This document shows positions 1 to 56,385 of a stretch of 56,385 nt of DNA, one piece after another. Under the pieces are notes generated by a model. The model made no database searches and was not told the DNA's origin. It saw nothing but the letters and a program-made list of their open reading frames with translations. Numbering within the stretch: the stretch's first letter is position 1; every line of letters starts with the position of its first letter. Made by a program: the position numbers and the translations under genes. Location: NCBI GenBank assembly GCA_009659895.1, contig PUXX01000026.1:1-56385 (forward strand), written 5' to 3'. This DNA is from Campylobacterota bacterium. Its GTDB lineage: Bacteria; Campylobacterota; Campylobacteria; Campylobacterales; Nitratiruptoraceae.

Positions 1-1166
1 CCGCTCACCTTCACCAGACTCACGATAGGAGCGAAGACCTCCTCGCAGACTATCTGCATATCGTCGGTAACGTCGGCCAAGATGGCCGGATAGAAGTATC
101 GCCCCTCACGTCTTCCTTCCAAAATAGGACGAGCCCCCTGCTCGATGGCGCTTCTCATCCAGCGCTCGGCCCTTATCGCTGCCTCCTCGTTGATAAGAGG
201 CCCCATGAAAGTATCGGGCTCATAGGGATCACCCACCTTGAGCTTTTTCGTATCTTCGGCCAAGGCCTTGGCGAACTCCTCGTAGACCTTTTCGTGGACA
301 TAGATGCGCTGCAAGCTGATGCATACCTGCCCGCTGTTGATAAAAGCCCCGACCGCACACCGTCCAGCAGCCTCCTTGATATCGGCGCTCTCGTCGATGA
401 ATGTGGCGGCGTTGCCCCCAAGTTCTAGGCTAATTTTTTTGATACCGGCATTTTGTGTGATGATCTTGCCTACTTGGACACTTCCAGTAAAGCTTATCTT
501 TCTTGGAATATCGCTCCTAACAAGCGCCGATCCCACCTCAGCATCTCCGTAGACGACACTGAGCATATCGGGCACGGCGTATTCGCTCTCAATGAAGAGC
601 TTGGCCAGCTTATAGCCTGTCAGCGGAGCTTCCGGGGTCGGCTTGTAGACGACGGAGTTGCCGGCTACCAGAGCCGGGGCCAGCTTGTGAGCGGAGAGGT
701 TGAGGGGGAAATTAAAGGGTGTGATGGCCACCACCACCCCTAAAGGCACTCTTTTGTAATAGCTCATGGTGCGTCTGCCGCTTGGCGTAGCATCGGTGTT
801 GATAGTCTCTCCTCCAAGTCCTACGGCAAAATCGGCGCTCAGCTCGATAGTCTCGATAGCCCGATCGACCTCTACGCGGCTGAAGCTAATGGGCTTGCCG
901 ATCTCTTTGGTAATGGTGAGGGCAAACTCCTCTTTACGCTCTTTGAGCTTTGCCGCTACGTCTCTGAGCCACTGGACTCTGCGAGACAGGGGCGTGAATT
1001 TATGCTTCTCAAAAGCCTCCTTGGCAATGCGAAGGGCCTTGTTCGCGTCCTCAGCATCACATACAGGATAAAGAGCGACCACTTTATCGTTGAAGGGGCT
1101 TTTGATTTCTCTTTTTTTCTCTTTCATCGCCGGTGTCGAACCAAAATAGATCTTCGCCTCTTCCAT
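1..1166 (-). CDS. NAD(P)-dependent aldehyde dehydrogenase, C-terminus cut off by the window
   Basis: Oxidises an aldehyde to its acid with NAD(P)+; the substrate is not certain. About 388 codons are present, against roughly 475 for the family. The catalytic set is intact: Asn152 in PFNFP, Glu248 in LELGGN and nucleophile Cys282 in SGQVCIS. The TPFNFPLNL region resembles lactaldehyde and non-phosphorylating glyceraldehyde-3-phosphate dehydrogenases more than betaine-aldehyde types. The ATG at 1166 follows AAGGAGAAGGG, a strong ribosome binding site. It is divergent from ilvE. The family call is firm and the substrate is inference. Confidence 0.9.
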   Translation of the reverse strand, partial: MEEAKIYFGSTPAMKEKKREIKSPFNDKVVALYPVCDAEDANKALRIAKEAFEKHKFTPLSRRVQWLRDVAAKLKERKEEFALTITKEIGKPISFSRVEVDRAIETIELSADFAVGLGGETINTDATPSGRRTMSYYKRVPLGVVVAITPFNFPLNLSAHKLAPALVAGNSVVYKPTPEAPLTGYKLAKLFIESEYAVPDMLSVVYGDAEVGSALVRSDIPRKISFTGSVQVGKIITQNAGIKKISLELGGNAATFIDESADIKEAAGRCAVGAFINSGQVCISLQRIYVHEKVYEEFAKALAEDTKKLKVGDPYEPDTFMGPLINEEAAIRAERWMRSAIEQGARPILEGRREGRYFYPAILADVTDDMQIVCEEVFAPIVSLVKVS

Positions 1167-1194
1167 CCCTTCTCCTTGCATTTAGCGTTTGCTG

Positions 1195-1200
1195 ATTATA
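1195..1200 (-). promoter_or_regulatory. -10 box of the aldehyde dehydrogenase promoter
   Basis: On the minus strand a perfect TATAAT, within GGATATAAT, ends 28 bases before the ATG at 1166. There is no good -35, only ATATTG at 17-base spacing, but the upstream DNA is AT-rich with runs of A and T, as is common for Campylobacterota sigma-70 promoters. Confidence 0.45.
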
Positions 1201-1269
1201 TCCTATTATTTTTTAAACAATATTTTGATAGACTTGAGCCGTTTTATAAAGGTAAAAAGGATAGCAAAA

Positions 1270-2184
1270 GTGGAAAAAGCGAAATATATTTGGATGAACC
1301 AGGAGTTTGTACCCTGGGATGAGGCGAAGGTCCATGTCCTCACCCATACCCTCCACTACGGCAACGGTGTCTTTGAGGGTACGAGAGCCTACAAGACCGA
1401 CAAAGGTCTGGCAATCTTTCGCCTTCGCGATCACACCAAAAGGCTGCTCAACTCCGCAAAAATCACCGCCATCAAGGTCCCCTACTCCCTAGAAGAACTC
1501 GAAAAAGCGCAGATAGAGCTCTTGCGAAAAAACGAGTTTGATGGCAACGTCTACATCCGTCCCCTGGTCTATCTGGGCTATGGCGTCATGGGGCTCTACC
1601 ACGTCAACGCTCCGGTAGAAGTCGCCATTGCAGCGTGGAAGTGGGGAGCCTATCTGGGTGATGAGGGGCTAGAGAGCGGCATTCGGGTCAAGATCAGCTC
1701 CTTTGCCAGAAACAGCGTCAAATCGACTATGGGCAAAGCCAAAGCGGTGGCCAACTACCTCAACTCCCAGATGGCAAAGTATGAAGCCATCATCGCCGGA
1801 TACGAAGAGGCGCTCCTTTTGGACGAGGAGGGATTCGTGGCCGAGGGGAGCGGTGAGTGTATCTTTATCGTGCGAGACGGCGTGCTCATCAGCCCGCCCA
1901 ACGACAATTCACTAGAATCCATCACCCAGGCCACCGTCTTGGAGATCGCCCGCAAAAAGGGGATCCCCATCGAGCGACGCAGAATCACCAGAGACGAGGT
2001 CTATATCGCAGACGAGGCCTTCTTCACCGGCACCGCCGCCGAGGTGACCCCTATTCGCGAGGTGGACGGGCGAGTGATCGGCGAAGGGAAGCGAGGAGCC
2101 ATGACCAAAGAGCTCCAAGATGCCTATTTCGACATCGTCTACGGGCGCAACCTAGACTTCGAACACTATCTAACCTACATCTAA
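1270..2184 (+). CDS. ilvE: branched-chain amino acid aminotransferase
   Basis: Pyridoxal-phosphate enzyme that transfers amino groups between glutamate and the keto acids of Leu, Ile and Val, the last step of their synthesis. Fold-type IV features are visible: HYGNGVFEGTRAY near residue 30, IRPLVYLGYG near 97, the probable PLP lysine Lys158 in KAVANYLN, and SGECIF near 195. I start it at GTG 1270, after AAAAAGGA at proper spacing, giving 304 residues, the normal family length; a longer frame from 1189 would add an unconserved hydrophobic tail. The stop codon merges with the ribosome binding site of the SPFH gene, so the two are probably cotranscribed. Confidence 0.95.
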   Translation: MEKAKYIWMNQEFVPWDEAKVHVLTHTLHYGNGVFEGTRAYKTDKGLAIFRLRDHTKRLLNSAKITAIKVPYSLEELEKAQIELLRKNEFDGNVYIRPLVYLGYGVMGLYHVNAPVEVAIAAWKWGAYLGDEGLESGIRVKISSFARNSVKSTMGKAKAVANYLNSQMAKYEAIIAGYEEALLLDEEGFVAEGSGECIFIVRDGVLISPPNDNSLESITQATVLEIARKKGIPIERRRITRDEVYIADEAFFTGTAAEVTPIREVDGRVIGEGKRGAMTKELQDAYFDIVYGRNLDFEHYLTYI

Positions 2185-2193
2185 GGAGGCGAC

Positions 2194-3234
2194 ATGCCAG
2201 CGGATCTCAACGACTATTTCAAAAAGAAGATGGACGAGAACGAGCCTTCTCGGCCGTTCCAAGACTTGGGCAAGAAAGCCACCATCATCTACGTCATCAT
2301 CGCCATCGCGGTGCTCATCATCATCGCCAAACCTTACACCATCATCCAGTCGGGCGAAGTGGGCATCAAGGTAACGGCAGGAAAGTTCGATCCCATCCCC
2401 CTGGGGCCAGGTATTCACTTCTTCATACCCGGCATCCAAAAGATCATCAAAGTAGATACGAAAGTGCGTATCATCAACTACAAAAGCGAACGTGACACCG
2501 CCTTTGGCAACATCAACGAAGGAATCATCGAAAAGCCGGCCATCAGCGTCTTGGACGCCAGGGGCCTGCCGGTGAGCATCGATCTTACCGTCCAGTACCG
2601 TCTCAATCCCGCCAACGCACCCCAGACCATCGCCACGTGGGGACTTAGCTGGGAAGAAAAGCTCATCAACGCCGTGGTGCGAGAAGTAGTGCGAAACGTG
2701 ATCGGGCGCTACAAAGCCGAAGAGCTTCCCGTAAAGCGAAACGAGATCGCCACCCTCATCGAGCAAGAGATCCGCAAAAAGATCGACAGCTTCAAGAACA
2801 AACCGGTCTTTTTGGAGTCGGTCCAGCTACGCGAGATCAACCTCCCACCAAAAATCAAAGAACAGATCGAACGGGTCCAGATCGCCAAACAGGAAGCAGA
2901 GCGGATGAAGTACGAGGTCGAAAAGGCCAAGCAAGAGGCTGAAAAACGAGCAGCCCAAGCCAGAGGTGAAGCAGAAGCCAAGAAGATTCGAGCCCAAGGA
3001 GAAGCGGAACGAATCATGATCGAAGCCAAAGCAAAAGCCCAAGCGAACCTGGAAATCGGCAGAAGCGTCACACCAGAACTCCTCAATCTCAAGCAGATCG
3101 AGGTGCAGGGCAAATTCAACGAAGCCCTCAAGACCAACAAAGACGCCAAGATCTTCCTCACGCCAGGAGGCGCGGTGCCCAATATCTGGATCGACGCCAA
3201 GGATAAACAAAGAGCGACCGCAATCACCAGATAA
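2194..3234 (+). CDS. SPFH/Band 7 (prohibitin-like) membrane protein
   Basis: Membrane-anchored scaffold of the stomatin/prohibitin/HflK-HflC superfamily; such proteins form oligomers at the inner membrane and often modulate proteases or membrane domains. A single membrane segment lies at about residues 29-46. The SPFH domain follows (about 48-230), beginning with YTIIQSGEVGIKV, then a long charged coiled coil rich in Glu, Ala, Lys and Arg (about 225-290). The start ATG sits behind AAGGAGG at 2183-2189. From memory, C. jejuni also has such a gene beside ilvE (Cj0268c/Cj0269c), which suggests an old pairing with no clear functional link. Its client is unknown. Confidence 0.88.
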   Translation: MPADLNDYFKKKMDENEPSRPFQDLGKKATIIYVIIAIAVLIIIAKPYTIIQSGEVGIKVTAGKFDPIPLGPGIHFFIPGIQKIIKVDTKVRIINYKSERDTAFGNINEGIIEKPAISVLDARGLPVSIDLTVQYRLNPANAPQTIATWGLSWEEKLINAVVREVVRNVIGRYKAEELPVKRNEIATLIEQEIRKKIDSFKNKPVFLESVQLREINLPPKIKEQIERVQIAKQEAERMKYEVEKAKQEAEKRAAQARGEAEAKKIRAQGEAERIMIEAKAKAQANLEIGRSVTPELLNLKQIEVQGKFNEALKTNKDAKIFLTPGGAVPNIWIDAKDKQRATAITR

Positions 3235-3238
3235 TCCC

Positions 3239-3256
3239 TCGCGGCTTTGGCCGCGA
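3239..3256 (+). other. intercistronic stem-loop ahead of hisIE
   Basis: Perfect 7-base-pair GC-rich stem TCGCGGC/GCCGCGA with a TTTG loop, starting five bases after the SPFH stop and ending five bases before the AAGGAG site of hisIE. There is no T-run, so it is not a classic terminator. It could stabilise the upstream mRNA end or reduce read-through into hisIE. Confidence 0.5.
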
Positions 3257-3270
3257 AGAAAAGGAGTCCC

Positions 3271-3948
3271 ATGAACTTTGCCATCGACTGGCAAAAACAT
3301 CCCCTTATCCCAGCCATCGTCCAAGACGCCGATACCGCAGAGGTGCTGATGCTAGCCTACATGAACGAAGAGGCTCTGCAAAAGAGCCTCTCCACCGGTT
3401 TTGCCCACTACTACTCCAGAAGCCGCCAAAAGCTTTGGAAAAAAGGGGAATCAAGCGGTAACACCCAAGAGATCGTCGATATCAAACTCGACTGCGACAG
3501 CGACACGATCTTGCTCAAAGTCCGTCAAAAGGGCCCGGCCTGTCATACCGGACGCAAGAGCTGCTTCTACAAAGACCTCAAATCGGGCTCCATCACCCAC
3601 GAGCCTATTGCCGATCCCGATGAGATGTACAGCGACGTCGTCGATAGACTCTACCACGTCATCCAAGAGAAAAAAGAGGCCGATCCCACCACTAGCTGGA
3701 CGGCGAAGCTCTTTAGCAAAGGCGAAAACGCTATTTTAAAAAAAGTGGCCGAAGAGGCGGCGGAGTTTTGCTTCGCGATCAAAGACGACGACAAAGACGA
3801 GATCGTCTACGAGTGCGCCGATCTGGTCTACCACGCCCTCGTGGCCTTGGCACTTCGAGACATCTCCCCAGAACTTGTGCGCAAAGAGCTCAAGCGACGC
3901 TTTGGCACAAGCGGTATCGAAGAGAAAGCCTCAAGGAGCGATAGATGA
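3271..3948 (+). CDS. hisI: bifunctional phosphoribosyl-AMP cyclohydrolase / phosphoribosyl-ATP pyrophosphatase
   Basis: Catalyses steps 2 and 3 of histidine synthesis in the cytoplasm. The N-terminal HisI domain (about residues 1-105) has [16 protein letters not shown], the DCDSDT metal site and the Cys pair around [13 protein letters not shown]. The C-terminal HisE domain (about 115-215) has KVAEEAAEF and the DLVYHALV helix. The ATG at 3271 follows AAGGAG; a TTG further upstream (3247) lies inside the stem-loop and is unlikely. It is 225 residues, normal for the fused enzyme (hisIE). The stop overlaps the next start as ATGA, so the RNase T2 gene is probably translationally coupled. Confidence 0.95.
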
Positions 3949-4601
3949 GAAAAATTTTAGCGCTTTTACTCCTTAGTCTCACTCTCTTGGCCGGCGAAGC
4001 GGTCTTGGCGGTACAGTGGTTCCCAAGTGTCTGCAAAGTCCACCGCTACAAATCCTGCAAACGCCCCATTCCCTTTTGGCTGACCCACTTCACCCTCCAC
4101 GGACTCTGGCCCAAAGGCAAAAGCTACTGTGGCGTCGATGCCAGAAGCCGCATGCTGGATAAAAAAGGGAGATGGGATGCGATCCCACTCAAGCTCAAAC
4201 CATCCTTAGCTGAGCTGCTTTTTACCTATATGCCCGGCTACGCCGATGGACTCCACAAGCATGAGTGGGTCAAACACGGCAGCTGCTACGCCAAAAGCCC
4301 TGAGATCTACTTCCTCGACGCCATCTCCTTGGTCTCCCAGCTCAACCAATCGGCGGTGCGGCAGTTTTTCTTGGATCATCGGGGCAAAAGGGTCCAGACC
4401 TACAAAATCCGCCAAGCCTTCGACAAAGCCTACTTCAAAGGTGCGGGAAAGAGGGTGAAATTTATCTGCCGCAAAGGGTATCTGACAGAGATGCGCATCA
4501 ACCTCAAAGGAACCATCACCCCTCAAACTCCACTCTACGATCTACTCAAAAAAGCAAGAAAGACCAGACTGGGCTGCAAGCGGGGTCTTATCGCCAGATA
4601 A
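3945..4601 (+). CDS. secreted ribonuclease T2 family protein
   Basis: Broad-specificity RNase that cleaves through a 2',3'-cyclic phosphate; relatives such as E. coli RNase I act in the periplasm. A signal peptide is clear ([19 protein letters not shown]). Both active-site motifs are present: HGLWP with His52, and HEWVKHGSC with His106, Glu107 and His111. Several cysteines suit disulfides after export. It is 218 residues, a little shorter than RNase I. It overlaps hisIE by four bases although nothing links the functions. The family call is firm; the physiological role (RNA scavenging or phosphate supply) is inference. Confidence 0.9.
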
Positions 4602-4669
4602 GCCCCTTTGGCTCACAACTTCAAAAATGGATTTGCGCATATATATTTAGCCTTATTCACTAAAATTAT

Positions 4670-4698
4670 TTGACATTAAGAAATCATTAAGATATAAT
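4670..4698 (+). promoter_or_regulatory. perfect consensus sigma-70 promoter of the yfdX-like gene
   Basis: TTGACA at 4670-4675, a 17-base spacer, and TATAAT at 4693-4698: both boxes and the spacing are exact. The predicted start is near 4705, leaving a leader of about 23 bases with AAAGGAGG before the ATG. It is the best promoter in the window and implies high or stress-level expression. Confidence 0.85.
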
Positions 4699-4727
4699 GT
4701 TACAACAAAAACATAAAGGAGGCTAAC

Positions 4728-5579
4728 ATGGCTAAACGAATGAAGGAAAACAAAGAGGTGACCAAAAAGGTCCAAGAAGCCAAAAACGACTACGTCGATC
4801 AAAAGGATCGCACCGTTTCCACAGAAGCGGTCGAAGCTGTCAATATGGTCGTAGAGGTGATCGAGCATCTCCAATCCAAAAATAAAGAAGAGGCCCTTAA
4901 GACCATTGAGCAGGTTCTAGGAAAGCTCGAGGTCCTCATCGCAAGAGATCCAGATCTCCAGCTCGTCCCCGTCAATGTCCAAGAGCAGATCGTGGACTTC
5001 CCAGGTACAGTGGACGATATCATTGAGATCAAGAAGGTGGTCAAGGCCCTCATCGACGAGGGAGAGCTCCAAAAGGCCAGAGATATCATGCTCAATCTAG
5101 CAAGTGAGCTCGATATCTTCATTACAGCCCTGCCTATAGGCACCTACCCGGTGGCGATCAAAGCGATCATCCCTCTCATCGAACAAGAAAAATATGATGA
5201 GGCGATCGCTCTCTTGGCAGAAGTGCTTGAGACATTAGTGCTTGAAAAGATCGTCATCCCATTGCCGGTGCTTAGAGCTACCATGGCGATAGAGCGAGCC
5301 AGTGAACTTACAAAAGGTAAAGAAGATGCAAACAAAGAAGAGCTCAAAGAGCTTCTAGCATATGCCAAAGAGCAGCTCTTGCTTGCCCAGGCTCTAGGAT
5401 ATGGCAAAGTAGAAGAGGACTACAAACCGCTCCTAGAAGAGATCGAAAAGATCGAAAAGATCCTAGGAAGCGACGAGTCTACCAAAGATATCTTCGAGAC
5501 GCTCAAAGAGAAACTCAAAGGCTTCATGGCCACTTTCAACAAGGTCAAAGAGCCGACCCAAATGCCTCAAGCTCAATAA
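4728..5579 (+). CDS. YfdX family protein without a signal peptide
   Basis: YfdX proteins are helical proteins of unclear function; E. coli YfdX is exported and induced by the EvgA acid/drug-resistance regulator. Here the first 25 residues are charged and lack a signal peptide, so this copy is predicted cytoplasmic. The body (about 28-240) shows the repeated helical pattern of the family, with VEAVNMVVEVIEHL, LKTIEQVLGKLEVL and the central FPGTVDDI segment. The 283 residues are rich in Glu, Lys, Leu and Ile. It stands alone, and its last seven bases overlap the convergent radical SAM gene. The family call rests on recall of the pattern. Confidence 0.75.
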   Translation: MAKRMKENKEVTKKVQEAKNDYVDQKDRTVSTEAVEAVNMVVEVIEHLQSKNKEEALKTIEQVLGKLEVLIARDPDLQLVPVNVQEQIVDFPGTVDDIIEIKKVVKALIDEGELQKARDIMLNLASELDIFITALPIGTYPVAIKAIIPLIEQEKYDEAIALLAEVLETLVLEKIVIPLPVLRATMAIERASELTKGKEDANKEELKELLAYAKEQLLLAQALGYGKVEEDYKPLLEEIEKIEKILGSDESTKDIFETLKEKLKGFMATFNKVKEPTQMPQAQ

Positions 5580-6532
5580 CGCAGCCCTCGAGCCGCCAAT
5601 GCGGCTCGAATGGCTCTTAGCTGATCATTTTTGTCGGCGCACCACGAAGGCGCCAGCAAAGTACTATCCCCGATCCCCGCCGTCACACGCTGCACGATCA
5701 TATCCCTTGGCAAAATCTCGAAAGCCTCAAGAAGCGTAGCGATATACTCCTCTTGCGTTATTGGCGTAAAACGCCCCTTGTGATACTCGATGGCAAGCGC
5801 CGTATTCCTTACCACATAGAGAGGATGAATCTTTATGCTATCGATCCCCCACTCGACCGATTTTTTTACTGTGTGAAGCATCATGGAGCGATCTTCGCCC
5901 GGCAGACCGAAAATGACGTGGCCGCAGACGTTGAGCCCTCTTTTCTTGCTCTTTTCGATCCACTCTTGGACGTTTTTGCTATCATGGCCTCTATTGATCC
6001 GCTCCAGCGTCTCGTCGAAGACGCTCTGGATCCCATACTCTATCCAGATCTCATACTCTTTGGAAAGATCGGCCAGATAGTCCAAAATCTCTTCGCTTAC
6101 GCTATCGCTTCTGGTGCCAATACTGAGTCCTATGCACTCTGGCTGGGCCAGAGCGTGGGAGTAGAGCTTTTGGAGGGTATCAAGTGGGGCGTAGGTGTTG
6201 GTGAAGGCCTGGAAATAGGCCAAGAACTTCTCATAGCCCCTCTCTTGGTAATATCCGGCGGTAGCCCCATACTGGGCTTCGATCTCTTGGAGCTGGCGCT
6301 CGAGCAAGGGATTGTCGAGGGAGTCGGGACTGAGGAAAAACTTCTTCGTCTTTGCCAGATTGGGGCTAAAAGATTCATTCTCGCAAAAAGTGCATCCCCC
6401 CTTCGCCACCCGTCCGTCGATATTGGGGCAGGTAAAACCCGAAAGCCCCAAGGGGATCTTCTTGACTCTTTTTTTATACTTTTTTTTGAGGTACTTTCCA
6501 AAGGTGATGATATCTCTCAAGCCGATCCTCAA
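5573..6532 (-). CDS. TIGR01212/YhcC-type radical SAM protein
   Basis: Radical S-adenosylmethionine enzyme of unknown substrate. The cluster motif is the long-spaced form of this subfamily: Cys35, then Cys47 and Cys50 (SGFTCPN...GGCTFC). Further family marks are YFQAFTNTYAPL, LSIGTRSD, WIEYGIQS and HVIFGLPGED. It is 319 residues, normal length. The likely start is TTG at 6532, overlapping the purF stop as TTGA; a second TTG at 6520 with GAGG upstream is possible. It is last in the trxB-dapB-purF series, and its 3' end overlaps the convergent yfdX-like gene. Confidence 0.88.
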   Translation of the reverse strand: MRIGLRDIITFGKYLKKKYKKRVKKIPLGLSGFTCPNIDGRVAKGGCTFCENESFSPNLAKTKKFFLSPDSLDNPLLERQLQEIEAQYGATAGYYQERGYEKFLAYFQAFTNTYAPLDTLQKLYSHALAQPECIGLSIGTRSDSVSEEILDYLADLSKEYEIWIEYGIQSVFDETLERINRGHDSKNVQEWIEKSKKRGLNVCGHVIFGLPGEDRSMMLHTVKKSVEWGIDSIKIHPLYVVRNTALAIEYHKGRFTPITQEEYIATLLEAFEILPRDMIVQRVTAGIGDSTLLAPSWCADKNDQLRAIRAALAARGLRY

Positions 6533-7872
6533 TCGTTTTTATTTGGAACCGGATAGTTCCCGTCAAAACATGCCATACAATAGCTTTGATCGTTGCCCAC
6601 ACTTCGAAGTAATCCCTCGATCGAAAGATAGGCTAAAGTATCGGCGCCGATATATTTTCTCGTCTCCTCCACGCTGTATTTGGAGCTGATGAGCTCCTCT
6701 TTGGTCGGAGTATCGACGCCATAGTAGCAAGGGCCGGTCGTGGGAGGAGCGGAGATGCGCATATGCACCTCCTTGGCTCCAAACTCCTTCAAAATCCCGA
6801 CGATCTTCTTGCTCGTCGTCCCACGCACGATGCTGTCGTCTATGACGATGATCCGTTTGCCCTCGATCACCTTCTTGATAGGATTGAGCTTCATCTTCAC
6901 TTTCAGATCCCGTATCGCTTGGGTCGGCTCGATGAAGGTTCTGCCTACATAGTGGTTTCGGATGATCCCAAGCTCGAAGGGTATGCCGCTCTGCTCGGCA
7001 TACCCAATGGCCGCCGCCACGCCGCTATCGGGTACTGGCACCACCATATCGGCCTCTACCGGATACTCCTTGGCAAGCTCTCGCCCCATCGCCTTGCGGA
7101 GCTTGTAGACACTCTTGCCAAAGATCTGGCTATCGGGCCTTGCGAAGTAGATATACTCAAAGATACATTTGTGGGGTGTGGGCTCAAAAACCTGAATGCT
7201 CCTTGGCTCTTTGCCCTCCTCAAAGACCACAAGCTCTCCAGGACGGATATCTCGCACATACTCCGCACCAATAAGATCAAAGGCACAGGTCTCGCTGGCC
7301 ACCACCCATCCATCACCAAGCCTGGCCATCGATAGTGGCCGAAAGCCGTGGGGATCGCGCATGGCGAACATCTTCTTGCGGCTAAGGATCACCATGGAGT
7401 AGGCCCCCTCGATCCGCTGCAAAGCCTCAATGATGCGATCGTAGAGATGCTCCTTTTGGCTTCTGGCGATGAGATGGATCATATTTTCCGTATCCATGAA
7501 GGTCTGGAAGATCGCTCCTTCTTTGATGAGCTCTCGTCGCACCTCTTTGGCATTGGTGAGGTTGCCGTTGTGGACTACGGCGATCTGGCCCAGATCGTAT
7601 CTGGCAAAAATTGGCTGAGCGTCCAGGACTGAGTCCTCTCCGGCGGTGGAGTATCTGGTATGGCCCACAGCGCTATTGCCCTCAAGCAAAGAGAGCTTCT
7701 TTTCATCGAAGACCTGGGTAACTAGACCTCTGCCTTTGGAGATGTGGATCTTCTCTCCGTCGCTACTGGCTATCCCAGCTGCCTCCTGGCCTCTGTGCTG
7801 CAAGGAAAAGAGCCCAAAATAAGCGAACTTCGCCGCTTCTGGGACACCGAATATTCCGATGACCGAACACAT
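6529..7872 (-). CDS. purF: amidophosphoribosyltransferase
   Basis: First committed step of purine synthesis: glutamine plus PRPP gives 5-phosphoribosylamine. The protein begins Met-Cys-Ser, so the nucleophile Cys2 is exposed by removal of Met alone, without a propeptide. The glutaminase part has LQHRGQEAAGI (about 24-34), HTRYSTAG and VHNGNLTN. The PRPP loop is VIDDSIVRGTTSKKI near residue 346. It is 447 residues. One base separates it from dapB, a neighbour pair also found in C. jejuni. The TTAGGG in the dapB tail is the only candidate ribosome binding site, so coupling to dapB is likely. Confidence 0.96.
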   Translation of the reverse strand: MCSVIGIFGVPEAAKFAYFGLFSLQHRGQEAAGIASSDGEKIHISKGRGLVTQVFDEKKLSLLEGNSAVGHTRYSTAGEDSVLDAQPIFARYDLGQIAVVHNGNLTNAKEVRRELIKEGAIFQTFMDTENMIHLIARSQKEHLYDRIIEALQRIEGAYSMVILSRKKMFAMRDPHGFRPLSMARLGDGWVVASETCAFDLIGAEYVRDIRPGELVVFEEGKEPRSIQVFEPTPHKCIFEYIYFARPDSQIFGKSVYKLRKAMGRELAKEYPVEADMVVPVPDSGVAAAIGYAEQSGIPFELGIIRNHYVGRTFIEPTQAIRDLKVKMKLNPIKKVIEGKRIIVIDDSIVRGTTSKKIVGILKEFGAKEVHMRISAPPTTGPCYYGVDTPTKEELISSKYSVEETRKYIGADTLAYLSIEGLLRSVGNDQSYCMACFDGNYPVPNKND

Positions 7873-7873
7873 C

Positions 7874-8638
7874 TTAAAGCCCTAAGCAATCATCAATGGT
7901 ATAAAGGCCTGGCTCTTGGGAGACCACCCATTTGGCCGCTTTGATGGCCCCCTTGGCGAAGGTGTCACGGCTGGTGGCCGTGTGGTGGAGCTCAATAAAC
8001 TCCCCGTCGTTGTAAAATCCTACCGTGTGACGCCCTACGATATCCCCTCCACGTAGAGCAAAAACACCGATCTCATCTTTGCTTCTCTCACCGATATTGC
8101 CATCTCTGCCACTGACGCGCACCTTGTTTAGATCTAGGCCTCTGGCCCTGGCGGCATACTCCGCCAAAGTAAGCGCCGTACCACTTGGGGCATCCTTTTT
8201 GTATCGATGGTGCATCTCGGTAATTTCGATATCAAAATCTCTTAATTTCTCACTGGTCATTGCCACCAGGCGCTTGAGAATGGCGATCCCCAAACTCATA
8301 TTGGTAGCGTAGAGCACCGGCGCCTTTTGGGCGAGGGTGCGCATGAGGTTTTGCTGATGCTGGCTAAGCCCGGTAGTACCACTCACGAAAGGCTTGGGCT
8401 TTTGCAAGAGCCTCTCCAAAAGGGCCTCGGTACCCTCTGGCAGAGTGAAGTCGATGATGACGTCACTATTGTCAATAAGCGTATCGATATCGTTGGTCAC
8501 CAAAGCGCCTGGCACCTCCAGCTCGATCCCTTCTATGACATGGACGGCACTCACTCTGGCTACTTCGTCATTTTGAAGGTTTTTGATAAGCAGACTCCCT
8601 ACCCGTCCATTTCCTCCATAAATACCAATATTTAGCAT
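7874..8638 (-). CDS. dapB: 4-hydroxy-tetrahydrodipicolinate reductase
   Basis: Reduces the dipicolinate precursor with NAD(P)H in the lysine and diaminopimelate pathway, feeding peptidoglycan synthesis. The N-terminal dinucleotide motif is [10 protein letters not shown], followed by DFTLPEG and SGTTGLS. The catalytic and substrate-binding stretch is [16 protein letters not shown] (about 161-176), with the conserved His pair, Lys and [15 protein letters not shown] marks the tetramerisation domain. It is 254 residues. The start overlaps the end of trxB by seven bases, so trxB, dapB, purF and the radical SAM gene form one operon. Confidence 0.96.
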
Positions 8639-9582
8639 GGTTTTAGCTCCCCTATCTTTTCGATATATTCAATAGCATTAATCGCAGCCGTCGCCCCATC
8701 TCCGGCGGCGCAGACCACCTGCTTGGAAGCGTCAGATCGCACGTCCCCAGCAGCGAAAAGTCCCGGGACATTGGTCCTCATCCTAAGATCCACCACTACC
8801 TCTCCCCACTCATTGACCTCGCACAAGAAACTCCCATCTTCTTGCTTGAGCACTTCGTTGTTGACCTTCATCCCCACAAAGACGAAGAGCCCGGGGACTT
8901 TGAGATCGATCTCCTTGCCGTTTTGCTCGATGATGATGCCCTCCAGCCCCATCTCGTTGCCGTAGGCCTTTTTGACGGTAGCATTGAGGATGAGTTCTAT
9001 TTTGGGATTGTTCTTGACCCGCTCCACGGTAGAAGGAGCGGCACGAAAAGTGTCTCTGCGATGAATGAGATAGACCTTTGAGGCGATCTTGGCCAGATAC
9101 AACGCCTCCTCCAAGGCGGTATCACCACCTCCAAGGACAGCTACCTCCTTGTCTTTGTAAAAAAAGCCATCACAAGTAGCGCAGGTACTAATTCCCCGGC
9201 CCAAGAACTCCTCTTCTCCCTCAAATCCGGCCCTTTTGGGTGTACTACCGGTACATACGATCACCCCCTTGGCCGACTCTGTCTTGCCGCTAAGAAGCTC
9301 TAGAGTGAAGCTTCCGTCACACTCCCTGCGTACCCTTTTGACCTCTTCCATCTCATGCTTGAGCCCAAAGCGCATCGCCTGTTTGGGCCAGCACTCCATC
9401 AGCTCCATACCACTTACCGGCTCACAGATTCCTGGATAGTTCTCCACTTCGCTAGAAAGAGTGATCTGCCCACCGGGCATCCCCTTTTCGTACATCACCA
9501 CATCCTTCAGCCCGCCTCTAGTAGCATAGAGTCCAGCGGTCAACCCAGCCGGACCTCCTCCTATGATCGCCAAGTCAAGCAT
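8632..9582 (-). CDS. trxB: thioredoxin reductase
   Basis: FAD enzyme that passes electrons from NADPH to thioredoxin. It shows the FAD motif [15 protein letters not shown] near the N-terminus, the redox pair Cys134/Cys137 in STCATCDG, the NADPH motif [13 protein letters not shown], and a terminal FAD motif near AAGDVRS. I prefer the ATG at 9582 (316 residues) because AAAGG lies six bases before it; an ATG at 9588 touches that site directly. Its substrate trxA lies upstream on the same strand, separated by a 128-base gap containing a hairpin. Confidence 0.95.
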
Positions 9583-9686
9583 ATCCATCCTTTATACGAA
9601 GTGTGCAACATACTCTCATATACTCCACACCTTGTATAGATAAGATGATAGTCTAACGAGGCTTTAAATCGAATAAAGAGGGATAA

Positions 9687-9701
9687 GGGGCCCAAGGCCC
9701 C
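9687..9701 (-). other. GC-rich hairpin between trxA and trxB
   Basis: GGGGCC / GGCCCC with a three-base loop, 10 to 24 bases past the trxA stop. On the transcribed strand a seven-T run comes before the stem rather than after it, so it is not a textbook terminator. It may act as an mRNA 3'-end stabiliser. The rest of the gap up to trxB shows no gene. Confidence 0.35.
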
Positions 9702-9710
9702 CGAAAAAAA

Positions 9711-10034
9711 TTAAGATAGAAGAGCGTCAAGCTTTTGTTTGAAGACATCTTTGCTAGCAGCACCGATCATCTGATCGACAAGCTCACCATTTTTGAAGAA
9801 AAGAATCGTAGGGATCGATCGAATCCCATAGCGAATGGCAATATCTTGCTCTTCGTCGGTATTGACTTTGGCAATGACCGCTTTGCCCTCATACTCTTCG
9901 GCAAGTTCGTCGATGATCGGGGCGATCATTCTACATGGACCACACCAAGGTGCCCAAAAATCTACCATAACAACGTCGTTGTTCTTGATAACTTCATCAA
10001 AATTTGACGAATTGAGTTCTACATATTTTCCCAT
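9711..10034 (-). CDS. trxA: thioredoxin 1
   Basis: Cytoplasmic disulfide reductase of 107 residues. The active site is WAPWCGPC with Cys31 and Cys34, the cis-proline is in the SIPT segment (about residue 74), and the C-terminal helix is normal. AAGGAG lies five bases before the ATG and a TATAAT lies about 38 bases upstream, so it has its own promoter and can be expressed apart from trxB. Confidence 0.97.
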   Translation of the reverse strand: MGKYVELNSSNFDEVIKNNDVVMVDFWAPWCGPCRMIAPIIDELAEEYEGKAVIAKVNTDEEQDIAIRYGIRSIPTILFFKNGELVDQMIGAASKDVFKQKLDALLS

Positions 10035-10071
10035 AGTTTCTCCTTCATGTTGAAATATTAGCTGGCGTTTT

Positions 10072-10077
10072 ATTATA
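10072..10077 (-). promoter_or_regulatory. -10 box of the trxA promoter
   Basis: TATAAT on the minus strand, in AAGTATAATAAA, between the yraN stop and trxA. No convincing -35 is visible; AT-rich DNA precedes it. The predicted leader is about 30 bases. Confidence 0.5.
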
Positions 10078-10094
10078 CTTAAACTTTCTTAATA

Positions 10095-10424
10095 TCATAT
10101 AATTGAGATATTTTCTATCAATTCCACCGTATCGCTTTGGATGATCAAAGCATCGATGCAAAAAGGTCTCACTTCAGCCCTTTTGGCCATATAAAGCTTC
10201 GCTGTTTTGATAATTTTCGCCATCTTTGAGGGAGTTATGCGCTCAAGGGGATCATAGCTTTTTGAGTACTTGACCTCTATAAAGTGGACCACATCATCTT
10301 TGAGAGCCACGATATCGATCTCTCCAAATTTTGCGTAGAAATTGCGCTCTAGGATCGTAAATCCAAGCTGCTGCAGGTAGCACACAGCCTGACGCTCACC
10401 AATATCGCCCAAGATCTTGCTCAT
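10095..10424 (-). CDS. yraN: YraN family (UPF0102) putative endonuclease-like protein
   Basis: Small conserved protein with a restriction-endonuclease-like fold; the cellular role is not established. The nuclease-like core is visible: GEIDIVALKDDVVHFIEVKYSK (about 32-53, shown in part) gives the E...D...ExK pattern, and the N-terminal helix has GERQAVCYLQQLGF. It is 109 residues. The ATG overlaps the stop of the upstream formate dehydrogenase-like gene as ATGA, so it is read with that gene here; in C. jejuni, from memory, it directly follows hom. Confidence 0.9.
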   Translation of the reverse strand: MSKILGDIGERQAVCYLQQLGFTILERNFYAKFGEIDIVALKDDVVHFIEVKYSKSYDPLERITPSKMAKIIKTAKLYMAKRAEVRPFCIDALIIQSDTVELIENISII

Positions 10425-12463
10425 ACTATCTGCACTTTGATCGACTTAAACCGTGCTGTCTTGACAAACTCATCGGCCTCATCACCAAAGAGGTAGTTGA
10501 TGTGGCTTTTGGCGTGATGGAACGTAGTGTAGAGGGTACCTCTTTTCAAAGCTTTGGTGAACTTGATCTTGAGCGGGTGGCTCATGCCGTAGCGACTCCT
10601 AAGAATCACACGATCTCTTCCTTCAAAGAACTCTCTATCCCTCTCACTCACCAGCAGCAGGTCCTCTTCGTGACGCTTGGCCAAACTCTCACAAGCCTTG
10701 GTCTGGGCTGCATTGTTGTAGTGGGTGATGATACGGCCTGTGGTGAGATAGAAGTGGGGATCCTTTTTTTGCAAGAGCTCTTTTAGCATACCCCTTAGCT
10801 CATATCCCTTGTAGCGAAAATGGCCATATCCATCCTTGGTACGAAAACGATCAACGTGCAAGATAGGTGTATCCTCCTGAGCCACCGGCCACTGCAAACC
10901 CCTGAGGCGATTGGCCTCTAGACGCTCGTAGCTGGCTCCGCTAAAACGCCGTGAAGCTACCTGACGTACCTCATCCCACACCTCTTGAGAGCTTTTATAG
11001 ACAAATGTCTCATCCAAATAGCGCCCAATTCCCACCAATACCTCCCAGTCATCGGGCAGATCACTCCAGATCAAGGGCTGGGACAGATGCAAACGGCGCT
11101 CTGCGTTGATATAGACCCCCACTTTTTCATAAGCGCTCCTGACTCCAAAGATCATATGGGCATATTTGGTAATCTCATTTGGGAAGATCTCGTTGACAAT
11201 GAGAAGTTTTAGATTTTTTAGAGCCTTTTTGATCTTGTTTTGGTTGGGATGGATATGGGCGATATCCTCGCCCATATTGAAGATCGCCTTGATCTTTCCT
11301 TGCAGAGCTGCATCGATGATGTCGGGGGTCATAAGCCCCTCTTTTTGGGGCTTTTGGTAATCGGGCAGATAATATGGCAGCATCCCCATATCACAGGTAC
11401 CCTGGACGTTGTTTTGACCCCTGAGGGGCATGAGCCCGGCTCCTTCTTGGCCGATATTGCCCGTAAGAAGTGCTAGATGCGTAATCGCCATCACCCCATA
11501 GCTGCCATCGATATGCTCCGTCACTCCCAGTCCCCAGAGTATGAGGCTACGCTTGTGACTAAGATCATAAGCGATCTTTTCGATCTTTTGAGGCAGATCC
11601 TCATAGCCTCGAACATGGGCAAAAATCTGAGGATCGGCGAACTCGTCACGAAGTATCGCCTCTTTGTACTCCTCAAACCCTTTGCAGCGCTTTTGGATAA
11701 ACTCCCTATTCTCCCACCCCTTTTCCAAGATCACCCGAGCAATCATATTGAGCACCATCACATTGGTCTCATAGGGGATAGTGAGGTGGTTGTGGGCGAA
11801 TTTGGATAGAGGGATTTCGCGCACATCGATAAGATGGAGGCTTACTCCTTGCTTGACCACATCCAAGATCCTATTGGCAACAATCGGGTGTGCTTCTGTG
11901 GTGTTGGAGCCGATGACTAAGAGATTTTGGGTCTTGTAGATATCGTCGAAGGGATTGGTAGCAGCTCCTTCTCCGATGGTGGCCCTCATCCCTTTGAGGC
12001 TTGGGGAGTGGCAGACTCTTGCGCAGTTATCCACATGGGGACTGCCAATCACCTCTCTAGCAAATTTTTGAAACAGATAGCCACTCTCACAGCTCGTCCT
12101 AGCGCCTCCAATGGCAGCGAAAGCCTCGCTTGAGTGCTCTTTGAGGATCTCTAGAATTTTTGAGGCCGCGACTCTGTAGCCATCCTCATAACGAAGCGCA
12201 TAATGCTCCCTATCATACTCCTCTAGCGCCACACCATCAAAAAGTTTCCGGTTTTGCGCAACGAAACTCTTTTTGACCAGGGCATTTGTGAGCCTACTGG
12301 AATGGTAGAGATACTCCCATCCATACTTCCCCTTGATACAGAGTTTGCCTTGGCTCACCACCCCTTCAGATCTGGCAAAGACCTTGACGATCCGGTTATC
12401 TTCTAGCTGGGCGGCGATATCGCACCCCACCCCGCAATAGGTACAAACGCTCTCAACGACCAT
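10421..12463 (-). CDS. formate dehydrogenase-like molybdopterin oxidoreductase, cysteine form
   Basis: Related to the catalytic subunit FdhF/FdhA, which oxidises formate to CO2 at a bis-MGD molybdenum or tungsten centre. A [4Fe-4S] site is set by Cys7, Cys10, Cys14 and Cys42 (CTYCGVGC ... LCIKG). The residue at the E. coli Sec140 position is Cys151 in ARVCHSPS, coded TGC, with the adjacent His kept. There is no twin-arginine signal, so it is cytoplasmic. I start at ATG 12463 after AGGAG (680 residues); a GTG at 12469 overlaps that site. No electron-transfer subunit or fdhD is in the window. Nitrate reductase or another family member cannot be fully excluded. Confidence 0.85.
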   Translation of the reverse strand: MVVESVCTYCGVGCDIAAQLEDNRIVKVFARSEGVVSQGKLCIKGKYGWEYLYHSSRLTNALVKKSFVAQNRKLFDGVALEEYDREHYALRYEDGYRVAASKILEILKEHSSEAFAAIGGARTSCESGYLFQKFAREVIGSPHVDNCARVCHSPSLKGMRATIGEGAATNPFDDIYKTQNLLVIGSNTTEAHPIVANRILDVVKQGVSLHLIDVREIPLSKFAHNHLTIPYETNVMVLNMIARVILEKGWENREFIQKRCKGFEEYKEAILRDEFADPQIFAHVRGYEDLPQKIEKIAYDLSHKRSLILWGLGVTEHIDGSYGVMAITHLALLTGNIGQEGAGLMPLRGQNNVQGTCDMGMLPYYLPDYQKPQKEGLMTPDIIDAALQGKIKAIFNMGEDIAHIHPNQNKIKKALKNLKLLIVNEIFPNEITKYAHMIFGVRSAYEKVGVYINAERRLHLSQPLIWSDLPDDWEVLVGIGRYLDETFVYKSSQEVWDEVRQVASRRFSGASYERLEANRLRGLQWPVAQEDTPILHVDRFRTKDGYGHFRYKGYELRGMLKELLQKKDPHFYLTTGRIITHYNNAAQTKACESLAKRHEEDLLLVSERDREFFEGRDRVILRSRYGMSHPLKIKFTKALKRGTLYTTFHHAKSHINYLFGDEADEFVKTARFKSIKVQIV

Positions 12464-12529
12464 AGCCACTCCTGTTTCGATAACCGAATCTTATAAGCTT
12501 CCAGCTTAAAAAGCCTAGATTTGGTAAAG

Positions 12530-13792
12530 TTAGCGCTCGATTCTAATCATCACCGGCCTCTGCTTCAAAAAAGCCTGGCTAGAGAGGGCTTCTAGGGCCT
12601 GCTGGATATCCTCTTCCAAGCAGCTATGGGTGGATAGGAGCAAAAAGGCGTGCTCTCCTTGGGCCGGCTTTTGGAGCATAGACTCTATAGAGATCCCCTT
12701 CTCCCCAAAGATCGAGGCGATTTTGGCCAAGATTCCCGGCCGGTCTTCCACCTCCAGCCGTAGATAGTAATGAGATCGGATCTTTTTAGGATCTCCCAGC
12801 TTCATGCCGCTCTCCAGTGGGCGCTTGAAGCCTAGCATAGGAGAGCATTTGCCACCCCTTGCGATATCAATAATATTGGAGATCACGGCACTTGCCGTCG
12901 CATCCCCTCCAGCACCAGGACCATAGTACATCGTCTCACCCACCACGTCGCCTATGACACTCACACCATTCATCACGCCGTCCACCTTGGCGATCATCTC
13001 CTCTTGCTTGATAAGTGTAGGATGGACACGCAGCTCCACCTCATCGCCCCGCTTCTTGGCGATGGTAAGGAGCTTGATGCTATAGCCAAACTCCCGGGCA
13101 AACTCAAAATCCAGCCTGGTGATCTTGGTAATACCCTCGATCAAGATATCTTCTGGCTTGGCGTCTATGCCATAGGCGATAGAGGCCAGGATCAAGAGCT
13201 TGTGGGCAGCATCATAACCCTCGATATCGAAGGTAGGATCGGCCTCTGCGTAGCCTAGCTCTTGAGCCTCTTTGAGCACTTCGTCAAAATCGGCTCCCTC
13301 TTTGGCCATCTTGGTGAGGATATAGTTGCATGTGCCGTTCATGATGCCACGAATCCCTTCGATATGGTTGGCACTCAGTCCCTCACGAAGGGCTTTGATA
13401 ATAGGAATCCCTCCCGCCACACTAGCCTCAAACTCAAAAGGAATATCTCCCGCAAGCTGCTGAAGTTCGTAGCGATGATAGGCCAAAAGGGCTTTGTTGG
13501 CGGTAACGACCGCCTTTTTGTTTTGCAAGGCTCGCTTGACCACTTCATAGGCCTCATCCACCCCTCCCATGAGTTCCACGACGATATCGATATCGGGATC
13601 GTCGGTCACCTCCTTGTAATCTGTGGTCAATGGTATGTCGATCTGCCTCTTTTTTCGAAGATCCTTGACCACTCCTTTGACCACGACGATCTCTTTGCCG
13701 GCTCTAGCGCGTATGATGTCTCGATTCTTCTTGAGTACCTTCACCACACTCTCCCCGACGATCCCTACACCTACGATTCCTACCTTAACCAT
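12530..13792 (-). CDS. hom: homoserine dehydrogenase
   Basis: Reduces aspartate semialdehyde to homoserine for Thr, Met and Ile synthesis. It has the N-terminal dinucleotide motif [13 protein letters not shown], the catalytic-domain segments [14 protein letters not shown] and [16 protein letters not shown], and a C-terminal ACT domain (about 345-420), [18 protein letters not shown], which usually gives feedback control by threonine. It is 420 residues, the usual bacterial length. Its start overlaps the end of the aminotransferase gene by eight bases, and it closes the rpmE-to-hom operon. Confidence 0.96.
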
Positions 13793-14996
13793 CGTGGTCC
13801 TTTAAAAATTTCTTGATATTTCTGGCTGCTTGACGAATCCGCTTTTCGTTTTCAATAAGGGCGATACGGACATACTCCTCTCCCCCTTCCCCAAATCCAA
13901 TACCAGGACTCACCGCCACCTTGGCTTCGGTGAGGAGTTTTTTGGAAAACTCCAGGCTGCCCATATCGAGAAATTTTTGAGGAAGTCTAGCCCAAACAAA
14001 CATGGTGGCTCTAGGCTTGGTGATCTCCCAGCCAGCCCTTGCGAAGCTCTCTATGAGCACATCCCGGCGCTTTTCGTACTTTTTGCGTATCTCCTCCACG
14101 CAATCTTGCGGCCCATCCAAAGCCACGGTAGCTGCTACCTGAATAGGGGTGAACATCCCATAATCGATCCAGCTTTTGATCTTTTGGAGTGCTCCTACTA
14201 GCTTCTTGTTGCCCACCACAAATCCGACCCGCCAACCAGCCATATTGTAGCTCTTAGAAAGCGTGAAGCTCTCCACCGCCACATCCTTGGCTCCGTCCAC
14301 CTCCAAAATAGAAGGGGTACGATAGCCATCAAACACAAGATCTGCGTAAGCGATGTCGCTAAGGATATAGAAGCGCTCCTTTTTGGCAATCTTGACCAGC
14401 TCTTTGTAAAACTCTGGAGTCACCGTCGCCGTGGATGGGTTGTGGGGAAAGTTGACCACAAGATATTTGGGCTTTGGGAAGGCTTCGCTCATCGCCTTGT
14501 GGAGATCTTTGAAAAACTGCTCCTCGTCCACCTCATAGCGCTCGTTGTATTTGAGCTCTGTCTTGTGTACGCTCCCACCAGCTAAGATAAAGGCATAGGA
14601 GTGGATAGGATAGGTAGGATCTGGGACGATAGCCACATCACCGGGATTGGTGATGGCCTGGACCAGATGGACGTAGCCCTCCTTGCTTCCCATCGTGGCC
14701 ACAGCCTCGGTTTCTGGATCCAAAGCCACACCATAGCGCCGTTCATACCAGTTACAGATCGCCAGACGTAGTTTATAGATGCCTTTGCTTGCGCTATAGC
14801 CATGGTTCTTGGGTTTTTGGGCAGCTTCTATGAGTTTGTCGACGATATGTTTGGGAGCCGGACCGTCGGGATTGCCCATACTAAAGTCGATAATATCCTC
14901 TCCAGCCCGCCTCGCTGCCATCTTGAGCTCGTTGACGGCGGCGAAGACATACTTGGGCAGCCGCTCTATTTTATTGAAGCGTATCTCATCAAACAT
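13785..14996 (-). CDS. alaC: AlaC-type PLP-dependent aminotransferase
   Basis: Fold-type I aminotransferase, close to E. coli AlaC, which makes alanine from pyruvate. The shared N-terminus is strong: [27 protein letters not shown]. The PLP lysine lies in [16 protein letters not shown] near residue 240, and the aspartate site is in [12 protein letters not shown]. In this phylum the gene is often labelled LL-diaminopimelate or aspartate aminotransferase; its position beside hom and before dapB-linked genes leaves that open. I start at ATG 14996 after AAAGGATAGTG. It is 403 residues. Confidence 0.88.
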
Positions 14997-14998
14997 CA

Positions 14999-15793
14999 CT
15001 ATCCTTTTATTCCTTGGATGCGCAACCCATATTTTATGTTTTTGATGGTATATTTGTCTGAAATTTTAATATAATAGCACCCTTTTGGCAAAGAGAGCCT
15101 CAAACTCCTTTTTTGCTCCGACATATCTATAAGGCCAAGGGGTCGCAGATCCCTATCGTACATGGCAATAAGGGGATGCCAGTGATTTTTGGGATGGGAG
15201 TGGATCTGGATCGCCTCCATTCTAGAGACATTGAACCACAAAGGCTCATCCACCCGCTCCTTGGATAGCGCACCTCTTGGGACCAGGAGAGCTTGGGAGG
15301 GATCGCAAAAGAGTCTCCATCCAGATCCAACTCTCTCTACCCCAAGCACTTTGGCCCCCCTGTTTTCCAAAAACTTCAGCGCCCCCGGCAGATCAAAAGC
15401 GTGGCTTGAGCGATAGACAAAGCCTATGACCATCCCATCCTCATCCCTTTGGAGTCGATCAAAGCCATAATCAAAGGCTCCACCCCCCTCCATAGCCCCC
15501 ATGCCAAGACGCAGAAAAAGTGGCGAAGAGACAAAGGAGTGAAAGAGGATTGACTGATTGGCAGCGCTTTTGAAGCTCTCCGGGATGAAACCTAGCCTCT
15601 TAAGGACCTGCGATACTTTGAGATAATTGATGCGTCCATCTTTATAAAATCGCTCCCTTTGGGAAAAGACGGTACTAAGGATCAATCGATTTTGGGCGTA
15701 GCTTCCAGGCCCGATCATCTTTTGCACGCTTTGCATGAGCGTATCGGCACAAAGAAGCGTAGTGAGTGCGACTACCAAAATAAATCTTACCAA
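14999..15793 (-). CDS. conserved periplasmic protein of unknown function
   Basis: I do not recognise a named domain. The 264 residues begin with a short export signal (about 1-17, ending near LLCADT), then a mixed alpha/beta body with [18 protein letters not shown] near residue 55, [20 protein letters not shown] near 130, and a beta-rich C-terminus ending [18 protein letters not shown]. The start is TTG, eight bases inside the previous gene, with AAGGGGAG just ahead. C. jejuni has an unknown periplasmic protein at the same place (Cj0151c from memory), so it is probably an orthologue working in the envelope. Confidence 0.75.
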
Positions 15794-16650
15794 CTTCTCC
15801 CCTTGTTGTAGCGTTTGAAACTCTTCTTGTCGATCTGCTCCAGCTCACCGGCTCTATAGATGAAGTAGAGCTTACCTCTATCGTCAAACTCCTTGATCTG
15901 ACCATCAATATCAAACTCCACCAGCCCATGACCAGTGACGATGAGCTGATCTTTGGAGACATTGAGTTCGATGGGTTTGGAGATGATGAGGCTCCGCTTG
16001 GAGTGGTCGTCCAAGGAGATGATCCCAACCCAAACCCTCTTTTTTGGTATCAAGGTCAAAGAGATCGGGGCTGGTGGGTTAGATGGATAGTGGGAGCTTT
16101 GGGTGCCATTTTGCTCCATCTTTTGCTCTGTTTGCGTCTGATTTGACTCCAAAAGCTCTTGAGAAGCTGAAGAGAGGCTACCGTTGCTCTCATTACGATC
16201 CAAAACGGCCAAAGAAGCACTTGAGCTACTAGAGCTTTGAGATAGAGATGAGATGATGCTAGCACTGCTAGAATCTAGAAAACTATCTCCACCGCTGGGC
16301 TCTTTTGGCGCCTCCTTGGTAAAATAGACATACCCTCCCACACCTAGCAAGAGAGCCAAAAGAGTAAAAATCCACAAAGAGGAGCCTTTGTGCTCTTTCT
16401 CCGTGATCTCAAAAGCCTTGGAGTACTCTATGGCGTTTTTGTCAAAGTGTTGGGCGATCTTGTCTTTGAGCTCCGATAGATCCAGGTCCAGTTCACGCTC
16501 CAAAATCGTCACAAAGCCCAAAGCTTTGGTCTTATTGCCAAGCTTGTCATATTCTTCTTCCAAAAGGGCTTTGATCACTTTTGGCAACATAAAGGTTTTT
16601 TGGTAGATCTCTTGAGGATCCATCTGTTTGAGTCTGTCAAAATCACTCAT
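15787..16650 (-). CDS. single-pass membrane protein with RodZ-like layout
   Basis: It is 287 residues: a cytoplasmic N-terminus of about 90 residues with helical KTFMLPKVIKALLEEEYDKL, one membrane segment (about 92-109), a periplasmic linker very rich in Ser (about 120-180), and a C-terminal beta-type domain (about 198-275), KKRVWVGIISLDDHSKRS. This order matches the cell-shape protein RodZ, but the N-terminus is not a clear Xre helix-turn-helix, so RodZ is only a suggestion. It overlaps both neighbours by eight bases (rlmB upstream, the periplasmic protein downstream). Confidence 0.75.
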   Translation of the reverse strand: MSDFDRLKQMDPQEIYQKTFMLPKVIKALLEEEYDKLGNKTKALGFVTILERELDLDLSELKDKIAQHFDKNAIEYSKAFEITEKEHKGSSLWIFTLLALLLGVGGYVYFTKEAPKEPSGGDSFLDSSSASIISSLSQSSSSSSASLAVLDRNESNGSLSSASQELLESNQTQTEQKMEQNGTQSSHYPSNPPAPISLTLIPKKRVWVGIISLDDHSKRSLIISKPIELNVSKDQLIVTGHGLVEFDIDGQIKEFDDRGKLYFIYRAGELEQIDKKSFKRYNKGRSW

Positions 16651-17326
16651 CTCTCATCCTATCGATAAAGATTGCGGCGGCGGCTGAGACATTGAGAGAG
16701 TCAAAGGGGCGTTTCATGACGATACGAAGGACCTTATCGCAGCGCTCTTTTAGCTTTTTGGGTACCCCTTCTCCTTCGCTGCCCAAGATCAAGGCTCTCT
16801 TACCCAAAAAGCGCTCCTTGCGCACATCCACTCCATCCATATCGGCCACATAGAGCCCAAATTTCACATCCTTAAGCTCCTTGAGCACCTCCAGAGCCGA
16901 AAAGCGAAGGGCGATGGGCATATCCAAAGCGGCCCCACTACTCCTTCTGATCACCCCTTCCATCGCCAGACTCCTAAGACCGGTAACGACAATCCCATCC
17001 ACTCCCAGAGCATAAGCGGTACGCACGATGGAGCCGATGTTGCCCACATCGGTCAGACCATGGAGTACCACCAAAAAATCACCATCTTTAAGATCCTCTA
17101 GATCTGCGAAACGATACTCATCGATCTCGATCAAAAATCCTTGATGGTTGCCCCCTTTGGCCAGAGCCTGAGCCTTTTTGGGATCGACCAAGACCACCTC
17201 GATCCCCAACTTTTTGAGTCTCTCAAAAAGGGCCGGATCGATCCTCTTTTGCAGATAGACCCGTCGGATCTTTTGGGGATGACGCTCTAAAAGATAGAAA
17301 AAGATCTGCTTCCCATAAACTATCAT
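16643..17326 (-). CDS. rlmB: 23S rRNA 2'-O-methyltransferase, TrmH/SpoU family
   Basis: SAM-dependent knotted (SPOUT) methyltransferase; RlmB methylates the ribose of G2251 in 23S rRNA. An N-terminal substrate-binding part (about 1-75) is followed by the three family motifs: DVGNIGSIVRTAYALG (about 94-109), LILGSEGEGVP (about 179-189) and VMKRPFDSLNVSAAAAI (about 201-217). It is 227 residues, slightly shorter than E. coli RlmB. TrmH-type tRNA specificity cannot be ruled out, but the rsmI and rpmE neighbours favour ribosome maturation. Confidence 0.9.
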   Translation of the reverse strand: MIVYGKQIFFYLLERHPQKIRRVYLQKRIDPALFERLKKLGIEVVLVDPKKAQALAKGGNHQGFLIEIDEYRFADLEDLKDGDFLVVLHGLTDVGNIGSIVRTAYALGVDGIVVTGLRSLAMEGVIRRSSGAALDMPIALRFSALEVLKELKDVKFGLYVADMDGVDVRKERFLGKRALILGSEGEGVPKKLKERCDKVLRIVMKRPFDSLNVSAAAAIFIDRMRDE

Positions 17327-17350
17327 AAGCCGATTCTATCTATTTTTGAC

Positions 17351-18169
17351 TTAAGAGTCGTTAAGAAGCCCATACCACTCCTTGGCACTCCTTGTGCCAA
17401 GGCGGGCTAGTAGCTTGGCCTTTTCCTTTTTTGGGAGGGTCAGCTCCATGATCTGCTCCTGGGTGAGGGTGATCGACTCCTCAGCCCTCTTGATCCCCCT
17501 TATGACCACTACCCACTCCCCTTTGATGGGCTCCTTTTGGAAAAGATCCAAAAGCTCTTTGGCCGATCCTTTGAAATAGCGCTCATAGATCTTGGTCAGC
17601 TCCTTGGCTAAAAAGAGCTCTCTGTCTGGATCGATCTGGACGATCTGCTCCAATAGCTTCAAGAGCCTGTGGGGAGCTTCATAGAGTATGGCATCTGAGC
17701 CCAAAGCCAGGATCTCTTCAAGTTTTTGGCTGCGCTCCTTGCCTTTGTGTGGCAAGAAGCCAAAAAAACAGAACTCCTTATTCCCAAAGCCGCTAGCCAC
17801 ATATGCGGTAGCAAAGGCAGTAGGACCAGGCAAAACAGTATAGGCGATACCGTGTTCTTGGGCGTAGCGTACCAGCTCACTTCCAGGATCGCTGATACCT
17901 GGCATCCCAGCATCACTCATATAGACTACACTTTTGGTAAAAAGGTCTGGGGTGATTTTTTGGAAAAAGATGCGCTGATTGTGTTCGTGAAGCGAAAAAA
18001 ACTCCTTGGGCCCAAACTCCATCTCAAATCGCTGAGCCAGAAGTGCCAGGAGCCTTTTTGCAACTCTTGTATCCTCACACAGGATCACTTCAGCCTCTTT
18101 TAGGGCTTTGAGGGCCCTAAAAGTGATATCGTCAAGATTGCCAAGGGGGGTGGGGACGAAAGTAAGCAA
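17351..18169 (-). CDS. rsmI: 16S rRNA (cytidine-1402-2'-O)-methyltransferase
   Basis: Tetrapyrrole-methylase-fold enzyme that methylates C1402 in the 16S rRNA decoding centre. Motifs: VPTPLGNLDDITFRAL at the N-terminus, ILCEDTRVAKRLL near residue 30, SDAGMPGISDPG near 85, and VLPGPTAFATAYVASGF near 115. It is 272 residues. The only start that keeps the conserved N-terminus is TTG at 18169, directly after the rpmE stop and without a good ribosome binding site, so it probably depends on re-initiation after rpmE. Confidence 0.94.
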   Translation of the reverse strand: MLTFVPTPLGNLDDITFRALKALKEAEVILCEDTRVAKRLLALLAQRFEMEFGPKEFFSLHEHNQRIFFQKITPDLFTKSVVYMSDAGMPGISDPGSELVRYAQEHGIAYTVLPGPTAFATAYVASGFGNKEFCFFGFLPHKGKERSQKLEEILALGSDAILYEAPHRLLKLLEQIVQIDPDRELFLAKELTKIYERYFKGSAKELLDLFQKEPIKGEWVVVIRGIKRAEESITLTQEQIMELTLPKKEKAKLLARLGTRSAKEWYGLLNDS

Positions 18170-18370
18170 CTATTTGAGGTTATATTTTCGTTTGAATCTA
18201 TCTACACGGCCGGTAGTATCTACGATCTTCTCACTCCCTGTGAAGAATGGATGGCATCTGTTGCAAATATCGATCTTGAGCTGGGGTTTGTTGGACAAGA
18301 TCACAAAATGGTTGCCGCAGGCGCATGTGACTTGGCACTCGACATACTCTGGATGGATCCCTTTTCTCAT
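18170..18370 (-). CDS. rpmE: 50S ribosomal protein L31, zinc-binding type
   Basis: It is 66 residues with the four zinc cysteines of the C+ form (CQVTCACG and [10 protein letters not shown]) and the expected MRKGIHPEY start. It is the first gene of a seven-gene minus-strand operon (rpmE, rsmI, rlmB, two envelope proteins, alaC, hom). The leader carries a strong hairpin and an extended -10 promoter. The ribosome binding site (AAAGG, about 10 bases upstream) is weak. Confidence 0.97.
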
Positions 18371-18452
18371 GGTCTAAGCCTTTGTTTTGGATTTTGGAGC
18401 GAAATTTTACCAGATCTGAGTTTGTTTTTTGATTAAAAAGAGATATTAGTTC

Positions 18453-18482
18453 ACAGCAAGGCGTTTTTAGACGCCTCGCTGC
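18453..18482 (-). promoter_or_regulatory. 12-bp hairpin in the rpmE leader
   Basis: On the rpmE-sense strand GCAGCGAGGCGT pairs with ACGCCTTGCTGT across a six-base loop, unbroken if two G-U pairs are allowed. On the other strand those pairs become A-C mismatches, so the structure belongs to the rpmE transcript, about 80 bases before the start codon. There is no T-run, so it is not a terminator. L31 leaders carry autoregulatory structures in other bacteria; that role here is inference. Confidence 0.55.
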
Positions 18483-18505
18483 TACATAGGGGGAGGGGAA
18501 TTAAA

Positions 18506-18514
18506 ATTATATCA
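18506..18514 (-). promoter_or_regulatory. extended -10 promoter of the rpmE operon
   Basis: TGATATAAT on the minus strand, a TGN-extended consensus -10. No clear -35. The predicted start near 18499 gives a leader of about 130 bases containing the hairpin. Confidence 0.55.
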
Positions 18515-18559
18515 CAAAAAAATCGAATACCAAAACATAAGGTTCTTTTTAAGCTTGTT

Positions 18560-18589
18560 TTGAGAAGATCCACCATTTTATGGTATAAT
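18560..18589 (+). promoter_or_regulatory. promoter of the two plus-strand prepilin genes
   Basis: TTGAGA at 18560-18565, an 18-base spacer, and TATAAT at 18584-18589 preceded by TGG (extended -10). The predicted leader is about 45 bases with AAGGAGA before the ATG at 18641. It is divergent from the rpmE promoter; the 270-base gap between rpmE and the prepilin holds these promoters and the rpmE leader, and no gene. Confidence 0.6.
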
Positions 18590-18640
18590 GAAAATATCCG
18601 GAATAGCCGGTAGATCCAAACTTTACTACAAGGAGACAGA

Positions 18641-19126
18641 ATGAGAAGAAGCGGTTTTACCCTCATAGAGCTCATCTTCGTGATGATTGTTATTGGTGTG
18701 TTGGCGGCGGTGGCATTGCCAAAATTTCGATATCTTAAGCAAAATGCCGAAGCATCCAACATGATCGCAGCATATACCACGCTGGTACAAAACGGTACAC
18801 CATCTTTGCTCAATGACACAGAGCTCAACGGACTCTCTCTTAGCGATGTCAATATGACAACTCTTCTAAAAGTCCCGGCTTTCAACTATACAGACACCAC
18901 GAAAAAAGGCTGGAAAAAGGATGATGAAGACAACATCGCATACTATGCAGGAGATGCGAACAACTATATGAAATTTACATACAACAATGATGGAACCGTC
19001 ACTATCGAAACAAAGCTAGCCGGTGTGGACAAGGAGCACTATCAAAGCGTGCTTGCCAAAAAACTTGGTATGACTTTTAGCTCCGATACCAACATCACAA
19101 CTCTCAATCTCCTCCTCGATGAGTAA
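18641..19126 (+). CDS. type IV prepilin / pseudopilin, possibly the major subunit
   Basis: It is 161 residues with a textbook class III leader: MRRSG cut before FTLIELIFVMIVIGVLAAVALP, with Glu at mature position 5 and a hydrophobic N-terminal helix. The rest is a small hydrophilic globular domain with no cysteine and three NYT/NMT-like segments. It has its own promoter and a strong AAGGAGA site, unlike the minor prepilins on the other strand, which suits a more abundant subunit; that is inference. It overlaps the next prepilin by eight bases. Confidence 0.9.
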   Translation: MRRSGFTLIELIFVMIVIGVLAAVALPKFRYLKQNAEASNMIAAYTTLVQNGTPSLLNDTELNGLSLSDVNMTTLLKVPAFNYTDTTKKGWKKDDEDNIAYYAGDANNYMKFTYNNDGTVTIETKLAGVDKEHYQSVLAKKLGMTFSSDTNITTLNLLLDE

Positions 19127-19610
19127 GCGATCCTTCACCCTAGTCGAAATCATCTTCGCTTTAGTCATCATCGGCCTTTTGGCCATGGTGGCGATGCCTA
19201 GATTTCGCAATCTCACTGCAAACTCCAAGATCTCTTCGGAGCTTGCCACTGCCTCTACGATCCAAAGCGCCATCGAAGATCTCCATAGCGACTGGATCGT
19301 CAACGAAGAGAACAACTTCACATGGGGCAACGATATGACCCAAGACGATCTCAATGACAAAGGCTATCCCAAGGCTTTGGGGGATTGCTCAAACGATAGA
19401 CCCTTCTCCTATATCCTCAAAAACTCCATCACTCTCGATAGTAAATGGAAATGTGAAAAAGAGGGCAGCAGGTATATCTACAGAGGCCCCGCCTCACAAG
19501 CAAATAGCGGTGTCAAGGAGAATGGCATGGGCAAACCAGACAGCAATGATTGCTGGATCTACGATCCAGACAGAGGGACCTTTGCTCTTAGTGAAGGGTG
19601 TAGTAGCTAA
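19119..19610 (+). CDS. type IV prepilin / pseudopilin
   Basis: It is 163 residues. Leader MSKRS precedes FTLVEIIFALVIIGLLAMVAMP with Glu5 kept. The +0 residue before Phe is Ser rather than the usual Gly, which prepilin peptidase can tolerate less well. The globular part has four cysteines, DCSND, WKCEKE, DCWIYD and EGCSS, the last two near the C-terminus, as in the disulfide loop of pilins. The ATG is inside the previous gene. Its stop overlaps the stop of the convergent 33-residue ORF by three bases. Confidence 0.88.
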   Translation: MSKRSFTLVEIIFALVIIGLLAMVAMPRFRNLTANSKISSELATASTIQSAIEDLHSDWIVNEENNFTWGNDMTQDDLNDKGYPKALGDCSNDRPFSYILKNSITLDSKWKCEKEGSRYIYRGPASQANSGVKENGMGKPDSNDCWIYDPDRGTFALSEGCSS

Positions 19611-19708
19611 AGCTCCCCGATCTTTTTTATCAACCACAGCCCAAACCCCAAGACAAACATACTCACTACAGCGACAACGATACTGCCGGTCTCGATATTG
19701 TATTCCAT
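19607..19708 (-). CDS. 33-residue single-pass membrane ORF at the end of the pilus operon
   Basis: Unrecognised. The ATG at 19708 overlaps the gspF stop by one base (TGATG), typical of translational coupling. The peptide has a short acidic N-terminus (MEYNIETGS), one hydrophobic segment of about 18 residues (IVVAVVSMFVLGFGLWL) and a basic end (IKKIGEL). Charge placement suggests the N-terminus outside and the C-terminus inside. It may be an accessory of the inner-membrane platform. A chance ORF is possible, but the coupling and the good membrane profile argue for a gene. Confidence 0.55.
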   Translation of the reverse strand: MEYNIETGSIVVAVVSMFVLGFGLWLIKKIGEL

Positions 19709-20946
19709 CACCCCATTACCTCTACTAGATTCCACATCGGCAAAAATATCCCCAAAGCCAGCGTCAAGACAAATCCAGCGATCGCCGCTATGAGGACCGG
19801 CTCTATGAGGACGGAGATGTTGCTGACAATATAGTCGAACCTGTCTTTGTAGATCTTGTAGATGCTCTTGAGCATCCGGCCAAGTCCACCTCCCATCTCC
19901 GCGCTCTTGATCATCTGGATCACCATCCCCTCAAACAGCCCCGTCCTCTCAAAACCCTGATAGAGGCTCTGCCCCTCCTCCACAGCCTCGGGTATTTGGG
20001 AGAGCTTGTGTTTGAGGTAGCTATTCTCCACGATCTCCAGGGCTATCCTCAAGGCGTCATTGATGGGAATACCTGCGCTAACAAGGACACGAAAGATATA
20101 GATAAAACGGCTGATCATCGCATAGTAGGTGGCCTTACCGATAATGAAGATCTTGAGCAAAAGCCGATCTAGAGCCATTTGGATCTTTGGATCGATCCTG
20201 TACATATACCCCAGTACGATAGCCACTATTACCGCTCCTATGAGGATGTAGGGGCCAAAGCTGATCACAGCGTGCTCAAGCCAGAGCAAAAATCTGGTCG
20301 GCAGAGGCAGCTCCACATTCATCTCTTTGAAAAAGTCCTCAAACTGGGGAATGACCATCACGATCACCGTCACGAAAGCTATGATCATGGCGATCATGAT
20401 GAAGATAGGATATCTTGTGGCCTTTTTGAATTTTCTGCGATTGTCCAAGATCTCTTGGTAGATCTGAGCTAGATGGGCGATCTCTTCAGCTAGTGTACCG
20501 GTCTCTTCTCCTAGCCGAAACATGGACAAAGAGAGGGTGCCTAGCTGCGCTTTGTGCTTTTTGGCAGCCTCATACAAGGACCGGCCCCCTTCGATATCTT
20601 CATAAATCTCTTTGAAAATCGCACGAAGCTGGGGATCCTTTTCGTTGGCGATCACCTCACCCAGAGCATAATCTAGGGGCAGTCCAGCTTCTAGCATCAC
20701 AGAAAGGGACTCCAACAAGGCTATATAGCGCTCAAGATCGATAGAGCGCCTCTTGAAAGCCTCCACGATTCTAGCAAAAAATCGTTTGAGCTTGAGGGAA
20801 AAGGGCTCTGGTACCTCTTGGATCTGGAGCAACAGACCGATCTTTTTATCCAGGAATTTTTTGGCAGCCTCCGCTCTGCTCTTGGCCTGAATGAGGGTAT
20901 GCTCCTTTTTGTTGTGACGCTTGTAGGTGATACGAAAATAGCTCAT
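19708..20946 (-). CDS. gspF: type II secretion/type IV pilus inner-membrane platform protein (GspF/PilC)
   Basis: Polytopic platform protein on which the assembly ATPase acts. It is 412 residues, with two copies of the GspF domain: first about 75-200 (LLESLSVMLEAGLPLDYALG, LFRLGEETGTLAE-like), second about 275-400 (FRVLVSAGIPINDALRIALE, MIKSAEMGGGLGRML). Membrane segments lie near 178-200, 220-245 and the C-terminus. The ATG overlaps the gspE stop as ATGA. It corresponds in position to C. jejuni ctsF. Confidence 0.93.
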   Translation of the reverse strand: MSYFRITYKRHNKKEHTLIQAKSRAEAAKKFLDKKIGLLLQIQEVPEPFSLKLKRFFARIVEAFKRRSIDLERYIALLESLSVMLEAGLPLDYALGEVIANEKDPQLRAIFKEIYEDIEGGRSLYEAAKKHKAQLGTLSLSMFRLGEETGTLAEEIAHLAQIYQEILDNRRKFKKATRYPIFIMIAMIIAFVTVIVMVIPQFEDFFKEMNVELPLPTRFLLWLEHAVISFGPYILIGAVIVAIVLGYMYRIDPKIQMALDRLLLKIFIIGKATYYAMISRFIYIFRVLVSAGIPINDALRIALEIVENSYLKHKLSQIPEAVEEGQSLYQGFERTGLFEGMVIQMIKSAEMGGGLGRMLKSIYKIYKDRFDYIVSNISVLIEPVLIAAIAGFVLTLALGIFLPMWNLVEVMG

Positions 20947-22601
20947 CGTTTATCCCTGGCCACCCTCAAGACCTCTTCGACAGTGGTCACACCATCCAAA
21001 GCCTTTTTGATCCCATCACTGATCATCGGCCTAAAGCCCTTGCGCTCAGTAGCGAATTTGAAAATATCAAACTTACTGGCTCCTTTGCTGATCAGATCGG
21101 CCACCTCCTCATCCACCTCCAAAACCTCCGATATCATCGTACGGCCATAATATCCGGTAAAATCGCATTTAGGGCACCCCTTGCCAATATAAAAGCGCCC
21201 CTGGGCCGAAAGATAGGGCTCGATCTTCTTTTCTAGATCGCTTGATATTTTGTGGGGAATCTTGCAGTGAGGGCAGATCTTGCGCACGAGCCTTTGTGCG
21301 ACGATTCCTATGATGGCGTCGGCAATGAGATGAGGCTTGAGCCCCAGCTGGGCCAACCTGGTCACCGCCCCTACAGCGTCGTTGGTATGAAGGGTGGTAA
21401 AGACTAGATGGCCCGTAAGTGAAGCCCCCGAAGCTGCGTCCAGCGTCTCATAGTCTCGAATCTCTCCGATGAGCATCACATCGGGATCTTGACGCAAAAA
21501 GGCTCTAGCCGCTACGGCAAAAGTGAGCCCGGCCTTTTCGTTGACCTGCATCTGCTGTACCAAAGGGAGTCGATACTCCACCGGATCTTCGATGGTCATC
21601 ACTTTATTATGGATACTCTTGATCTCATTGAGGGCCGCATAGAGTGTGGTGGTCTTCCCGCTTCCGGTAGGACCTGTGATGAGGACAATGCCATAAGGAG
21701 ATCGGATCATCTCTTTGAATCTCTCAAGGTTTTCTTGCTCAAATCCCAGCTCCTCAAGGCGCATGAGTGCTTTTTCTCTGTCAAGCACCCTCATAGCCAA
21801 GGACTCACCATAGATCGTAGGCATGGTCGAGAGGCGAAAATCGTAGAGCTTTTCGTCGATCTTTTGGGAAAACCGTCCATCTTGAGGCTTACGCTTTTCG
21901 CTGATATCCAAGCCACCCATGAGCTTGATGCGGCTGCTTAGGAGATTGTAGACATCCTTGTCGAACATAAAAGTCTCATAAAGGACCCCATCGATCCTCA
22001 CTCTAACCATCGCCTTGTGCTCATCGGGCTCTAGATGAATATCGGTGGCACGACGATGAATCGAGTCTTTGAGCACCAAGTCGATGAGTTTTGCTACCGC
22101 GCTTTGGCCCTCTGGCTTTTGCACTGCCCCCTCAAGCTCTTGCTTGACCTCCTCCACGATCGCTTTGGAGTCCTCTAGCACACTGAGTCTATGGAAAAGG
22201 GCCTCTACATCATCCTCCAAAGTCAGATAGATCTTCAAAGGCTTTGAGGCGATACGCTCCATCACCTCCAAAGCCTCATAATTGAAAGGATCAGCGGTAG
22301 CTACGTGCAGATACTCTCCATCTTCCTTAAAAGGAATCGCCTTGGCCTTGCGCAGCAGCTGCAAGGGAAACTTGAGTACCGTATGATGATCCAAGGCGAT
22401 ACCGCCTAGATCGATGGTCTCATAGCCATAGAGAGCTCCAAGCAGCCTCAAAAGATCCTTTTGGTTGATAAATCCCTCATCCACCAGGATCTGTTCCAAG
22501 CTCTTGTGGCTATTTTGCTGCATCTGCCGGGCTTTTTGCAGCTCCTCCTGGCTTATGAGCCCCTCTTGTACCAGGGCCTGCCCCAAATCCTTTCCTCTCA
22601 T
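20943..22601 (-). CDS. gspE: GspE/PilB/PulE-type assembly ATPase
   Basis: Hexameric cytoplasmic ATPase that powers pilin or pseudopilin assembly. N-terminal MshEN/GspE-N-type domains (about 1-140) begin GKDLGQALVQEGLI. Walker A is ITGPTGSGKTTT (about 305), Walker B is DPDVMLIGEIRD (about 370), the Asp and His boxes are present, and a C-terminal zinc site has two CxxC pairs (CPHC ... CPKC). I start at ATG 22601 with GGAG upstream (552 residues); a GTG at 22613 is an alternative. It is in the ctsE position of C. jejuni. Confidence 0.93.
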   Translation of the reverse strand: MRGKDLGQALVQEGLISQEELQKARQMQQNSHKSLEQILVDEGFINQKDLLRLLGALYGYETIDLGGIALDHHTVLKFPLQLLRKAKAIPFKEDGEYLHVATADPFNYEALEVMERIASKPLKIYLTLEDDVEALFHRLSVLEDSKAIVEEVKQELEGAVQKPEGQSAVAKLIDLVLKDSIHRRATDIHLEPDEHKAMVRVRIDGVLYETFMFDKDVYNLLSSRIKLMGGLDISEKRKPQDGRFSQKIDEKLYDFRLSTMPTIYGESLAMRVLDREKALMRLEELGFEQENLERFKEMIRSPYGIVLITGPTGSGKTTTLYAALNEIKSIHNKVMTIEDPVEYRLPLVQQMQVNEKAGLTFAVAARAFLRQDPDVMLIGEIRDYETLDAASGASLTGHLVFTTLHTNDAVGAVTRLAQLGLKPHLIADAIIGIVAQRLVRKICPHCKIPHKISSDLEKKIEPYLSAQGRFYIGKGCPKCDFTGYYGRTMISEVLEVDEEVADLISKGASKFDIFKFATERKGFRPMISDGIKKALDGVTTVEEVLRVARDKR

Positions 22602-22603
22602 AG

Positions 22604-23476
22604 CTAGCTCCACTCTTGTAGTAGCCTCTTGGCTTGGACTGAGTCCCTAAACTCCAAAAAGATTCTCAAAATCTTCTTGGCCTTCTCCTTCTTGCCCAAT
22701 TTGTACAGCGACTGAGCGTACAAGATCCACGCCTCCTCCTTGTCCCTTTGAAGCTTGTTGGCGATCTTGGCCCACTCCAGAGCCTTGTCATAGACCCCTT
22801 TTTGATAGTAGATCTTTGCGATACGTATCGCTAGAGGGTAGCTTTTTCGTTTGGCAAAAAGCTCCTGAAGCCTCTTTACATCCGTGACGCTTTGTGCTTG
22901 TATTATATCTTTTTTGACCTGCTTTTTCGCCTTTGTGGAGGCTTTTGGCCTAGCGACGCTCTTTTTTTTGGCCACACAGGGGTGACGTATCACCTCAAAA
23001 TCCAGCCCATGCCTCTTGGCAAGGGCTATAGATGGAGCCAAAGCCTTTTTGCTAGATCTTGGATCACAGACCAAAAAGAGCTGTCGATCCCCAGAAGAGA
23101 GGAGTCTGCCCCGCTCTATACTACACTCAAAACCAAGCTTTTGGACCTTTTGCCTGTAGGCTATGATCTTATCCCAAAATTTGTCATAGACATACAAAAG
23201 CCGAAGGGCGTAGCAGCCCTTTTGAGATCTCTTGGCCACCTTTTTGCGCTTTGGCAAAGAGCTGGAGCTGGAGCTAGATTGGATACTGACATGCCTAGAA
23301 GAACTCGCACTCTTGATGGAGCTAGAATGGGCCGATGAGATCGCAGAGGTCGGCATTATCCACTCATATGCGTACCAACCCCCCATCCCCATCGCCACGA
23401 TGGCTATGAGCCATGGGATCTTTCTTTTGAGCCGATAGCGCCTGCAACGTCTTTTGAGCTCCTCAAAACTACTCAA
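22604..23476 (-). CDS. membrane-anchored TPR protein of the pilus/transformation cluster
   Basis: It is 290 residues. A basic N-terminus, one membrane segment (about 21-38), a serine-rich linker (about 44-74), a SPOR-like periplasmic region (about 85-165) with two cysteines, then tetratricopeptide-type helices (about 205-288) with YYQKGVYDKALEWAKIANKL and ILYAQSLYKLGKKEKAKKIL. Its place between the ATPase and gspE matches ctsX of C. jejuni (from memory), an envelope protein needed for DNA uptake. The TTG start has GGAGG ahead and lies inside the preceding gene. Confidence 0.75.
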   Translation of the reverse strand: MSSFEELKRRCRRYRLKRKIPWLIAIVAMGMGGWYAYEWIMPTSAISSAHSSSIKSASSSRHVSIQSSSSSSSLPKRKKVAKRSQKGCYALRLLYVYDKFWDKIIAYRQKVQKLGFECSIERGRLLSSGDRQLFLVCDPRSSKKALAPSIALAKRHGLDFEVIRHPCVAKKKSVARPKASTKAKKQVKKDIIQAQSVTDVKRLQELFAKRKSYPLAIRIAKIYYQKGVYDKALEWAKIANKLQRDKEEAWILYAQSLYKLGKKEKAKKILRIFLEFRDSVQAKRLLQEWS

Positions 23477-24260
23477 TCAACCCTCCATCGATAGCGGCCA
23501 TGGTCACCAGACAGCGATTTGGCCTGGTATAGCTCTTTTTGCCCAATCTCATAGCCTCATCCATGAGCAAAAAGAGCCTGTGCAAGATCTTCTTCGTATC
23601 ACGAAAATTTCCCTTTGCCAAGCCACAGATCTCTTTGATCAATGAGTTGGAAAACTCCTTCTCAAGCCCAAAAGCCCCCGCCTTTATCAGCTCCTTGGCT
23701 ATAAACTCCCTGATCTCCTCACACTCTAGCGATCCTAGCTCCAAGACCCGATGGGGTCTGGATCGAAACTGGGGCTTTTGGAGTACTTGACTGGCTTCAT
23801 GTTTATGCATAGCCAGCAAAAACCAAAAAGCCTTGCTATCGGCTAGGATACGCAATAGCTCGAGCATCTCCTCACTGAGCAGCTGAGCCTCGTCGATAGT
23901 GACTATCACATCTTTGTCTTGATAGAGCTCCACCGCCTCTTGAAGAAGTCTCTCTAGAGCGTAGCTGCCAGGCTCCCTGCCCACACGCTGGATCAGTGTC
24001 TTGATAAAATCCACAGGCTCAAAAAAGGGGGTGCGAAAACTCACCACCTCAAATCGATCTTCCAAAAGATTTGGCAGCTGCTGCAAAAAGACCGACTTGC
24101 CACTTCCTGGAGTCCCCAACAAAAAGAGCAGCTGCTTGCTCTCGCTCTCCAAGACACTGCGCAGTTCGCTACCAAGCTTCATGGAGGCTCTTGTAGGATA
24201 GTAGGTAATCCCCTCTACCCTCTCCTCAAAGACCTTCGCCAAATCCTTGTACCCAACCAT
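23469..24260 (-). CDS. AAA ATPase of the ExeA/GspA type in the pilus operon
   Basis: It is 263 residues. Walker A is LGTPGSGKS (about 47-55), Walker B is VIVTIDEAQ with DE (about 119-127), and a C-terminal helical lid is seen (KGNFRDTKKILHRLF). ExeA-type ATPases help secretins assemble across the cell wall; C. jejuni CtsP, in the same gene position, is needed for transformation. I start at ATG 24260 behind AGGAGTGAG, one base after the secretin gene; a longer frame to 24389 would overlap that gene and has an unconserved tail. It lacks an obvious membrane segment or peptidoglycan-binding domain. Confidence 0.85.
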   Translation of the reverse strand: MVGYKDLAKVFEERVEGITYYPTRASMKLGSELRSVLESESKQLLFLLGTPGSGKSVFLQQLPNLLEDRFEVVSFRTPFFEPVDFIKTLIQRVGREPGSYALERLLQEAVELYQDKDVIVTIDEAQLLSEEMLELLRILADSKAFWFLLAMHKHEASQVLQKPQFRSRPHRVLELGSLECEEIREFIAKELIKAGAFGLEKEFSNSLIKEICGLAKGNFRDTKKILHRLFLLMDEAMRLGKKSYTRPNRCLVTMAAIDGGLIE

Positions 24261-24261
24261 C

Positions 24262-25743
24262 TCACTCCTCAAATTCTGGGAGTTGGTCGATAGTGGGGAT
24301 ATTGTGCTCTTTGATGATCTTGGGTGATATGAGTATAAAGAGCTCGCTTTTTTTGATATCTTTTTTGGTATTGTGAAAGAGTCTGCCAATCACAGGAAGA
24401 TCCCCTACAATAGGTACTTTCTTCTCTTCGTTTTTGATTTTTTTGCTAATGAGCCCACCTATGAGAATCTTTTGACCATCTTTGACCTTGACGATGGACG
24501 TGAGCTGCTTGATCTTGAGATCTGGAGGGAGGGTACGCATGTAGCTAAGGTTTTGCTCCTCGTTCAAGAGCTCACTGGTGACTGGATTGATCTTCATGAT
24601 GATCTGACCATCTTCGGTGATCTCAGGAATGACATAGAGCGTAATTCCCACAAAGGACTGACCTATGGCATAGGTGGCGCTTTGGACCGGCACCCCAGAG
24701 GTGGTAGCGGTAGTATATCCACTTGTCTCATAGCGGTAGTTGATCTGATCACCTACGTTGATGATTGCTGGCTGGTTATTGAGCGTGAGGATCTTGGGAT
24801 TTGAGAGGACTTTGACATCACCGTAGCGCTTGAGAAAGTCAAAAAGTCCATCCATAGAGAAGTGGTATCCTATAAAATAGTTGGGCAGAGCGAAATTGCT
24901 CATCTCCACTCCATCTTGGCGAAGGGAGTGGGCCTCTCTGCTCCCTGTGATAGAGAGATTGAACTGGCTCCAGTCCACACCGATGTTTTGCGAGTCGTTA
25001 TAGACCAGTTCGATAAGCTTGGCTTCGATGAGGACCTGCTTGTGGATGCGATCCAAGAGCCGATCCAAAAATCGCTTCACTGCCTCTAGCTCCCTCTTGG
25101 TCCCTCTTACCGTCACCAAAGAGGCGTCCTTGTTGATAAAGATCTCATAGTCTTTCTTGCCGCTGACTCCTCCCAAAAGAGCCTCTAGCTGCTTTTGGAG
25201 ATTGTTCCAGAAGGTAAACTCACTCTTTGTGGTGATGGTGGTATAGTCGTTGGAGCGTCCATTGGAGGTGTAGGTGCCACCAGTGGTACCTGTGGTAGAG
25301 CCTCGCATACCATAGGCTCCCGTGGTGGTATCGGAGCTAGTTCCAAGGACGACCGATTTTTTGCTTTCGCTGACCATAAACGAGAGATTGATGTAGTCTA
25401 GATTGAAGCTTTGGGTACGGTACTTGGCCACATGGAGGATCTTTCTTCTATCGTCGTATCGATAAAAAAGGTCATTCTCTCCCAAAATAAAATCCAAAAG
25501 CTCTTCGAAGGTGTAGTTTTTGATATTGACAAAATCCAAAGGCTTGTTGATAGCAGCTCTAGCACTCCTGTCATCAAAGACCACAGAGACCTCGCAGCTG
25601 TGGGTGAGATCCTTTAGGATATCCTTGATGGTGATCCCCCCGCCATCGTACCCCATCGCTTTGAGATTGAAGAGTTTGTGGGAGCACTCCTGCGCCCAAA
25701 GGATCGAACCGACCACAAAGAGGATCAAAATGGCTCTTTTCAT
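24262..25743 (-). CDS. mshL: secretin (MshL/GspD/PilQ family), outer-membrane pore
   Basis: It is 493 residues with a signal peptide (about 1-16). A STN-like N-domain (about 30-105) includes VVFDDRSARAAI. A Gly/Thr/Ser-rich segment (about 130-165) precedes an N1-type domain (about 190-240) with VTVRGTKRELEAVKRFLDRL. The secretin beta-barrel domain (about 250-480) contains LIEAKLIELVYNDSQNIGVDW, VLSNPKILTLNNQPAIINVGD and the conserved LIGGLI near 440. It is most like the MSHA secretin MshL by layout; the ctsD position in C. jejuni is the same. Confidence 0.9.
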   Translation of the reverse strand: MKRAILILFVVGSILWAQECSHKLFNLKAMGYDGGGITIKDILKDLTHSCEVSVVFDDRSARAAINKPLDFVNIKNYTFEELLDFILGENDLFYRYDDRRKILHVAKYRTQSFNLDYINLSFMVSESKKSVVLGTSSDTTTGAYGMRGSTTGTTGGTYTSNGRSNDYTTITTKSEFTFWNNLQKQLEALLGGVSGKKDYEIFINKDASLVTVRGTKRELEAVKRFLDRLLDRIHKQVLIEAKLIELVYNDSQNIGVDWSQFNLSITGSREAHSLRQDGVEMSNFALPNYFIGYHFSMDGLFDFLKRYGDVKVLSNPKILTLNNQPAIINVGDQINYRYETSGYTTATTSGVPVQSATYAIGQSFVGITLYVIPEITEDGQIIMKINPVTSELLNEEQNLSYMRTLPPDLKIKQLTSIVKVKDGQKILIGGLISKKIKNEEKKVPIVGDLPVIGRLFHNTKKDIKKSELFILISPKIIKEHNIPTIDQLPEFEE

Positions 25744-26063
25744 CGTACACTTCCTATTTGTAAAATTGTCTCTTTTCTTAGAGGCAATACGATCTTTTTC
25801 CTACCCCGCACAAGTATCACACAGCACTCCTTGATCTGGACGATTTTGGCTCCCGCTACCCTCTGACCCACACGATAAAACTTTCCATTGATAAAGGCCT
25901 TGCCATCAAAGATCCCATACAGACGCAAAGGCTTGGAGCCAGGGAGAGTCGGCTTTGGCCTGGGAGTATGAGAGGGCTTGGGGATGACAAAAGGATCATA
26001 CGCTACAGGCAGATCTGAGGCCATAAGCCCCACACTCACCAACACAACCACCGCAATCTTCAT
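25740..26063 (-). CDS. small periplasmic pilus assembly protein (MshK/PilP/GspC-like)
   Basis: It is 107 residues: a signal peptide (MKIAVVVLVSVGLMASDL), a proline-rich linker (about 28-43, PKPSHTPRPKPTLPG) and a compact beta domain (about 46-105), LRLYGIFDGKAFINGKFYRVGQRV. The domain has the GspC/PilP homology-region pattern of a protein that docks on the secretin. It overlaps both neighbours by four bases (ATGA). C. jejuni ctsR lies at this place. Family assignment is by layout and context. Confidence 0.7.
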   Translation of the reverse strand: MKIAVVVLVSVGLMASDLPVAYDPFVIPKPSHTPRPKPTLPGSKPLRLYGIFDGKAFINGKFYRVGQRVAGAKIVQIKECCVILVRGRKKIVLPLRKETILQIGSVR

Positions 26064-26680
26064 AGTTTCGCTCCATAAAAGCTGATCACGAAAGAGAATT
26101 GAGGCACACTCCCATTGGTCTCGATCGAAAGCTGGGTGGTCCGAGACAAGATCTTGCGCTCCTCGATTCCTCGCAAAAACCGTACGATATTCAAAAACGC
26201 CCCCTCACCATGGACACTGATCCTCTTTTTCTCATAGAGTCTTCCCAAAAAGGGATCGTTACGATCTTCGATCTCGATCTGGCGCAGATAGATCTTCTTG
26301 CTCTTTGAGTCGCTCAAGATTTTATCCAAGATCTTGGCGAAATTCTCCTGGGAATAGAGCTGATAGCTTTGAGCCTCGATCTGCTTGGCCAACTCCTGCT
26401 GCTCTGTTTTGGTACGCTCGATCTCCTTTTGGACAGAGGCGATCTTGCGCTCTATCGAATCAATTTGGCTAGCGATCTTTTGGACCTTCTCTTTGGCTCT
26501 GTTCTCATCCAAAAGAGCCAGCTGGGCCTTTTTGGCCTCGAACTCTCCTAGCATCGGCTCAAAAAGAAAGAGATAGCCCAAAACCCCCACAAGCATTACC
26601 ACACCCAAAAGCGCCATCCATCTTTTTGTGCCGCTTTGGGCGCCAAAATAGGCCTCTAGACGCTCTATCCACGCTCTCAT
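26060..26680 (-). CDS. PilO/MshJ-like inner-membrane protein
   Basis: It is 206 residues: a cytoplasmic start, one membrane segment (about 21-40), a long coiled coil (about 45-110, rich in Glu, Lys, Ala and Gln) and a ferredoxin-like periplasmic domain (about 115-205) ending in FSFVISFYGAKL. This is the PilO/GspM arrangement that pairs with PilN to align the ATPase with the periplasmic parts. ATGA overlaps occur at both ends. Confidence 0.78.
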   Translation of the reverse strand: MRAWIERLEAYFGAQSGTKRWMALLGVVMLVGVLGYLFLFEPMLGEFEAKKAQLALLDENRAKEKVQKIASQIDSIERKIASVQKEIERTKTEQQELAKQIEAQSYQLYSQENFAKILDKILSDSKSKKIYLRQIEIEDRNDPFLGRLYEKKRISVHGEGAFLNIVRFLRGIEERKILSRTTQLSIETNGSVPQFSFVISFYGAKL

Positions 26681-28107
26681 CGCCTCACCCTCACTTCACT
26701 CTGGTAGAGCCCCTCTCGCTCTTCGATTTTGGAGGTGTGCACATCCTTGTAACCCTTTTGGATCAGATCTTCCATAAATTTGGCGATGGCCTCTTTTTGC
26801 CTATCCTTTGAAAGAAGTCTCACAACAACCTCTTTTGAGCCGTTTTGATCGATGGAGCTGGTCTTGAGGCGATGCCTAGAAAGAGCCTCCACCACATCGT
26901 TCATCATCTTTTGGCGCACCTCCTTGGCATGCTCGATAAGAGGCACCGCATCGATCGTATCCTCCAAAGCTACCTTGCTCTCATAGAGCAGACGCAATTG
27001 CTCCTGGAGCTGCTTGTGACGCTCCTGGAGCTTCTTGAGCTCTTTGAGTTTGGCTCTGCTTTGTTGATCGATTTTGGCTATGAGGGCTCTTTTGTATGCT
27101 ATTTGCTCTTGCATCCTCTCTAACTTGCCCACTAGATACCAGTAGCCAGCCCCCATAGCGGCCAAAGCGATAGCTGCCACCATCGCAAGCCTGGTAACAA
27201 AGTAGCCTCCAAGGGGCTTTGGACGTGGGAAAATGGAGAAATTAAGCGGCTCACACCTTTGGATATATCTGGCCTCCACAGCCAAAGAGCTCTCCTTTGG
27301 CCCAAAACCACAGCAGCTAAACGGGACCTCCTTGAGCTCTCCTTGGATCCCAAACTCCTTGAAGACCTCCCCTAAGCCCGGAATATTTTGCCCTTCAAAA
27401 TCGATGACGATCCTATCGATACGCTCCAAAGGGAAGAAGTTGGCTTTGTAGTTGATGGCTTGGACTATCTTTTGGACATTTTCCAAAAAGATCTCTCGTA
27501 TAGAGCCGATGCGATCCTCATCTCCATCTAGCACCAACCCTTTGGAGATGAGCAAACTTTTTAGTCTCAGGAGCTCCATACCCAGCTTCTTGGAGATCTC
27601 TTTTAATGAGTCCAAAGCCCTATGACCGATATAGTGGCCATTTTGATAGATCGCCCCAAAACTCTCTTCTTCGCCCAAATAGAAGATCACGTCGGTAGAG
27701 GCATGGTGCTCGTCGTAGGCAGCCGTGTAGGTGATGAACTTGGGATAGAGACAGTCGATAAATCCTATCTTTTGTACCGTTTCATTGAAACGCTCCTGCA
27801 AGAGCTTCTGGGGGATTGCAAAAGCCTCCACGACCCACTCATCCTTGAACTGATGGGGATATTTGATATAGTGGATCTCATAGGCTTGCGCTAGATCGAG
27901 CCCACCTTCATTGTACATCCTCAGCTCCACTTCTAGCCCCAAGCGCTCCTCATCCAAAGATTTTGGAAAAACGAAGGTCAAGGCAATGAGATCCTTAATA
28001 GGCACCCTGGCCCCCAGAGGATACTTTCGTACCTGATCGGCCTGGATGGTGGTGATCTTCTCATCGATAAGATAGAGTTTTTCTTTATAGATTACGACCG
28101 CTGCCAT
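26677..28107 (-). CDS. PilM-PilN fusion (GspL/MshI-like) inner-membrane protein
   Basis: It is 476 residues. The first about 300 form a PilM-like actin-fold cytoplasmic domain, with GEEESFGAIYQNGHYIG and KEISKKLGMELLRLK, lacking an obvious complete ATP-binding signature. A membrane segment at about 308-330 is followed by a coiled coil (about 332-400) and a PilN-type periplasmic domain (about 405-476) with IEHAKEVRQKMMNDVVEALSRH. PilM and PilN are separate in most type IV pili; fusion is the GspL style. It starts 13 bases after the preceding prepilin gene. Confidence 0.8.
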   Translation of the reverse strand: MAAVVIYKEKLYLIDEKITTIQADQVRKYPLGARVPIKDLIALTFVFPKSLDEERLGLEVELRMYNEGGLDLAQAYEIHYIKYPHQFKDEWVVEAFAIPQKLLQERFNETVQKIGFIDCLYPKFITYTAAYDEHHASTDVIFYLGEEESFGAIYQNGHYIGHRALDSLKEISKKLGMELLRLKSLLISKGLVLDGDEDRIGSIREIFLENVQKIVQAINYKANFFPLERIDRIVIDFEGQNIPGLGEVFKEFGIQGELKEVPFSCCGFGPKESSLAVEARYIQRCEPLNFSIFPRPKPLGGYFVTRLAMVAAIALAAMGAGYWYLVGKLERMQEQIAYKRALIAKIDQQSRAKLKELKKLQERHKQLQEQLRLLYESKVALEDTIDAVPLIEHAKEVRQKMMNDVVEALSRHRLKTSSIDQNGSKEVVVRLLSKDRQKEAIAKFMEDLIQKGYKDVHTSKIEEREGLYQSEVRVRR

Positions 28108-28120
28108 ACACCCCTCAGTT

Positions 28121-28555
28121 TTATTGATAGCTGATTATAACATACCCACTTTTAGGATAGAGCCAGATAGAGGCCTTTTTGCTCCCTTTTTGAAGCTCTA
28201 TGAGCTCTTTTTTCTCCACTATTTTCATCATGCTGCCCCCTCTTTTTTGGTAGGGCTGACCAAAAGCGTCAAAACAGAGCGTATCAAAATCCTTCGTGAT
28301 CTTACTTTTTAGTCTGTATCCCTCCTGGGTGGCAAGATCCTCTATGCCTTGAGCGTCAAGATCGATACATATCATCTCAGCACCTCTAGGATCGTAGGCC
28401 AGCCCTTCGTACCTGGTCCTATCGATATGCAAGAGCAAAAAATTGGCATCATTTTGGAGGGTACGGGGCTTGAAGCCATAGAGCATGGCGCTGGCCAGGA
28501 TGGCCAAAATTGCCAATACTACGATAAGTTCGACGATACTCAATCCTCTTTTCAT
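28121..28555 (-). CDS. minor prepilin, GspH-like
   Basis: It is 144 residues. Leader MKRG before LSIVELIVVLAILAILASAML, with Glu5 present and Leu rather than Phe at +1. The C-terminal part is beta-rich with KKASIWLYPKSGYVIIS, as in GspH/FimT pseudopilins. The ATG at 28555 overlaps the previous stop as ATGA; a longer frame upstream would put 45 charged residues before the leader and is rejected. It is fourth of four minor prepilins after the adhesin gene. Confidence 0.85.
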   Translation of the reverse strand: MKRGLSIVELIVVLAILAILASAMLYGFKPRTLQNDANFLLLHIDRTRYEGLAYDPRGAEMICIDLDAQGIEDLATQEGYRLKSKITKDFDTLCFDAFGQPYQKRGGSMMKIVEKKELIELQKGSKKASIWLYPKSGYVIISYQ

Positions 28556-29013
28556 GGTCTTTGGAGTGTCCTTCGCACTATTCGAATGGGTCTGCCAATC
28601 TTTGCATGGTCGGTGGAGCTTACCACCACATCCATCAGCACATAGCCGTGGCTTTGGGGTGTGAGAATCGACTCCACCACATCGGGACACAGCGCTTTGA
28701 GATCCGTGCTTTGGTCGTTGTCGAGCCCTTTGTAGAGATAGTATTTTCGTATGGTCACATTGGCCTCAAAGCGTCCATCCTCAGATTCGATCCTGAGCGA
28801 GCGCAGACACGATCCCCCACTCCTGTCAAATCCTTGGATCTGCATGATCACCCCTTCGATCACACTATCCATAAACAAAAGAGCCTGCTCCTTGTTGTAG
28901 CTATCGCTAAAGTGGCGGGCCTTGATCTTTACAAATCGCATCCCAAGGACCACCAAAAAGCTTAACAGTAACAAAATAAAAAGGGCAAAGAGCATATTGA
29001 ATCCTCGTCTCAA
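28552..29013 (-). CDS. PilX/GspK-like minor prepilin lacking Glu5
   Basis: It is 153 residues. Leader MRRG is followed by FNMLFALFILLLLSFLVVLG; mature residue 5 is Phe instead of Glu. PilX and GspK tip subunits also lack Glu5, so this is expected for the tip position rather than a defect. It has two cysteines (GGSCLRS and LKALCPD). It is much shorter than GspK, closer to PilX. The TTG start overlaps the preceding stop as TTGA. Confidence 0.75.
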   Translation of the reverse strand: MRRGFNMLFALFILLLLSFLVVLGMRFVKIKARHFSDSYNKEQALLFMDSVIEGVIMQIQGFDRSGGSCLRSLRIESEDGRFEANVTIRKYYLYKGLDNDQSTDLKALCPDVVESILTPQSHGYVLMDVVVSSTDHAKIGRPIRIVRRTLQRP

Positions 29014-29888
29014 AACACCACCTTCATCTTGCTAAAATGGACAGCCACGGAGTCCTTGATCTGCTTGTGAATATCAAAAATGATCCGGATAGTATAATCT
29101 TGCTCAAAGATATGGATCCCCGCCACGTTCCTTAGGAGCACCGTCACCTTCCCCGCACCATTTTGGGCGTTGGGATCGGCGCAAAAGCTCTCCCCTTTCC
29201 AAGGTCTATAGTCATAAAAGAGCAAGAGCGTATCATCATCTATATCCTCTCCTTGCAGACACGTAGCCTCCTTTTGGACCTGGGCTCCTCTAGCAAGAGC
29301 ATAGGCACCTTGGAGCAGATAGTATTTTTCATAGATCCATTTTGGCTTATTGGTACCTACGATGAGCAGATCATCTCCGCTCCTTTGCACCTCAAAGACC
29401 TCCAGACTCCGACCACCATGCCATCCAAAGGCGTCCGTATAGTCTTGGGTATTGACATAGGCTCTATCGAAGCTTCCAGCAAAAATGAGAGCCTGCGCGT
29501 CTCTTTGGACCTGGGTGCGAAGAAGTCCACTGGATTTGTCGCTGGCTAGCATATCGACAAATCCACTATAATTGCCTTCATCGCTCCACAAAGGCTCATA
29601 CCCGATCCACTCCAAGACAGGGTACTCTTCATCAAGCTCATACAAAGGCTTGTATTGCTGAGTCGATCTGGCCGGATCGTAGCCAATAACCGTGGCCGGG
29701 ACTCTATAACGCAGCCAGGCGCTTAGCTGATCGATGGCGATCTGGGATTCCAAAGAGAGACGGGTGATCTCTTTGGATTTGTAGCTTTTGACCACCAGCA
29801 AAGAGACCGCCTTGAAAGCGGCTACTGATAAAAATGCGACGATCACCACCACGATCACCAGCTCGATTAGGGTAAATCCTCTTCTCAT
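29010..29888 (-). CDS. minor prepilin, GspJ/PilW-like
   Basis: It is 292 residues, the largest minor prepilin here. Leader MRRG, then FTLIELVIVVVIVAFLSVAAF with Glu5. The long globular domain has AIDQLSAWLRYRVPATVIGYD (in part), WHGGRSLEVFEV and a cysteine pair (ATCLQGED, SFCADPN). I choose the ATG at 29888, which overlaps the previous stop as TGATG and gives a standard leader; an ATG at 29900 adds four residues. Large GspJ/PilW subunits sit below the pilus tip. Confidence 0.82.
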   Translation of the reverse strand: MRRGFTLIELVIVVVIVAFLSVAAFKAVSLLVVKSYKSKEITRLSLESQIAIDQLSAWLRYRVPATVIGYDPARSTQQYKPLYELDEEYPVLEWIGYEPLWSDEGNYSGFVDMLASDKSSGLLRTQVQRDAQALIFAGSFDRAYVNTQDYTDAFGWHGGRSLEVFEVQRSGDDLLIVGTNKPKWIYEKYYLLQGAYALARGAQVQKEATCLQGEDIDDDTLLLFYDYRPWKGESFCADPNAQNGAGKVTVLLRNVAGIHIFEQDYTIRIIFDIHKQIKDSVAVHFSKMKVVF

Positions 29889-30526
29889 CACTGGTCCCAT
29901 GGTATTTTATTCACAAGGATCTGGCCAATATTGTGGGCATGGTAGCGTACCTTGCCAAAGTATTGGCCAAGCTCTTCTTGGTGACGGAGCGCATGGACCT
30001 GGATCGTGATATATTTGGTATTGGTCGTATCGCTGCTGGAGATCTCAAGCAGCCTCACAGGACCAGGATAGGGCTCCATATCCTCTACATAGCTCACATC
30101 GACTTCTAGCTCATATTGGCGCTTGAGATTTTTCCCCTCAGCCCTCACACTATAGTCGGTAAAATCGTCTATATCGTCCATAGCTCCCCCCTCCATGCCC
30201 AAAGGAGAAGCCTGGAGGCGGTTGATGCAGTTGCGTGATCCCACGAATCCGCCCCTGCGGTAGTATCCATCCCATCGCCTATCGCAGCGATAGGCGCTCT
30301 TGCCACCTTGAGTGAGCAAGATATCATCATAGTAGTTGTTTTGCTCATCCCAAGGAAGATTTTTGATCAGCCCCATAAGAGCGAAGGCGTTGTAGAGGGC
30401 TTCTTCTTTGAGAGCCATCTTGGAGGTCTTAGAGCTGATCTGAAGTACCTTTGGAATGACACTAAAGGCCAAAGCTATGATGATCATGGAAAAGATGAGC
30501 TCTATAAGCGTAAATGAGCGTCTCAT
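29888..30526 (-). CDS. minor prepilin, GspI/PilV/MshD-like
   Basis: It is 212 residues. Leader MRRS then FTLIELIFSMIIIALAFSVIP with Glu5 kept and Ser before the cleavage point. The globular part includes a Cys pair (YRCDRRWDGYYRRGGF, GSRNCINRL). It directly follows the adhesin gene (ATGA overlap), the place where MSHA clusters keep minor pilins beside mshQ. Exact homology to MshD or GspI is not resolved. Confidence 0.82.
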   Translation of the reverse strand: MRRSFTLIELIFSMIIIALAFSVIPKVLQISSKTSKMALKEEALYNAFALMGLIKNLPWDEQNNYYDDILLTQGGKSAYRCDRRWDGYYRRGGFVGSRNCINRLQASPLGMEGGAMDDIDDFTDYSVRAEGKNLKRQYELEVDVSYVEDMEPYPGPVRLLEISSSDTTNTKYITIQVHALRHQEELGQYFGKVRYHAHNIGQILVNKIPWDQ

Positions 30527-33500
30527 CGAAAAACCTTCACGCCACGTCGCCCTCTGGTGACGTTTTGATCAAATCCTACCCCCTCTACTTCACCGCTTTT
30601 GACACCGCTGCTTTGCCCAAGTTCATGATAGAAGTAGCGAATACAGGGATGATGAGAACAGGTGCTGCCAGGGGTATAACGATATTGGTCCTCATCGTGG
30701 TAACTATACCATAGCCATGGAGATATATCCAGATGGATAAAGGCATCCTCGATCTTGTCATCATTTTGGACAGTGATGGCGTAGATTCCCTCCTTGAGAG
30801 TTTTCATCAGCCCAAGTGTCACCGGATCTTGGGCTAGGTAGATATCTAGTGTGGCGTTGAGATCCTTGATCTGTCCATAGATCTGGGATGTGTGCCAGCT
30901 ATTGATGTACCAGCCGATGATACTTTGATTGAACTCCTTGGTATAGTCGCTCCCATAGCCGTCATAGACCAAGATCGTGGCCGTGGTGTTGTCCTCTGTC
31001 ATGGAGGTGACTAGATCTTTTGGTCTTATTCTTCCATAGTAAAACGTAGCATTCATATCGGCCCTCACCACTCCGCTCATCGTAGCTGAGTGGAGATACT
31101 TGGCTATGCCAGGAGTCGTGATGTTGACCTCCTTTAGCTGGACAAAAACGGGACTGACGGCTCTAGTGAAGTTTCGATCGATCCCAAAAGCGTAGCTTCC
31201 CATACCCATACCACCTCCAAAGTGCTCTTTTGGGACGGTGAGAGTCTGATTGATCTCTTGGATAGTGCCATCTGCTATGGTAGAAGTGATATTGACCTCC
31301 TCACGATAGTCGGTATCGTACATAAAGCGCAGATCCAGATCCTTGCCATAACAGCTGGCGTTGAAATCCTCCATCAGCTCTCCTGTGCGACTAAAGACGG
31401 AGAGGGTGGCCTTGAGCGTGACGTTCATATCCTCAAGATCTTGGGCCATATAGAGCCAGAAGGTCGCAGTAGAGGGAATAAACTCCAGCTTCGTGATATT
31501 GATCTCATAGGGGAGCACATGCAAGATCTGGCTTGCTCCTTGGATATAGCGCTGAGGATCTGGGGTATCATCCCTATCTACGCTAGCAAATTCAGATCCT
31601 TCGATCTCTTTGAGTGTGAGGTTGAGATCTCCGATCTCTGGATATTGAGCCTCTACATCCTTCGCCTCTCCATCCCTAAAAGCAAAAGCCTCCATATCAA
31701 TGGCCTCTTCCACACATCCTAGCTTCGTCTCGTTGATCTCCACCACAAAAGAGCTGCCATAACTTTCATTGTAGTCCTTGCTTGGCTCTTGTGCCTCATC
31801 TTTGGCCACGAAATCGATCTCAAAAGGATCGGCCGCATAGACCAAAGAGGGCAGAATAAATCCAAACTCCTTGGGACGTAGAGCGAAATTATCTGTGGCA
31901 TTTGACTCAAACTCTTCAGATCCGACCATACCTTTGATAGAGACTCTTATACATTTTGCAGCGCTTTCTAGCTTGATATTTTCTAGTTTGGCACATCCAT
32001 CTGCTCCTATGGCAGGACATCCATTTCCTAGACACAGATCGATCCTCTTTCGGCTAGTACCGCTACAGCTGCTGGTATCTCCAAGATCATAGTAATATAG
32101 ACTTACCTGAGTGATATTGGCCTCTATGGAGGTATTGGTCTCCTTGTCCTTGGCCAAAAGATAGAGGCTAAAGGGCCTTTTGACGATCTGGGTCGTAAGG
32201 TTGTTCTCCCAATCGCTTGCTCCCTCGCATACACCATCGTCCCCAGGGGAACTTACGGCATTGAAGACTCCTTCTAGGAGAGTCTCTCGAAGTGAGAAAG
32301 GATCACTAAAGACAAAAATCCCTCCCTCTTCCGCCACATGGGCACGCTCACGATCATGTGCCCTATCTTCATCTACCAAGAAGCCTACTTTTGTCGTATC
32401 CAGCGCACACCGCCTAAACCATCCTCCATCGGTACCATAGCGGCTCATCTTCCAGCCGGCGATCAGCGGGGTAGTATCGTAACTCTGAGCCAAAGAGACA
32501 CTCTTGCATCCATTGTCCCATCCTACAAAATAGGGATCGGTAGCGATGGTCTCATAATCGATGGTTCGATTGAAATCATCGATAAAACTATCCTGGATAT
32601 TGGCAGGTCCTATCATATATCCGATGGTCTCGGAAGTGCTAAAGACCCCCTGGCTCGTCTCACTCATATCCAAAGCCAGGTAGATATTATTGCCATTCGT
32701 ACGCAAAGCGGCCGTGGCCCAGGGAATGAGAGGATCTCTTGGGGGATTGGAGGAGAGGTTGTTGAGAGTCTGGATATTGGCTACGACGGCTCTATTGCAG
32801 ATCTTGAGCTTTGGTTCTACCTCTTCCCATCCGATCTCATTGCCAGCAGGAGCGTATCTGCCCTGGACCTTCTTGGTCTCTATGGTCCCTACTTCAATAA
32901 GGTGATCTCCTAGTTTGTGGACACCTTTGTTGATGGCGAAGTAGCTTAGGGTCTGATCTAAGTGGGGCCCATCTTCTCCCTGAGGCTCCACCAGTGTCGC
33001 CTCAAAACCTGTGGTAGTAATGTTTCTAATCCTCACAGAGGCAGGATGGCTCCCACGGCTATCGATCACCATAAAGACCACCGGCACGGAACTAAACGGG
33101 GCCTGGAAAGGGATATAGGTCCATGTAGGATCGGCGTAGGTGTTTTTGAGCTCCACATGACCACCTTCAAATTCCAAAGGTACAATTGGCCCGCTATACT
33201 CCTCTTCACAACAATTACAGATCCGCTCCTCTTCTACAGCATCATATCCAGCCAGCTCTTTTTGGTAGATCTCTTGGATCTGGCTTTGATCCAGTGCCTC
33301 CCCAAAGATCTTCACCTCATCCATATATCCATCAAAGGCCTGATAGGCCTGATAGTCCCCTAGAAGTTTGTCCTGATCTTGGGCTAGGACCACCCCTTTG
33401 ACATTAAGGGCTAGATCATTGGTATAGTAGCGACACTCCTGCAACACAGCATCCACATACAAACACCCCTTCTTCCCCTCTCTAGTCCATACCACGTGGT

Positions 33501-34632
33501 GCCATCGATCATCATTGATGGGAGCCAGGAGAGAGTAGCTACGATAGCTTCCTTTGATATAGTTGCGAAAGGTGGTGCTATTGAGTGAGTAGAACCAAGC
33601 CTCGTTGTATTGGGTATCGTTGGCAGCGGAGAGGATGGTAAACTTCTCTTTTGTGGTCTTGATCCACGTAGCGATGGTGAAATCTTGTAATCCATCCATC
33701 GTCTGAGGGGGAAGCTGGACCAGATCATCATCACTATCGTCGGTATTGTCCGAAGATATATAGGTAAAATCTCCTCCTCGACAGATCACCGACACTAAGG
33801 AGGTCTTGGCTATCTGTGCCGTTGCGTCAAAGCCATTTGGGCTAGAGTCCTTGACCGCACCGACTCCATCCCAAGAGCATTCATCCATGCGATATTCGGC
33901 TCTAAGAGGACAGATGCGCTGGATACCGGTATAGTCTTTGCCACTTTTTTCGTTGTTGTAGAGCTCTTGGATCTCTTGATCACTCAGGGCATGGGTGTAG
34001 ATCTTGATCTCATCCATACCTCCTTCAAACTTCGCCCTATCGCTAAGCAGATAGTTCGAGCCAATAGCCAGTGTCTTGGGATCGGCGATGTCGGCTATGG
34101 TGACCGACTCTGTATCTTTGAGCTCTCCATCGACATAGAGTCTCAAAGAACCATAGCGGTAGGTCATAGCAACCATATGCCACCTATCATCCATATAGGA
34201 GGTAAAACGATAGCTTACCTCCGTGCTCCTGTGTCCATCACCATAGATCCATCCTCTTAGGCTCCTTCCACGTGAGTCGAAAGCCAAAGCGGAACCATAT
34301 TCATAATCACCGCTCTCATCACTCATTTCCAGAAGCCTGGCCGATGCATCTTGACGTTTGGCGATCCGTACCCACAAGGTCACTGTGAGCTCTTGATCGA
34401 AGCGCTCTTGCCACTCCCCCCTCACTCTTGTTTGATCCTCGTCAAAAAGGCCACCACGACACAAAATGCCCTGTGTGGAGGTGAGATTTTCCTCGGTGAG
34501 ATCTCTGTTTGATACACTATCACGAAGTATGCCTCCATAGACATACTCATCAAAGCGATACTCACTCACCAAAGCGGCATGCAAGGACAACGAAGCCAAT
34601 ATCACCAATACCGCTTTTAGTAAGAATCTCAT
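30523..34632 (-). CDS. MshQ-like giant adhesin with two LamG-type domains and an H-type lectin-like domain
   Basis: It is 1369 residues, exported (signal about 1-19). In order: LamG/jelly-roll domain 1 (about 20-215, DRWHMVAMTYRYGSLRLYVDG), LamG domain 2 (about 243-465, DDRWHHVVWTREGKKGCLYVD), a CNCCEEE linker, a domain resembling H-type lectins (about 485-590, WTYIPFQAPFSSVPVVFMV), repeated beta-rich modules, and a C-terminal region of DUF6701/MshQ type (about 880-1369). MshQ is linked to the MSHA pilus but its exact role is unsettled. It starts inside the last codons of rsmE (ATGA overlap). A tip-adhesin role is inference. Confidence 0.82.
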   Translation of the reverse strand: MRFLLKAVLVILASLSLHAALVSEYRFDEYVYGGILRDSVSNRDLTEENLTSTQGILCRGGLFDEDQTRVRGEWQERFDQELTVTLWVRIAKRQDASARLLEMSDESGDYEYGSALAFDSRGRSLRGWIYGDGHRSTEVSYRFTSYMDDRWHMVAMTYRYGSLRLYVDGELKDTESVTIADIADPKTLAIGSNYLLSDRAKFEGGMDEIKIYTHALSDQEIQELYNNEKSGKDYTGIQRICPLRAEYRMDECSWDGVGAVKDSSPNGFDATAQIAKTSLVSVICRGGDFTYISSDNTDDSDDDLVQLPPQTMDGLQDFTIATWIKTTKEKFTILSAANDTQYNEAWFYSLNSTTFRNYIKGSYRSYSLLAPINDDRWHHVVWTREGKKGCLYVDAVLQECRYYTNDLALNVKGVVLAQDQDKLLGDYQAYQAFDGYMDEVKIFGEALDQSQIQEIYQKELAGYDAVEEERICNCCEEEYSGPIVPLEFEGGHVELKNTYADPTWTYIPFQAPFSSVPVVFMVIDSRGSHPASVRIRNITTTGFEATLVEPQGEDGPHLDQTLSYFAINKGVHKLGDHLIEVGTIETKKVQGRYAPAGNEIGWEEVEPKLKICNRAVVANIQTLNNLSSNPPRDPLIPWATAALRTNGNNIYLALDMSETSQGVFSTSETIGYMIGPANIQDSFIDDFNRTIDYETIATDPYFVGWDNGCKSVSLAQSYDTTPLIAGWKMSRYGTDGGWFRRCALDTTKVGFLVDEDRAHDRERAHVAEEGGIFVFSDPFSLRETLLEGVFNAVSSPGDDGVCEGASDWENNLTTQIVKRPFSLYLLAKDKETNTSIEANITQVSLYYYDLGDTSSCSGTSRKRIDLCLGNGCPAIGADGCAKLENIKLESAAKCIRVSIKGMVGSEEFESNATDNFALRPKEFGFILPSLVYAADPFEIDFVAKDEAQEPSKDYNESYGSSFVVEINETKLGCVEEAIDMEAFAFRDGEAKDVEAQYPEIGDLNLTLKEIEGSEFASVDRDDTPDPQRYIQGASQILHVLPYEINITKLEFIPSTATFWLYMAQDLEDMNVTLKATLSVFSRTGELMEDFNASCYGKDLDLRFMYDTDYREEVNITSTIADGTIQEINQTLTVPKEHFGGGMGMGSYAFGIDRNFTRAVSPVFVQLKEVNITTPGIAKYLHSATMSGVVRADMNATFYYGRIRPKDLVTSMTEDNTTATILVYDGYGSDYTKEFNQSIIGWYINSWHTSQIYGQIKDLNATLDIYLAQDPVTLGLMKTLKEGIYAITVQNDDKIEDAFIHLDISPWLWYSYHDEDQYRYTPGSTCSHHPCIRYFYHELGQSSGVKSGEVEGVGFDQNVTRGRRGVKVFR

Positions 34633-35291
34633 ACCAATACCTTCGCGCTTATAGCTATAGCAGCACTCTCACTTCGCAAGATCATAGGAGTATCCAGCCC
34701 AGTGACACGATCAAAAAGAGCCCGCTCCTCATCGCTAAAGCCCCCTTCTGGGCCTATACAGACTCTTTGTATATTATAGAACGTTTTTTCCGTTTTGTCA
34801 CTAAAGTCCAAAAATAGTATATCGTTATATTCCTCCATCGCTTCGGCAATGTTTTTAATCGTCTCCAGCTCCATTAAATCGCTCCTGCCACACTGCTGGC
34901 AAGAGTTGATCAAGATCTTTTTGAGTTTATCGAAACGGAGCTTGAAATTTTTCTGGCTCCTATCGCAATAGACGAAACTGATCTTGGCTACTCCTAGCTC
35001 ATTGAGAGTCGGCAGCGCCTTTTCGATCGCTTTTGGATCGATCAGGCACCAGATGAGATGGAGATATCGTGGAGGCTTGACCTCTTTGTGCTCTTTGTGA
35101 ACGAGTGTTAATATGGCCTCCCTTCGGCTCACCTCGTCGATACGATAGAAATAGAGATATCCATCTTGCATATTGCGAAAGGGAACGATCTCTCCTCTTT
35201 TGTGACGCCGGACCTTCAAGAGGTAGTTGTAGATCTCTCCATCGACCCTCAGACTCCTCTTGCCGCTTGCGGGATGATAGACAAACTGCAT
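34629..35291 (-). CDS. rsmE: 16S rRNA (uracil-1498-N3)-methyltransferase
   Basis: SPOUT methyltransferase that methylates U1498 in 16S rRNA. A PUA-like N-terminal part (about 1-65, HPASGKRSLRVDGEIYNYL, VRRHKRGE) precedes the knotted catalytic domain. It shows GVAKISFVYCDRSQKNF, the SAM-site segment IGPEGGFSDEE (about 173-183) and the ending ILRSESAAIAISAKVLV (about 204-220). It is 220 residues. It overlaps the membrane protein stop upstream by one base (TGATG) and the adhesin start downstream by four, so a housekeeping enzyme is embedded in the pilus transcript. Confidence 0.94.
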   Translation of the reverse strand: MQFVYHPASGKRSLRVDGEIYNYLLKVRRHKRGEIVPFRNMQDGYLYFYRIDEVSRREAILTLVHKEHKEVKPPRYLHLIWCLIDPKAIEKALPTLNELGVAKISFVYCDRSQKNFKLRFDKLKKILINSCQQCGRSDLMELETIKNIAEAMEEYNDILFLDFSDKTEKTFYNIQRVCIGPEGGFSDEERALFDRVTGLDTPMILRSESAAIAISAKVLV

Positions 35292-35704
35292 CAGCCCAGA
35301 AGAAACGCCATGACAAAAAGAGCTAACTCAGCCGCTATTTCGGCACCAAACACCTTCGAAGCCCACCTTTTGTACTCCTCCTGGAGACTCTTTTCATCAC
35401 TGCGTATTGGGCGCAATCTCTTATAGAGCAGGATCTGATGGACCAAAATCACCAGAGCCAAAAATATCATCAAAACGACCTTGATACTCCATAGCTCAAA
35501 TTTTGTTACAGCCATCATCAAAAGACCCGTAAAGACCACCATAGCGTACAAAATCGTCTGAACAAGGTAGAGAGTCTTGACTTTTCGCACGAAGAGAATA
35601 AAATCTGGCTCCTTTTTTATCCAAAAAAACCCGATTTGTGATAAAATGAGCAAAATGACGGTCAATGTATGGGTATGAAGGCTCATGGTGAAGAGTTGAT
35701 CCAT
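35291..35704 (-). CDS. conserved four-helix integral membrane protein of unknown function
   Basis: It is 137 residues with about four membrane segments (about 8-27, 45-66, 72-92 and 118-136) and conserved His residues in the first and third helices (SLHTHTLTV, VHQILLYKRL). The layout recalls CopD-like or cytochrome-b-like four-helix proteins, but I do not assign a function. C. jejuni has a membrane protein gene beside rsmE (Cj0157c from memory). AAAAAAGGA lies before the ATG and a promoter-like TGATATAAT further up, making it the likely first gene of the pilus transcript. Confidence 0.8.
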   Translation of the reverse strand: MDQLFTMSLHTHTLTVILLILSQIGFFWIKKEPDFILFVRKVKTLYLVQTILYAMVVFTGLLMMAVTKFELWSIKVVLMIFLALVILVHQILLYKRLRPIRSDEKSLQEEYKRWASKVFGAEIAAELALFVMAFLLG

Positions 35705-35725
35705 ATCGATCCTTTTTTAAGCCCA

Positions 35726-35734
35726 ATTATATCA
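35726..35734 (-). promoter_or_regulatory. extended -10 promoter heading the rsmE/pilus operon
   Basis: TGATATAAT on the minus strand, the same nine bases as the rpmE promoter. TTGCCA lies 15 bases further up as a possible -35. The predicted leader is only about 15 bases, ending in AAAAAAGGA. If used, it could drive all genes down to 19.6 kb. It lies in the 41-base gap divergent from moeA. Confidence 0.5.
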
Positions 35735-35745
35735 AAGGAACTCTA

Positions 35746-36957
35746 ATGGCAATCTCAATCAAAGAAGCCCTAGAACTCATAGAGATCCAAAAGCTCTCCC
35801 TCAAAAAAGAGAGCGTCCCTTTACAAGAGGCCCTAGGTCGAGTGAGTGCAAGGTCCTACCAGGCCACGCTCGATCTGCCAGGCTTTGACAACTCCGCCAT
35901 GGATGGCTTTGCGGTACGATGCAGTGACGAGGGCAAAGAGGTCAAGGTGGTCGCTACCATATTTGCCGGCCAAAACGTCGAGGATCTCCAGGTCCAAGAA
36001 GAAGAAGCCATCAAGATCATGACGGGAGCCAAGCTCCCAAAAGGCACCGAGGCGATCGTGCCCATAGAGGATGTGGAGTATTTGGGTGAGAGGGTGGTGC
36101 TCCCAAAAAAGATCAAGCCAAAGTCCCACATGCGCACCCGGGGAGAAGATGTGGCCAAAGGAAGCGTCATCGTCCATGAAGGCCAGACCATCACACCCTA
36201 TACTATAGGATTGCTGGCCAGCCAGGGCTACTCATATATAGAGGTCTTTCGACGGCCAAGAGTGGCGATTTTTGCCACGGGAAGCGAATTGGTGATGCAC
36301 TATGAGCCGATCCGGGGCTCCATGATCTACAACTCCAATACCCCCTCATTTTTGGCCAGATGTGAGGAGCTAGGGTGTGATGTGAGTTTCTTGGGCAAAG
36401 TAGAAGACTCTCTTGCATCCATCAAGGAGACGATCCAAAGTGCACTGGATGCAGATCTCATCATCACAAGCGGAGGCGTGAGCGTAGGTGAGGCAGACTT
36501 TACCAAAGAGGCCTTCAAAGCTATGGGTATGGAGATACTCTTTAGCAAAATAGACATCAAGCCAGGCAAACCGACAACACTTGGCAAAATAGGCGACACG
36601 TTCGTCCTCAATCTCCCAGGCAATCCACTGGCAGCCGTGCTCAATTTCGAGCTTTTTGGACGATTTCTCATCAACCGCCTCAAAGGGCGCTTCGATCCCT
36701 ACCACCGTCCTATCCTTACAAGAGCCAAAGAAAAAATCACCCTCAAACCGGGACGAGATACGATCATACCTGGATTTTTCGATGGGGAGAGCTTTGAGGC
36801 GTGTCAAAAAAGAGCTCCTGGAATGGTGAGTCCAGCAGCCAGGATGAATGGATTTGTCATAGCCTCAAAAGAGGTCTCCAGCCTCTCAAAGCAGCTTCGG
36901 TTTATCCCTTTGTGGGAATTTTATAGCCAGGAGTTTATGGAGATTGTGAGTAAATGA
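35746..36957 (+). CDS. moeA: molybdopterin molybdenumtransferase
   Basis: Inserts molybdate into adenylylated molybdopterin, the last general step of molybdenum cofactor synthesis. Motifs: LDLPGFDNSAMDGFAV (about 45-60), GAKLPKGTEAIVPIED, the MoeA central motif IYNSNTPSFLARCEELG (about 191-207), TSGGVSVGEADF and NLPGNPLAAVLNFELF. It is 403 residues. AAAGGAAC lies before the ATG. It sits alone on the plus strand between two minus-strand series, and its product would serve the formate dehydrogenase-like enzyme at 10.4 kb. Confidence 0.95.
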   Translation: MAISIKEALELIEIQKLSLKKESVPLQEALGRVSARSYQATLDLPGFDNSAMDGFAVRCSDEGKEVKVVATIFAGQNVEDLQVQEEEAIKIMTGAKLPKGTEAIVPIEDVEYLGERVVLPKKIKPKSHMRTRGEDVAKGSVIVHEGQTITPYTIGLLASQGYSYIEVFRRPRVAIFATGSELVMHYEPIRGSMIYNSNTPSFLARCEELGCDVSFLGKVEDSLASIKETIQSALDADLIITSGGVSVGEADFTKEAFKAMGMEILFSKIDIKPGKPTTLGKIGDTFVLNLPGNPLAAVLNFELFGRFLINRLKGRFDPYHRPILTRAKEKITLKPGRDTIIPGFFDGESFEACQKRAPGMVSPAARMNGFVIASKEVSSLSKQLRFIPLWEFYSQEFMEIVSK

Positions 36958-36979
36958 TCCTTCGGCAAAAGCCGAAGGA
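36958..36979. terminator. perfect hairpin between convergent moeA and cytochrome genes
   Basis: TCCTTCGGC / GCCGAAGGA with an AAAA loop, a nine-base-pair perfect stem starting at the base after the moeA stop and ending eight bases before the end of the cytochrome gene on the other strand. It could end transcription both ways, but neither side has a strong T-run. Confidence 0.6.
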
Positions 36980-36987
36980 ATATGAGA

Positions 36988-37758
36988 TTATTTCAAAGAA
37001 GCGATATAGGCCGCCAATGCTTCGATATCCGCATCGCTCAAAGAGGCTACCTGACCTTTCATGAGCGCCCCCATGCCATACTTGTTGAGGGTACCTGCTT
37101 TGTACTCTTTTAAGATCTTGACCACCTCATCCTTGCTCATACCAGCAATAGGAGCGGATTTGCCAAGAGCCTTTCGCTTTCCATTGGCTCCGTGACAAGA
37201 GGCGCACTTGGCAAAAAGCTCTTTACCTTTAGCAAGATCTGCGCCAGCCGAAGGAGCCTCTTTTGCCACCTCATTGGCCTTCTCCTGTGCCACATCTTTG
37301 GCCTTGGTCACAGCCTCCTGAGCCACCTCCTCTTTTGCCGGGGCAGCACCCGCAGCAGCTCCACCTGTCACAGCCGCTACGGCAGCTTTCGCTTTGGATT
37401 TTGCAGCCTCTACAGTATCTGTTACGCTCTTTTGTACCTTTTGAGTTACCTCTTTGGCTACGCTAGATACCGTGACCTCACTGGAAACCTCTTGCGCTCT
37501 CTTCACCTTCGCTGTGACAGTAGTGCCAGGAAGAGGCTCTTCGATCACCTCCTGGACCTTTTTTGCTTCATGCTTGACCTCTTGCGCCTTCTTTTCCACT
37601 TTGTGCTGAGTCTCTTTTTTGACTTGAGGCTCTACTTTGTGTTCCATGGCACTGCTTGCTTGAGCTTTAGCTTGTGCGTGGGTCTGCTCCTTTTTCTCCC
37701 CACATCCCACAAACAGCAGCGCCGCTGTCACTACCGATAAAGCGACTACTCTTTTCAT
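36988..37758 (-). CDS. c-type cytochrome lipoprotein with a long Lys/Ala/Glu tether
   Basis: It is 256 residues. A lipoprotein signal ends at LFVGC with lipidated Cys19. About 150 residues of low-complexity Lys, Ala, Glu, Val and Gln follow (about 20-170), predicted helical. The C-terminal domain (about 172-256) is a single-heme cytochrome c: heme site CASCH (about 185-189), probable axial Met in YGMGALMKG. It is last in the moaA-queE-queD series, 11 bases after queD. C. jejuni has a heme-binding lipoprotein at this place (Cj0158c from memory). It is likely a periplasmic electron carrier held to a membrane by the tether. Confidence 0.88.
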   Translation of the reverse strand: MKRVVALSVVTAALLFVGCGEKKEQTHAQAKAQASSAMEHKVEPQVKKETQHKVEKKAQEVKHEAKKVQEVIEEPLPGTTVTAKVKRAQEVSSEVTVSSVAKEVTQKVQKSVTDTVEAAKSKAKAAVAAVTGGAAAGAAPAKEEVAQEAVTKAKDVAQEKANEVAKEAPSAGADLAKGKELFAKCASCHGANGKRKALGKSAPIAGMSKDEVVKILKEYKAGTLNKYGMGALMKGQVASLSDADIEALAAYIASLK

Positions 37759-37769
37759 TTCTACTCCTT

Positions 37770-38351
37770 TTAGATCTTTGTCGGGTTTTGGATCTTCTCA
37801 CCTCTTAAAAGCTTTTGCCAGATGGAGGGATCGCTCCACTCCTCTTTGACGCCATCGCTAAAGCGAATGGCTTCTAGATCGATCCTGCCCATACGCTCAT
37901 TATAAGCATCCTCTCTTGAGGCCTGGGCATACCCCGTCTGTGTTTCGTGGACAACCACATATGAAAGTGTAACATTTTTTTCGTTATTTACCGTAATGGT
38001 ATTTTTTAAAACCAGATCCACCATCAAAAAGATCACCCTAGCATACTGCTCCGCACTAGGGCTGACCGGCAGCTCCACCCAGCGCCTACTCCACCTTTTC
38101 ATATCCCTCAAATACTCAGGATCGTCCCCACTCCAAAGGGTGATAGCATGATCGAAAGAGTCGATAAGCTCCTTGATGGTCAGTTTTGTTAGACCAAAAT
38201 CGTAGACCATCTGACCACGATCAAGATGATCGGATGCAAAAAGCAGCTCCACCGTGTAGGAGTGACCATGGATCGACTCACTACACCTTCTGGTGGTGCA
38301 TCCACGCACGATATGGGCATTTTCAAATTTGAAAAGTTTTCGTATGATCAT
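37770..38351 (-). CDS. queD: 6-carboxytetrahydropterin synthase (QueD family)
   Basis: Converts dihydroneopterin triphosphate to 6-carboxytetrahydropterin on the way to queuosine. The zinc ligands are His13 (FENAHIV), His28 and His30 (IHGHSY), and the catalytic Cys is 18 or 23 in GCTTRRCSES. It is 193 residues, longer than the about 120 of E. coli QueD because of an insertion in the middle and a C-terminal extension. I start at ATG 38351, which overlaps the queE stop as ATGA and follows GGAGCGGAGGCG; an ATG at 38372 is less likely. Confidence 0.9.
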   Translation of the reverse strand: MIIRKLFKFENAHIVRGCTTRRCSESIHGHSYTVELLFASDHLDRGQMVYDFGLTKLTIKELIDSFDHAITLWSGDDPEYLRDMKRWSRRWVELPVSPSAEQYARVIFLMVDLVLKNTITVNNEKNVTLSYVVVHETQTGYAQASREDAYNERMGRIDLEAIRFSDGVKEEWSDPSIWQKLLRGEKIQNPTKI

Positions 38352-39103
38352 CGCCTCCGCTCCCTGTTCCACAGCCTCACCTGGAGTCTGTCACTATAGA
38401 TGAAGCCGTGTATCATACAAAACTGAGCCACCGCCTTGTCATGTTTTCTCAAAATCTCGATCCGATCACCCAAAGGCATACAAAAGACCTCTATCTCAGG
38501 ATAATCCCCTACGATATCGACGATCTGATCGTATGCGTCAAACTCTATGATAGCTCTATCAAGGGTGAATTTGAAAAAGCTGTAGGCCGTCTCCTGGGCG
38601 ATAGCGGCGATCGCCGCTTTGTTGACCCTTTTTTCGTAGGGCTCGCCGCTGTTGGAGAGCTTGACGGCCATGGCGAATATGACCTCTTTGTAGGCCGGGT
38701 AGCTCTCAAAATCGATCTCGATCGTCGCGTTGGTCTCGATAGTGACGATAAATCCCTCCCGGACTAGATACTCCACAAACTCATAAAAAGACTCCTCACT
38801 CCAATAGAGCAGCGGCTCACCGCCTGTGAGCACCACATGAGGCCTAAAATCCAGATGCTCTAGATGATCGTTCAAGATCTTCTCTAGCTCCTTCGCATCA
38901 TCGACTCTCATCCATTCTTGCTCAAAGAGTCTCTTGTTGACCGCTCTTACACTGTCACACCCAAAGACCTTTTTGCCCTTGATGAAATATTCACCAAAGT
39001 TGGGGCAGCGAAGATTGCACCCACCAAAACGAAAGAAGATTGAGGGGGTACCTACAAACTTCCCCTCTCCCTGGATGGAGTAGAAATGCTCGACCAAATA
39101 CAC
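38348..39103 (-). CDS. queE: 7-carboxy-7-deazaguanine synthase, radical SAM
   Basis: Radical SAM enzyme that contracts the QueD product to 7-carboxy-7-deazaguanine. The N-terminus EHFYSIQGEGKFVGTP is classic QueE. The cluster cysteines are unusual: Cys29-x3-Cys33-x15-Cys49 instead of CxxxCxxC, with FGEYFIKGKKVFG inserted. TGGEPLLY near residue 90 binds SAM. It is 251 residues. The GTG start follows GGAGG in the end of moaA. Similar inserted motifs are, from memory, present in other Campylobacterota. Confidence 0.92.
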   Translation of the reverse strand: MYLVEHFYSIQGEGKFVGTPSIFFRFGGCNLRCPNFGEYFIKGKKVFGCDSVRAVNKRLFEQEWMRVDDAKELEKILNDHLEHLDFRPHVVLTGGEPLLYWSEESFYEFVEYLVREGFIVTIETNATIEIDFESYPAYKEVIFAMAVKLSNSGEPYEKRVNKAAIAAIAQETAYSFFKFTLDRAIIEFDAYDQIVDIVGDYPEIEVFCMPLGDRIEILRKHDKAVAQFCMIHGFIYSDRLQVRLWNRERRR

Positions 39104-39105
39104 CT

Positions 39106-40074
39106 TTATCCTCCCGTCTCATAGAAGGCTCTGCTACTAGCCTCGCAGCTCTCCTCGCTCCAGCGATTCTCCTTGGGCTTGTTGGCTAGCACCTCTTTTA
39201 AGATCTCCACCGCCCTGTCGATATCTCCGGCTTGGACCGCCTCTTTGATACTCATCGCCTCGTCGAAATAAAGACATGGGATCAAATAGCCTTCAGCCGT
39301 GAGCCGAATGCGGTTGCAGCTCTCACAAAAGTCATGCTTGTGAGGATCGATGAGCCCAAAGGTATACCCTTCGTCCTTGAGCTTGTACAGAAAAGCCGGA
39401 CTGCTCCCTTGGCGCCCGATCTTCTCAATCTCGTAGCGCTCCTTGATACGCTCCAAGATCTCCTTGCCGTGCATCCCCTTCAGATCACTATGGGCATGGA
39501 CATTTTCCATATATTCGATGTAGCGCACCCGCATCCCCCGCTCTTTGCAGTACTCCAAAATATCGACGATTTCGTCGTCGTTGACCCCCCTAAGGGGGAC
39601 CATATTGATCTTGACCTTGAGTCCCGCATCCAGCGCTGCCTCAATTCCGGCCAGGACATTGGAGAGCACATCCTTGCCGGCGATCTTGGCGGCGATTTCG
39701 GGCCTGAGGCTATCGAGGGAGATGTTGAGGCGCTTGAGCCCTGCACGTCTAAGATCAGCGGCGATATCTTTGAGCAGGTAGCCGTTGGTAGTCATGGCCA
39801 GATCGATGTCGCTTTTGTAGTCGTAGATCATCTTGATAAATTTATCCAGATCGGCCCGAAGCGTGGGCTCACCACCTGTGAGGCGAATCTTGGTGATCCC
39901 CTCATCAATCGCAGCTTTGACGAACTTGAATAGATCCTCAAAACTTAAAAGATTCTCTTTGGGCACCCAGGAAAAGGGCTTTTCAGGCATACAGTACTGA
40001 CATCGAAAATTGCATCGCTCCGTCAATGAGATACGCAAATAGTTGACTCTTCTGCCGTGTCCATCGATAAGCAT
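39106..40074 (-). CDS. moaA: GTP 3',8-cyclase
   Basis: First step of molybdopterin synthesis. The N-terminal radical SAM cluster is Cys21, Cys25, Cys28 (CNFRCQYC) and the C-terminal substrate-side cluster is [10 protein letters not shown] ... IPC with C-x2-C-x13-C (about 253-271). TGGEPTLR binds SAM. It is 322 residues, but the usual C-terminal GG tail is followed by nothing more (ending YETGG), so the Gly-Gly end is kept. It is first in the moaA-queE-queD-cytochrome operon; no promoter was confidently seen in the 88 bases upstream. Confidence 0.96.
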
Positions 40075-40116
40075 GGTCGTTACTTTGATTGGTTTTAGGA
40101 AATTGTAGCAGATTTA

Positions 40117-40157
40117 GCAAAAAAGAAGATAAATCGAAGGAGAAAGACCCCTTCGAT
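40117..40157 (-). terminator. Rho-independent terminator of the petABC operon
   Basis: On the minus strand ATCGAAGGGG pairs with CTCCTTCGAT (ten pairs, one G-U) around a TCTTT loop, followed by a T-rich tail with six T in a row. It begins six bases past the petC stop. The G-U pair becomes a mismatch on the other strand, so it works for petC. Confidence 0.78.
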
Positions 40158-40162
40158 AAAGA

Positions 40163-41077
40163 TTAGAGCACTTCGCTCCAGATCTTCTTCTTCCACAGAT
40201 AAGCTAGGATAGAGAAGATGACGAAGTAAAGAAGTACCCAAGGTCCAAGGCTGTTTCGCTTCTCTTTCTTACGATCGCCCACTTTTTCCATATATTCGAT
40301 CACCTTCATCGTAGACTCTTCAGTCAGACCCACTCTAGGCATCGCAGTACCATGGAGGAGCTTTTGAGGATCTTCGACGAAGTCACGAATATACTCATGC
40401 CCTCGGCTTCTGATATACATGCTCAGATCCGGTGGATTGGTACCAAGATACTTTTTGAGATTGGCTTGGTACTGAGCGTGCTTGAGATTGAACTGCGCCT
40501 TTTCAAGCTCCGTATCCATCTTTGGCTTGGGCCCGATGACATACCAGTTGTCATACTTCATATCGTGGCATCGCCCACAGGCGTTGACGAAAGCATCTTT
40601 TGGCGTCACCTCCTTTGGAGCGATGGACTTTAGATACGCCACGATATCAGCCAGATCCTGATCGCTACCGTAGAAGTTGGGCATTGGAAAGGGCTTGGCA
40701 TCGCCAAATTTATGCTCAAGCTTCATAGCATGCACAGGATTTTTGATCACATTGGCCAAAAATTTCTCATCATAGAGCGCTCCGGCGGTGCTGAGATCTG
40801 GAGGATTGACTCCATAGCTAGCACTAGCCGTCACCGGATCCATAGGAGCTGGGATGCCAGCAGCTTTGATACCGTGACATCCGGTACAGCCGTTGTTCAT
40901 GATAGCTTCTGCTCCCCTTTTGGGATCTCCACTCTTATTCAAGGGCTTGAGATCGTCATAGGTAAAGGTAGCAGGCTCATGGTGCGGATGCATGATGGAG
41001 TGGGCAAAGGGCTCCACTCCCCAGTAGGTCACCAAGGTAAAAAAGACCACTACAGCTAAAATTTTGAGTTCTCTCAT
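40163..41077 (-). CDS. petC: diheme cytochrome c subunit of the bc1 complex
   Basis: Cytochrome subunit that takes electrons from the Rieske protein. Unlike classic cytochrome c1 it has two heme sites, CTGCHG (about 64-69) and CGRCHD (about 167-172), the type known in Campylobacterota. An N-terminal hydrophobic segment (about 5-22) and a C-terminal membrane anchor (about 283-300, WVLLYFVIFSILAYLW) bracket the periplasmic domain. It is 304 residues. The ATG overlaps the petB stop as ATGA. Confidence 0.93.
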   Translation of the reverse strand: MRELKILAVVVFFTLVTYWGVEPFAHSIMHPHHEPATFTYDDLKPLNKSGDPKRGAEAIMNNGCTGCHGIKAAGIPAPMDPVTASASYGVNPPDLSTAGALYDEKFLANVIKNPVHAMKLEHKFGDAKPFPMPNFYGSDQDLADIVAYLKSIAPKEVTPKDAFVNACGRCHDMKYDNWYVIGPKPKMDTELEKAQFNLKHAQYQANLKKYLGTNPPDLSMYIRSRGHEYIRDFVEDPQKLLHGTAMPRVGLTEESTMKVIEYMEKVGDRKKEKRNSLGPWVLLYFVIFSILAYLWKKKIWSEVL

Positions 41078-42330
41078 GCCGCACCTCCTGCTCTTCTAGC
41101 CTCTTTTTTCGTAATCATAGGTAGGATCACAAGTAGCAACAGTAAAAATGTCACGGACGCAAAGAATCCGATCCATGCGTTGATACCTGTGGGTGGGAGT
41201 TTGCCCCAGATAGTAAGGATGATCATATCGATCAACAGCGCCCAAAACCACCAAAAAAACGCGCCTCTTTTGTGAGCGGGCGCTACCACGTCACTTTTAT
41301 CTAGCCACGGCATAAAAAAGAAGATGACGTTGGCGATACCAAAGGCCATCAATCCGATATCCATCGCGCTCAAAGGTCCCACATCGAAGAAGAATCCTCG
41401 AAGCACCTCATAACTCCACAAGAAATACCACTCAGGATAGATATGAGGCGGTGTCTTCATCGGATTGGCCGGATCGAAGTTGATCGGATCCATCGCGAAG
41501 TTGTAGTGATAGAAGACCAAATAGAAATAAAAGATCATAAAGACACCAAGAACAAAGAAGTCCTTACTCAAAAAGACAGGCCAAAAAGGGATGACTTTCG
41601 CCTCTTTTTTCAGACCGGCTTTGTATTTTTCAGCTTCAGCATCGAAATCGATCTCTTCACCGTCTTGATTGTTGACGTGAGGGATTCGAAGGGTATAAAA
41701 ATGCAGCCCGATAATCATCATAATCACCAAAGGCAGCAAAAAGACATGAAGCATGAAAAATCTGGTCAACGTAGGATCTGAGACATAGAAGTTCCCTCGA
41801 ATCCAGATAACAAGCTCATCACCAATAAAAGGGATACCGCCAAAGAGATTGGTAATAACCTGGGCCGCCCAGTAGCTCATCTGTCCCCAAGGGAGCATAT
41901 ACCCACTAAAGGCCTCGGCGCTGAAGGTGACAAAAAGGAGCATCCCCGATAGCCAGATCATCTCTCGACCTCTTTTGTAAGAGGCGTAGTAGATACCGGT
42001 AAACATATGGATATAGATCACCAAAAAGACCACCGACGCCGCTACTGCGTGCATATGGCGCCACAGCCATCCAAACCACACCTCTTGCATGATGGTGTAG
42101 TTGACACTATCAAAGGCCAGGTTGGTATCTGGCTTGTAATACATCAAAAGAAAAATTCCGCTAATGACCAAGATGGTAAACATGGTCATCAAAACCACAC
42201 CCATCGCCCAAAGGAAGTTGATATTTTTAGGAATCCAGTACTCCGCCGCCAAAACTTTCCAAAGTTTTGTCAAGGCAAGTCTTTGGTCGAGCCACTCGTA
42301 GATGCTATTTGCTTTTGTAAACTGTGCCAT
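41074..42330 (-). CDS. petB: cytochrome b subunit of the bc1 complex
   Basis: Carries the two b hemes and the quinol sites in the inner membrane. It is 418 residues with about eight to nine membrane segments. Heme-ligand histidines occur in RHMHAVAASVVFLVIYIH (second helix) and HVFLLPLVIMMIIGLHFY (fourth helix). The Q-site motif appears as PEWYFLWSYEVLRG (about 298-311), the PEWY box. A charged cytoplasmic loop (EEIDFDAEAEKYKAGLKKE) separates the halves. It starts nine bases after petA. Confidence 0.96.
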   Translation of the reverse strand: MAQFTKANSIYEWLDQRLALTKLWKVLAAEYWIPKNINFLWAMGVVLMTMFTILVISGIFLLMYYKPDTNLAFDSVNYTIMQEVWFGWLWRHMHAVAASVVFLVIYIHMFTGIYYASYKRGREMIWLSGMLLFVTFSAEAFSGYMLPWGQMSYWAAQVITNLFGGIPFIGDELVIWIRGNFYVSDPTLTRFFMLHVFLLPLVIMMIIGLHFYTLRIPHVNNQDGEEIDFDAEAEKYKAGLKKEAKVIPFWPVFLSKDFFVLGVFMIFYFYLVFYHYNFAMDPINFDPANPMKTPPHIYPEWYFLWSYEVLRGFFFDVGPLSAMDIGLMAFGIANVIFFFMPWLDKSDVVAPAHKRGAFFWWFWALLIDMIILTIWGKLPPTGINAWIGFFASVTFLLLLLVILPMITKKEARRAGGAA

Positions 42331-42339
42331 GCCCGCTCC

Positions 42340-42840
42340 TTACGCTTTACCGACTAGTTTTTTATACTCTGGTCCCTCTTCGCCGATCACGAGCTTCGTG
42401 CCTTCGATCTTGAAGGGAGGAATATCGAAAGGTCGTGGAGGAGGTCCGAAGATATTGACACCACACGCGTCAAACTCACCACCGTGGCAAGCGCACTTGA
42501 AGATCTTCTTATCAGGCTCCCAAGCCGGAATACATCCTAGGTGGGTACAAAGGCCGATACGTACCAGATAATCACCCTCACCCACTTTGACATCCTGGTC
42601 CTCGCAGATCTTCAGATCTGTGTGGTCCTTGCGCAGGATGAAGATAGGCTTACCCCTCCATGTCACCGTTCGAAACTCTCCCGGCTTCATCGGAGAGAGA
42701 TCCACAGTGGTAAAACCGGCCGCCATAACACTTGGTAACGGGTCCCATGTACGCTTCATCGCATAAAGTGCCGCAAGTCCTCCCGCGGCTGCGAATCCGC
42801 CAAAGACCATACCAAGGAAGTCACGTCTGCTTTGTGCCAT
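42340..42840 (-). CDS. petA: Rieske iron-sulfur subunit of the bc1 complex
   Basis: Binds a [2Fe-2S] cluster through Cys and His in CTHLGC (about 99-104) and CACHGGEF (about 117-124). The N-terminus MAQSRRDFLGMVFGG carries a twin-arginine motif and one membrane anchor (about 10-28). It is 166 residues from ATG 42840, which follows AAGGA; a TTG at 42846 is a weaker alternative. AT-rich DNA with TAAAAT at 42873-42878 upstream may hold the promoter of petABC, but the boxes are not distinct. Confidence 0.95.
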   Translation of the reverse strand: MAQSRRDFLGMVFGGFAAAGGLAALYAMKRTWDPLPSVMAAGFTTVDLSPMKPGEFRTVTWRGKPIFILRKDHTDLKICEDQDVKVGEGDYLVRIGLCTHLGCIPAWEPDKKIFKCACHGGEFDACGVNIFGPPPRPFDIPPFKIEGTKLVIGEEGPEYKKLVGKA

Positions 42841-42922
42841 TGACAATCCTTTTGTAAGTTTTTGGTCAGCTTATTTTAATACAACTACTTTTAAAAAAAT
42901 ATAAATTTAAGTTATTCGTAAG

Positions 42923-43801
42923 TTAAGTGTTAGTTTTTAATATGCTAACCATCTCTCTTGCCACTTTTTCGACACTCAAGGCGCTCAAATAGTCGCGATT
43001 TGGCGCCTCCAGACGCAGGAGCGCCTCTTGGAGTCTGGCAGGATCAAAATAGCCCCCATCCAGTACACCGGCTCTTTGGATCAGCGGGGTATACTCCTCT
43101 TCGGCCTCTTTGTGGATAAAAAGGGTCCTAGCTCCTGCAGCAGCAGCTTCCAAAGCGGTCTGAGGATCGAAAGAGAGAAAAGTCTTGGAAGCTTTGATCA
43201 CGTCAAAATATTCCTCAATGGGATGGATCGCTTTGAAATACGCTTCTATTTTCTCTTCTACATCCACAAAAAAGTAAAATCCCTCAATAAGCTCCAACTC
43301 AAAAGAAGCTAATTTTGGAGCGATCTTCTCAAGCTCTCTGCCATAATCATCATCACCATAAAAAAAGCCTCTTGGCAAGCTCTTTTGACCACCATCAAAA
43401 AAGTCCCTATCGATCAAAAGACCGTTGATGATCCCCTCCCCGACCAAATGGGGAGAGATGAGGATCTCACGATCTTTTTTGAGAGTTTTTGGATCGTAGC
43501 TGATACGAAAAAAGGTACCAAAAAACTCTATCATCTCCTCATGGATAACCTCGCTGTGTTCATCACTGTCATAGACGATCACATCCCCTCTTTGGGCAAT
43601 AGTGCCAATATTGCGAAAATCCTCGATCCCGACAGCCTTTTTGATACCAAGTTCTCGTCTGGCGTAGGTGGCACTTCGAAACTCTGTGGTCATGAAATAG
43701 ACATCAAACTCCTTTTGAAGCTCCTTAGCCAACGCCGCGCTTCGGCGAAGGCGGCGCAGGCTGCGTCTGTTGTCGGTATGGGCGTAGAAATAGATGGTCA
43801 T
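42923..43801 (-). CDS. PseG/SpsG-like nucleotide-sugar-binding protein, function unknown
   Basis: It is 292 residues with two Rossmann-like halves. The N-terminus [27 protein letters not shown] (in part) resembles the start of PseG/SpsG-type GT-B proteins, and a second part has [36 protein letters not shown] (in part), the place where such proteins read sugar-nucleotide ligands. Membrane segments are absent. It is read together with mnmG (ATGA overlap). It could be a glycosyltransferase or nucleotide-sugar hydrolase; the neighbours offer no pathway. Confidence in a real gene is high, in function low. Confidence 0.75.
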
Positions 43802-45669
43802 TGTTTACCCTTTTGGTGCATCTTTATATAGATATGGAGTATCTCGATGGCCGCCGGTGTGATACCGCTGATCTGGCTGGCTGCAAAGAGTGTGGGCGGT
43901 TTATGTTTTTTAAGCTTCTCTTTGACCTCGTTGCTCAGTCCACTGATGGAGTCGATATCGAGGTCTTCAGGTATTTTGACATCCAAGAGCTCGTGCATTC
44001 TCTCGATCTGCTCTTTTTGTTTTTTAATATATTGGTGATATTTGGCTTCGATGAGGATCTGCTCTTTGGCCTCAGGATCGAAGGATGCGATGATGGGCGC
44101 TAGTTTTTCAAGCTTTTGGATCGTAAAAGAGGCTCTAGAGGCGATATTTTTGAGACTGGTCTTGTCGGTGATCTTCTCCTCACCGATCTCTTGCAAAAAT
44201 CCAAGCGTCTCCTTGGTAGGAGTAAGATAGTTTTGCTCCAGATACTCCAGACCCTTTTCGATCTGCTCTTTTTTGCGCAGCATCTTCGCGTAGCTATCCT
44301 CATCGATGAGTCCTAGCTTGTGGCCGTAGGGCATCAGGCGCAGATCGGCGTTGTCCTCTCGAAGGAGCAGACGAAACTCCGCCCTACTCGTAAACATCCT
44401 ATAAGGCTCCTTGGTCCCTTTGGTCACCAGATCGTCGATGAGCACGCCGATATAGGCCTCGTCCCTTCGCAATACAAGCGGCTCTTGACCTTTGATGCTC
44501 AAAGCGGCGTTGATACCGGCCATGAGTCCCTGGGCCGCCGCCTCCTCGTAGCCGGTGGTGCCGTTGATCTGCCCTGCTAAATAGAGATTTTGTATCTTTT
44601 TGGTCTCAAGAGTATGGGTCAGCTCAGTCGGATCGACATAATCATACTCGATAGCGTAACCAAAACGCACGATCCTAGCTCTCTCTAGCCCCTTAATGGA
44701 TCGAATCATCTCTACCTGCACGTCGGGAGGCAAGGATGTGCTTAGGCCATTGATGTAGTATTCGGTGGCCTCCAGCGTCTGGGGCTCGACGAAGACATGG
44801 TGGCGCTCCTTGTCTCGAAAGCGGTAGATCTTATCCTCGATGCTGGGACAGTACCTAGGTCCTACCCCTTCGATCTGTCCCGTAAAAAGGGGAGCTCGGT
44901 GGAAATTGGACTCGATGATCTCGTGGGTGCGTTCGTTGGTGTAGGTGACATAGCAGGGCAACTGTGTGGGATTGAAGCTCTCTTTTGGGGTGCGAAAACT
45001 AAAAGGAATCGGCTTTTCGTCTCCTGGCTGGATCTCCATCTTGCCAAAGTCGATGCTCTTGGCATCGATCCTGGCACACGTGCCTGTCTTGAGTCGCCCC
45101 ATCCTAAGCCCCAAAGATTTTAGGCTCTGGCTCAAGGCGTTGGCGGCGAACTCTCCCGCCCGTCCGGCTTCTTGGCGAATCTCTCCTATATGGATGAGAC
45201 CTCTAAGGAACGTACCGGTGGTGACAATCACCTTTTTGGCGTGGTAGACATTGCCAAGACCCGTCTCTATCCCTATCACCTCATCCCCTCTAACCAGGAG
45301 TCGATCCACCATCTCCTGGGCCACCTCAAGATTGGGAGTGCCAAGTACCACGGTGCGCATATGGACCTTGTAACGATCCATATCGATCTGGGCCCTGCTT
45401 CCTCTCACAGCCGGTCCTTTGGAGGCGTTGAGGATACGAAACTGAATACCTACCCTATCGGTGGTCAGCCCCATCTGCCCGCCTAAAGCGTCGATCTCCT
45501 TGACCAGATGCCCTTTGGCAAGGCCTCCAATAGCCGGGTTGCAGCTTACGGCGCCTATCTGCTCGGCCAAAATGGTGACAAGAAGTGTCTTCATCCCCAT
45601 TCTAGCACTTGCCAAGGCAGCCTCGATTCCGGCGTGCCCTCCGCCGATGACGATAACGTCGAATTTCAT
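43798..45669 (-). CDS. mnmG: tRNA uridine-34 5-carboxymethylaminomethyl synthesis enzyme, FAD subunit
   Basis: With MnmE it modifies the wobble uridine of several tRNAs. The FAD motif [20 protein letters not shown] begins at residue 6; GidA signatures are [23 protein letters not shown] and [24 protein letters not shown] (shown in parts: [13 protein letters not shown]). The C-terminal helical domain ends [15 protein letters not shown] start at ATG 45669 after AGAGGG (623 residues, normal); a longer frame to 45738 would cross the promoter region. The mnmD gene at 48.6 kb acts later on the same tRNA position. Confidence 0.96.
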
Positions 45670-45682
45670 TTTCACCCTCTTT

Positions 45683-45710
45683 TTGGATAAAATTTGGTTA
45701 GTTATACAAT
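45683..45710 (+). promoter_or_regulatory. promoter of ribE-thpR
   Basis: TTGGAT at 45683-45688, a 16-base spacer and TACAAT at 45705-45710. The predicted start near 45717 gives a leader of about 20 bases. It overlaps the opposing mnmG promoter. Confidence 0.55.
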
Positions 45711-45729
45711 AGATGGCATCAAAAATCAA
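45701..45729 (-). promoter_or_regulatory. promoter of mnmG
   Basis: On the minus strand TTGATT (45729-45724), a 17-base spacer, and TATAAC (45706-45701). Its -10 box shares two bases with the ribE -10 on the other strand, so the two polymerases would compete. Confidence 0.5.
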
Positions 45730-45737
45730 GGTATCCA

Positions 45738-46346
45738 ATGTTCACTGGTCTTATACGAGAAATCGCCTCAGTCAAGAGCTTCGATGGCAAGAGACTCCGC
45801 CTCCAAGCCACATATCGCCCCCGTATCGGAGACTCCGTCGCCGTCAATGGCGTCTGCTTGAGCGTCACGAAGCTCTACGATGACGGATTCGAGGTCGAAA
45901 TCGGCGACGAGACCAAAAATGTCGTAGCGATCGAAAACTTTCAAAACAAAGTCCATATAGAGCCGGCCATGCGCCTTGGCGACAGAGTTGAGGGCCATAT
46001 CGTCCAGGGGCATGTCGATTGTGTCGGCACCATCACCAAGATCATACGAGGCACAAACTCCACCGACTTCTATATCCAAGCGCCCAAAACCTGCCTCAAG
46101 TTCATCATCCCAAAAGGCTCCATCGCCGTTGATGGCGTCAGCCTCACCGTCAACGAAGTCTATGACGACTCCTTTCGCCTCACTATCATCCCCATCACCC
46201 TGCGCCACACCCTCTTTGGCGACTACAAGGTCGGAAGACGGGTCAATATCGAAACCGATATGTTCGCCAGATACCTCTACCACCTCTTCGCCAAAGAAAA
46301 AGCTATGAGCTGGGAAGATATCGAAAAGATTCAAGCTCTCTTTTAG
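45738..46346 (+). CDS. ribE: riboflavin synthase, alpha subunit
   Basis: Dismutates two lumazine molecules to riboflavin and a pyrimidine. Two lumazine-binding repeats are plain: [15 protein letters not shown] with [13 protein letters not shown] (about 32-44), and the second with [15 protein letters not shown] (about 90-104) and [15 protein letters not shown] (about 128-142). It is 202 residues. It is divergent from mnmG with 68 bases between; a weak GGTATCC region precedes the ATG, without a clear ribosome binding site. Confidence 0.96.
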
Positions 46347-46354
46347 GAGTCATC

Positions 46355-46849
46355 ATGCGACTTTTCATAGGCAGTTTCGCCGCTATCGACGACTACGCCA
46401 AGATAAAACACTCCTTCTCCTTCCTGCGAGGCAAGTGGGTGGAGAAAAAGAACATCCATCTGACATTTCTCTTTTTAGGAGAGGTCCCAAGCGCCGCTCC
46501 TATCGTCGAGGCTCTTGAGGGAATTTGCTACAAACGAAAAGATATCTCCCTTCGAGGTCTCGGGTTTTTCGGCACTCCGCCAAGAGTTTTGTGGGCCGGA
46601 TGCGAAGACGAGAGCCTCACGGCTCTTCACGAGACCATACGAGAGCGCCTCGGCGTAGCGGAGAAAAAGCCTTTCATCCCCCACATCACCCTTTGTCGCA
46701 TCAAAAATGCGGGACGCTACGAGAGGTTTTTGGAGGCCGTTCGAAGCTACAAAGAGCGAGAAATAGGCCATATCAAGCTCAAACTCCAGCTCATCGAGAG
46801 CCATCTCACACCAAAAGGACCCATATATAGACCCATACATACCTTCTAA
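46355..46849 (+). CDS. thpR: RNA 2',3'-cyclic phosphodiesterase (LigT/2H family)
   Basis: Opens 2',3'-cyclic phosphate ends of RNA, or acts as a 2'-5' ligase in vitro. The two HxTx motifs are HLTF with His35 and HITL with His110, and the N-terminus MRLFIGSFAA is typical. It is 164 residues. TTAGGAG precedes the ATG eight bases after ribE, so the two share a promoter. Its end overlaps the convergent membrane gene by four bases. Confidence 0.93.
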   Translation: MRLFIGSFAAIDDYAKIKHSFSFLRGKWVEKKNIHLTFLFLGEVPSAAPIVEALEGICYKRKDISLRGLGFFGTPPRVLWAGCEDESLTALHETIRERLGVAEKKPFIPHITLCRIKNAGRYERFLEAVRSYKEREIGHIKLKLQLIESHLTPKGPIYRPIHTF

Positions 46850-47262
46850 AGCTTCCGAAAAGCCAATGCCCAAAAGATCGACGCCACCATCGCGACGAAG
46901 AACAAGAAAATAAGAAATATCCCTATCCACCGAATCCACTCCCTCTCAGGAGTCACATCCTTTTTAATAGGGATTTCTTTGAAGCAGTGAAACGAAATAG
47001 CGCTATACAAAAACCAAAAAAGCGCCGCCATATAGACAAAAGCGCCGAGAGCGAGCTTGTAGCTCATCCAACTTTGGGGCAGCAACAGCAGCGCAAAAAG
47101 GGGTAGCTGTCCTATCAAGCCATACTTCTCGTATACCTCGAATCTTTGGATCGCTACGCCGCACTTGGGGCAGTGGATAAATCCGTCGTCATCTCTATCG
47201 GACCATGCGAAAAAGAGCTGGAAAATGCCTATCTGCTCACCGCAACAAGGACATCGCCTCAT
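46846..47262 (-). CDS. zinc-ribbon membrane protein, unknown function
   Basis: It is 138 residues. The N-terminus has a zinc ribbon: CPCCG (about 4-8) and CPKCG (about 31-35). About three membrane segments follow (about 52-62, 70-92 and 113-132). It resembles the gene at 47544-48053 in layout (CPCCGE ... CPKC then helices), so the two are probably paralogues. It is last in the por-luxS-mnmD series. Confidence 0.7.
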   Translation of the reverse strand: MRRCPCCGEQIGIFQLFFAWSDRDDDGFIHCPKCGVAIQRFEVYEKYGLIGQLPLFALLLLPQSWMSYKLALGAFVYMAALFWFLYSAISFHCFKEIPIKKDVTPEREWIRWIGIFLIFLFFVAMVASIFWALAFRKL

Positions 47263-47265
47263 AAT

Positions 47266-47547
47266 TCACCTCATACATAGATACAAAAGCGCCGTCACCG
47301 CTCCTATGTAAAAAGCCAAAACGAAGCTTGGATGGTGCCATCTTCGCTTCTTTAGACTCTCCAGCCCCTCCGTGAGACTCTCTTTTCGCAGCTTGGCTAA
47401 AGCCTCCATGCCTATCTTAGCGCTCTTCGCCCACCAAAAGAGGATCGCCAAAAGAAGGGTATACCAAACGGAGCAAATCCCAAAACCCAAAAATCTATAG
47501 GGCAAAAGCAGAGCCAACGCCACAAGCAGCAAAGAGCCCCGTTTCAT
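47266..47547 (-). CDS. small two-to-three-helix membrane protein, unknown function
   Basis: It is 93 residues with hydrophobic stretches at about 5-17, 22-39 and 73-90 and a basic cytoplasmic loop (AKLRKESLTEGLESLKKRRW). No zinc ribbon. It lies between two zinc-ribbon membrane genes, overlapping the upstream one as ATGA and three bases from the downstream one, so the three may act together. No family recognised. Confidence 0.65.
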   Translation of the reverse strand: MKRGSLLLVALALLLPYRFLGFGICSVWYTLLLAILFWWAKSAKIGMEALAKLRKESLTEGLESLKKRRWHHPSFVLAFYIGAVTALLYLCMR

Positions 47548-48053
47548 CTAAGAAATCCCCATATCATCGTGACGATCACACCCAAAACCACAAAGAGAAA
47601 ATAGAGCCACGGAGCCCACAGCGTCCATCGCATCATCTTCTTCTCAAAAGGGGTGATGCGGCGGCTAGAATCGAGCTCGATATAGCCTTTTTCTATGATG
47701 TGCTCCTCGTTGGCCCCCTCTTGGGGCTCGACGCCGTAGCAGCCAAGAGGCATAAAAAGCGCCGCCAGACACGAGAGTATTACGAGCACAAATCCGGCAA
47801 ACACCATCGCTACAAGAGAGGATGCACCAAAGGAGCCGTAGAGAGTCTCGATCAAAAAAGATACCAAGCTCCACAAAAGCACAAAAAGCCCAATACCTAT
47901 CCAAAACTCGGCGGCAGCCGAGAAATAGCCAAATATACGGCTTTTGCATTTTGGGCAGTAGAAGGATTTGTAGTCGCTCTTCCACGCACTCCCCTCGCTT
48001 CGCAAAGGGCACAGGAAGATAGACTCACCACAGCATGGGCATCGCCTTCGCAT
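47544..48053 (-). CDS. zinc-ribbon membrane protein, unknown function
   Basis: It is 169 residues: zinc ribbon CPCCGES (about 4-10) and CPKCKSR (about 33-39), then membrane segments near 51-68, 80-108 and 148-165 with a cytoplasmic loop between (EPQEGANEEHIIEKGYIEL). A probable paralogue of the gene at 46846-47262, differing by a longer loop. It begins 17 bases after the AMMECR1 gene. Confidence 0.7.
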   Translation of the reverse strand: MRRRCPCCGESIFLCPLRSEGSAWKSDYKSFYCPKCKSRIFGYFSAAAEFWIGIGLFVLLWSLVSFLIETLYGSFGASSLVAMVFAGFVLVILSCLAALFMPLGCYGVEPQEGANEEHIIEKGYIELDSSRRITPFEKKMMRWTLWAPWLYFLFVVLGVIVTMIWGFLR

Positions 48054-48070
48054 CGTCGCTCTTTTTTATC

Positions 48071-48646
48071 TTAGAGCTCCTCTTCGCTAAACTTCTCCAC
48101 TTGATAAACGAAGATTTGTGGATGATACTCCAAGCAGTTTGGCGGAAGTCCCGCCTTCATGCATAGATGGGCGAAGAACTGATCGAAATCGGGCAGCTCC
48201 TCCCACACCTGAGGCAAGAAGGTGGCTTGCCTATCTCCAAGCTTGAGCACCACCCCGTCCACGCCGGGGCGGATCTTTCGCCTGAGATCTTCGATATCAC
48301 TATATTCTAGAGGCTTTGGCTCACCCAGTAAAGAGATCTCGATAGTGATCTTGTCAAACTCCTCCGGACTCAAAGGAGGAAATCTAGGATCATTGAAGGC
48401 TGCAGCCTTGGCATTTTCGATGATATCATCGATGAGCGGGCGATAGGGCACCAAGCTGCCGATACAGCCTCGAAGACTGCTGCGCTCGTTGATGGTCACG
48501 AAGACCGCTCCAGGCTTGGCCAGATCTGGGCACATGGCGATGAGGCGCTGTTTGACTTCGTCATTGAGCTCCTTGTGGCCCATGAACTCCTCTTTGATAG
48601 CGATACGCGCGATATTGAGCATAATCTTTTTGCAATTCTCATCCAT
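48071..48646 (-). CDS. amrA: AMMECR1 domain protein (AmmeMemoRadiSam system protein A)
   Basis: Conserved protein of unproven function; homologues usually sit with MEMO and a radical SAM gene. The AMMECR1 signature is clear: VFVTINERSSLRGCIGSL (about 44-61, with the LRGCIG core), FNDPRFPPLSPEE and GVDGVVLKLGDRQATFLPQVW (in part). It is 191 residues. I start at ATG 48646 after AAAAGGAG; a longer frame up to 48778 lies inside mnmD. It overlaps the end of mnmD by eight bases, and neither MEMO nor its radical SAM partner is in the window. Confidence 0.92.
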   Translation of the reverse strand: MDENCKKIMLNIARIAIKEEFMGHKELNDEVKQRLIAMCPDLAKPGAVFVTINERSSLRGCIGSLVPYRPLIDDIIENAKAAAFNDPRFPPLSPEEFDKITIEISLLGEPKPLEYSDIEDLRRKIRPGVDGVVLKLGDRQATFLPQVWEELPDFDQFFAHLCMKAGLPPNCLEYHPQIFVYQVEKFSEEEL

Positions 48647-49379
48647 TTTCACTCCTTTTATCTCGCAAAGGCTTTGAAGTGGCCCTCCTGGCCTTTTGAT
48701 CCATATCGACCTCTTCAAGAGGCAAAGGGGCTTTTGAGGCGATCGTGATCTTCTTGACACCATCTGGCGCCATCTCATAGATCCGAAACCCAGCCTCCCA
48801 CAGCCCCAGCCTCACGGGAGTGGCGATAGAGTAGGTAGTCAGTACCCCCTGCTTGGAGAGGATCTGATAAAGATCCTCAAAATACTCCACAGTCCAAAGG
48901 GTTGGGTTTTTCTTGGGGCTAAAGGCATCCTGGTAGATCACATCCACCTCATCCAGCATCCTCACATACTCTCTGGCGTCTCCTACGAAGAGCTCTATCT
49001 CTATATTGTCCCTTTTGTATACTTTATTTTCGATTAATTCCTCCACGATCCCCCTAAAAGGCTCCAGCTCTTTTGGGTAGGCGAAGGTGGGCAGGAGTTT
49101 GAGCAGATCTCTATCAAGCTCGGGAGAGTAGATGCAGATGCTCTTGATCCTATCTTGACGCAAAAAGTGATAAATGGTCGCTAGCGTATTGATACCCAGC
49201 CCAAAGCAGATATCCAAGATCTTCAGATGGCTCTTTTGGGCTAGCCAAAAAGCCGGCTCCACATGCTTTTTGAGAGCTTCTTGCAAGGCTCCATCTTTTG
49301 TGCTGTGATAGCACTCATCATACTCCTTGGAATAAAGGGTATAGCTGCCATCTTTGGTAGGACAAAGCTCATACTTCAT
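48639..49379 (-). CDS. mnmD: stand-alone tRNA wobble-uridine methyltransferase (MnmD/MnmC N-domain)
   Basis: Methylates 5-aminomethyl-2-thiouridine at tRNA position 34, the last step begun by MnmE-MnmG. It shows the SAM motif ILDICFGLGINTLATI (about 54-69) and the family stretch YQDAFSPKKNPTLWTVEYF (about 148-166), plus YSIATPVRLGLWEAGF. It is 246 residues and lacks the FAD domain found in E. coli MnmC, so it is a single-function enzyme. It lies one base from the 98-residue gene upstream. Confidence 0.88.
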   Translation of the reverse strand: MKYELCPTKDGSYTLYSKEYDECYHSTKDGALQEALKKHVEPAFWLAQKSHLKILDICFGLGINTLATIYHFLRQDRIKSICIYSPELDRDLLKLLPTFAYPKELEPFRGIVEELIENKVYKRDNIEIELFVGDAREYVRMLDEVDVIYQDAFSPKKNPTLWTVEYFEDLYQILSKQGVLTTYSIATPVRLGLWEAGFRIYEMAPDGVKKITIASKAPLPLEEVDMDQKARRATSKPLRDKRSENG

Positions 49380-49676
49380 CTATACAATCTCATCAAGCTC
49401 ACGAAACATCAAAGCCTCTACGATCTCTTCCACACTCATTCCCGGCATCGCCAGCAGCGCCCTGGCCCCAAGATCATAGGCATCTTCGAGATCGTCATGC
49501 TTGTCGGGCGTGACGATGTAGTCAAAAAGCTCATTCTCAAAACTCTTTCGAAACTCAATAGCCTCTATACGCATCCCCTCGCCCAGCGTCACGAACGCAA
49601 ACGCTTCGGCATCCCTGACTGGGGCGATGATCGACTCTTCGCCCTCCTGCGATCGCACACCCATCACCACGACCAT
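49380..49676 (-). CDS. conserved hypothetical 98-residue protein, NifX-like fold possible
   Basis: Not firmly recognised. Acidic, no membrane segment. A beta-alpha pattern (AEAFAFVTLGEGMRIEAIEF near 23-42, ALLAMPGMSVEEIVEALMF near 73-91) recalls the dinitrogenase iron-molybdenum cofactor (NifX/NifB-C) fold, which is a weak suggestion. The ATG follows the luxS stop directly, with AGGAGAGG inside the end of luxS, and mnmD starts one base past its stop, so it is a coupled operon member. Confidence 0.65.
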   Translation of the reverse strand: MVVVMGVRSQEGEESIIAPVRDAEAFAFVTLGEGMRIEAIEFRKSFENELFDYIVTPDKHDDLEDAYDLGARALLAMPGMSVEEIVEALMFRELDEIV

Positions 49677-50231
49677 CTAGACCTCTCCTATGACTTTGAC
49701 GCTCTTTGGATCGACATCGCACTTTTTGGCATCGATAGCATCCAAATCCAATGCCAGCTCTTCGTTGTCCATGATCCCGATACCCCTATCGACCACATGC
49801 TTGGCGATGCGCTGAGCTTCGTTGAGGGAGTGCATATAGCAGCTGCCACACTGATAGACATTGAGCTCTGGTATCTCCTCTACCGATCGAAGAGCCAAGA
49901 TATCTCGCATGCTCTTCTCCCACGCCTGGGCCACCTCAAGCTCGCTTGGTCTGCCTATGAGACTCATATAAAATCCCGTACGACACCCCATGGGGGAGAT
50001 ATCGATGATCTCCACATCGTCGCTATTGAGATGGTCTCGCATGAACCCCGCAAAAAGATGCTCTAACGTATGGGTCCCCTTGACGCTCATGATCTCTTTG
50101 TTGGGTTTGCAAAAGCGAAGATCGAAGACTCGTATATGGTCCCCCTTGGGCGATCGCATATCTTTTGCCACACGTACGGCGGGAGCTTCCATTTTGGTGT
50201 GATCCACCATAAAGCTTTCAAGTAATGGCAT
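49677..50231 (-). CDS. luxS: S-ribosylhomocysteine lyase
   Basis: Splits S-ribosylhomocysteine to homocysteine and the autoinducer-2 precursor, recycling spent SAM. The metal ligands are His54 and His58 in HTLEH and Cys128 in YQCGSC; catalytic Glu57 and Cys83 (MGCRTGFYM) are present. It is 184 residues, somewhat longer than the about 170 of E. coli. I start at ATG 50231 after AAGGA. A hairpin lies between porB and luxS. Several SAM-using enzymes share the series downstream. Confidence 0.95.
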
Positions 50232-50263
50232 GATAGTCCTTGATGAAGGTTGATTGAGAAAGG

Positions 50264-50281
50264 GCCGTCCCAAGAGACGGC
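50264..50281 (-). terminator. hairpin between porB and luxS
   Basis: GCCGTC / GACGGC with a six-base loop, starting 11 bases past the porB stop, followed by CCCTTTCTC with only short T-runs. It may give partial termination or processing so that luxS and later genes are expressed below the por genes. Confidence 0.4.
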
Positions 50282-50291
50282 GAAGGAGCAA

Positions 50292-51290
50292 TTAGACGCC
50301 CGCTTCCTCACGTTTTTGGAGGTATTCCCATCTAGCGTCCACCGCTTTTTGCCATAGATCGATGATGTGTCTGTTTTCAGGCTTGAAGAGGTGTCGAAAT
50401 CTTGGCTGAGCCGCTAGATACTCTTCGACCGGGATCTTGGTCTTGGGACGATAGGTGATGTTGAGTTTGGTGCTATAGATGATGCCATGTTCATCACGCT
50501 CATTGATGATCTCATACAAAGGCCACACACAGCTATCCACACCAAGATCGCTCACTTCGATAGTATCTTCTGGAGCGTGCTTCCACTCCGTGGTACAGGC
50601 ACTTTGGGCGTTGATATAGACAGGGCCGTAGACTTCAAAACCTTTTTGGACCTTTTTTACCAGATCTTTCCATTTGCTAGGACTCACCTGAGCTACATAG
50701 GGAGCTCCATGATCGGCCATGATCTCCACCATGCTCTTCTTCATCATCTTCTCGCCATAACTCACGCTTCCCGCCGGGCTTGTGGTCGTACTAGCCCCAA
50801 TGGGAGTAGAGGAGCTTCTTTGGCCTCCCGTGTTGGCGTAGACTTCGTTGTCCAAGCAGACATACATGAAGTTGTGCCCCCGCTCAAAAGCACCGCTTAG
50901 AGACTGAAAGCCGATATCATAAGTCCCACCATCCCCGGCGAAAGCGACGATTTTGGGCTCTCTGCCCTCATCAACCATCTTCTGTGTCGCTGGAGGAAGC
51001 TTGCCCTTTTTCTTCATCACCTCATAGGCTGCACTCACTGTCGCAGCAGCGACCGCGGCATTCTCAAAGCCGATATGGATCCAGCTCACATCCCAGCTGG
51101 TCTTGGGATAGACCGCCGTACAGACCTCCAGACATCCCGTAGCCGTCGCCACGATCACCGGATCGTCGGTGGCGTTGAGGACCTCCCGTACGATGATGTT
51201 GTGAGAGCAGCCCGGACACATGAGGTTGGCGCCCTCGAATCTATCATTCGATAGTGAAAACTCTTTTAGGTTTTTGATCTTCTTTACCAT
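50292..51290 (-). CDS. porB: pyruvate:ferredoxin/flavodoxin oxidoreductase, beta subunit
   Basis: Thiamine-diphosphate and [4Fe-4S] subunit of the pyruvate oxidoreductase (or pyruvate synthase in CO2 fixation). Cluster cysteines in CPGCSH (about 25-30), TGCLEVC and a later QSACTTEW; the thiamine-diphosphate motif is AGDGGTYDIGFQ (about 118-129) with DNEVYANTGGQRSSSTP. It is 332 residues from ATG 51290; a GTG at 51293 is next to it. It is last of porC-porD-porA-porB. Confidence 0.94.
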   Translation of the reverse strand: MVKKIKNLKEFSLSNDRFEGANLMCPGCSHNIIVREVLNATDDPVIVATATGCLEVCTAVYPKTSWDVSWIHIGFENAAVAAATVSAAYEVMKKKGKLPPATQKMVDEGREPKIVAFAGDGGTYDIGFQSLSGAFERGHNFMYVCLDNEVYANTGGQRSSSTPIGASTTTSPAGSVSYGEKMMKKSMVEIMADHGAPYVAQVSPSKWKDLVKKVQKGFEVYGPVYINAQSACTTEWKHAPEDTIEVSDLGVDSCVWPLYEIINERDEHGIIYSTKLNITYRPKTKIPVEEYLAAQPRFRHLFKPENRHIIDLWQKAVDARWEYLQKREEAGV

Positions 51291-51302
51291 CACTTCCCCC
51301 TC

Positions 51303-52520
51303 TTAATAAAACGCTAGTTTGGGACCTCGTAGTCCTACAAATTGCTGAAGCGGTACCACCGCCTCACCAGCCTCGGCGCTCTTGGCCAGATCTTCGTAAA
51401 CACCCTTGAGCATTTCGATAGTGGTGTCTCGTCCGCCAAGTCCATAGATATAGTTGAGCACCACCGGAGACTTCCCACGGGCCAGAAGCGCAGCGCTGAT
51501 CTCGTTGAACATCGCCCCAAAGGTACCTCCTGGAGCACTTCTGTCCATGACACCGATAGCCTTGACATTGCCAAGTACATCGGCGATCTCATTGAATGGA
51601 AACGGTCGCAGTACTCGCAGACTCACCACTCCAGCCTTGATGCCCTTCTCTCGCATCTGATCAGCAGCGATCTGCGCGCTCTCTACCGTAGTACCTAGAG
51701 CAAAAATCGCCACATCGGCATCATCCATTTTATATGTGTAGACCATGTCATATTTTCTGCCGGTACGATCTTCGAACTCCTTGAATACCTTTTTGATAGT
51801 TTCTACCGAGTTCATCAGATCGTGATGTTGTCTAGCTTTGTGCTCGAAATGCCAGTCCTCTTCTGTCTGCACACCATGGGTGACAGGATTGGAGACGTCG
51901 AGCATGGAGTTGACCGGCTTGAACTCTCCTATAAATTCCGCTGCCTCTTCATCTTGCATGGGCTTGACGTTCTGGGCGGTGTGAGAACAGATAAAGCCAT
52001 CTTGGTGGACCATCACCGGCAGTCGGACATTCAAATCCTCCCCGATCTTGAAGGCCATGAGCGTAAGATCGTAGGCTTCTTGCGGGTTGTAGGAGCATAG
52101 ATTGATCCAGCCCGCATCTCGTCCAAGATACATATCGGAGTGGTCACCATTGACGTTGAGTGGAGCGGCCAAAGCCCGGTTGACGACAGTAAGGACAATA
52201 GGCAGTCTCATACCGCTGGCTTGATAGAGTACCTCCACCATCAGCGCAAACCCCTGGGAACTGGTCGCCGTGGCGGCCCTCACTCCAGCTGCACTAGCAG
52301 CCACACAGCCACTCATGGCCGAATGTTCGGACTCGACCATAATAAACTCCCCATCCACATATCCATCGGCCAAAAACTTGGAGTAGTTTTGCACAATAGG
52401 CGTAGAAGGGGTGATCGGATAGGCAGCCAGGATATCTACCTGCGCTTGGCGAAGCGCATGGGCAGCAGCCATATTCCCATCCCAAACCTCTACTTCGTTG
52501 AGCTCATACTTTTTCGCCAT
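51303..52520 (-). CDS. porA: pyruvate:ferredoxin/flavodoxin oxidoreductase, alpha subunit
   Basis: Substrate-binding subunit of 405 residues. Family marks: the N-terminal pyrimidine-binding stretch ILAAYPITPSTPIVQ (about 30-44), GEFIMVESEHSAMSGCVAASAAG (about 56-78, in parts), ATSSQGFALMVEVLYQASG, and the C-terminal AIGVMDRSAPGGTFG. The start ATG overlaps the porD stop by one base (TAATG), so subunits are coupled. Confidence 0.94.
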   Translation of the reverse strand: MAKKYELNEVEVWDGNMAAAHALRQAQVDILAAYPITPSTPIVQNYSKFLADGYVDGEFIMVESEHSAMSGCVAASAAGVRAATATSSQGFALMVEVLYQASGMRLPIVLTVVNRALAAPLNVNGDHSDMYLGRDAGWINLCSYNPQEAYDLTLMAFKIGEDLNVRLPVMVHQDGFICSHTAQNVKPMQDEEAAEFIGEFKPVNSMLDVSNPVTHGVQTEEDWHFEHKARQHHDLMNSVETIKKVFKEFEDRTGRKYDMVYTYKMDDADVAIFALGTTVESAQIAADQMREKGIKAGVVSLRVLRPFPFNEIADVLGNVKAIGVMDRSAPGGTFGAMFNEISAALLARGKSPVVLNYIYGLGGRDTTIEMLKGVYEDLAKSAEAGEAVVPLQQFVGLRGPKLAFY

Positions 52521-52954
52521 TATTTATCCTTTTCTTCTTTTTTGGGCCACATCGAGAGCGCTTCGTCGTTGTCCATATGCTCTGGAAACATCAAAAGGGA
52601 TTTTGGATTGGTAGGACAGACCTCCACGCAGATACCGCAGCCCTTGCAGTGTTCGTATATAACGCCGATCATCTTCTTATCACGACTCAAAATAGACATA
52701 TCAGGACAAAAAACCCAGCAAAACTGACAGTCGATACAAAGATCTCTGTTGTAGACCGGCTTCTCCACACGCCAATCCCCCACCTGCCACTCATGAGAGT
52801 TGGTAGGGGCATAAGGGCGCTCCTCCATAGGCACCTCAGCCACATCCTCCACAGGCTCCGTAAAAGAAAACAGAGCGGCGCCTGGGATGAGCTCATCCCA
52901 TCCCAAATCCTTGATTTCGTTGATATCTTTTATCTCTTTGAGATCTCTTGCCAT
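52520..52954 (-). CDS. porD: pyruvate:ferredoxin/flavodoxin oxidoreductase, delta (ferredoxin) subunit
   Basis: It is 144 residues with two [4Fe-4S] motifs, CIDCQFCWVFCPD (about 74-86) and CKGCGICVEVCP (about 104-115), which carry electrons from the active site. The N-terminal about 60 residues (ELIPGAALFSF) are of the PorD type. I start at ATG 52954 after AAAGGA; a GTG at 52957 is an alternative. It is between porC and porA. Confidence 0.93.
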   Translation of the reverse strand: MARDLKEIKDINEIKDLGWDELIPGAALFSFTEPVEDVAEVPMEERPYAPTNSHEWQVGDWRVEKPVYNRDLCIDCQFCWVFCPDMSILSRDKKMIGVIYEHCKGCGICVEVCPTNPKSLLMFPEHMDNDEALSMWPKKEEKDK

Positions 52955-52965
52955 CACTCTATCCT

Positions 52966-53523
52966 TTATTTGACTTCGTTGTACGCGCGCTCGATCGCAG
53001 CCATATTGGCGTCGATGATCTTTTGCGGGAATTTGGAGAGGACCTTTTTCATCGCCTCCTTAAAGTAATCAAGATCAAACATCCCGCTCACCTTCATGAG
53101 CGCACCCAGCATTGGCGTGTTGGGAATGGCCCGTCCGATGGTATCGAGTGAGATCTGCATACAATCGACCACATAGACCTCTTTACCCTCTAGCTTTGGC
53201 TGGGCTTTGATGAGCTCCTCTTTGCTAAGGTGCGTGGTGATGATATATTTGGTATCTTCTTTTTCATTGGCGGTGATATCTGCGGTATAGGTTAGTCCCG
53301 GGTCGATGACCAAAACATAATCGGGCCTCATGAACTTCTCATGGTTGAGGATGGGCTTTTCGTCCACTCTGTTGTACGCCGTCATCGCAGCCCCCCTCTT
53401 CGCCGATCCATAAAAAGCGAAAGCCTGGACATATTTTCCGGTGTTGGCCACTACGTCTGCCAGACCTTTCGCTCCCGTTACGGCCCCTTGTCCGGCCCGG
53501 CTGTGCCATCTGATTTCAAGCAT
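52966..53523 (-). CDS. porC: pyruvate:ferredoxin/flavodoxin oxidoreductase, gamma subunit
   Basis: It is 185 residues. The family start is MLEIRWHSRAGQGAVTGAKGLADV, shown here in part as WHSRAGQGAVTGAK (about 6-19), then AFYGSAKRGAAMTAY and NTPMLGALMKVSG. It is first of the por operon; TACAAT at 53559-53554 on the minus strand may be its -10 box. The whole set probably supplies pyruvate from acetyl-CoA and CO2 in a reverse TCA type metabolism, or oxidises pyruvate; direction is inference. Confidence 0.93.
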   Translation of the reverse strand: MLEIRWHSRAGQGAVTGAKGLADVVANTGKYVQAFAFYGSAKRGAAMTAYNRVDEKPILNHEKFMRPDYVLVIDPGLTYTADITANEKEDTKYIITTHLSKEELIKAQPKLEGKEVYVVDCMQISLDTIGRAIPNTPMLGALMKVSGMFDLDYFKEAMKKVLSKFPQKIIDANMAAIERAYNEVK

Positions 53524-53620
53524 AACTCTCCCCTTGTGCTAATTTGATACTAAATTGTAATCAACTCCATCTTAAATGAATATTAGAAACGTTTATCGCA
53601 ACAATAAGATAAAGGCACTA

Positions 53621-54268
53621 TTAATGATGGTAACCTTTCAGACGCTTCACAAATCTCACCGCCAATAGAGGATCTGCGAAGAGGTGATCAAAGCAGCGAT
53701 CAAGCTCTTTTTTGCCATATCCACACCTCACACCCAAGCCACAGACATCAGCATCTTTGGCCGCTAGAGCATCTAGACAGGTATCTCCTATCATAAAGGC
53801 CTCTTGTGGAGGGATCCCCAAGTGACGCAAAGCTTTGAGGATCGGCTCTGGGTGTGGCTTGGGATGGTGTACATCCTCTGGACCTATGAGCACATCAAAA
53901 TAGTCCATGAGCCCTAGATGCTCCATGAGCTCTTTTGAATATTTGCCAGTTTTTGTGGTGACGATCCCCACTCTTCCAAGCCTACTGGCCTCCAAGACCG
54001 CCTCTTTGGCCTTTGGCAAGAGCTTGGTCTTGGCCTTGAAGATCTGACGATACCGCTCTTTGTAGCGCTCCACAAAAGGCATGGGATCAGAAGTGACTCC
54101 TAAATGCACAAACATAAAATCCAGCGGATGACCTATGAGAGCTAAAATCTTCTCTTTTGGGGGAGGCTCAAGACCAAAGGAAGAAAAAGCGTAGGCAAAT
54201 CCATCCAAAATCGCCTCGGTAGAGTCTATGAGAGTGCCGTCAAGATCGAAGAGTATCGCCACTCTCAT
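53621..54268 (-). CDS. HAD-family phosphatase, phosphoglycolate phosphatase-like
   Basis: It is 215 residues. Motif I DLDGTLIDS (about 8-16, nucleophile Asp8), cap domain (about 17-85), motif II VGIVTTKTGKYSKEL, and motif III-IV KPHPEPIL and MIGDTCLDALAAKDAD. The layout fits Gph/PgmB-type enzymes; substrate is not fixed by the sequence. I start at ATG 54268, which overlaps the preceding stop as ATGA; an ATG at 54280 adds four residues inside that gene. It is read with the substrate-binding protein gene. Confidence 0.88.
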   Translation of the reverse strand: MRVAILFDLDGTLIDSTEAILDGFAYAFSSFGLEPPPKEKILALIGHPLDFMFVHLGVTSDPMPFVERYKERYRQIFKAKTKLLPKAKEAVLEASRLGRVGIVTTKTGKYSKELMEHLGLMDYFDVLIGPEDVHHPKPHPEPILKALRHLGIPPQEAFMIGDTCLDALAAKDADVCGLGVRCGYGKKELDRCFDHLFADPLLAVRFVKRLKGYHH

Positions 54269-55761
54269 GGTTTGATCCATTCGATCTCGTTGTGCATGAC
54301 TCCTACGATAGATGGCTCGACATTTTTGATCGCTTTATTGACTGCGGTGATGGAGTTGGGGATGTACAAAAAAAGATAGGGGATATCCTGGACGATGAGG
54401 CGAAAGATCTTTTTATAAAGTCTTGCCAGCCTCTCATGATCGATAGTGGTCTCCGCTTCCTTGATGAGACGGTCGACCTCGGGGTTTTTGTAGCCAATGA
54501 AATTGAATCCTCCCGGTCTATCCCCCTCGCTATGCCAGATGGCATAGGCATCTGGCGTAAGGCCTAGCCCCCATCCTAGCAGTACCGTCTCAAAACGCCT
54601 TGGCATCACGACCGTATTCAAAAAGGCCTGCCACTCCATCGCCCGAATGCGCACTTTTACTCCGATTTGGGCTAATTGCTGCTGGATAATCTGAGCGGCG
54701 TAGAGTCTGGTGGTGTTGTTGGAGTTGGTAGCGATCTCAAACTCCAACGGATGCTCCTGATCATACCCAGCCTCCTTGAGAAGTCCTCGAGCCCTGGCCA
54801 GATCTCTTTTGGGCGCTTGTACGGTAGGATCGTAGGCGAAGGTGCCTGGCATAAAAGGCCCGGTACAGACGCTAGCGTGAGAGAAGAAGAGGATATCGAT
54901 GATCTCTTGACGATCGACGGCAAGATTGAGAGCCTCTCGTACTCTTCTATCTTGAAACTTGGGGTTTTTGAGATTGAATCCCAAATAGGTATATCCGTGA
55001 CTTGGCATCTCATAGATCTCATAAAAGGCTTTGAAATCCTCATCGATCTGGCGCTCTAGCTGCAAAGGGGTCAGGCTCCCTACATCGAGCTTTTTTTGTT
55101 TGAGCATCAAAAACTGGGTAGATGGATCGGGCAAGAAGTGGTAGACGATCTTTGGGATACGAGGTGGATGGAGAAAGTAGCGCTCGTTGGCAAAGAGCTC
55201 GATATCCTTTGAGACCTCGAACTTCTCAAGCTTGTAAGGGCCAGTGCCTACGGGGCGCTGATTGAATGAGCTTGTCATGATATTTTGCTCTTTTGAGAGT
55301 AGATGTCTAGGCACGATCCCCAACATCCAGGTCTGAAGAGCCTTGAAGTAGGGCCTTTTGTAGGTTATGATCAGATGGTGGGGGTCGATGATATCCACAT
55401 CTTGGACATAGCGAAACTCACTGGCATAGGGAGTGACGACCTTGGAAGAGGTGATGAGCTCAAAAGTGAACTTCACATCATCAGCCTCAAAGGGCTCCCC
55501 ATCATGCCAGGAGACGTTGTCTCTTAACTCTACCCAAAGCCTCCTCTCATCCAAAAAACGCCACTTTCGTGCCAGATCCCCCACGATCGTAGCATTGGCG
55601 TCATACTTGAAAAGGCCGTTGAAGATCCAGCCAGCGATCTCACCGCTAGCGCTATCGGTAGCGATAAGGGGATTGAGCTTGGACGGACTGGCCGAAATGG
55701 CTAGATGGAGCGTAGAAGCATAACTTAGTAGCGCCAAAAAGATCAACCAAAGTCCTCTCAT
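54265..55761 (-). CDS. peptide/nickel-type ABC transporter substrate-binding protein
   Basis: It is 498 residues, SBP_bac_5 (OppA/DppA) family: a signal peptide (about 1-15), LNPLIATDSASGEIAGWIFNGLF (in parts; about 29-51), WHDGEPFEADDVKFTFE (about 88-104), RPVGTGPYKLEKF (about 167-179), and VREALNLAVDRQEI (about 270-283). It binds peptides or a related ligand in the periplasm. No permease or ATPase genes are beside it, so the transporter partner lies elsewhere. GGAGGGT precedes the ATG. Confidence 0.9.
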   Translation of the reverse strand: MRGLWLIFLALLSYASTLHLAISASPSKLNPLIATDSASGEIAGWIFNGLFKYDANATIVGDLARKWRFLDERRLWVELRDNVSWHDGEPFEADDVKFTFELITSSKVVTPYASEFRYVQDVDIIDPHHLIITYKRPYFKALQTWMLGIVPRHLLSKEQNIMTSSFNQRPVGTGPYKLEKFEVSKDIELFANERYFLHPPRIPKIVYHFLPDPSTQFLMLKQKKLDVGSLTPLQLERQIDEDFKAFYEIYEMPSHGYTYLGFNLKNPKFQDRRVREALNLAVDRQEIIDILFFSHASVCTGPFMPGTFAYDPTVQAPKRDLARARGLLKEAGYDQEHPLEFEIATNSNNTTRLYAAQIIQQQLAQIGVKVRIRAMEWQAFLNTVVMPRRFETVLLGWGLGLTPDAYAIWHSEGDRPGGFNFIGYKNPEVDRLIKEAETTIDHERLARLYKKIFRLIVQDIPYLFLYIPNSITAVNKAIKNVEPSIVGVMHNEIEWIKP

Positions 55762-55834
55762 ATACCCTCCAGCTACTCTTTAACGTAATAATAACAATAA
55801 TTTGATAAACTTTTCATACAAAAGGGGATAGAGC

Positions 55835-56385
55835 GTGAAGATTTTACTCATTGAAGATGACAAACTCCTAGCCCAAAGCCTCAAAGAGTATTTGGAGGAG
55901 GAGGGATTTGACGTAGATATCGGCTACGATACCGAAGATGCCCTCAATCTCACCTTCGACAACGACTACGATCTCTATCTCTTTGATATCAATCTCAACG
56001 GCGAGAGTGGACTCAAGATCGTCCAGGAGCTCAAAGAGGCCGAGGATGAGACACCAGTGATCTTCATCACCGCCCTCACATCCTTGGACACCATAGCCCA
56101 GGCCTTTGAGCTGGGAGCGGTCGACTATATCAAAAAGCCCTTTCATCCTCAAGAGCTGGTCATTCGCATCAAATCCAAATTCTACGAACATGGAGACGAG
56201 GAGACGATCCGCTACAAAAATATCGAACTCAATCCCAAAAACTCCACTATCCGTATCGACGGTCACCACGAACCGATCGGAGACGTGCAGTTTAAGATCT
56301 TGCAGATGCTCATGGAAAGGCAAAACCAGGTGGTCACAAAAGAGGAGCTTCTCTCCATTATGCACAACCCCAGCGACGTGGCCTT
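55835..56385 (+). CDS. OmpR-family two-component response regulator, C-terminus cut off
   Basis: About 183 codons are present from GTG 55835, after AAAGGGGA. The receiver domain (about 1-115) has the acidic pocket Glu7, Asp8, Asp9, the phosphoacceptor Asp51 (LFDINLNGESG), a Thr/Ser site in FITALTS and Lys in DYIKKPF. A winged-helix DNA-binding domain begins near residue 130 (FKILQMLMERQNQVVTKEEL). The 73 bases upstream are AT-rich but show no clear promoter. Its sensor kinase is presumably just past the window. Confidence 0.92.
   Translation, partial: MKILLIEDDKLLAQSLKEYLEEEGFDVDIGYDTEDALNLTFDNDYDLYLFDINLNGESGLKIVQELKEAEDETPVIFITALTSLDTIAQAFELGAVDYIKKPFHPQELVIRIKSKFYEHGDEETIRYKNIELNPKNSTIRIDGHHEPIGDVQFKILQMLMERQNQVVTKEELLSIMHNPSDVA

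Follow-up and report, generated by a model that had tools for sequence, protein, structure and literature searches.

Which subunit of the MSHA pilus grips sugars? The name of these pili refers to an activity that is sensitive to sugar, and in Vibrio they mediate the initial attachment. No glycan-binding MSHA subunit was named in the literature searched, though the pili bind glycans differently between species. The question is raised here by a 1369-aa protein encoded in a stretch of 56,385 nucleotides (the window; contig PUXX01000026.1) from a campylobacterotal genome that is 86% complete. A sequence-only reading had described the protein as a pilus-linked giant adhesin whose domain combination could not be named in a characterized protein. 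Our analysis identified it as MshQ of the MSHA type IVa pilus of Nitratiruptor-group Campylobacterota, and H_lectin and DUF6701 were found in one chain elsewhere too, so that the combination does have a name. The MshQ family is already known; the present variant is undescribed in the literature searched.

An mshQ gene in an MSHA operon

The mshQ open reading frame lies on the minus strand (30523..34632), starts with ATG, and contains zero internal stops. It overlaps by 4 nt with each neighbour, rsmE upstream (34629..35291, minus strand; NF008695, 306.1 bits against a cut-off of 246) and a minor-pilin-like gene downstream, and its earlier placement directly after rsmE held in transcription order. 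Assignment as mshQ was based on the translation, the operon context, and a C terminus homologous to DUF6701.

The downstream genes are all on the minus strand. The minor-pilin-like gene (29888..30526), a conserved neighbour with an N_methyl match of 19.0 bits (below 21.2), is followed by a 296-aa minor pilin with a prepilin motif over the cut-off (29010..29900), a 153-aa pilus gene in an MshP-like position (28552..29013; order conserved, no NCBIfam match), and a minor pilin (28121..28690) in which the prepilin motif, at residues 47 to 69, is over the cut-off and the true start probably lies downstream of the listed GTG. Next come mshI-like (26677..28107; assigned by position and conservation, no Pfam match), mshJ-like (26060..26680; position and a weak T2SSM match of 20.1 bits, below the cut-off of 27.8), and mshK-like (25740..26063; position only, no Pfam match) genes. 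These precede the mshL secretin gene (24262..25743; Secretin, E = 1.4e-44, with matches to MshL of Alteromonas MSHA loci), the mshM ATPase gene (23469..24389; AAA_22, E = 6.2e-19), whose listed start overlaps mshL, and an mshN-like gene for a TPR protein (22604..23476; TPR-type matches). The mshE gene, for an extension ATPase with a c-di-GMP motif (20943..22613), scored 47.6 bits with NF053729 (cut-off, 38), which is an MshE-related c-di-GMP-binding family, and the mshG platform protein (19708..20946) matched MshG of MSHA loci, with GspF/PilC-type matches all below equivalog cut-offs. The genome also encodes pilT (481.2 bits; cut-off, 319.1). The presence of mshE, mshG, mshL, and pilins in one operon with mshQ bore out the pilus linkage that had been proposed.

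Other identities were rejected. A minor pilin of the TcpB/CofB type was ruled out by a profile scan in which no prepilin/N_methyl domain was matched in the 1369-aa protein, at its N terminus or beyond, and a PilC/PilY1 protein was ruled out by a Pfam scan in which no PF05567 beta-propeller was matched anywhere. A search for PilY1 in this 86% complete genome gave no match, but neither did its controls, and the result therefore says nothing about absence. The label of TafC fimbrial protein (NF052521) scored 70.2 bits against a curated 410, and its best stretch (residues 64 to 232) is in the LamG part. A search of viral contigs gave zero matches.

Domain structure of the MshQ head

The order of domains is signal peptide, two LamG domains, a module of ~300 residues, and a C-terminal stalk, all coordinates again being on the minus strand. 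The N terminus, MRFLLKAVLVILASLSLHA, is a probable Sec signal peptide (residues 1 to 19; 34576..34632), a judgment from inspection of the sequence that agrees with the earlier one. LamG domains 1 and 2 occupy about residues 22 to 236 (33925..34569) and 243 to 470 (33223..33906). The Pfam scan detected Laminin_G_3 in two stretches (E = 7.3e-42; 143.5 bits against a cut-off of 27.6; best match at residues 79 to 222 in domain 1), confirming the two LamG-type domains of the sequence-only reading, and a Pentaxin match was detected in domain 2 (residues 299 to 458; E = 3.7e-15). The two domains are duplicates, with 29.5% identity over 244 columns (E = 1.9e-18).

The third domain had been viewed as a single lectin-like unit at residues 485 to 590. 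The H-type-lectin-like fold stood but the extent did not: model strands and profile comparison ruled out a single unit and indicated three tandem repeats over residues 485 to 785, three times the length first described. These are repeat 1 (residues 485 to 576; 32905..33180), repeat 2 (577 to 687; 32572..32904), and repeat 3 (688 to 785; 32278..32571). An AlphaFold2 model of the triplet (pLDDT, 96.5; pTM, 0.93) contained three runs of six strands each according to our reading of the DSSP list, and each repeat is predicted to be a six-stranded H-type-lectin-like sandwich. Repeat 2 matched repeat 1 in profile comparison (E = 1e-10), and the repeat 3 profile matched both of these (E = 1.5e-5 for repeat 1 and 5e-6 for repeat 2). 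Repeat-to-repeat scores were 57.7, 31.2, and 34.1 (probabilities of 97.0, 79.5, and 86.1%) compared to a maximum of 15.6 among 30 column shuffles per pair; under forced global alignment, the probability for repeats 1 and 3 was just 44.5%. Pfam H_lectin matched repeat 1 only (residues 505 to 548), with 22.7 bits within the whole protein, slightly below the cut-off of 24, and 27.1 bits when the module was scanned by itself. An H_lectin match of some kind was obtained at an E value of ≤10 in 9/9 members of set A2.

Repeat 1 of the predicted model could be superposed over 82 residues (2.2 Å, Z = 4.5) on Helix aspersa agglutinin. The refuting outcome named in the sequence-only reading, a region at residues 485 to 590 other than a lectin-type sandwich, was thus not observed in the model. 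Helix agglutinins (HPA/HAA) also ranked first when the repeat 1 profile was compared with the PDB, at an E value of 0.03 that is not significant by itself. Repeat 3 aligned structurally with phage/pyocin fibre heads and CofB. Structural matches to the triplet were weak, with none at a Foldseek E value of ≤0.001 or a Z score of ≥5; those to the whole module included single-chain trimers (Z = 2.7 to 3.5; rmsd, 4.1 to 5.8), viral dUTPases (Z = 3.2 to 3.6), and the PCSK9 C-terminal domain (Z = 2.0 to 3.5). With the A2 profile, just three solved structures were matched, each of them bone marrow stromal antigen 2 and each at a chance-like level (E = 0.2 to 0.3). As some of the weak whole-module matches are single-chain trimers, the triplet may be a covalent pseudo-trimer.

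The CofB alignment (93 residues of repeat 3, 3.7 Å, Z = 2.2) would also fit a triplet that acts as an adaptor docking a separately secreted protein. CofB and TcpB are type IVb tip minor pilins that form trimers, have an H-type-lectin-like domain 3, and hold the secreted proteins CofJ and TcpF (PMC9565799, excerpt). However, the Z score for CofB is low and the four ORFs that separate mshQ from mshI resemble pilins or a pilus gene and not such a partner, making an adaptor role very unlikely.

The C-terminal stalk

The DUF6701-like stalk (residues 808 to 1369; 30526..32211, minus strand) was assigned from profile-profile comparison, modeling, and Foldseek. A direct Pfam scan of the single MshQ sequence gave zero DUF6701 matches up to an E value of 10, a range limited by the HMMER filters, which drop most matches above about 0.1. 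Comparison of the profile of 20 Campylobacterota C termini, including that from the window, with a profile of 34 gammaproteobacterial C termini gave a probability of 99.1% (E = 1.8e-18; 356 columns), with drift being possible as the C-terminal profile was iterated within a small self-chosen locus set. Close relatives (G005, G053, G010, and G012) exceeded the DUF6701 cut-off. The MshQ-type C terminus of the sequence-only reading was therefore recovered by profile-profile comparison and not by direct scanning; among the searches it had proposed, LamG was found outright and H_lectin exceeded its cut-off only with the module alone. DUF6701 was not mentioned in the literature searched.

The stalk model (pLDDT, 74.2) consisted mostly of strands, and Foldseek matches included Ig-type strings with low TM-scores. 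The protein ends in GVKVFR (residues 1364 to 1369; 30526..30543, minus strand), a tail modeled with low confidence in the isolated stalk. An ending of G-[VI]-[KR]-x-x-R was present in 20/20 C termini of a set pre-selected as MSHA type, from which paralogue-type loci (L002, L022, L024 to L031, and others) had been excluded beforehand; the L002 C terminus does not fit this pattern.

Occurrence of the triplet and exchange of heads

The distribution of the triplet was examined in 21 loci in which mshQ is linked to genes for MSHA pilins (the window, L040 to L042, L045, L106 to L113, and L115 to L122). In 12 of the 21, rsmE adjoins mshQ; the 5' side is cut by the contig end in 5, and rsmE was unseen within the fetched stretch in 4. 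The triplet was present in nine loci, absent from 11 (for L108, L111, and L112 as judged from 5'-cut ORFs), and undecidable in one (L117). Other heads in the same operon slot were a beta-helix (L116 and L118) and LamG domains without the triplet (L106, L113, and L115). Hence, the MshQ head is exchangeable while the C terminus is kept, although the constancy of the C terminus is in part a product of how the loci were gathered: all 21 have the C-terminal profile, but they were found through likeness to this MshQ, many via the C terminus.

Outside the Campylobacterota, the triplet was detected in MshQ of other marine bacteria (Vibrio, Shewanella, and Alteromonas). A single chain matched both H_lectin and DUF6701 in Colwellia, where H_lectin exceeded its cut-off, as well as in Shewanella and Alteromonas, where H_lectin fell short of it. 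The module was present in 32 of 99 Vibrio genomes and DUF6701 in 87. The V. harveyi locus L091 has a Pfam DUF6701 match and no Pfam H_lectin match, its triplet being assigned by our own profiles, and no MSHA neighbour was found within the fetched stretch of Vibrio loci L076, L077, and L078. Among the 59 named module loci, 28 had mshE or mshG in the fetched stretch and at least 40 had the C-terminal profile within the same ORF; the latter is a lower bound, since L067 fails the profile yet passes Pfam DUF6701 and contig ends cut some ORFs.

In some proteins that lack DUF6701 (L052, L061, and L068), the module is accompanied by DUF11 or LTD domains, as would be expected if MshQ were an ordinary large adhesin subject to domain shuffling and the triplet had no common function across hosts. 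We consider this very unlikely, since each of the 35 Vibrio module matches, compared by hand, is followed on its own contig and strand by a downstream DUF6701 match and since different phyla retain a fixed polar cluster. The occurrence of the triplet in MshQ from Campylobacterota to Vibrio makes it a candidate for the part by which MSHA pili grip sugars.

Conserved residues of the triplet

Within the module, conservation of polar residues is strongest in repeats 2 and 3. Q621, E755, H765, and E768 were kept in 67/67 alignment rows and E668, in repeat 2, in 64/67. The most conserved polar cluster lies in repeat 3 (R731, W738, R740, E755, D756, D760, R763, H765, and E768), which also contains a possible C709-C742 pair. 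Of the two patterns with which the loci for A3 were found, one spans SRYG.DGGW, so that G736, G737, and W738 are conserved in that alignment partly through selection of the loci. In nine further loci found by profile, at least one of them a repeat entry (L127, which duplicates L091 of V. harveyi), these three residues and Q621, N625, E658, E668, E755, D756, H765, and E768 were identical in 9/9 and D760 in 8/9.

The GalNAc site of HPA is formed by Arg, Trp, and His residues. The Arg position aligned in repeat 1, with an R in 42/67 rows, and no residues resembling the Trp-His loop were aligned there. This unmatched loop and the conserved cluster in repeats 2 and 3 suggest that the ligand may not be of the GalNAc type or may not be a sugar.

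Role of MshQ

MshQ has been termed a putative adhesin (PMC7096442, excerpt) and, in another paper (PMC9815625, excerpt), is listed as an MSHA component whose function is unknown. Deletion of V. cholerae mshQ reduces surface MSHA (PMC7096442, excerpt), and MshQ could therefore be mainly an assembly or priming factor, with the N-terminal beta-sandwiches serving as spacers or protein-protein modules and not as lectins. The C terminus and tail are the part common to MshQs, and the binding of proteins by TcpB/CofB would agree with such a role. However, head type varies between operons with a related C terminus, as binding specificity would predict, and the invariant polar residues of the module (Q621, E755, H765, and E768) also argue against this reading, which we regard as unlikely.

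The explanation that we favor, and consider probable as a whole, is that MshQ is an MSHA adhesin, probably carried at the pilus tip. The Sec signal would export the protein, and the DUF6701-like C terminus may dock onto the minor-pilin complex encoded directly after mshQ. By analogy with PilY1 and type IVb tip proteins, MshQ would then be carried through the MshL secretin, probably to a tip location. The exchangeable N-terminal part, consisting of two LamG domains and the fused H-type-lectin-like triplet, would serve as the binding head, taking hold of glycans on surfaces or cells ahead of PilT-driven retraction.

A bolder version of this explanation is possible and is offered tentatively: MshQ would be the sugar-binding subunit of MSHA, with a covalent pseudo-trimer as its core, a one-chain type IVa counterpart of TcpB/CofB, and a conserved site in repeats 2 and 3, and exchange of heads would account for species-specific glycans. 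The species contrast at issue is between V. cholerae MSHA, for which the sugar is mannose, and V. parahaemolyticus MSHA, for which it is Lewis and blood-group glycans and not mannose. V. parahaemolyticus deficient in MSHA no longer binds Lewis A/X or blood group A/B glycans (reviewed in PMC3887276, excerpt). With a triplet of ~300 residues, a high-confidence model, and fixed candidate site residues, the question of which subunit binds becomes a single-protein experiment.

Comparison with known systems

The MshQ proteins of Vibrio, Shewanella, and Alteromonas (DUF6701; PF20419) resemble that of the window in having the triplet, a DUF6701-type C terminus, and an MSHA operon. They differ in that the C terminus encoded in the window, ending in GVKVFR, has diverged too far for DUF6701 to be matched directly and in that the mshQ of the window is first after rsmE, whereas in their MSHA loci mshQ follows mshE, mshG, and the pilins.

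Repeat 1 shares the six-stranded sandwich of the H-type lectins, namely, the Helix pomatia and Helix aspersa agglutinins and SLL-2 (80 to 85 residues of the predicted model, 2.2 to 3.0 Å, Z = 3.8 to 4.5). In those lectins, single-domain chains assemble into oligomers, whereas MshQ has three copies in one chain and leaves the HPA Trp-His loop unmatched. No tandem bacterial H-type lectins were described among the literature matches listed.

PilC/PilY1 proteins of type IVa pili, which are connected with a minor-pilin complex at the tip, resemble MshQ in carrying varied N-terminal modules on a common C-terminal part (PMC8179133, excerpt); MshQ differs in having no PF05567 propeller and a C terminus of the DUF6701 type. 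In Streptococcus sanguinis PilC, a ConA-like lectin-superfamily module is displayed by a type IV pilus, in this case grafted on a pilin, and an H-type lectin part is not mentioned in the excerpt of that paper (PMC8179133). TcpB and CofB are like MshQ in placing an H-type-lectin-like domain on a type IV pilus, and CofB aligns weakly with repeat 3, but they are homotrimers of pilins, whereas MshQ has a Sec-type start, no pilin domain, and three units in one chain. If the proposed arrangement is correct, two classes of type IV pili end in threefold H-type-lectin-like heads, one made by oligomerization and the other by fusion of repeats.

The mshQ gene and its operon

The mshQ open reading frame (30523-34632, minus strand) was found to be intact, with an ATG start and 1369 residues, and it overlaps rsmE upstream and a pilin-like gene downstream by 4 nt each. 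On the same strand, 3' of mshQ, lie pilin-like genes, mshI-, mshJ- and mshK-like genes (names assigned by position), mshL (secretin), mshM (ATPase), mshN (TPR protein), mshE and mshG. The mshE product is an extension ATPase with an MshE-type c-di-GMP motif (47.6 bits against a cut-off of 38). Together these genes form an operon for an MSHA type IVa pilus. In the draft host genome (1.39 Mb, 86% complete), pilT was detected at a separate location (481.2 bits; cut-off, 319.1). The host is probably a Nitratiruptor-group member of the Campylobacterota, since the mshQ of a genome from its genus (G002) equals that of a Nitratiruptor sp. contig (L042) in length and profile score. Two short pilin genes on the plus strand (18641-19126 and 19119-19610), convergent with the end of the operon, are possible major-pilin candidates. 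Elsewhere in this genome, locus L105 (G000:C80, 894-5636, minus strand) encodes another DUF6701-type protein, 1580 aa long, and adjoins pilin-like genes at 238-900 and 2-241. No match to LamG or to the lectin-like triplet was detected in its N-terminal 975 residues, and the locus is possibly a second pilus-tip cluster.

Three H-type-lectin-like repeats in MshQ

The H_lectin match at residues 505-548 was slightly below the Pfam cut-off in the whole protein and exceeded it once the module was scanned by itself. Residues 485-785 consist of three tandem units (485-576, 577-687 and 688-785), referred to here as the triplet. Repeat-versus-repeat profile comparisons gave scores of 57.7, 31.2 and 34.1 (probabilities of 97.0, 79.5 and 86.1%), and the best score in a shuffle control with 30 column shuffles per pair was 15.6; a forced global alignment of repeats 1 and 3 reached only 44.5% probability. 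In an AlphaFold2 model built on a 67-row alignment (pLDDT 96.5, pTM 0.93), a six-strand run occurs three times, as read by eye from the DSSP list.

A Foldseek search with this model detected nothing at an E value of 0.001 or better, and several unrelated chains ranked higher by E value; Helix agglutinins, SLL-2 and phage gp53 were prominent, with probabilities of 0.99-1.00. Helix aspersa agglutinin superposed on repeat 1 (82 residues, 2.2 Å, Z 4.5), and repeat 3 was matched by pyocin and phage fibre heads (Z 4.2-4.5) and by CofB (93 residues, 3.7 Å, Z 2.2). Three kinds of structure aligned along the whole module: the PCSK9 C-terminal domain (Z 2.0-3.5), C1q, adiponectin and APRIL-BAFF heads engineered as single-chain trimers (Z 2.7-3.5, rmsd 4.1-5.8), and viral dUTPases (Z 3.2-3.6). 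All Z values were below 5, and scores of this size are also reached by common arrangements; the threefold arrangement is therefore a reading rather than a measurement.

Conservation was examined in the same alignment, whose 67 rows represent 57 named loci and the window. Seven residues were invariant (67/67): Q621, G736, G737, W738, E755, H765 and E768. The conservation of the GGW stretch is partly built in because this stretch belonged to a search pattern used to find loci. D756 was retained in 66 rows, E668 in 64, C709, C742, R731 and R740 in 63 each, D760 in 62 and R763 in 60. Nine loci found by profile retained the conserved set with one change, at D760. In repeat 1, the position aligned with an Arg of Helix pomatia agglutinin was R in 42/67 rows and the Trp-His loop of that agglutinin had no counterpart; these Arg, Trp and His residues belong to the GalNAc site of the agglutinin. 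The pattern of polar conservation places the candidate site in repeats 2 and 3 and not in repeat 1, the repeat recognised by Pfam.

Distribution of the module

A scan of named genomes yielded 59 loci; in at least 40 of them, a single open reading frame contained both the module and the MshQ C-terminal profile. Either mshE or mshG was present within the fetched stretch at 28/59 loci, including all 8 named Alteromonas contigs; their absence from the remaining stretches is in part because contigs end. The module was detected in 6 of 298 sampled Campylobacterota genomes, the window's own included, and in one of these six (G045) its reading frame was without the C-terminal profile. Within a set of 60 Campylobacterota genomes, it was present in 9, own genome counted (L001, L003-L009 and L018). 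At three loci (L068, L052 and L061) the module occurs once or twice beside DUF11 or LTD with no DUF6701 match, so it is not exclusive to MSHA.

Seven loci (L046, L056, L057, L062, L064, L065 and L068) have two head-to-tail triplets, giving six lectin-like units; the L068 protein is the one among them that has DUF11 and gave no DUF6701 match. A genome of the V. harveyi genus (G332) has neighbouring triplet-DUF6701 genes (C2:693922-694941 and C2:697932-698918) and a third copy on C1. Module-bearing proteins were also observed on contigs labelled as other phyla, in a Desulfuromonadaceae MAG (L044, approximately 50% identical to the window's module) and a Candidatus Diapherotrites MAG (L069), reflecting either transfer or mis-binning.

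Different heads on a related C-terminus

N-terminal to the triplet, two LamG domains were recognised by Pfam (7.3e-42), and they are duplicates of one another (244 aligned columns, 29.5% identity, E 1.9e-18). The Pfam scan gave no direct DUF6701 match for the C-terminus (residues 808-1369); close relatives passed the cut-off, and profiles of 20 Campylobacterota and 34 gammaproteobacterial C-termini matched each other at 99.1% (E 1.8e-18). The C-terminus is likely a stalk, since its model, of moderate confidence (pLDDT 74.2, pTM 0.66), consists mainly of strands, and Ig-type and complement-type domains arranged in strings are among its best Foldseek matches, with low TM-scores. A terminal G-[VI]-[KR]-x-x-R was present in 20/20 members of a chosen MSHA-type set from which paralogue-type loci were excluded; one such paralogue-type locus (L002) is without this ending.

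Among 21 assembled mshQ loci linked to MSHA pilins (with the pilins of L120 and L122 beginning ~2 kb away), the triplet was present in 9, absent from 11 (3 judged on 5'-cut reading frames) and could not be told in 1. The C-terminal profile was detected at all 21, partly by construction because the loci were found by likeness to the window MshQ, many via the C-terminus. Triplet-free heads include LamG (L106, L113 and L115) and right-handed beta-helix (L116 and L118) types. Counts from the V. harveyi genus, which was sampled independently of the window C-terminus, point the same way: the module was detected in 32/99 genomes and DUF6701 in 87/99. In a comparison by hand, a DUF6701 match was located downstream of every one of the 35 module matches, on the same strand of the same contig; 33/35 module matches shared an open-frame length with at least part of that DUF6701 match. 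An MshQ-like protein of Colwellia hornerae (L067, 7985-13012) has an Ice_binding match N-terminal to the triplet (32.8 bits; cut-off, 28.7), and this head may possibly serve ice adhesion.

Proposed role and comparison with known systems

MshQ and its domain families are already known. In the literature searched, which covered a minority of subscription papers and no preprints, MshQ was nowhere described as having a triple H-type-lectin module; the window protein is hence apparently an undescribed variant of a known protein. MshQ is termed a putative adhesin in the portions available of PMC7096442, and its function is given as unknown in those of PMC9815625. We propose that the C-terminus would carry MshQ at the MSHA tip and that the head would bind glycans. 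In the accessible text of PMC4624765, V. cholerae MSHA binding is saturated by a mannose derivative; the corresponding text of a review (PMC3887276) states that V. parahaemolyticus MSHA does not bind mannose and that binding to Lewis and blood-group glycans is lost without MSHA. Differences in the head between species could explain such differing sugar specificity. MshQ may instead have a mainly structural role; deletion of V. cholerae mshQ reduced surface MSHA and did not stop retraction, as far as the excerpts of PMC7096442 extend. An adaptor role may also be considered by analogy with TcpB and CofB: in the sections available of PMC9565799, these type IVb minor pilins are assigned to the tip, are trimeric, have an H-type-lectin-like domain and bind secreted proteins.
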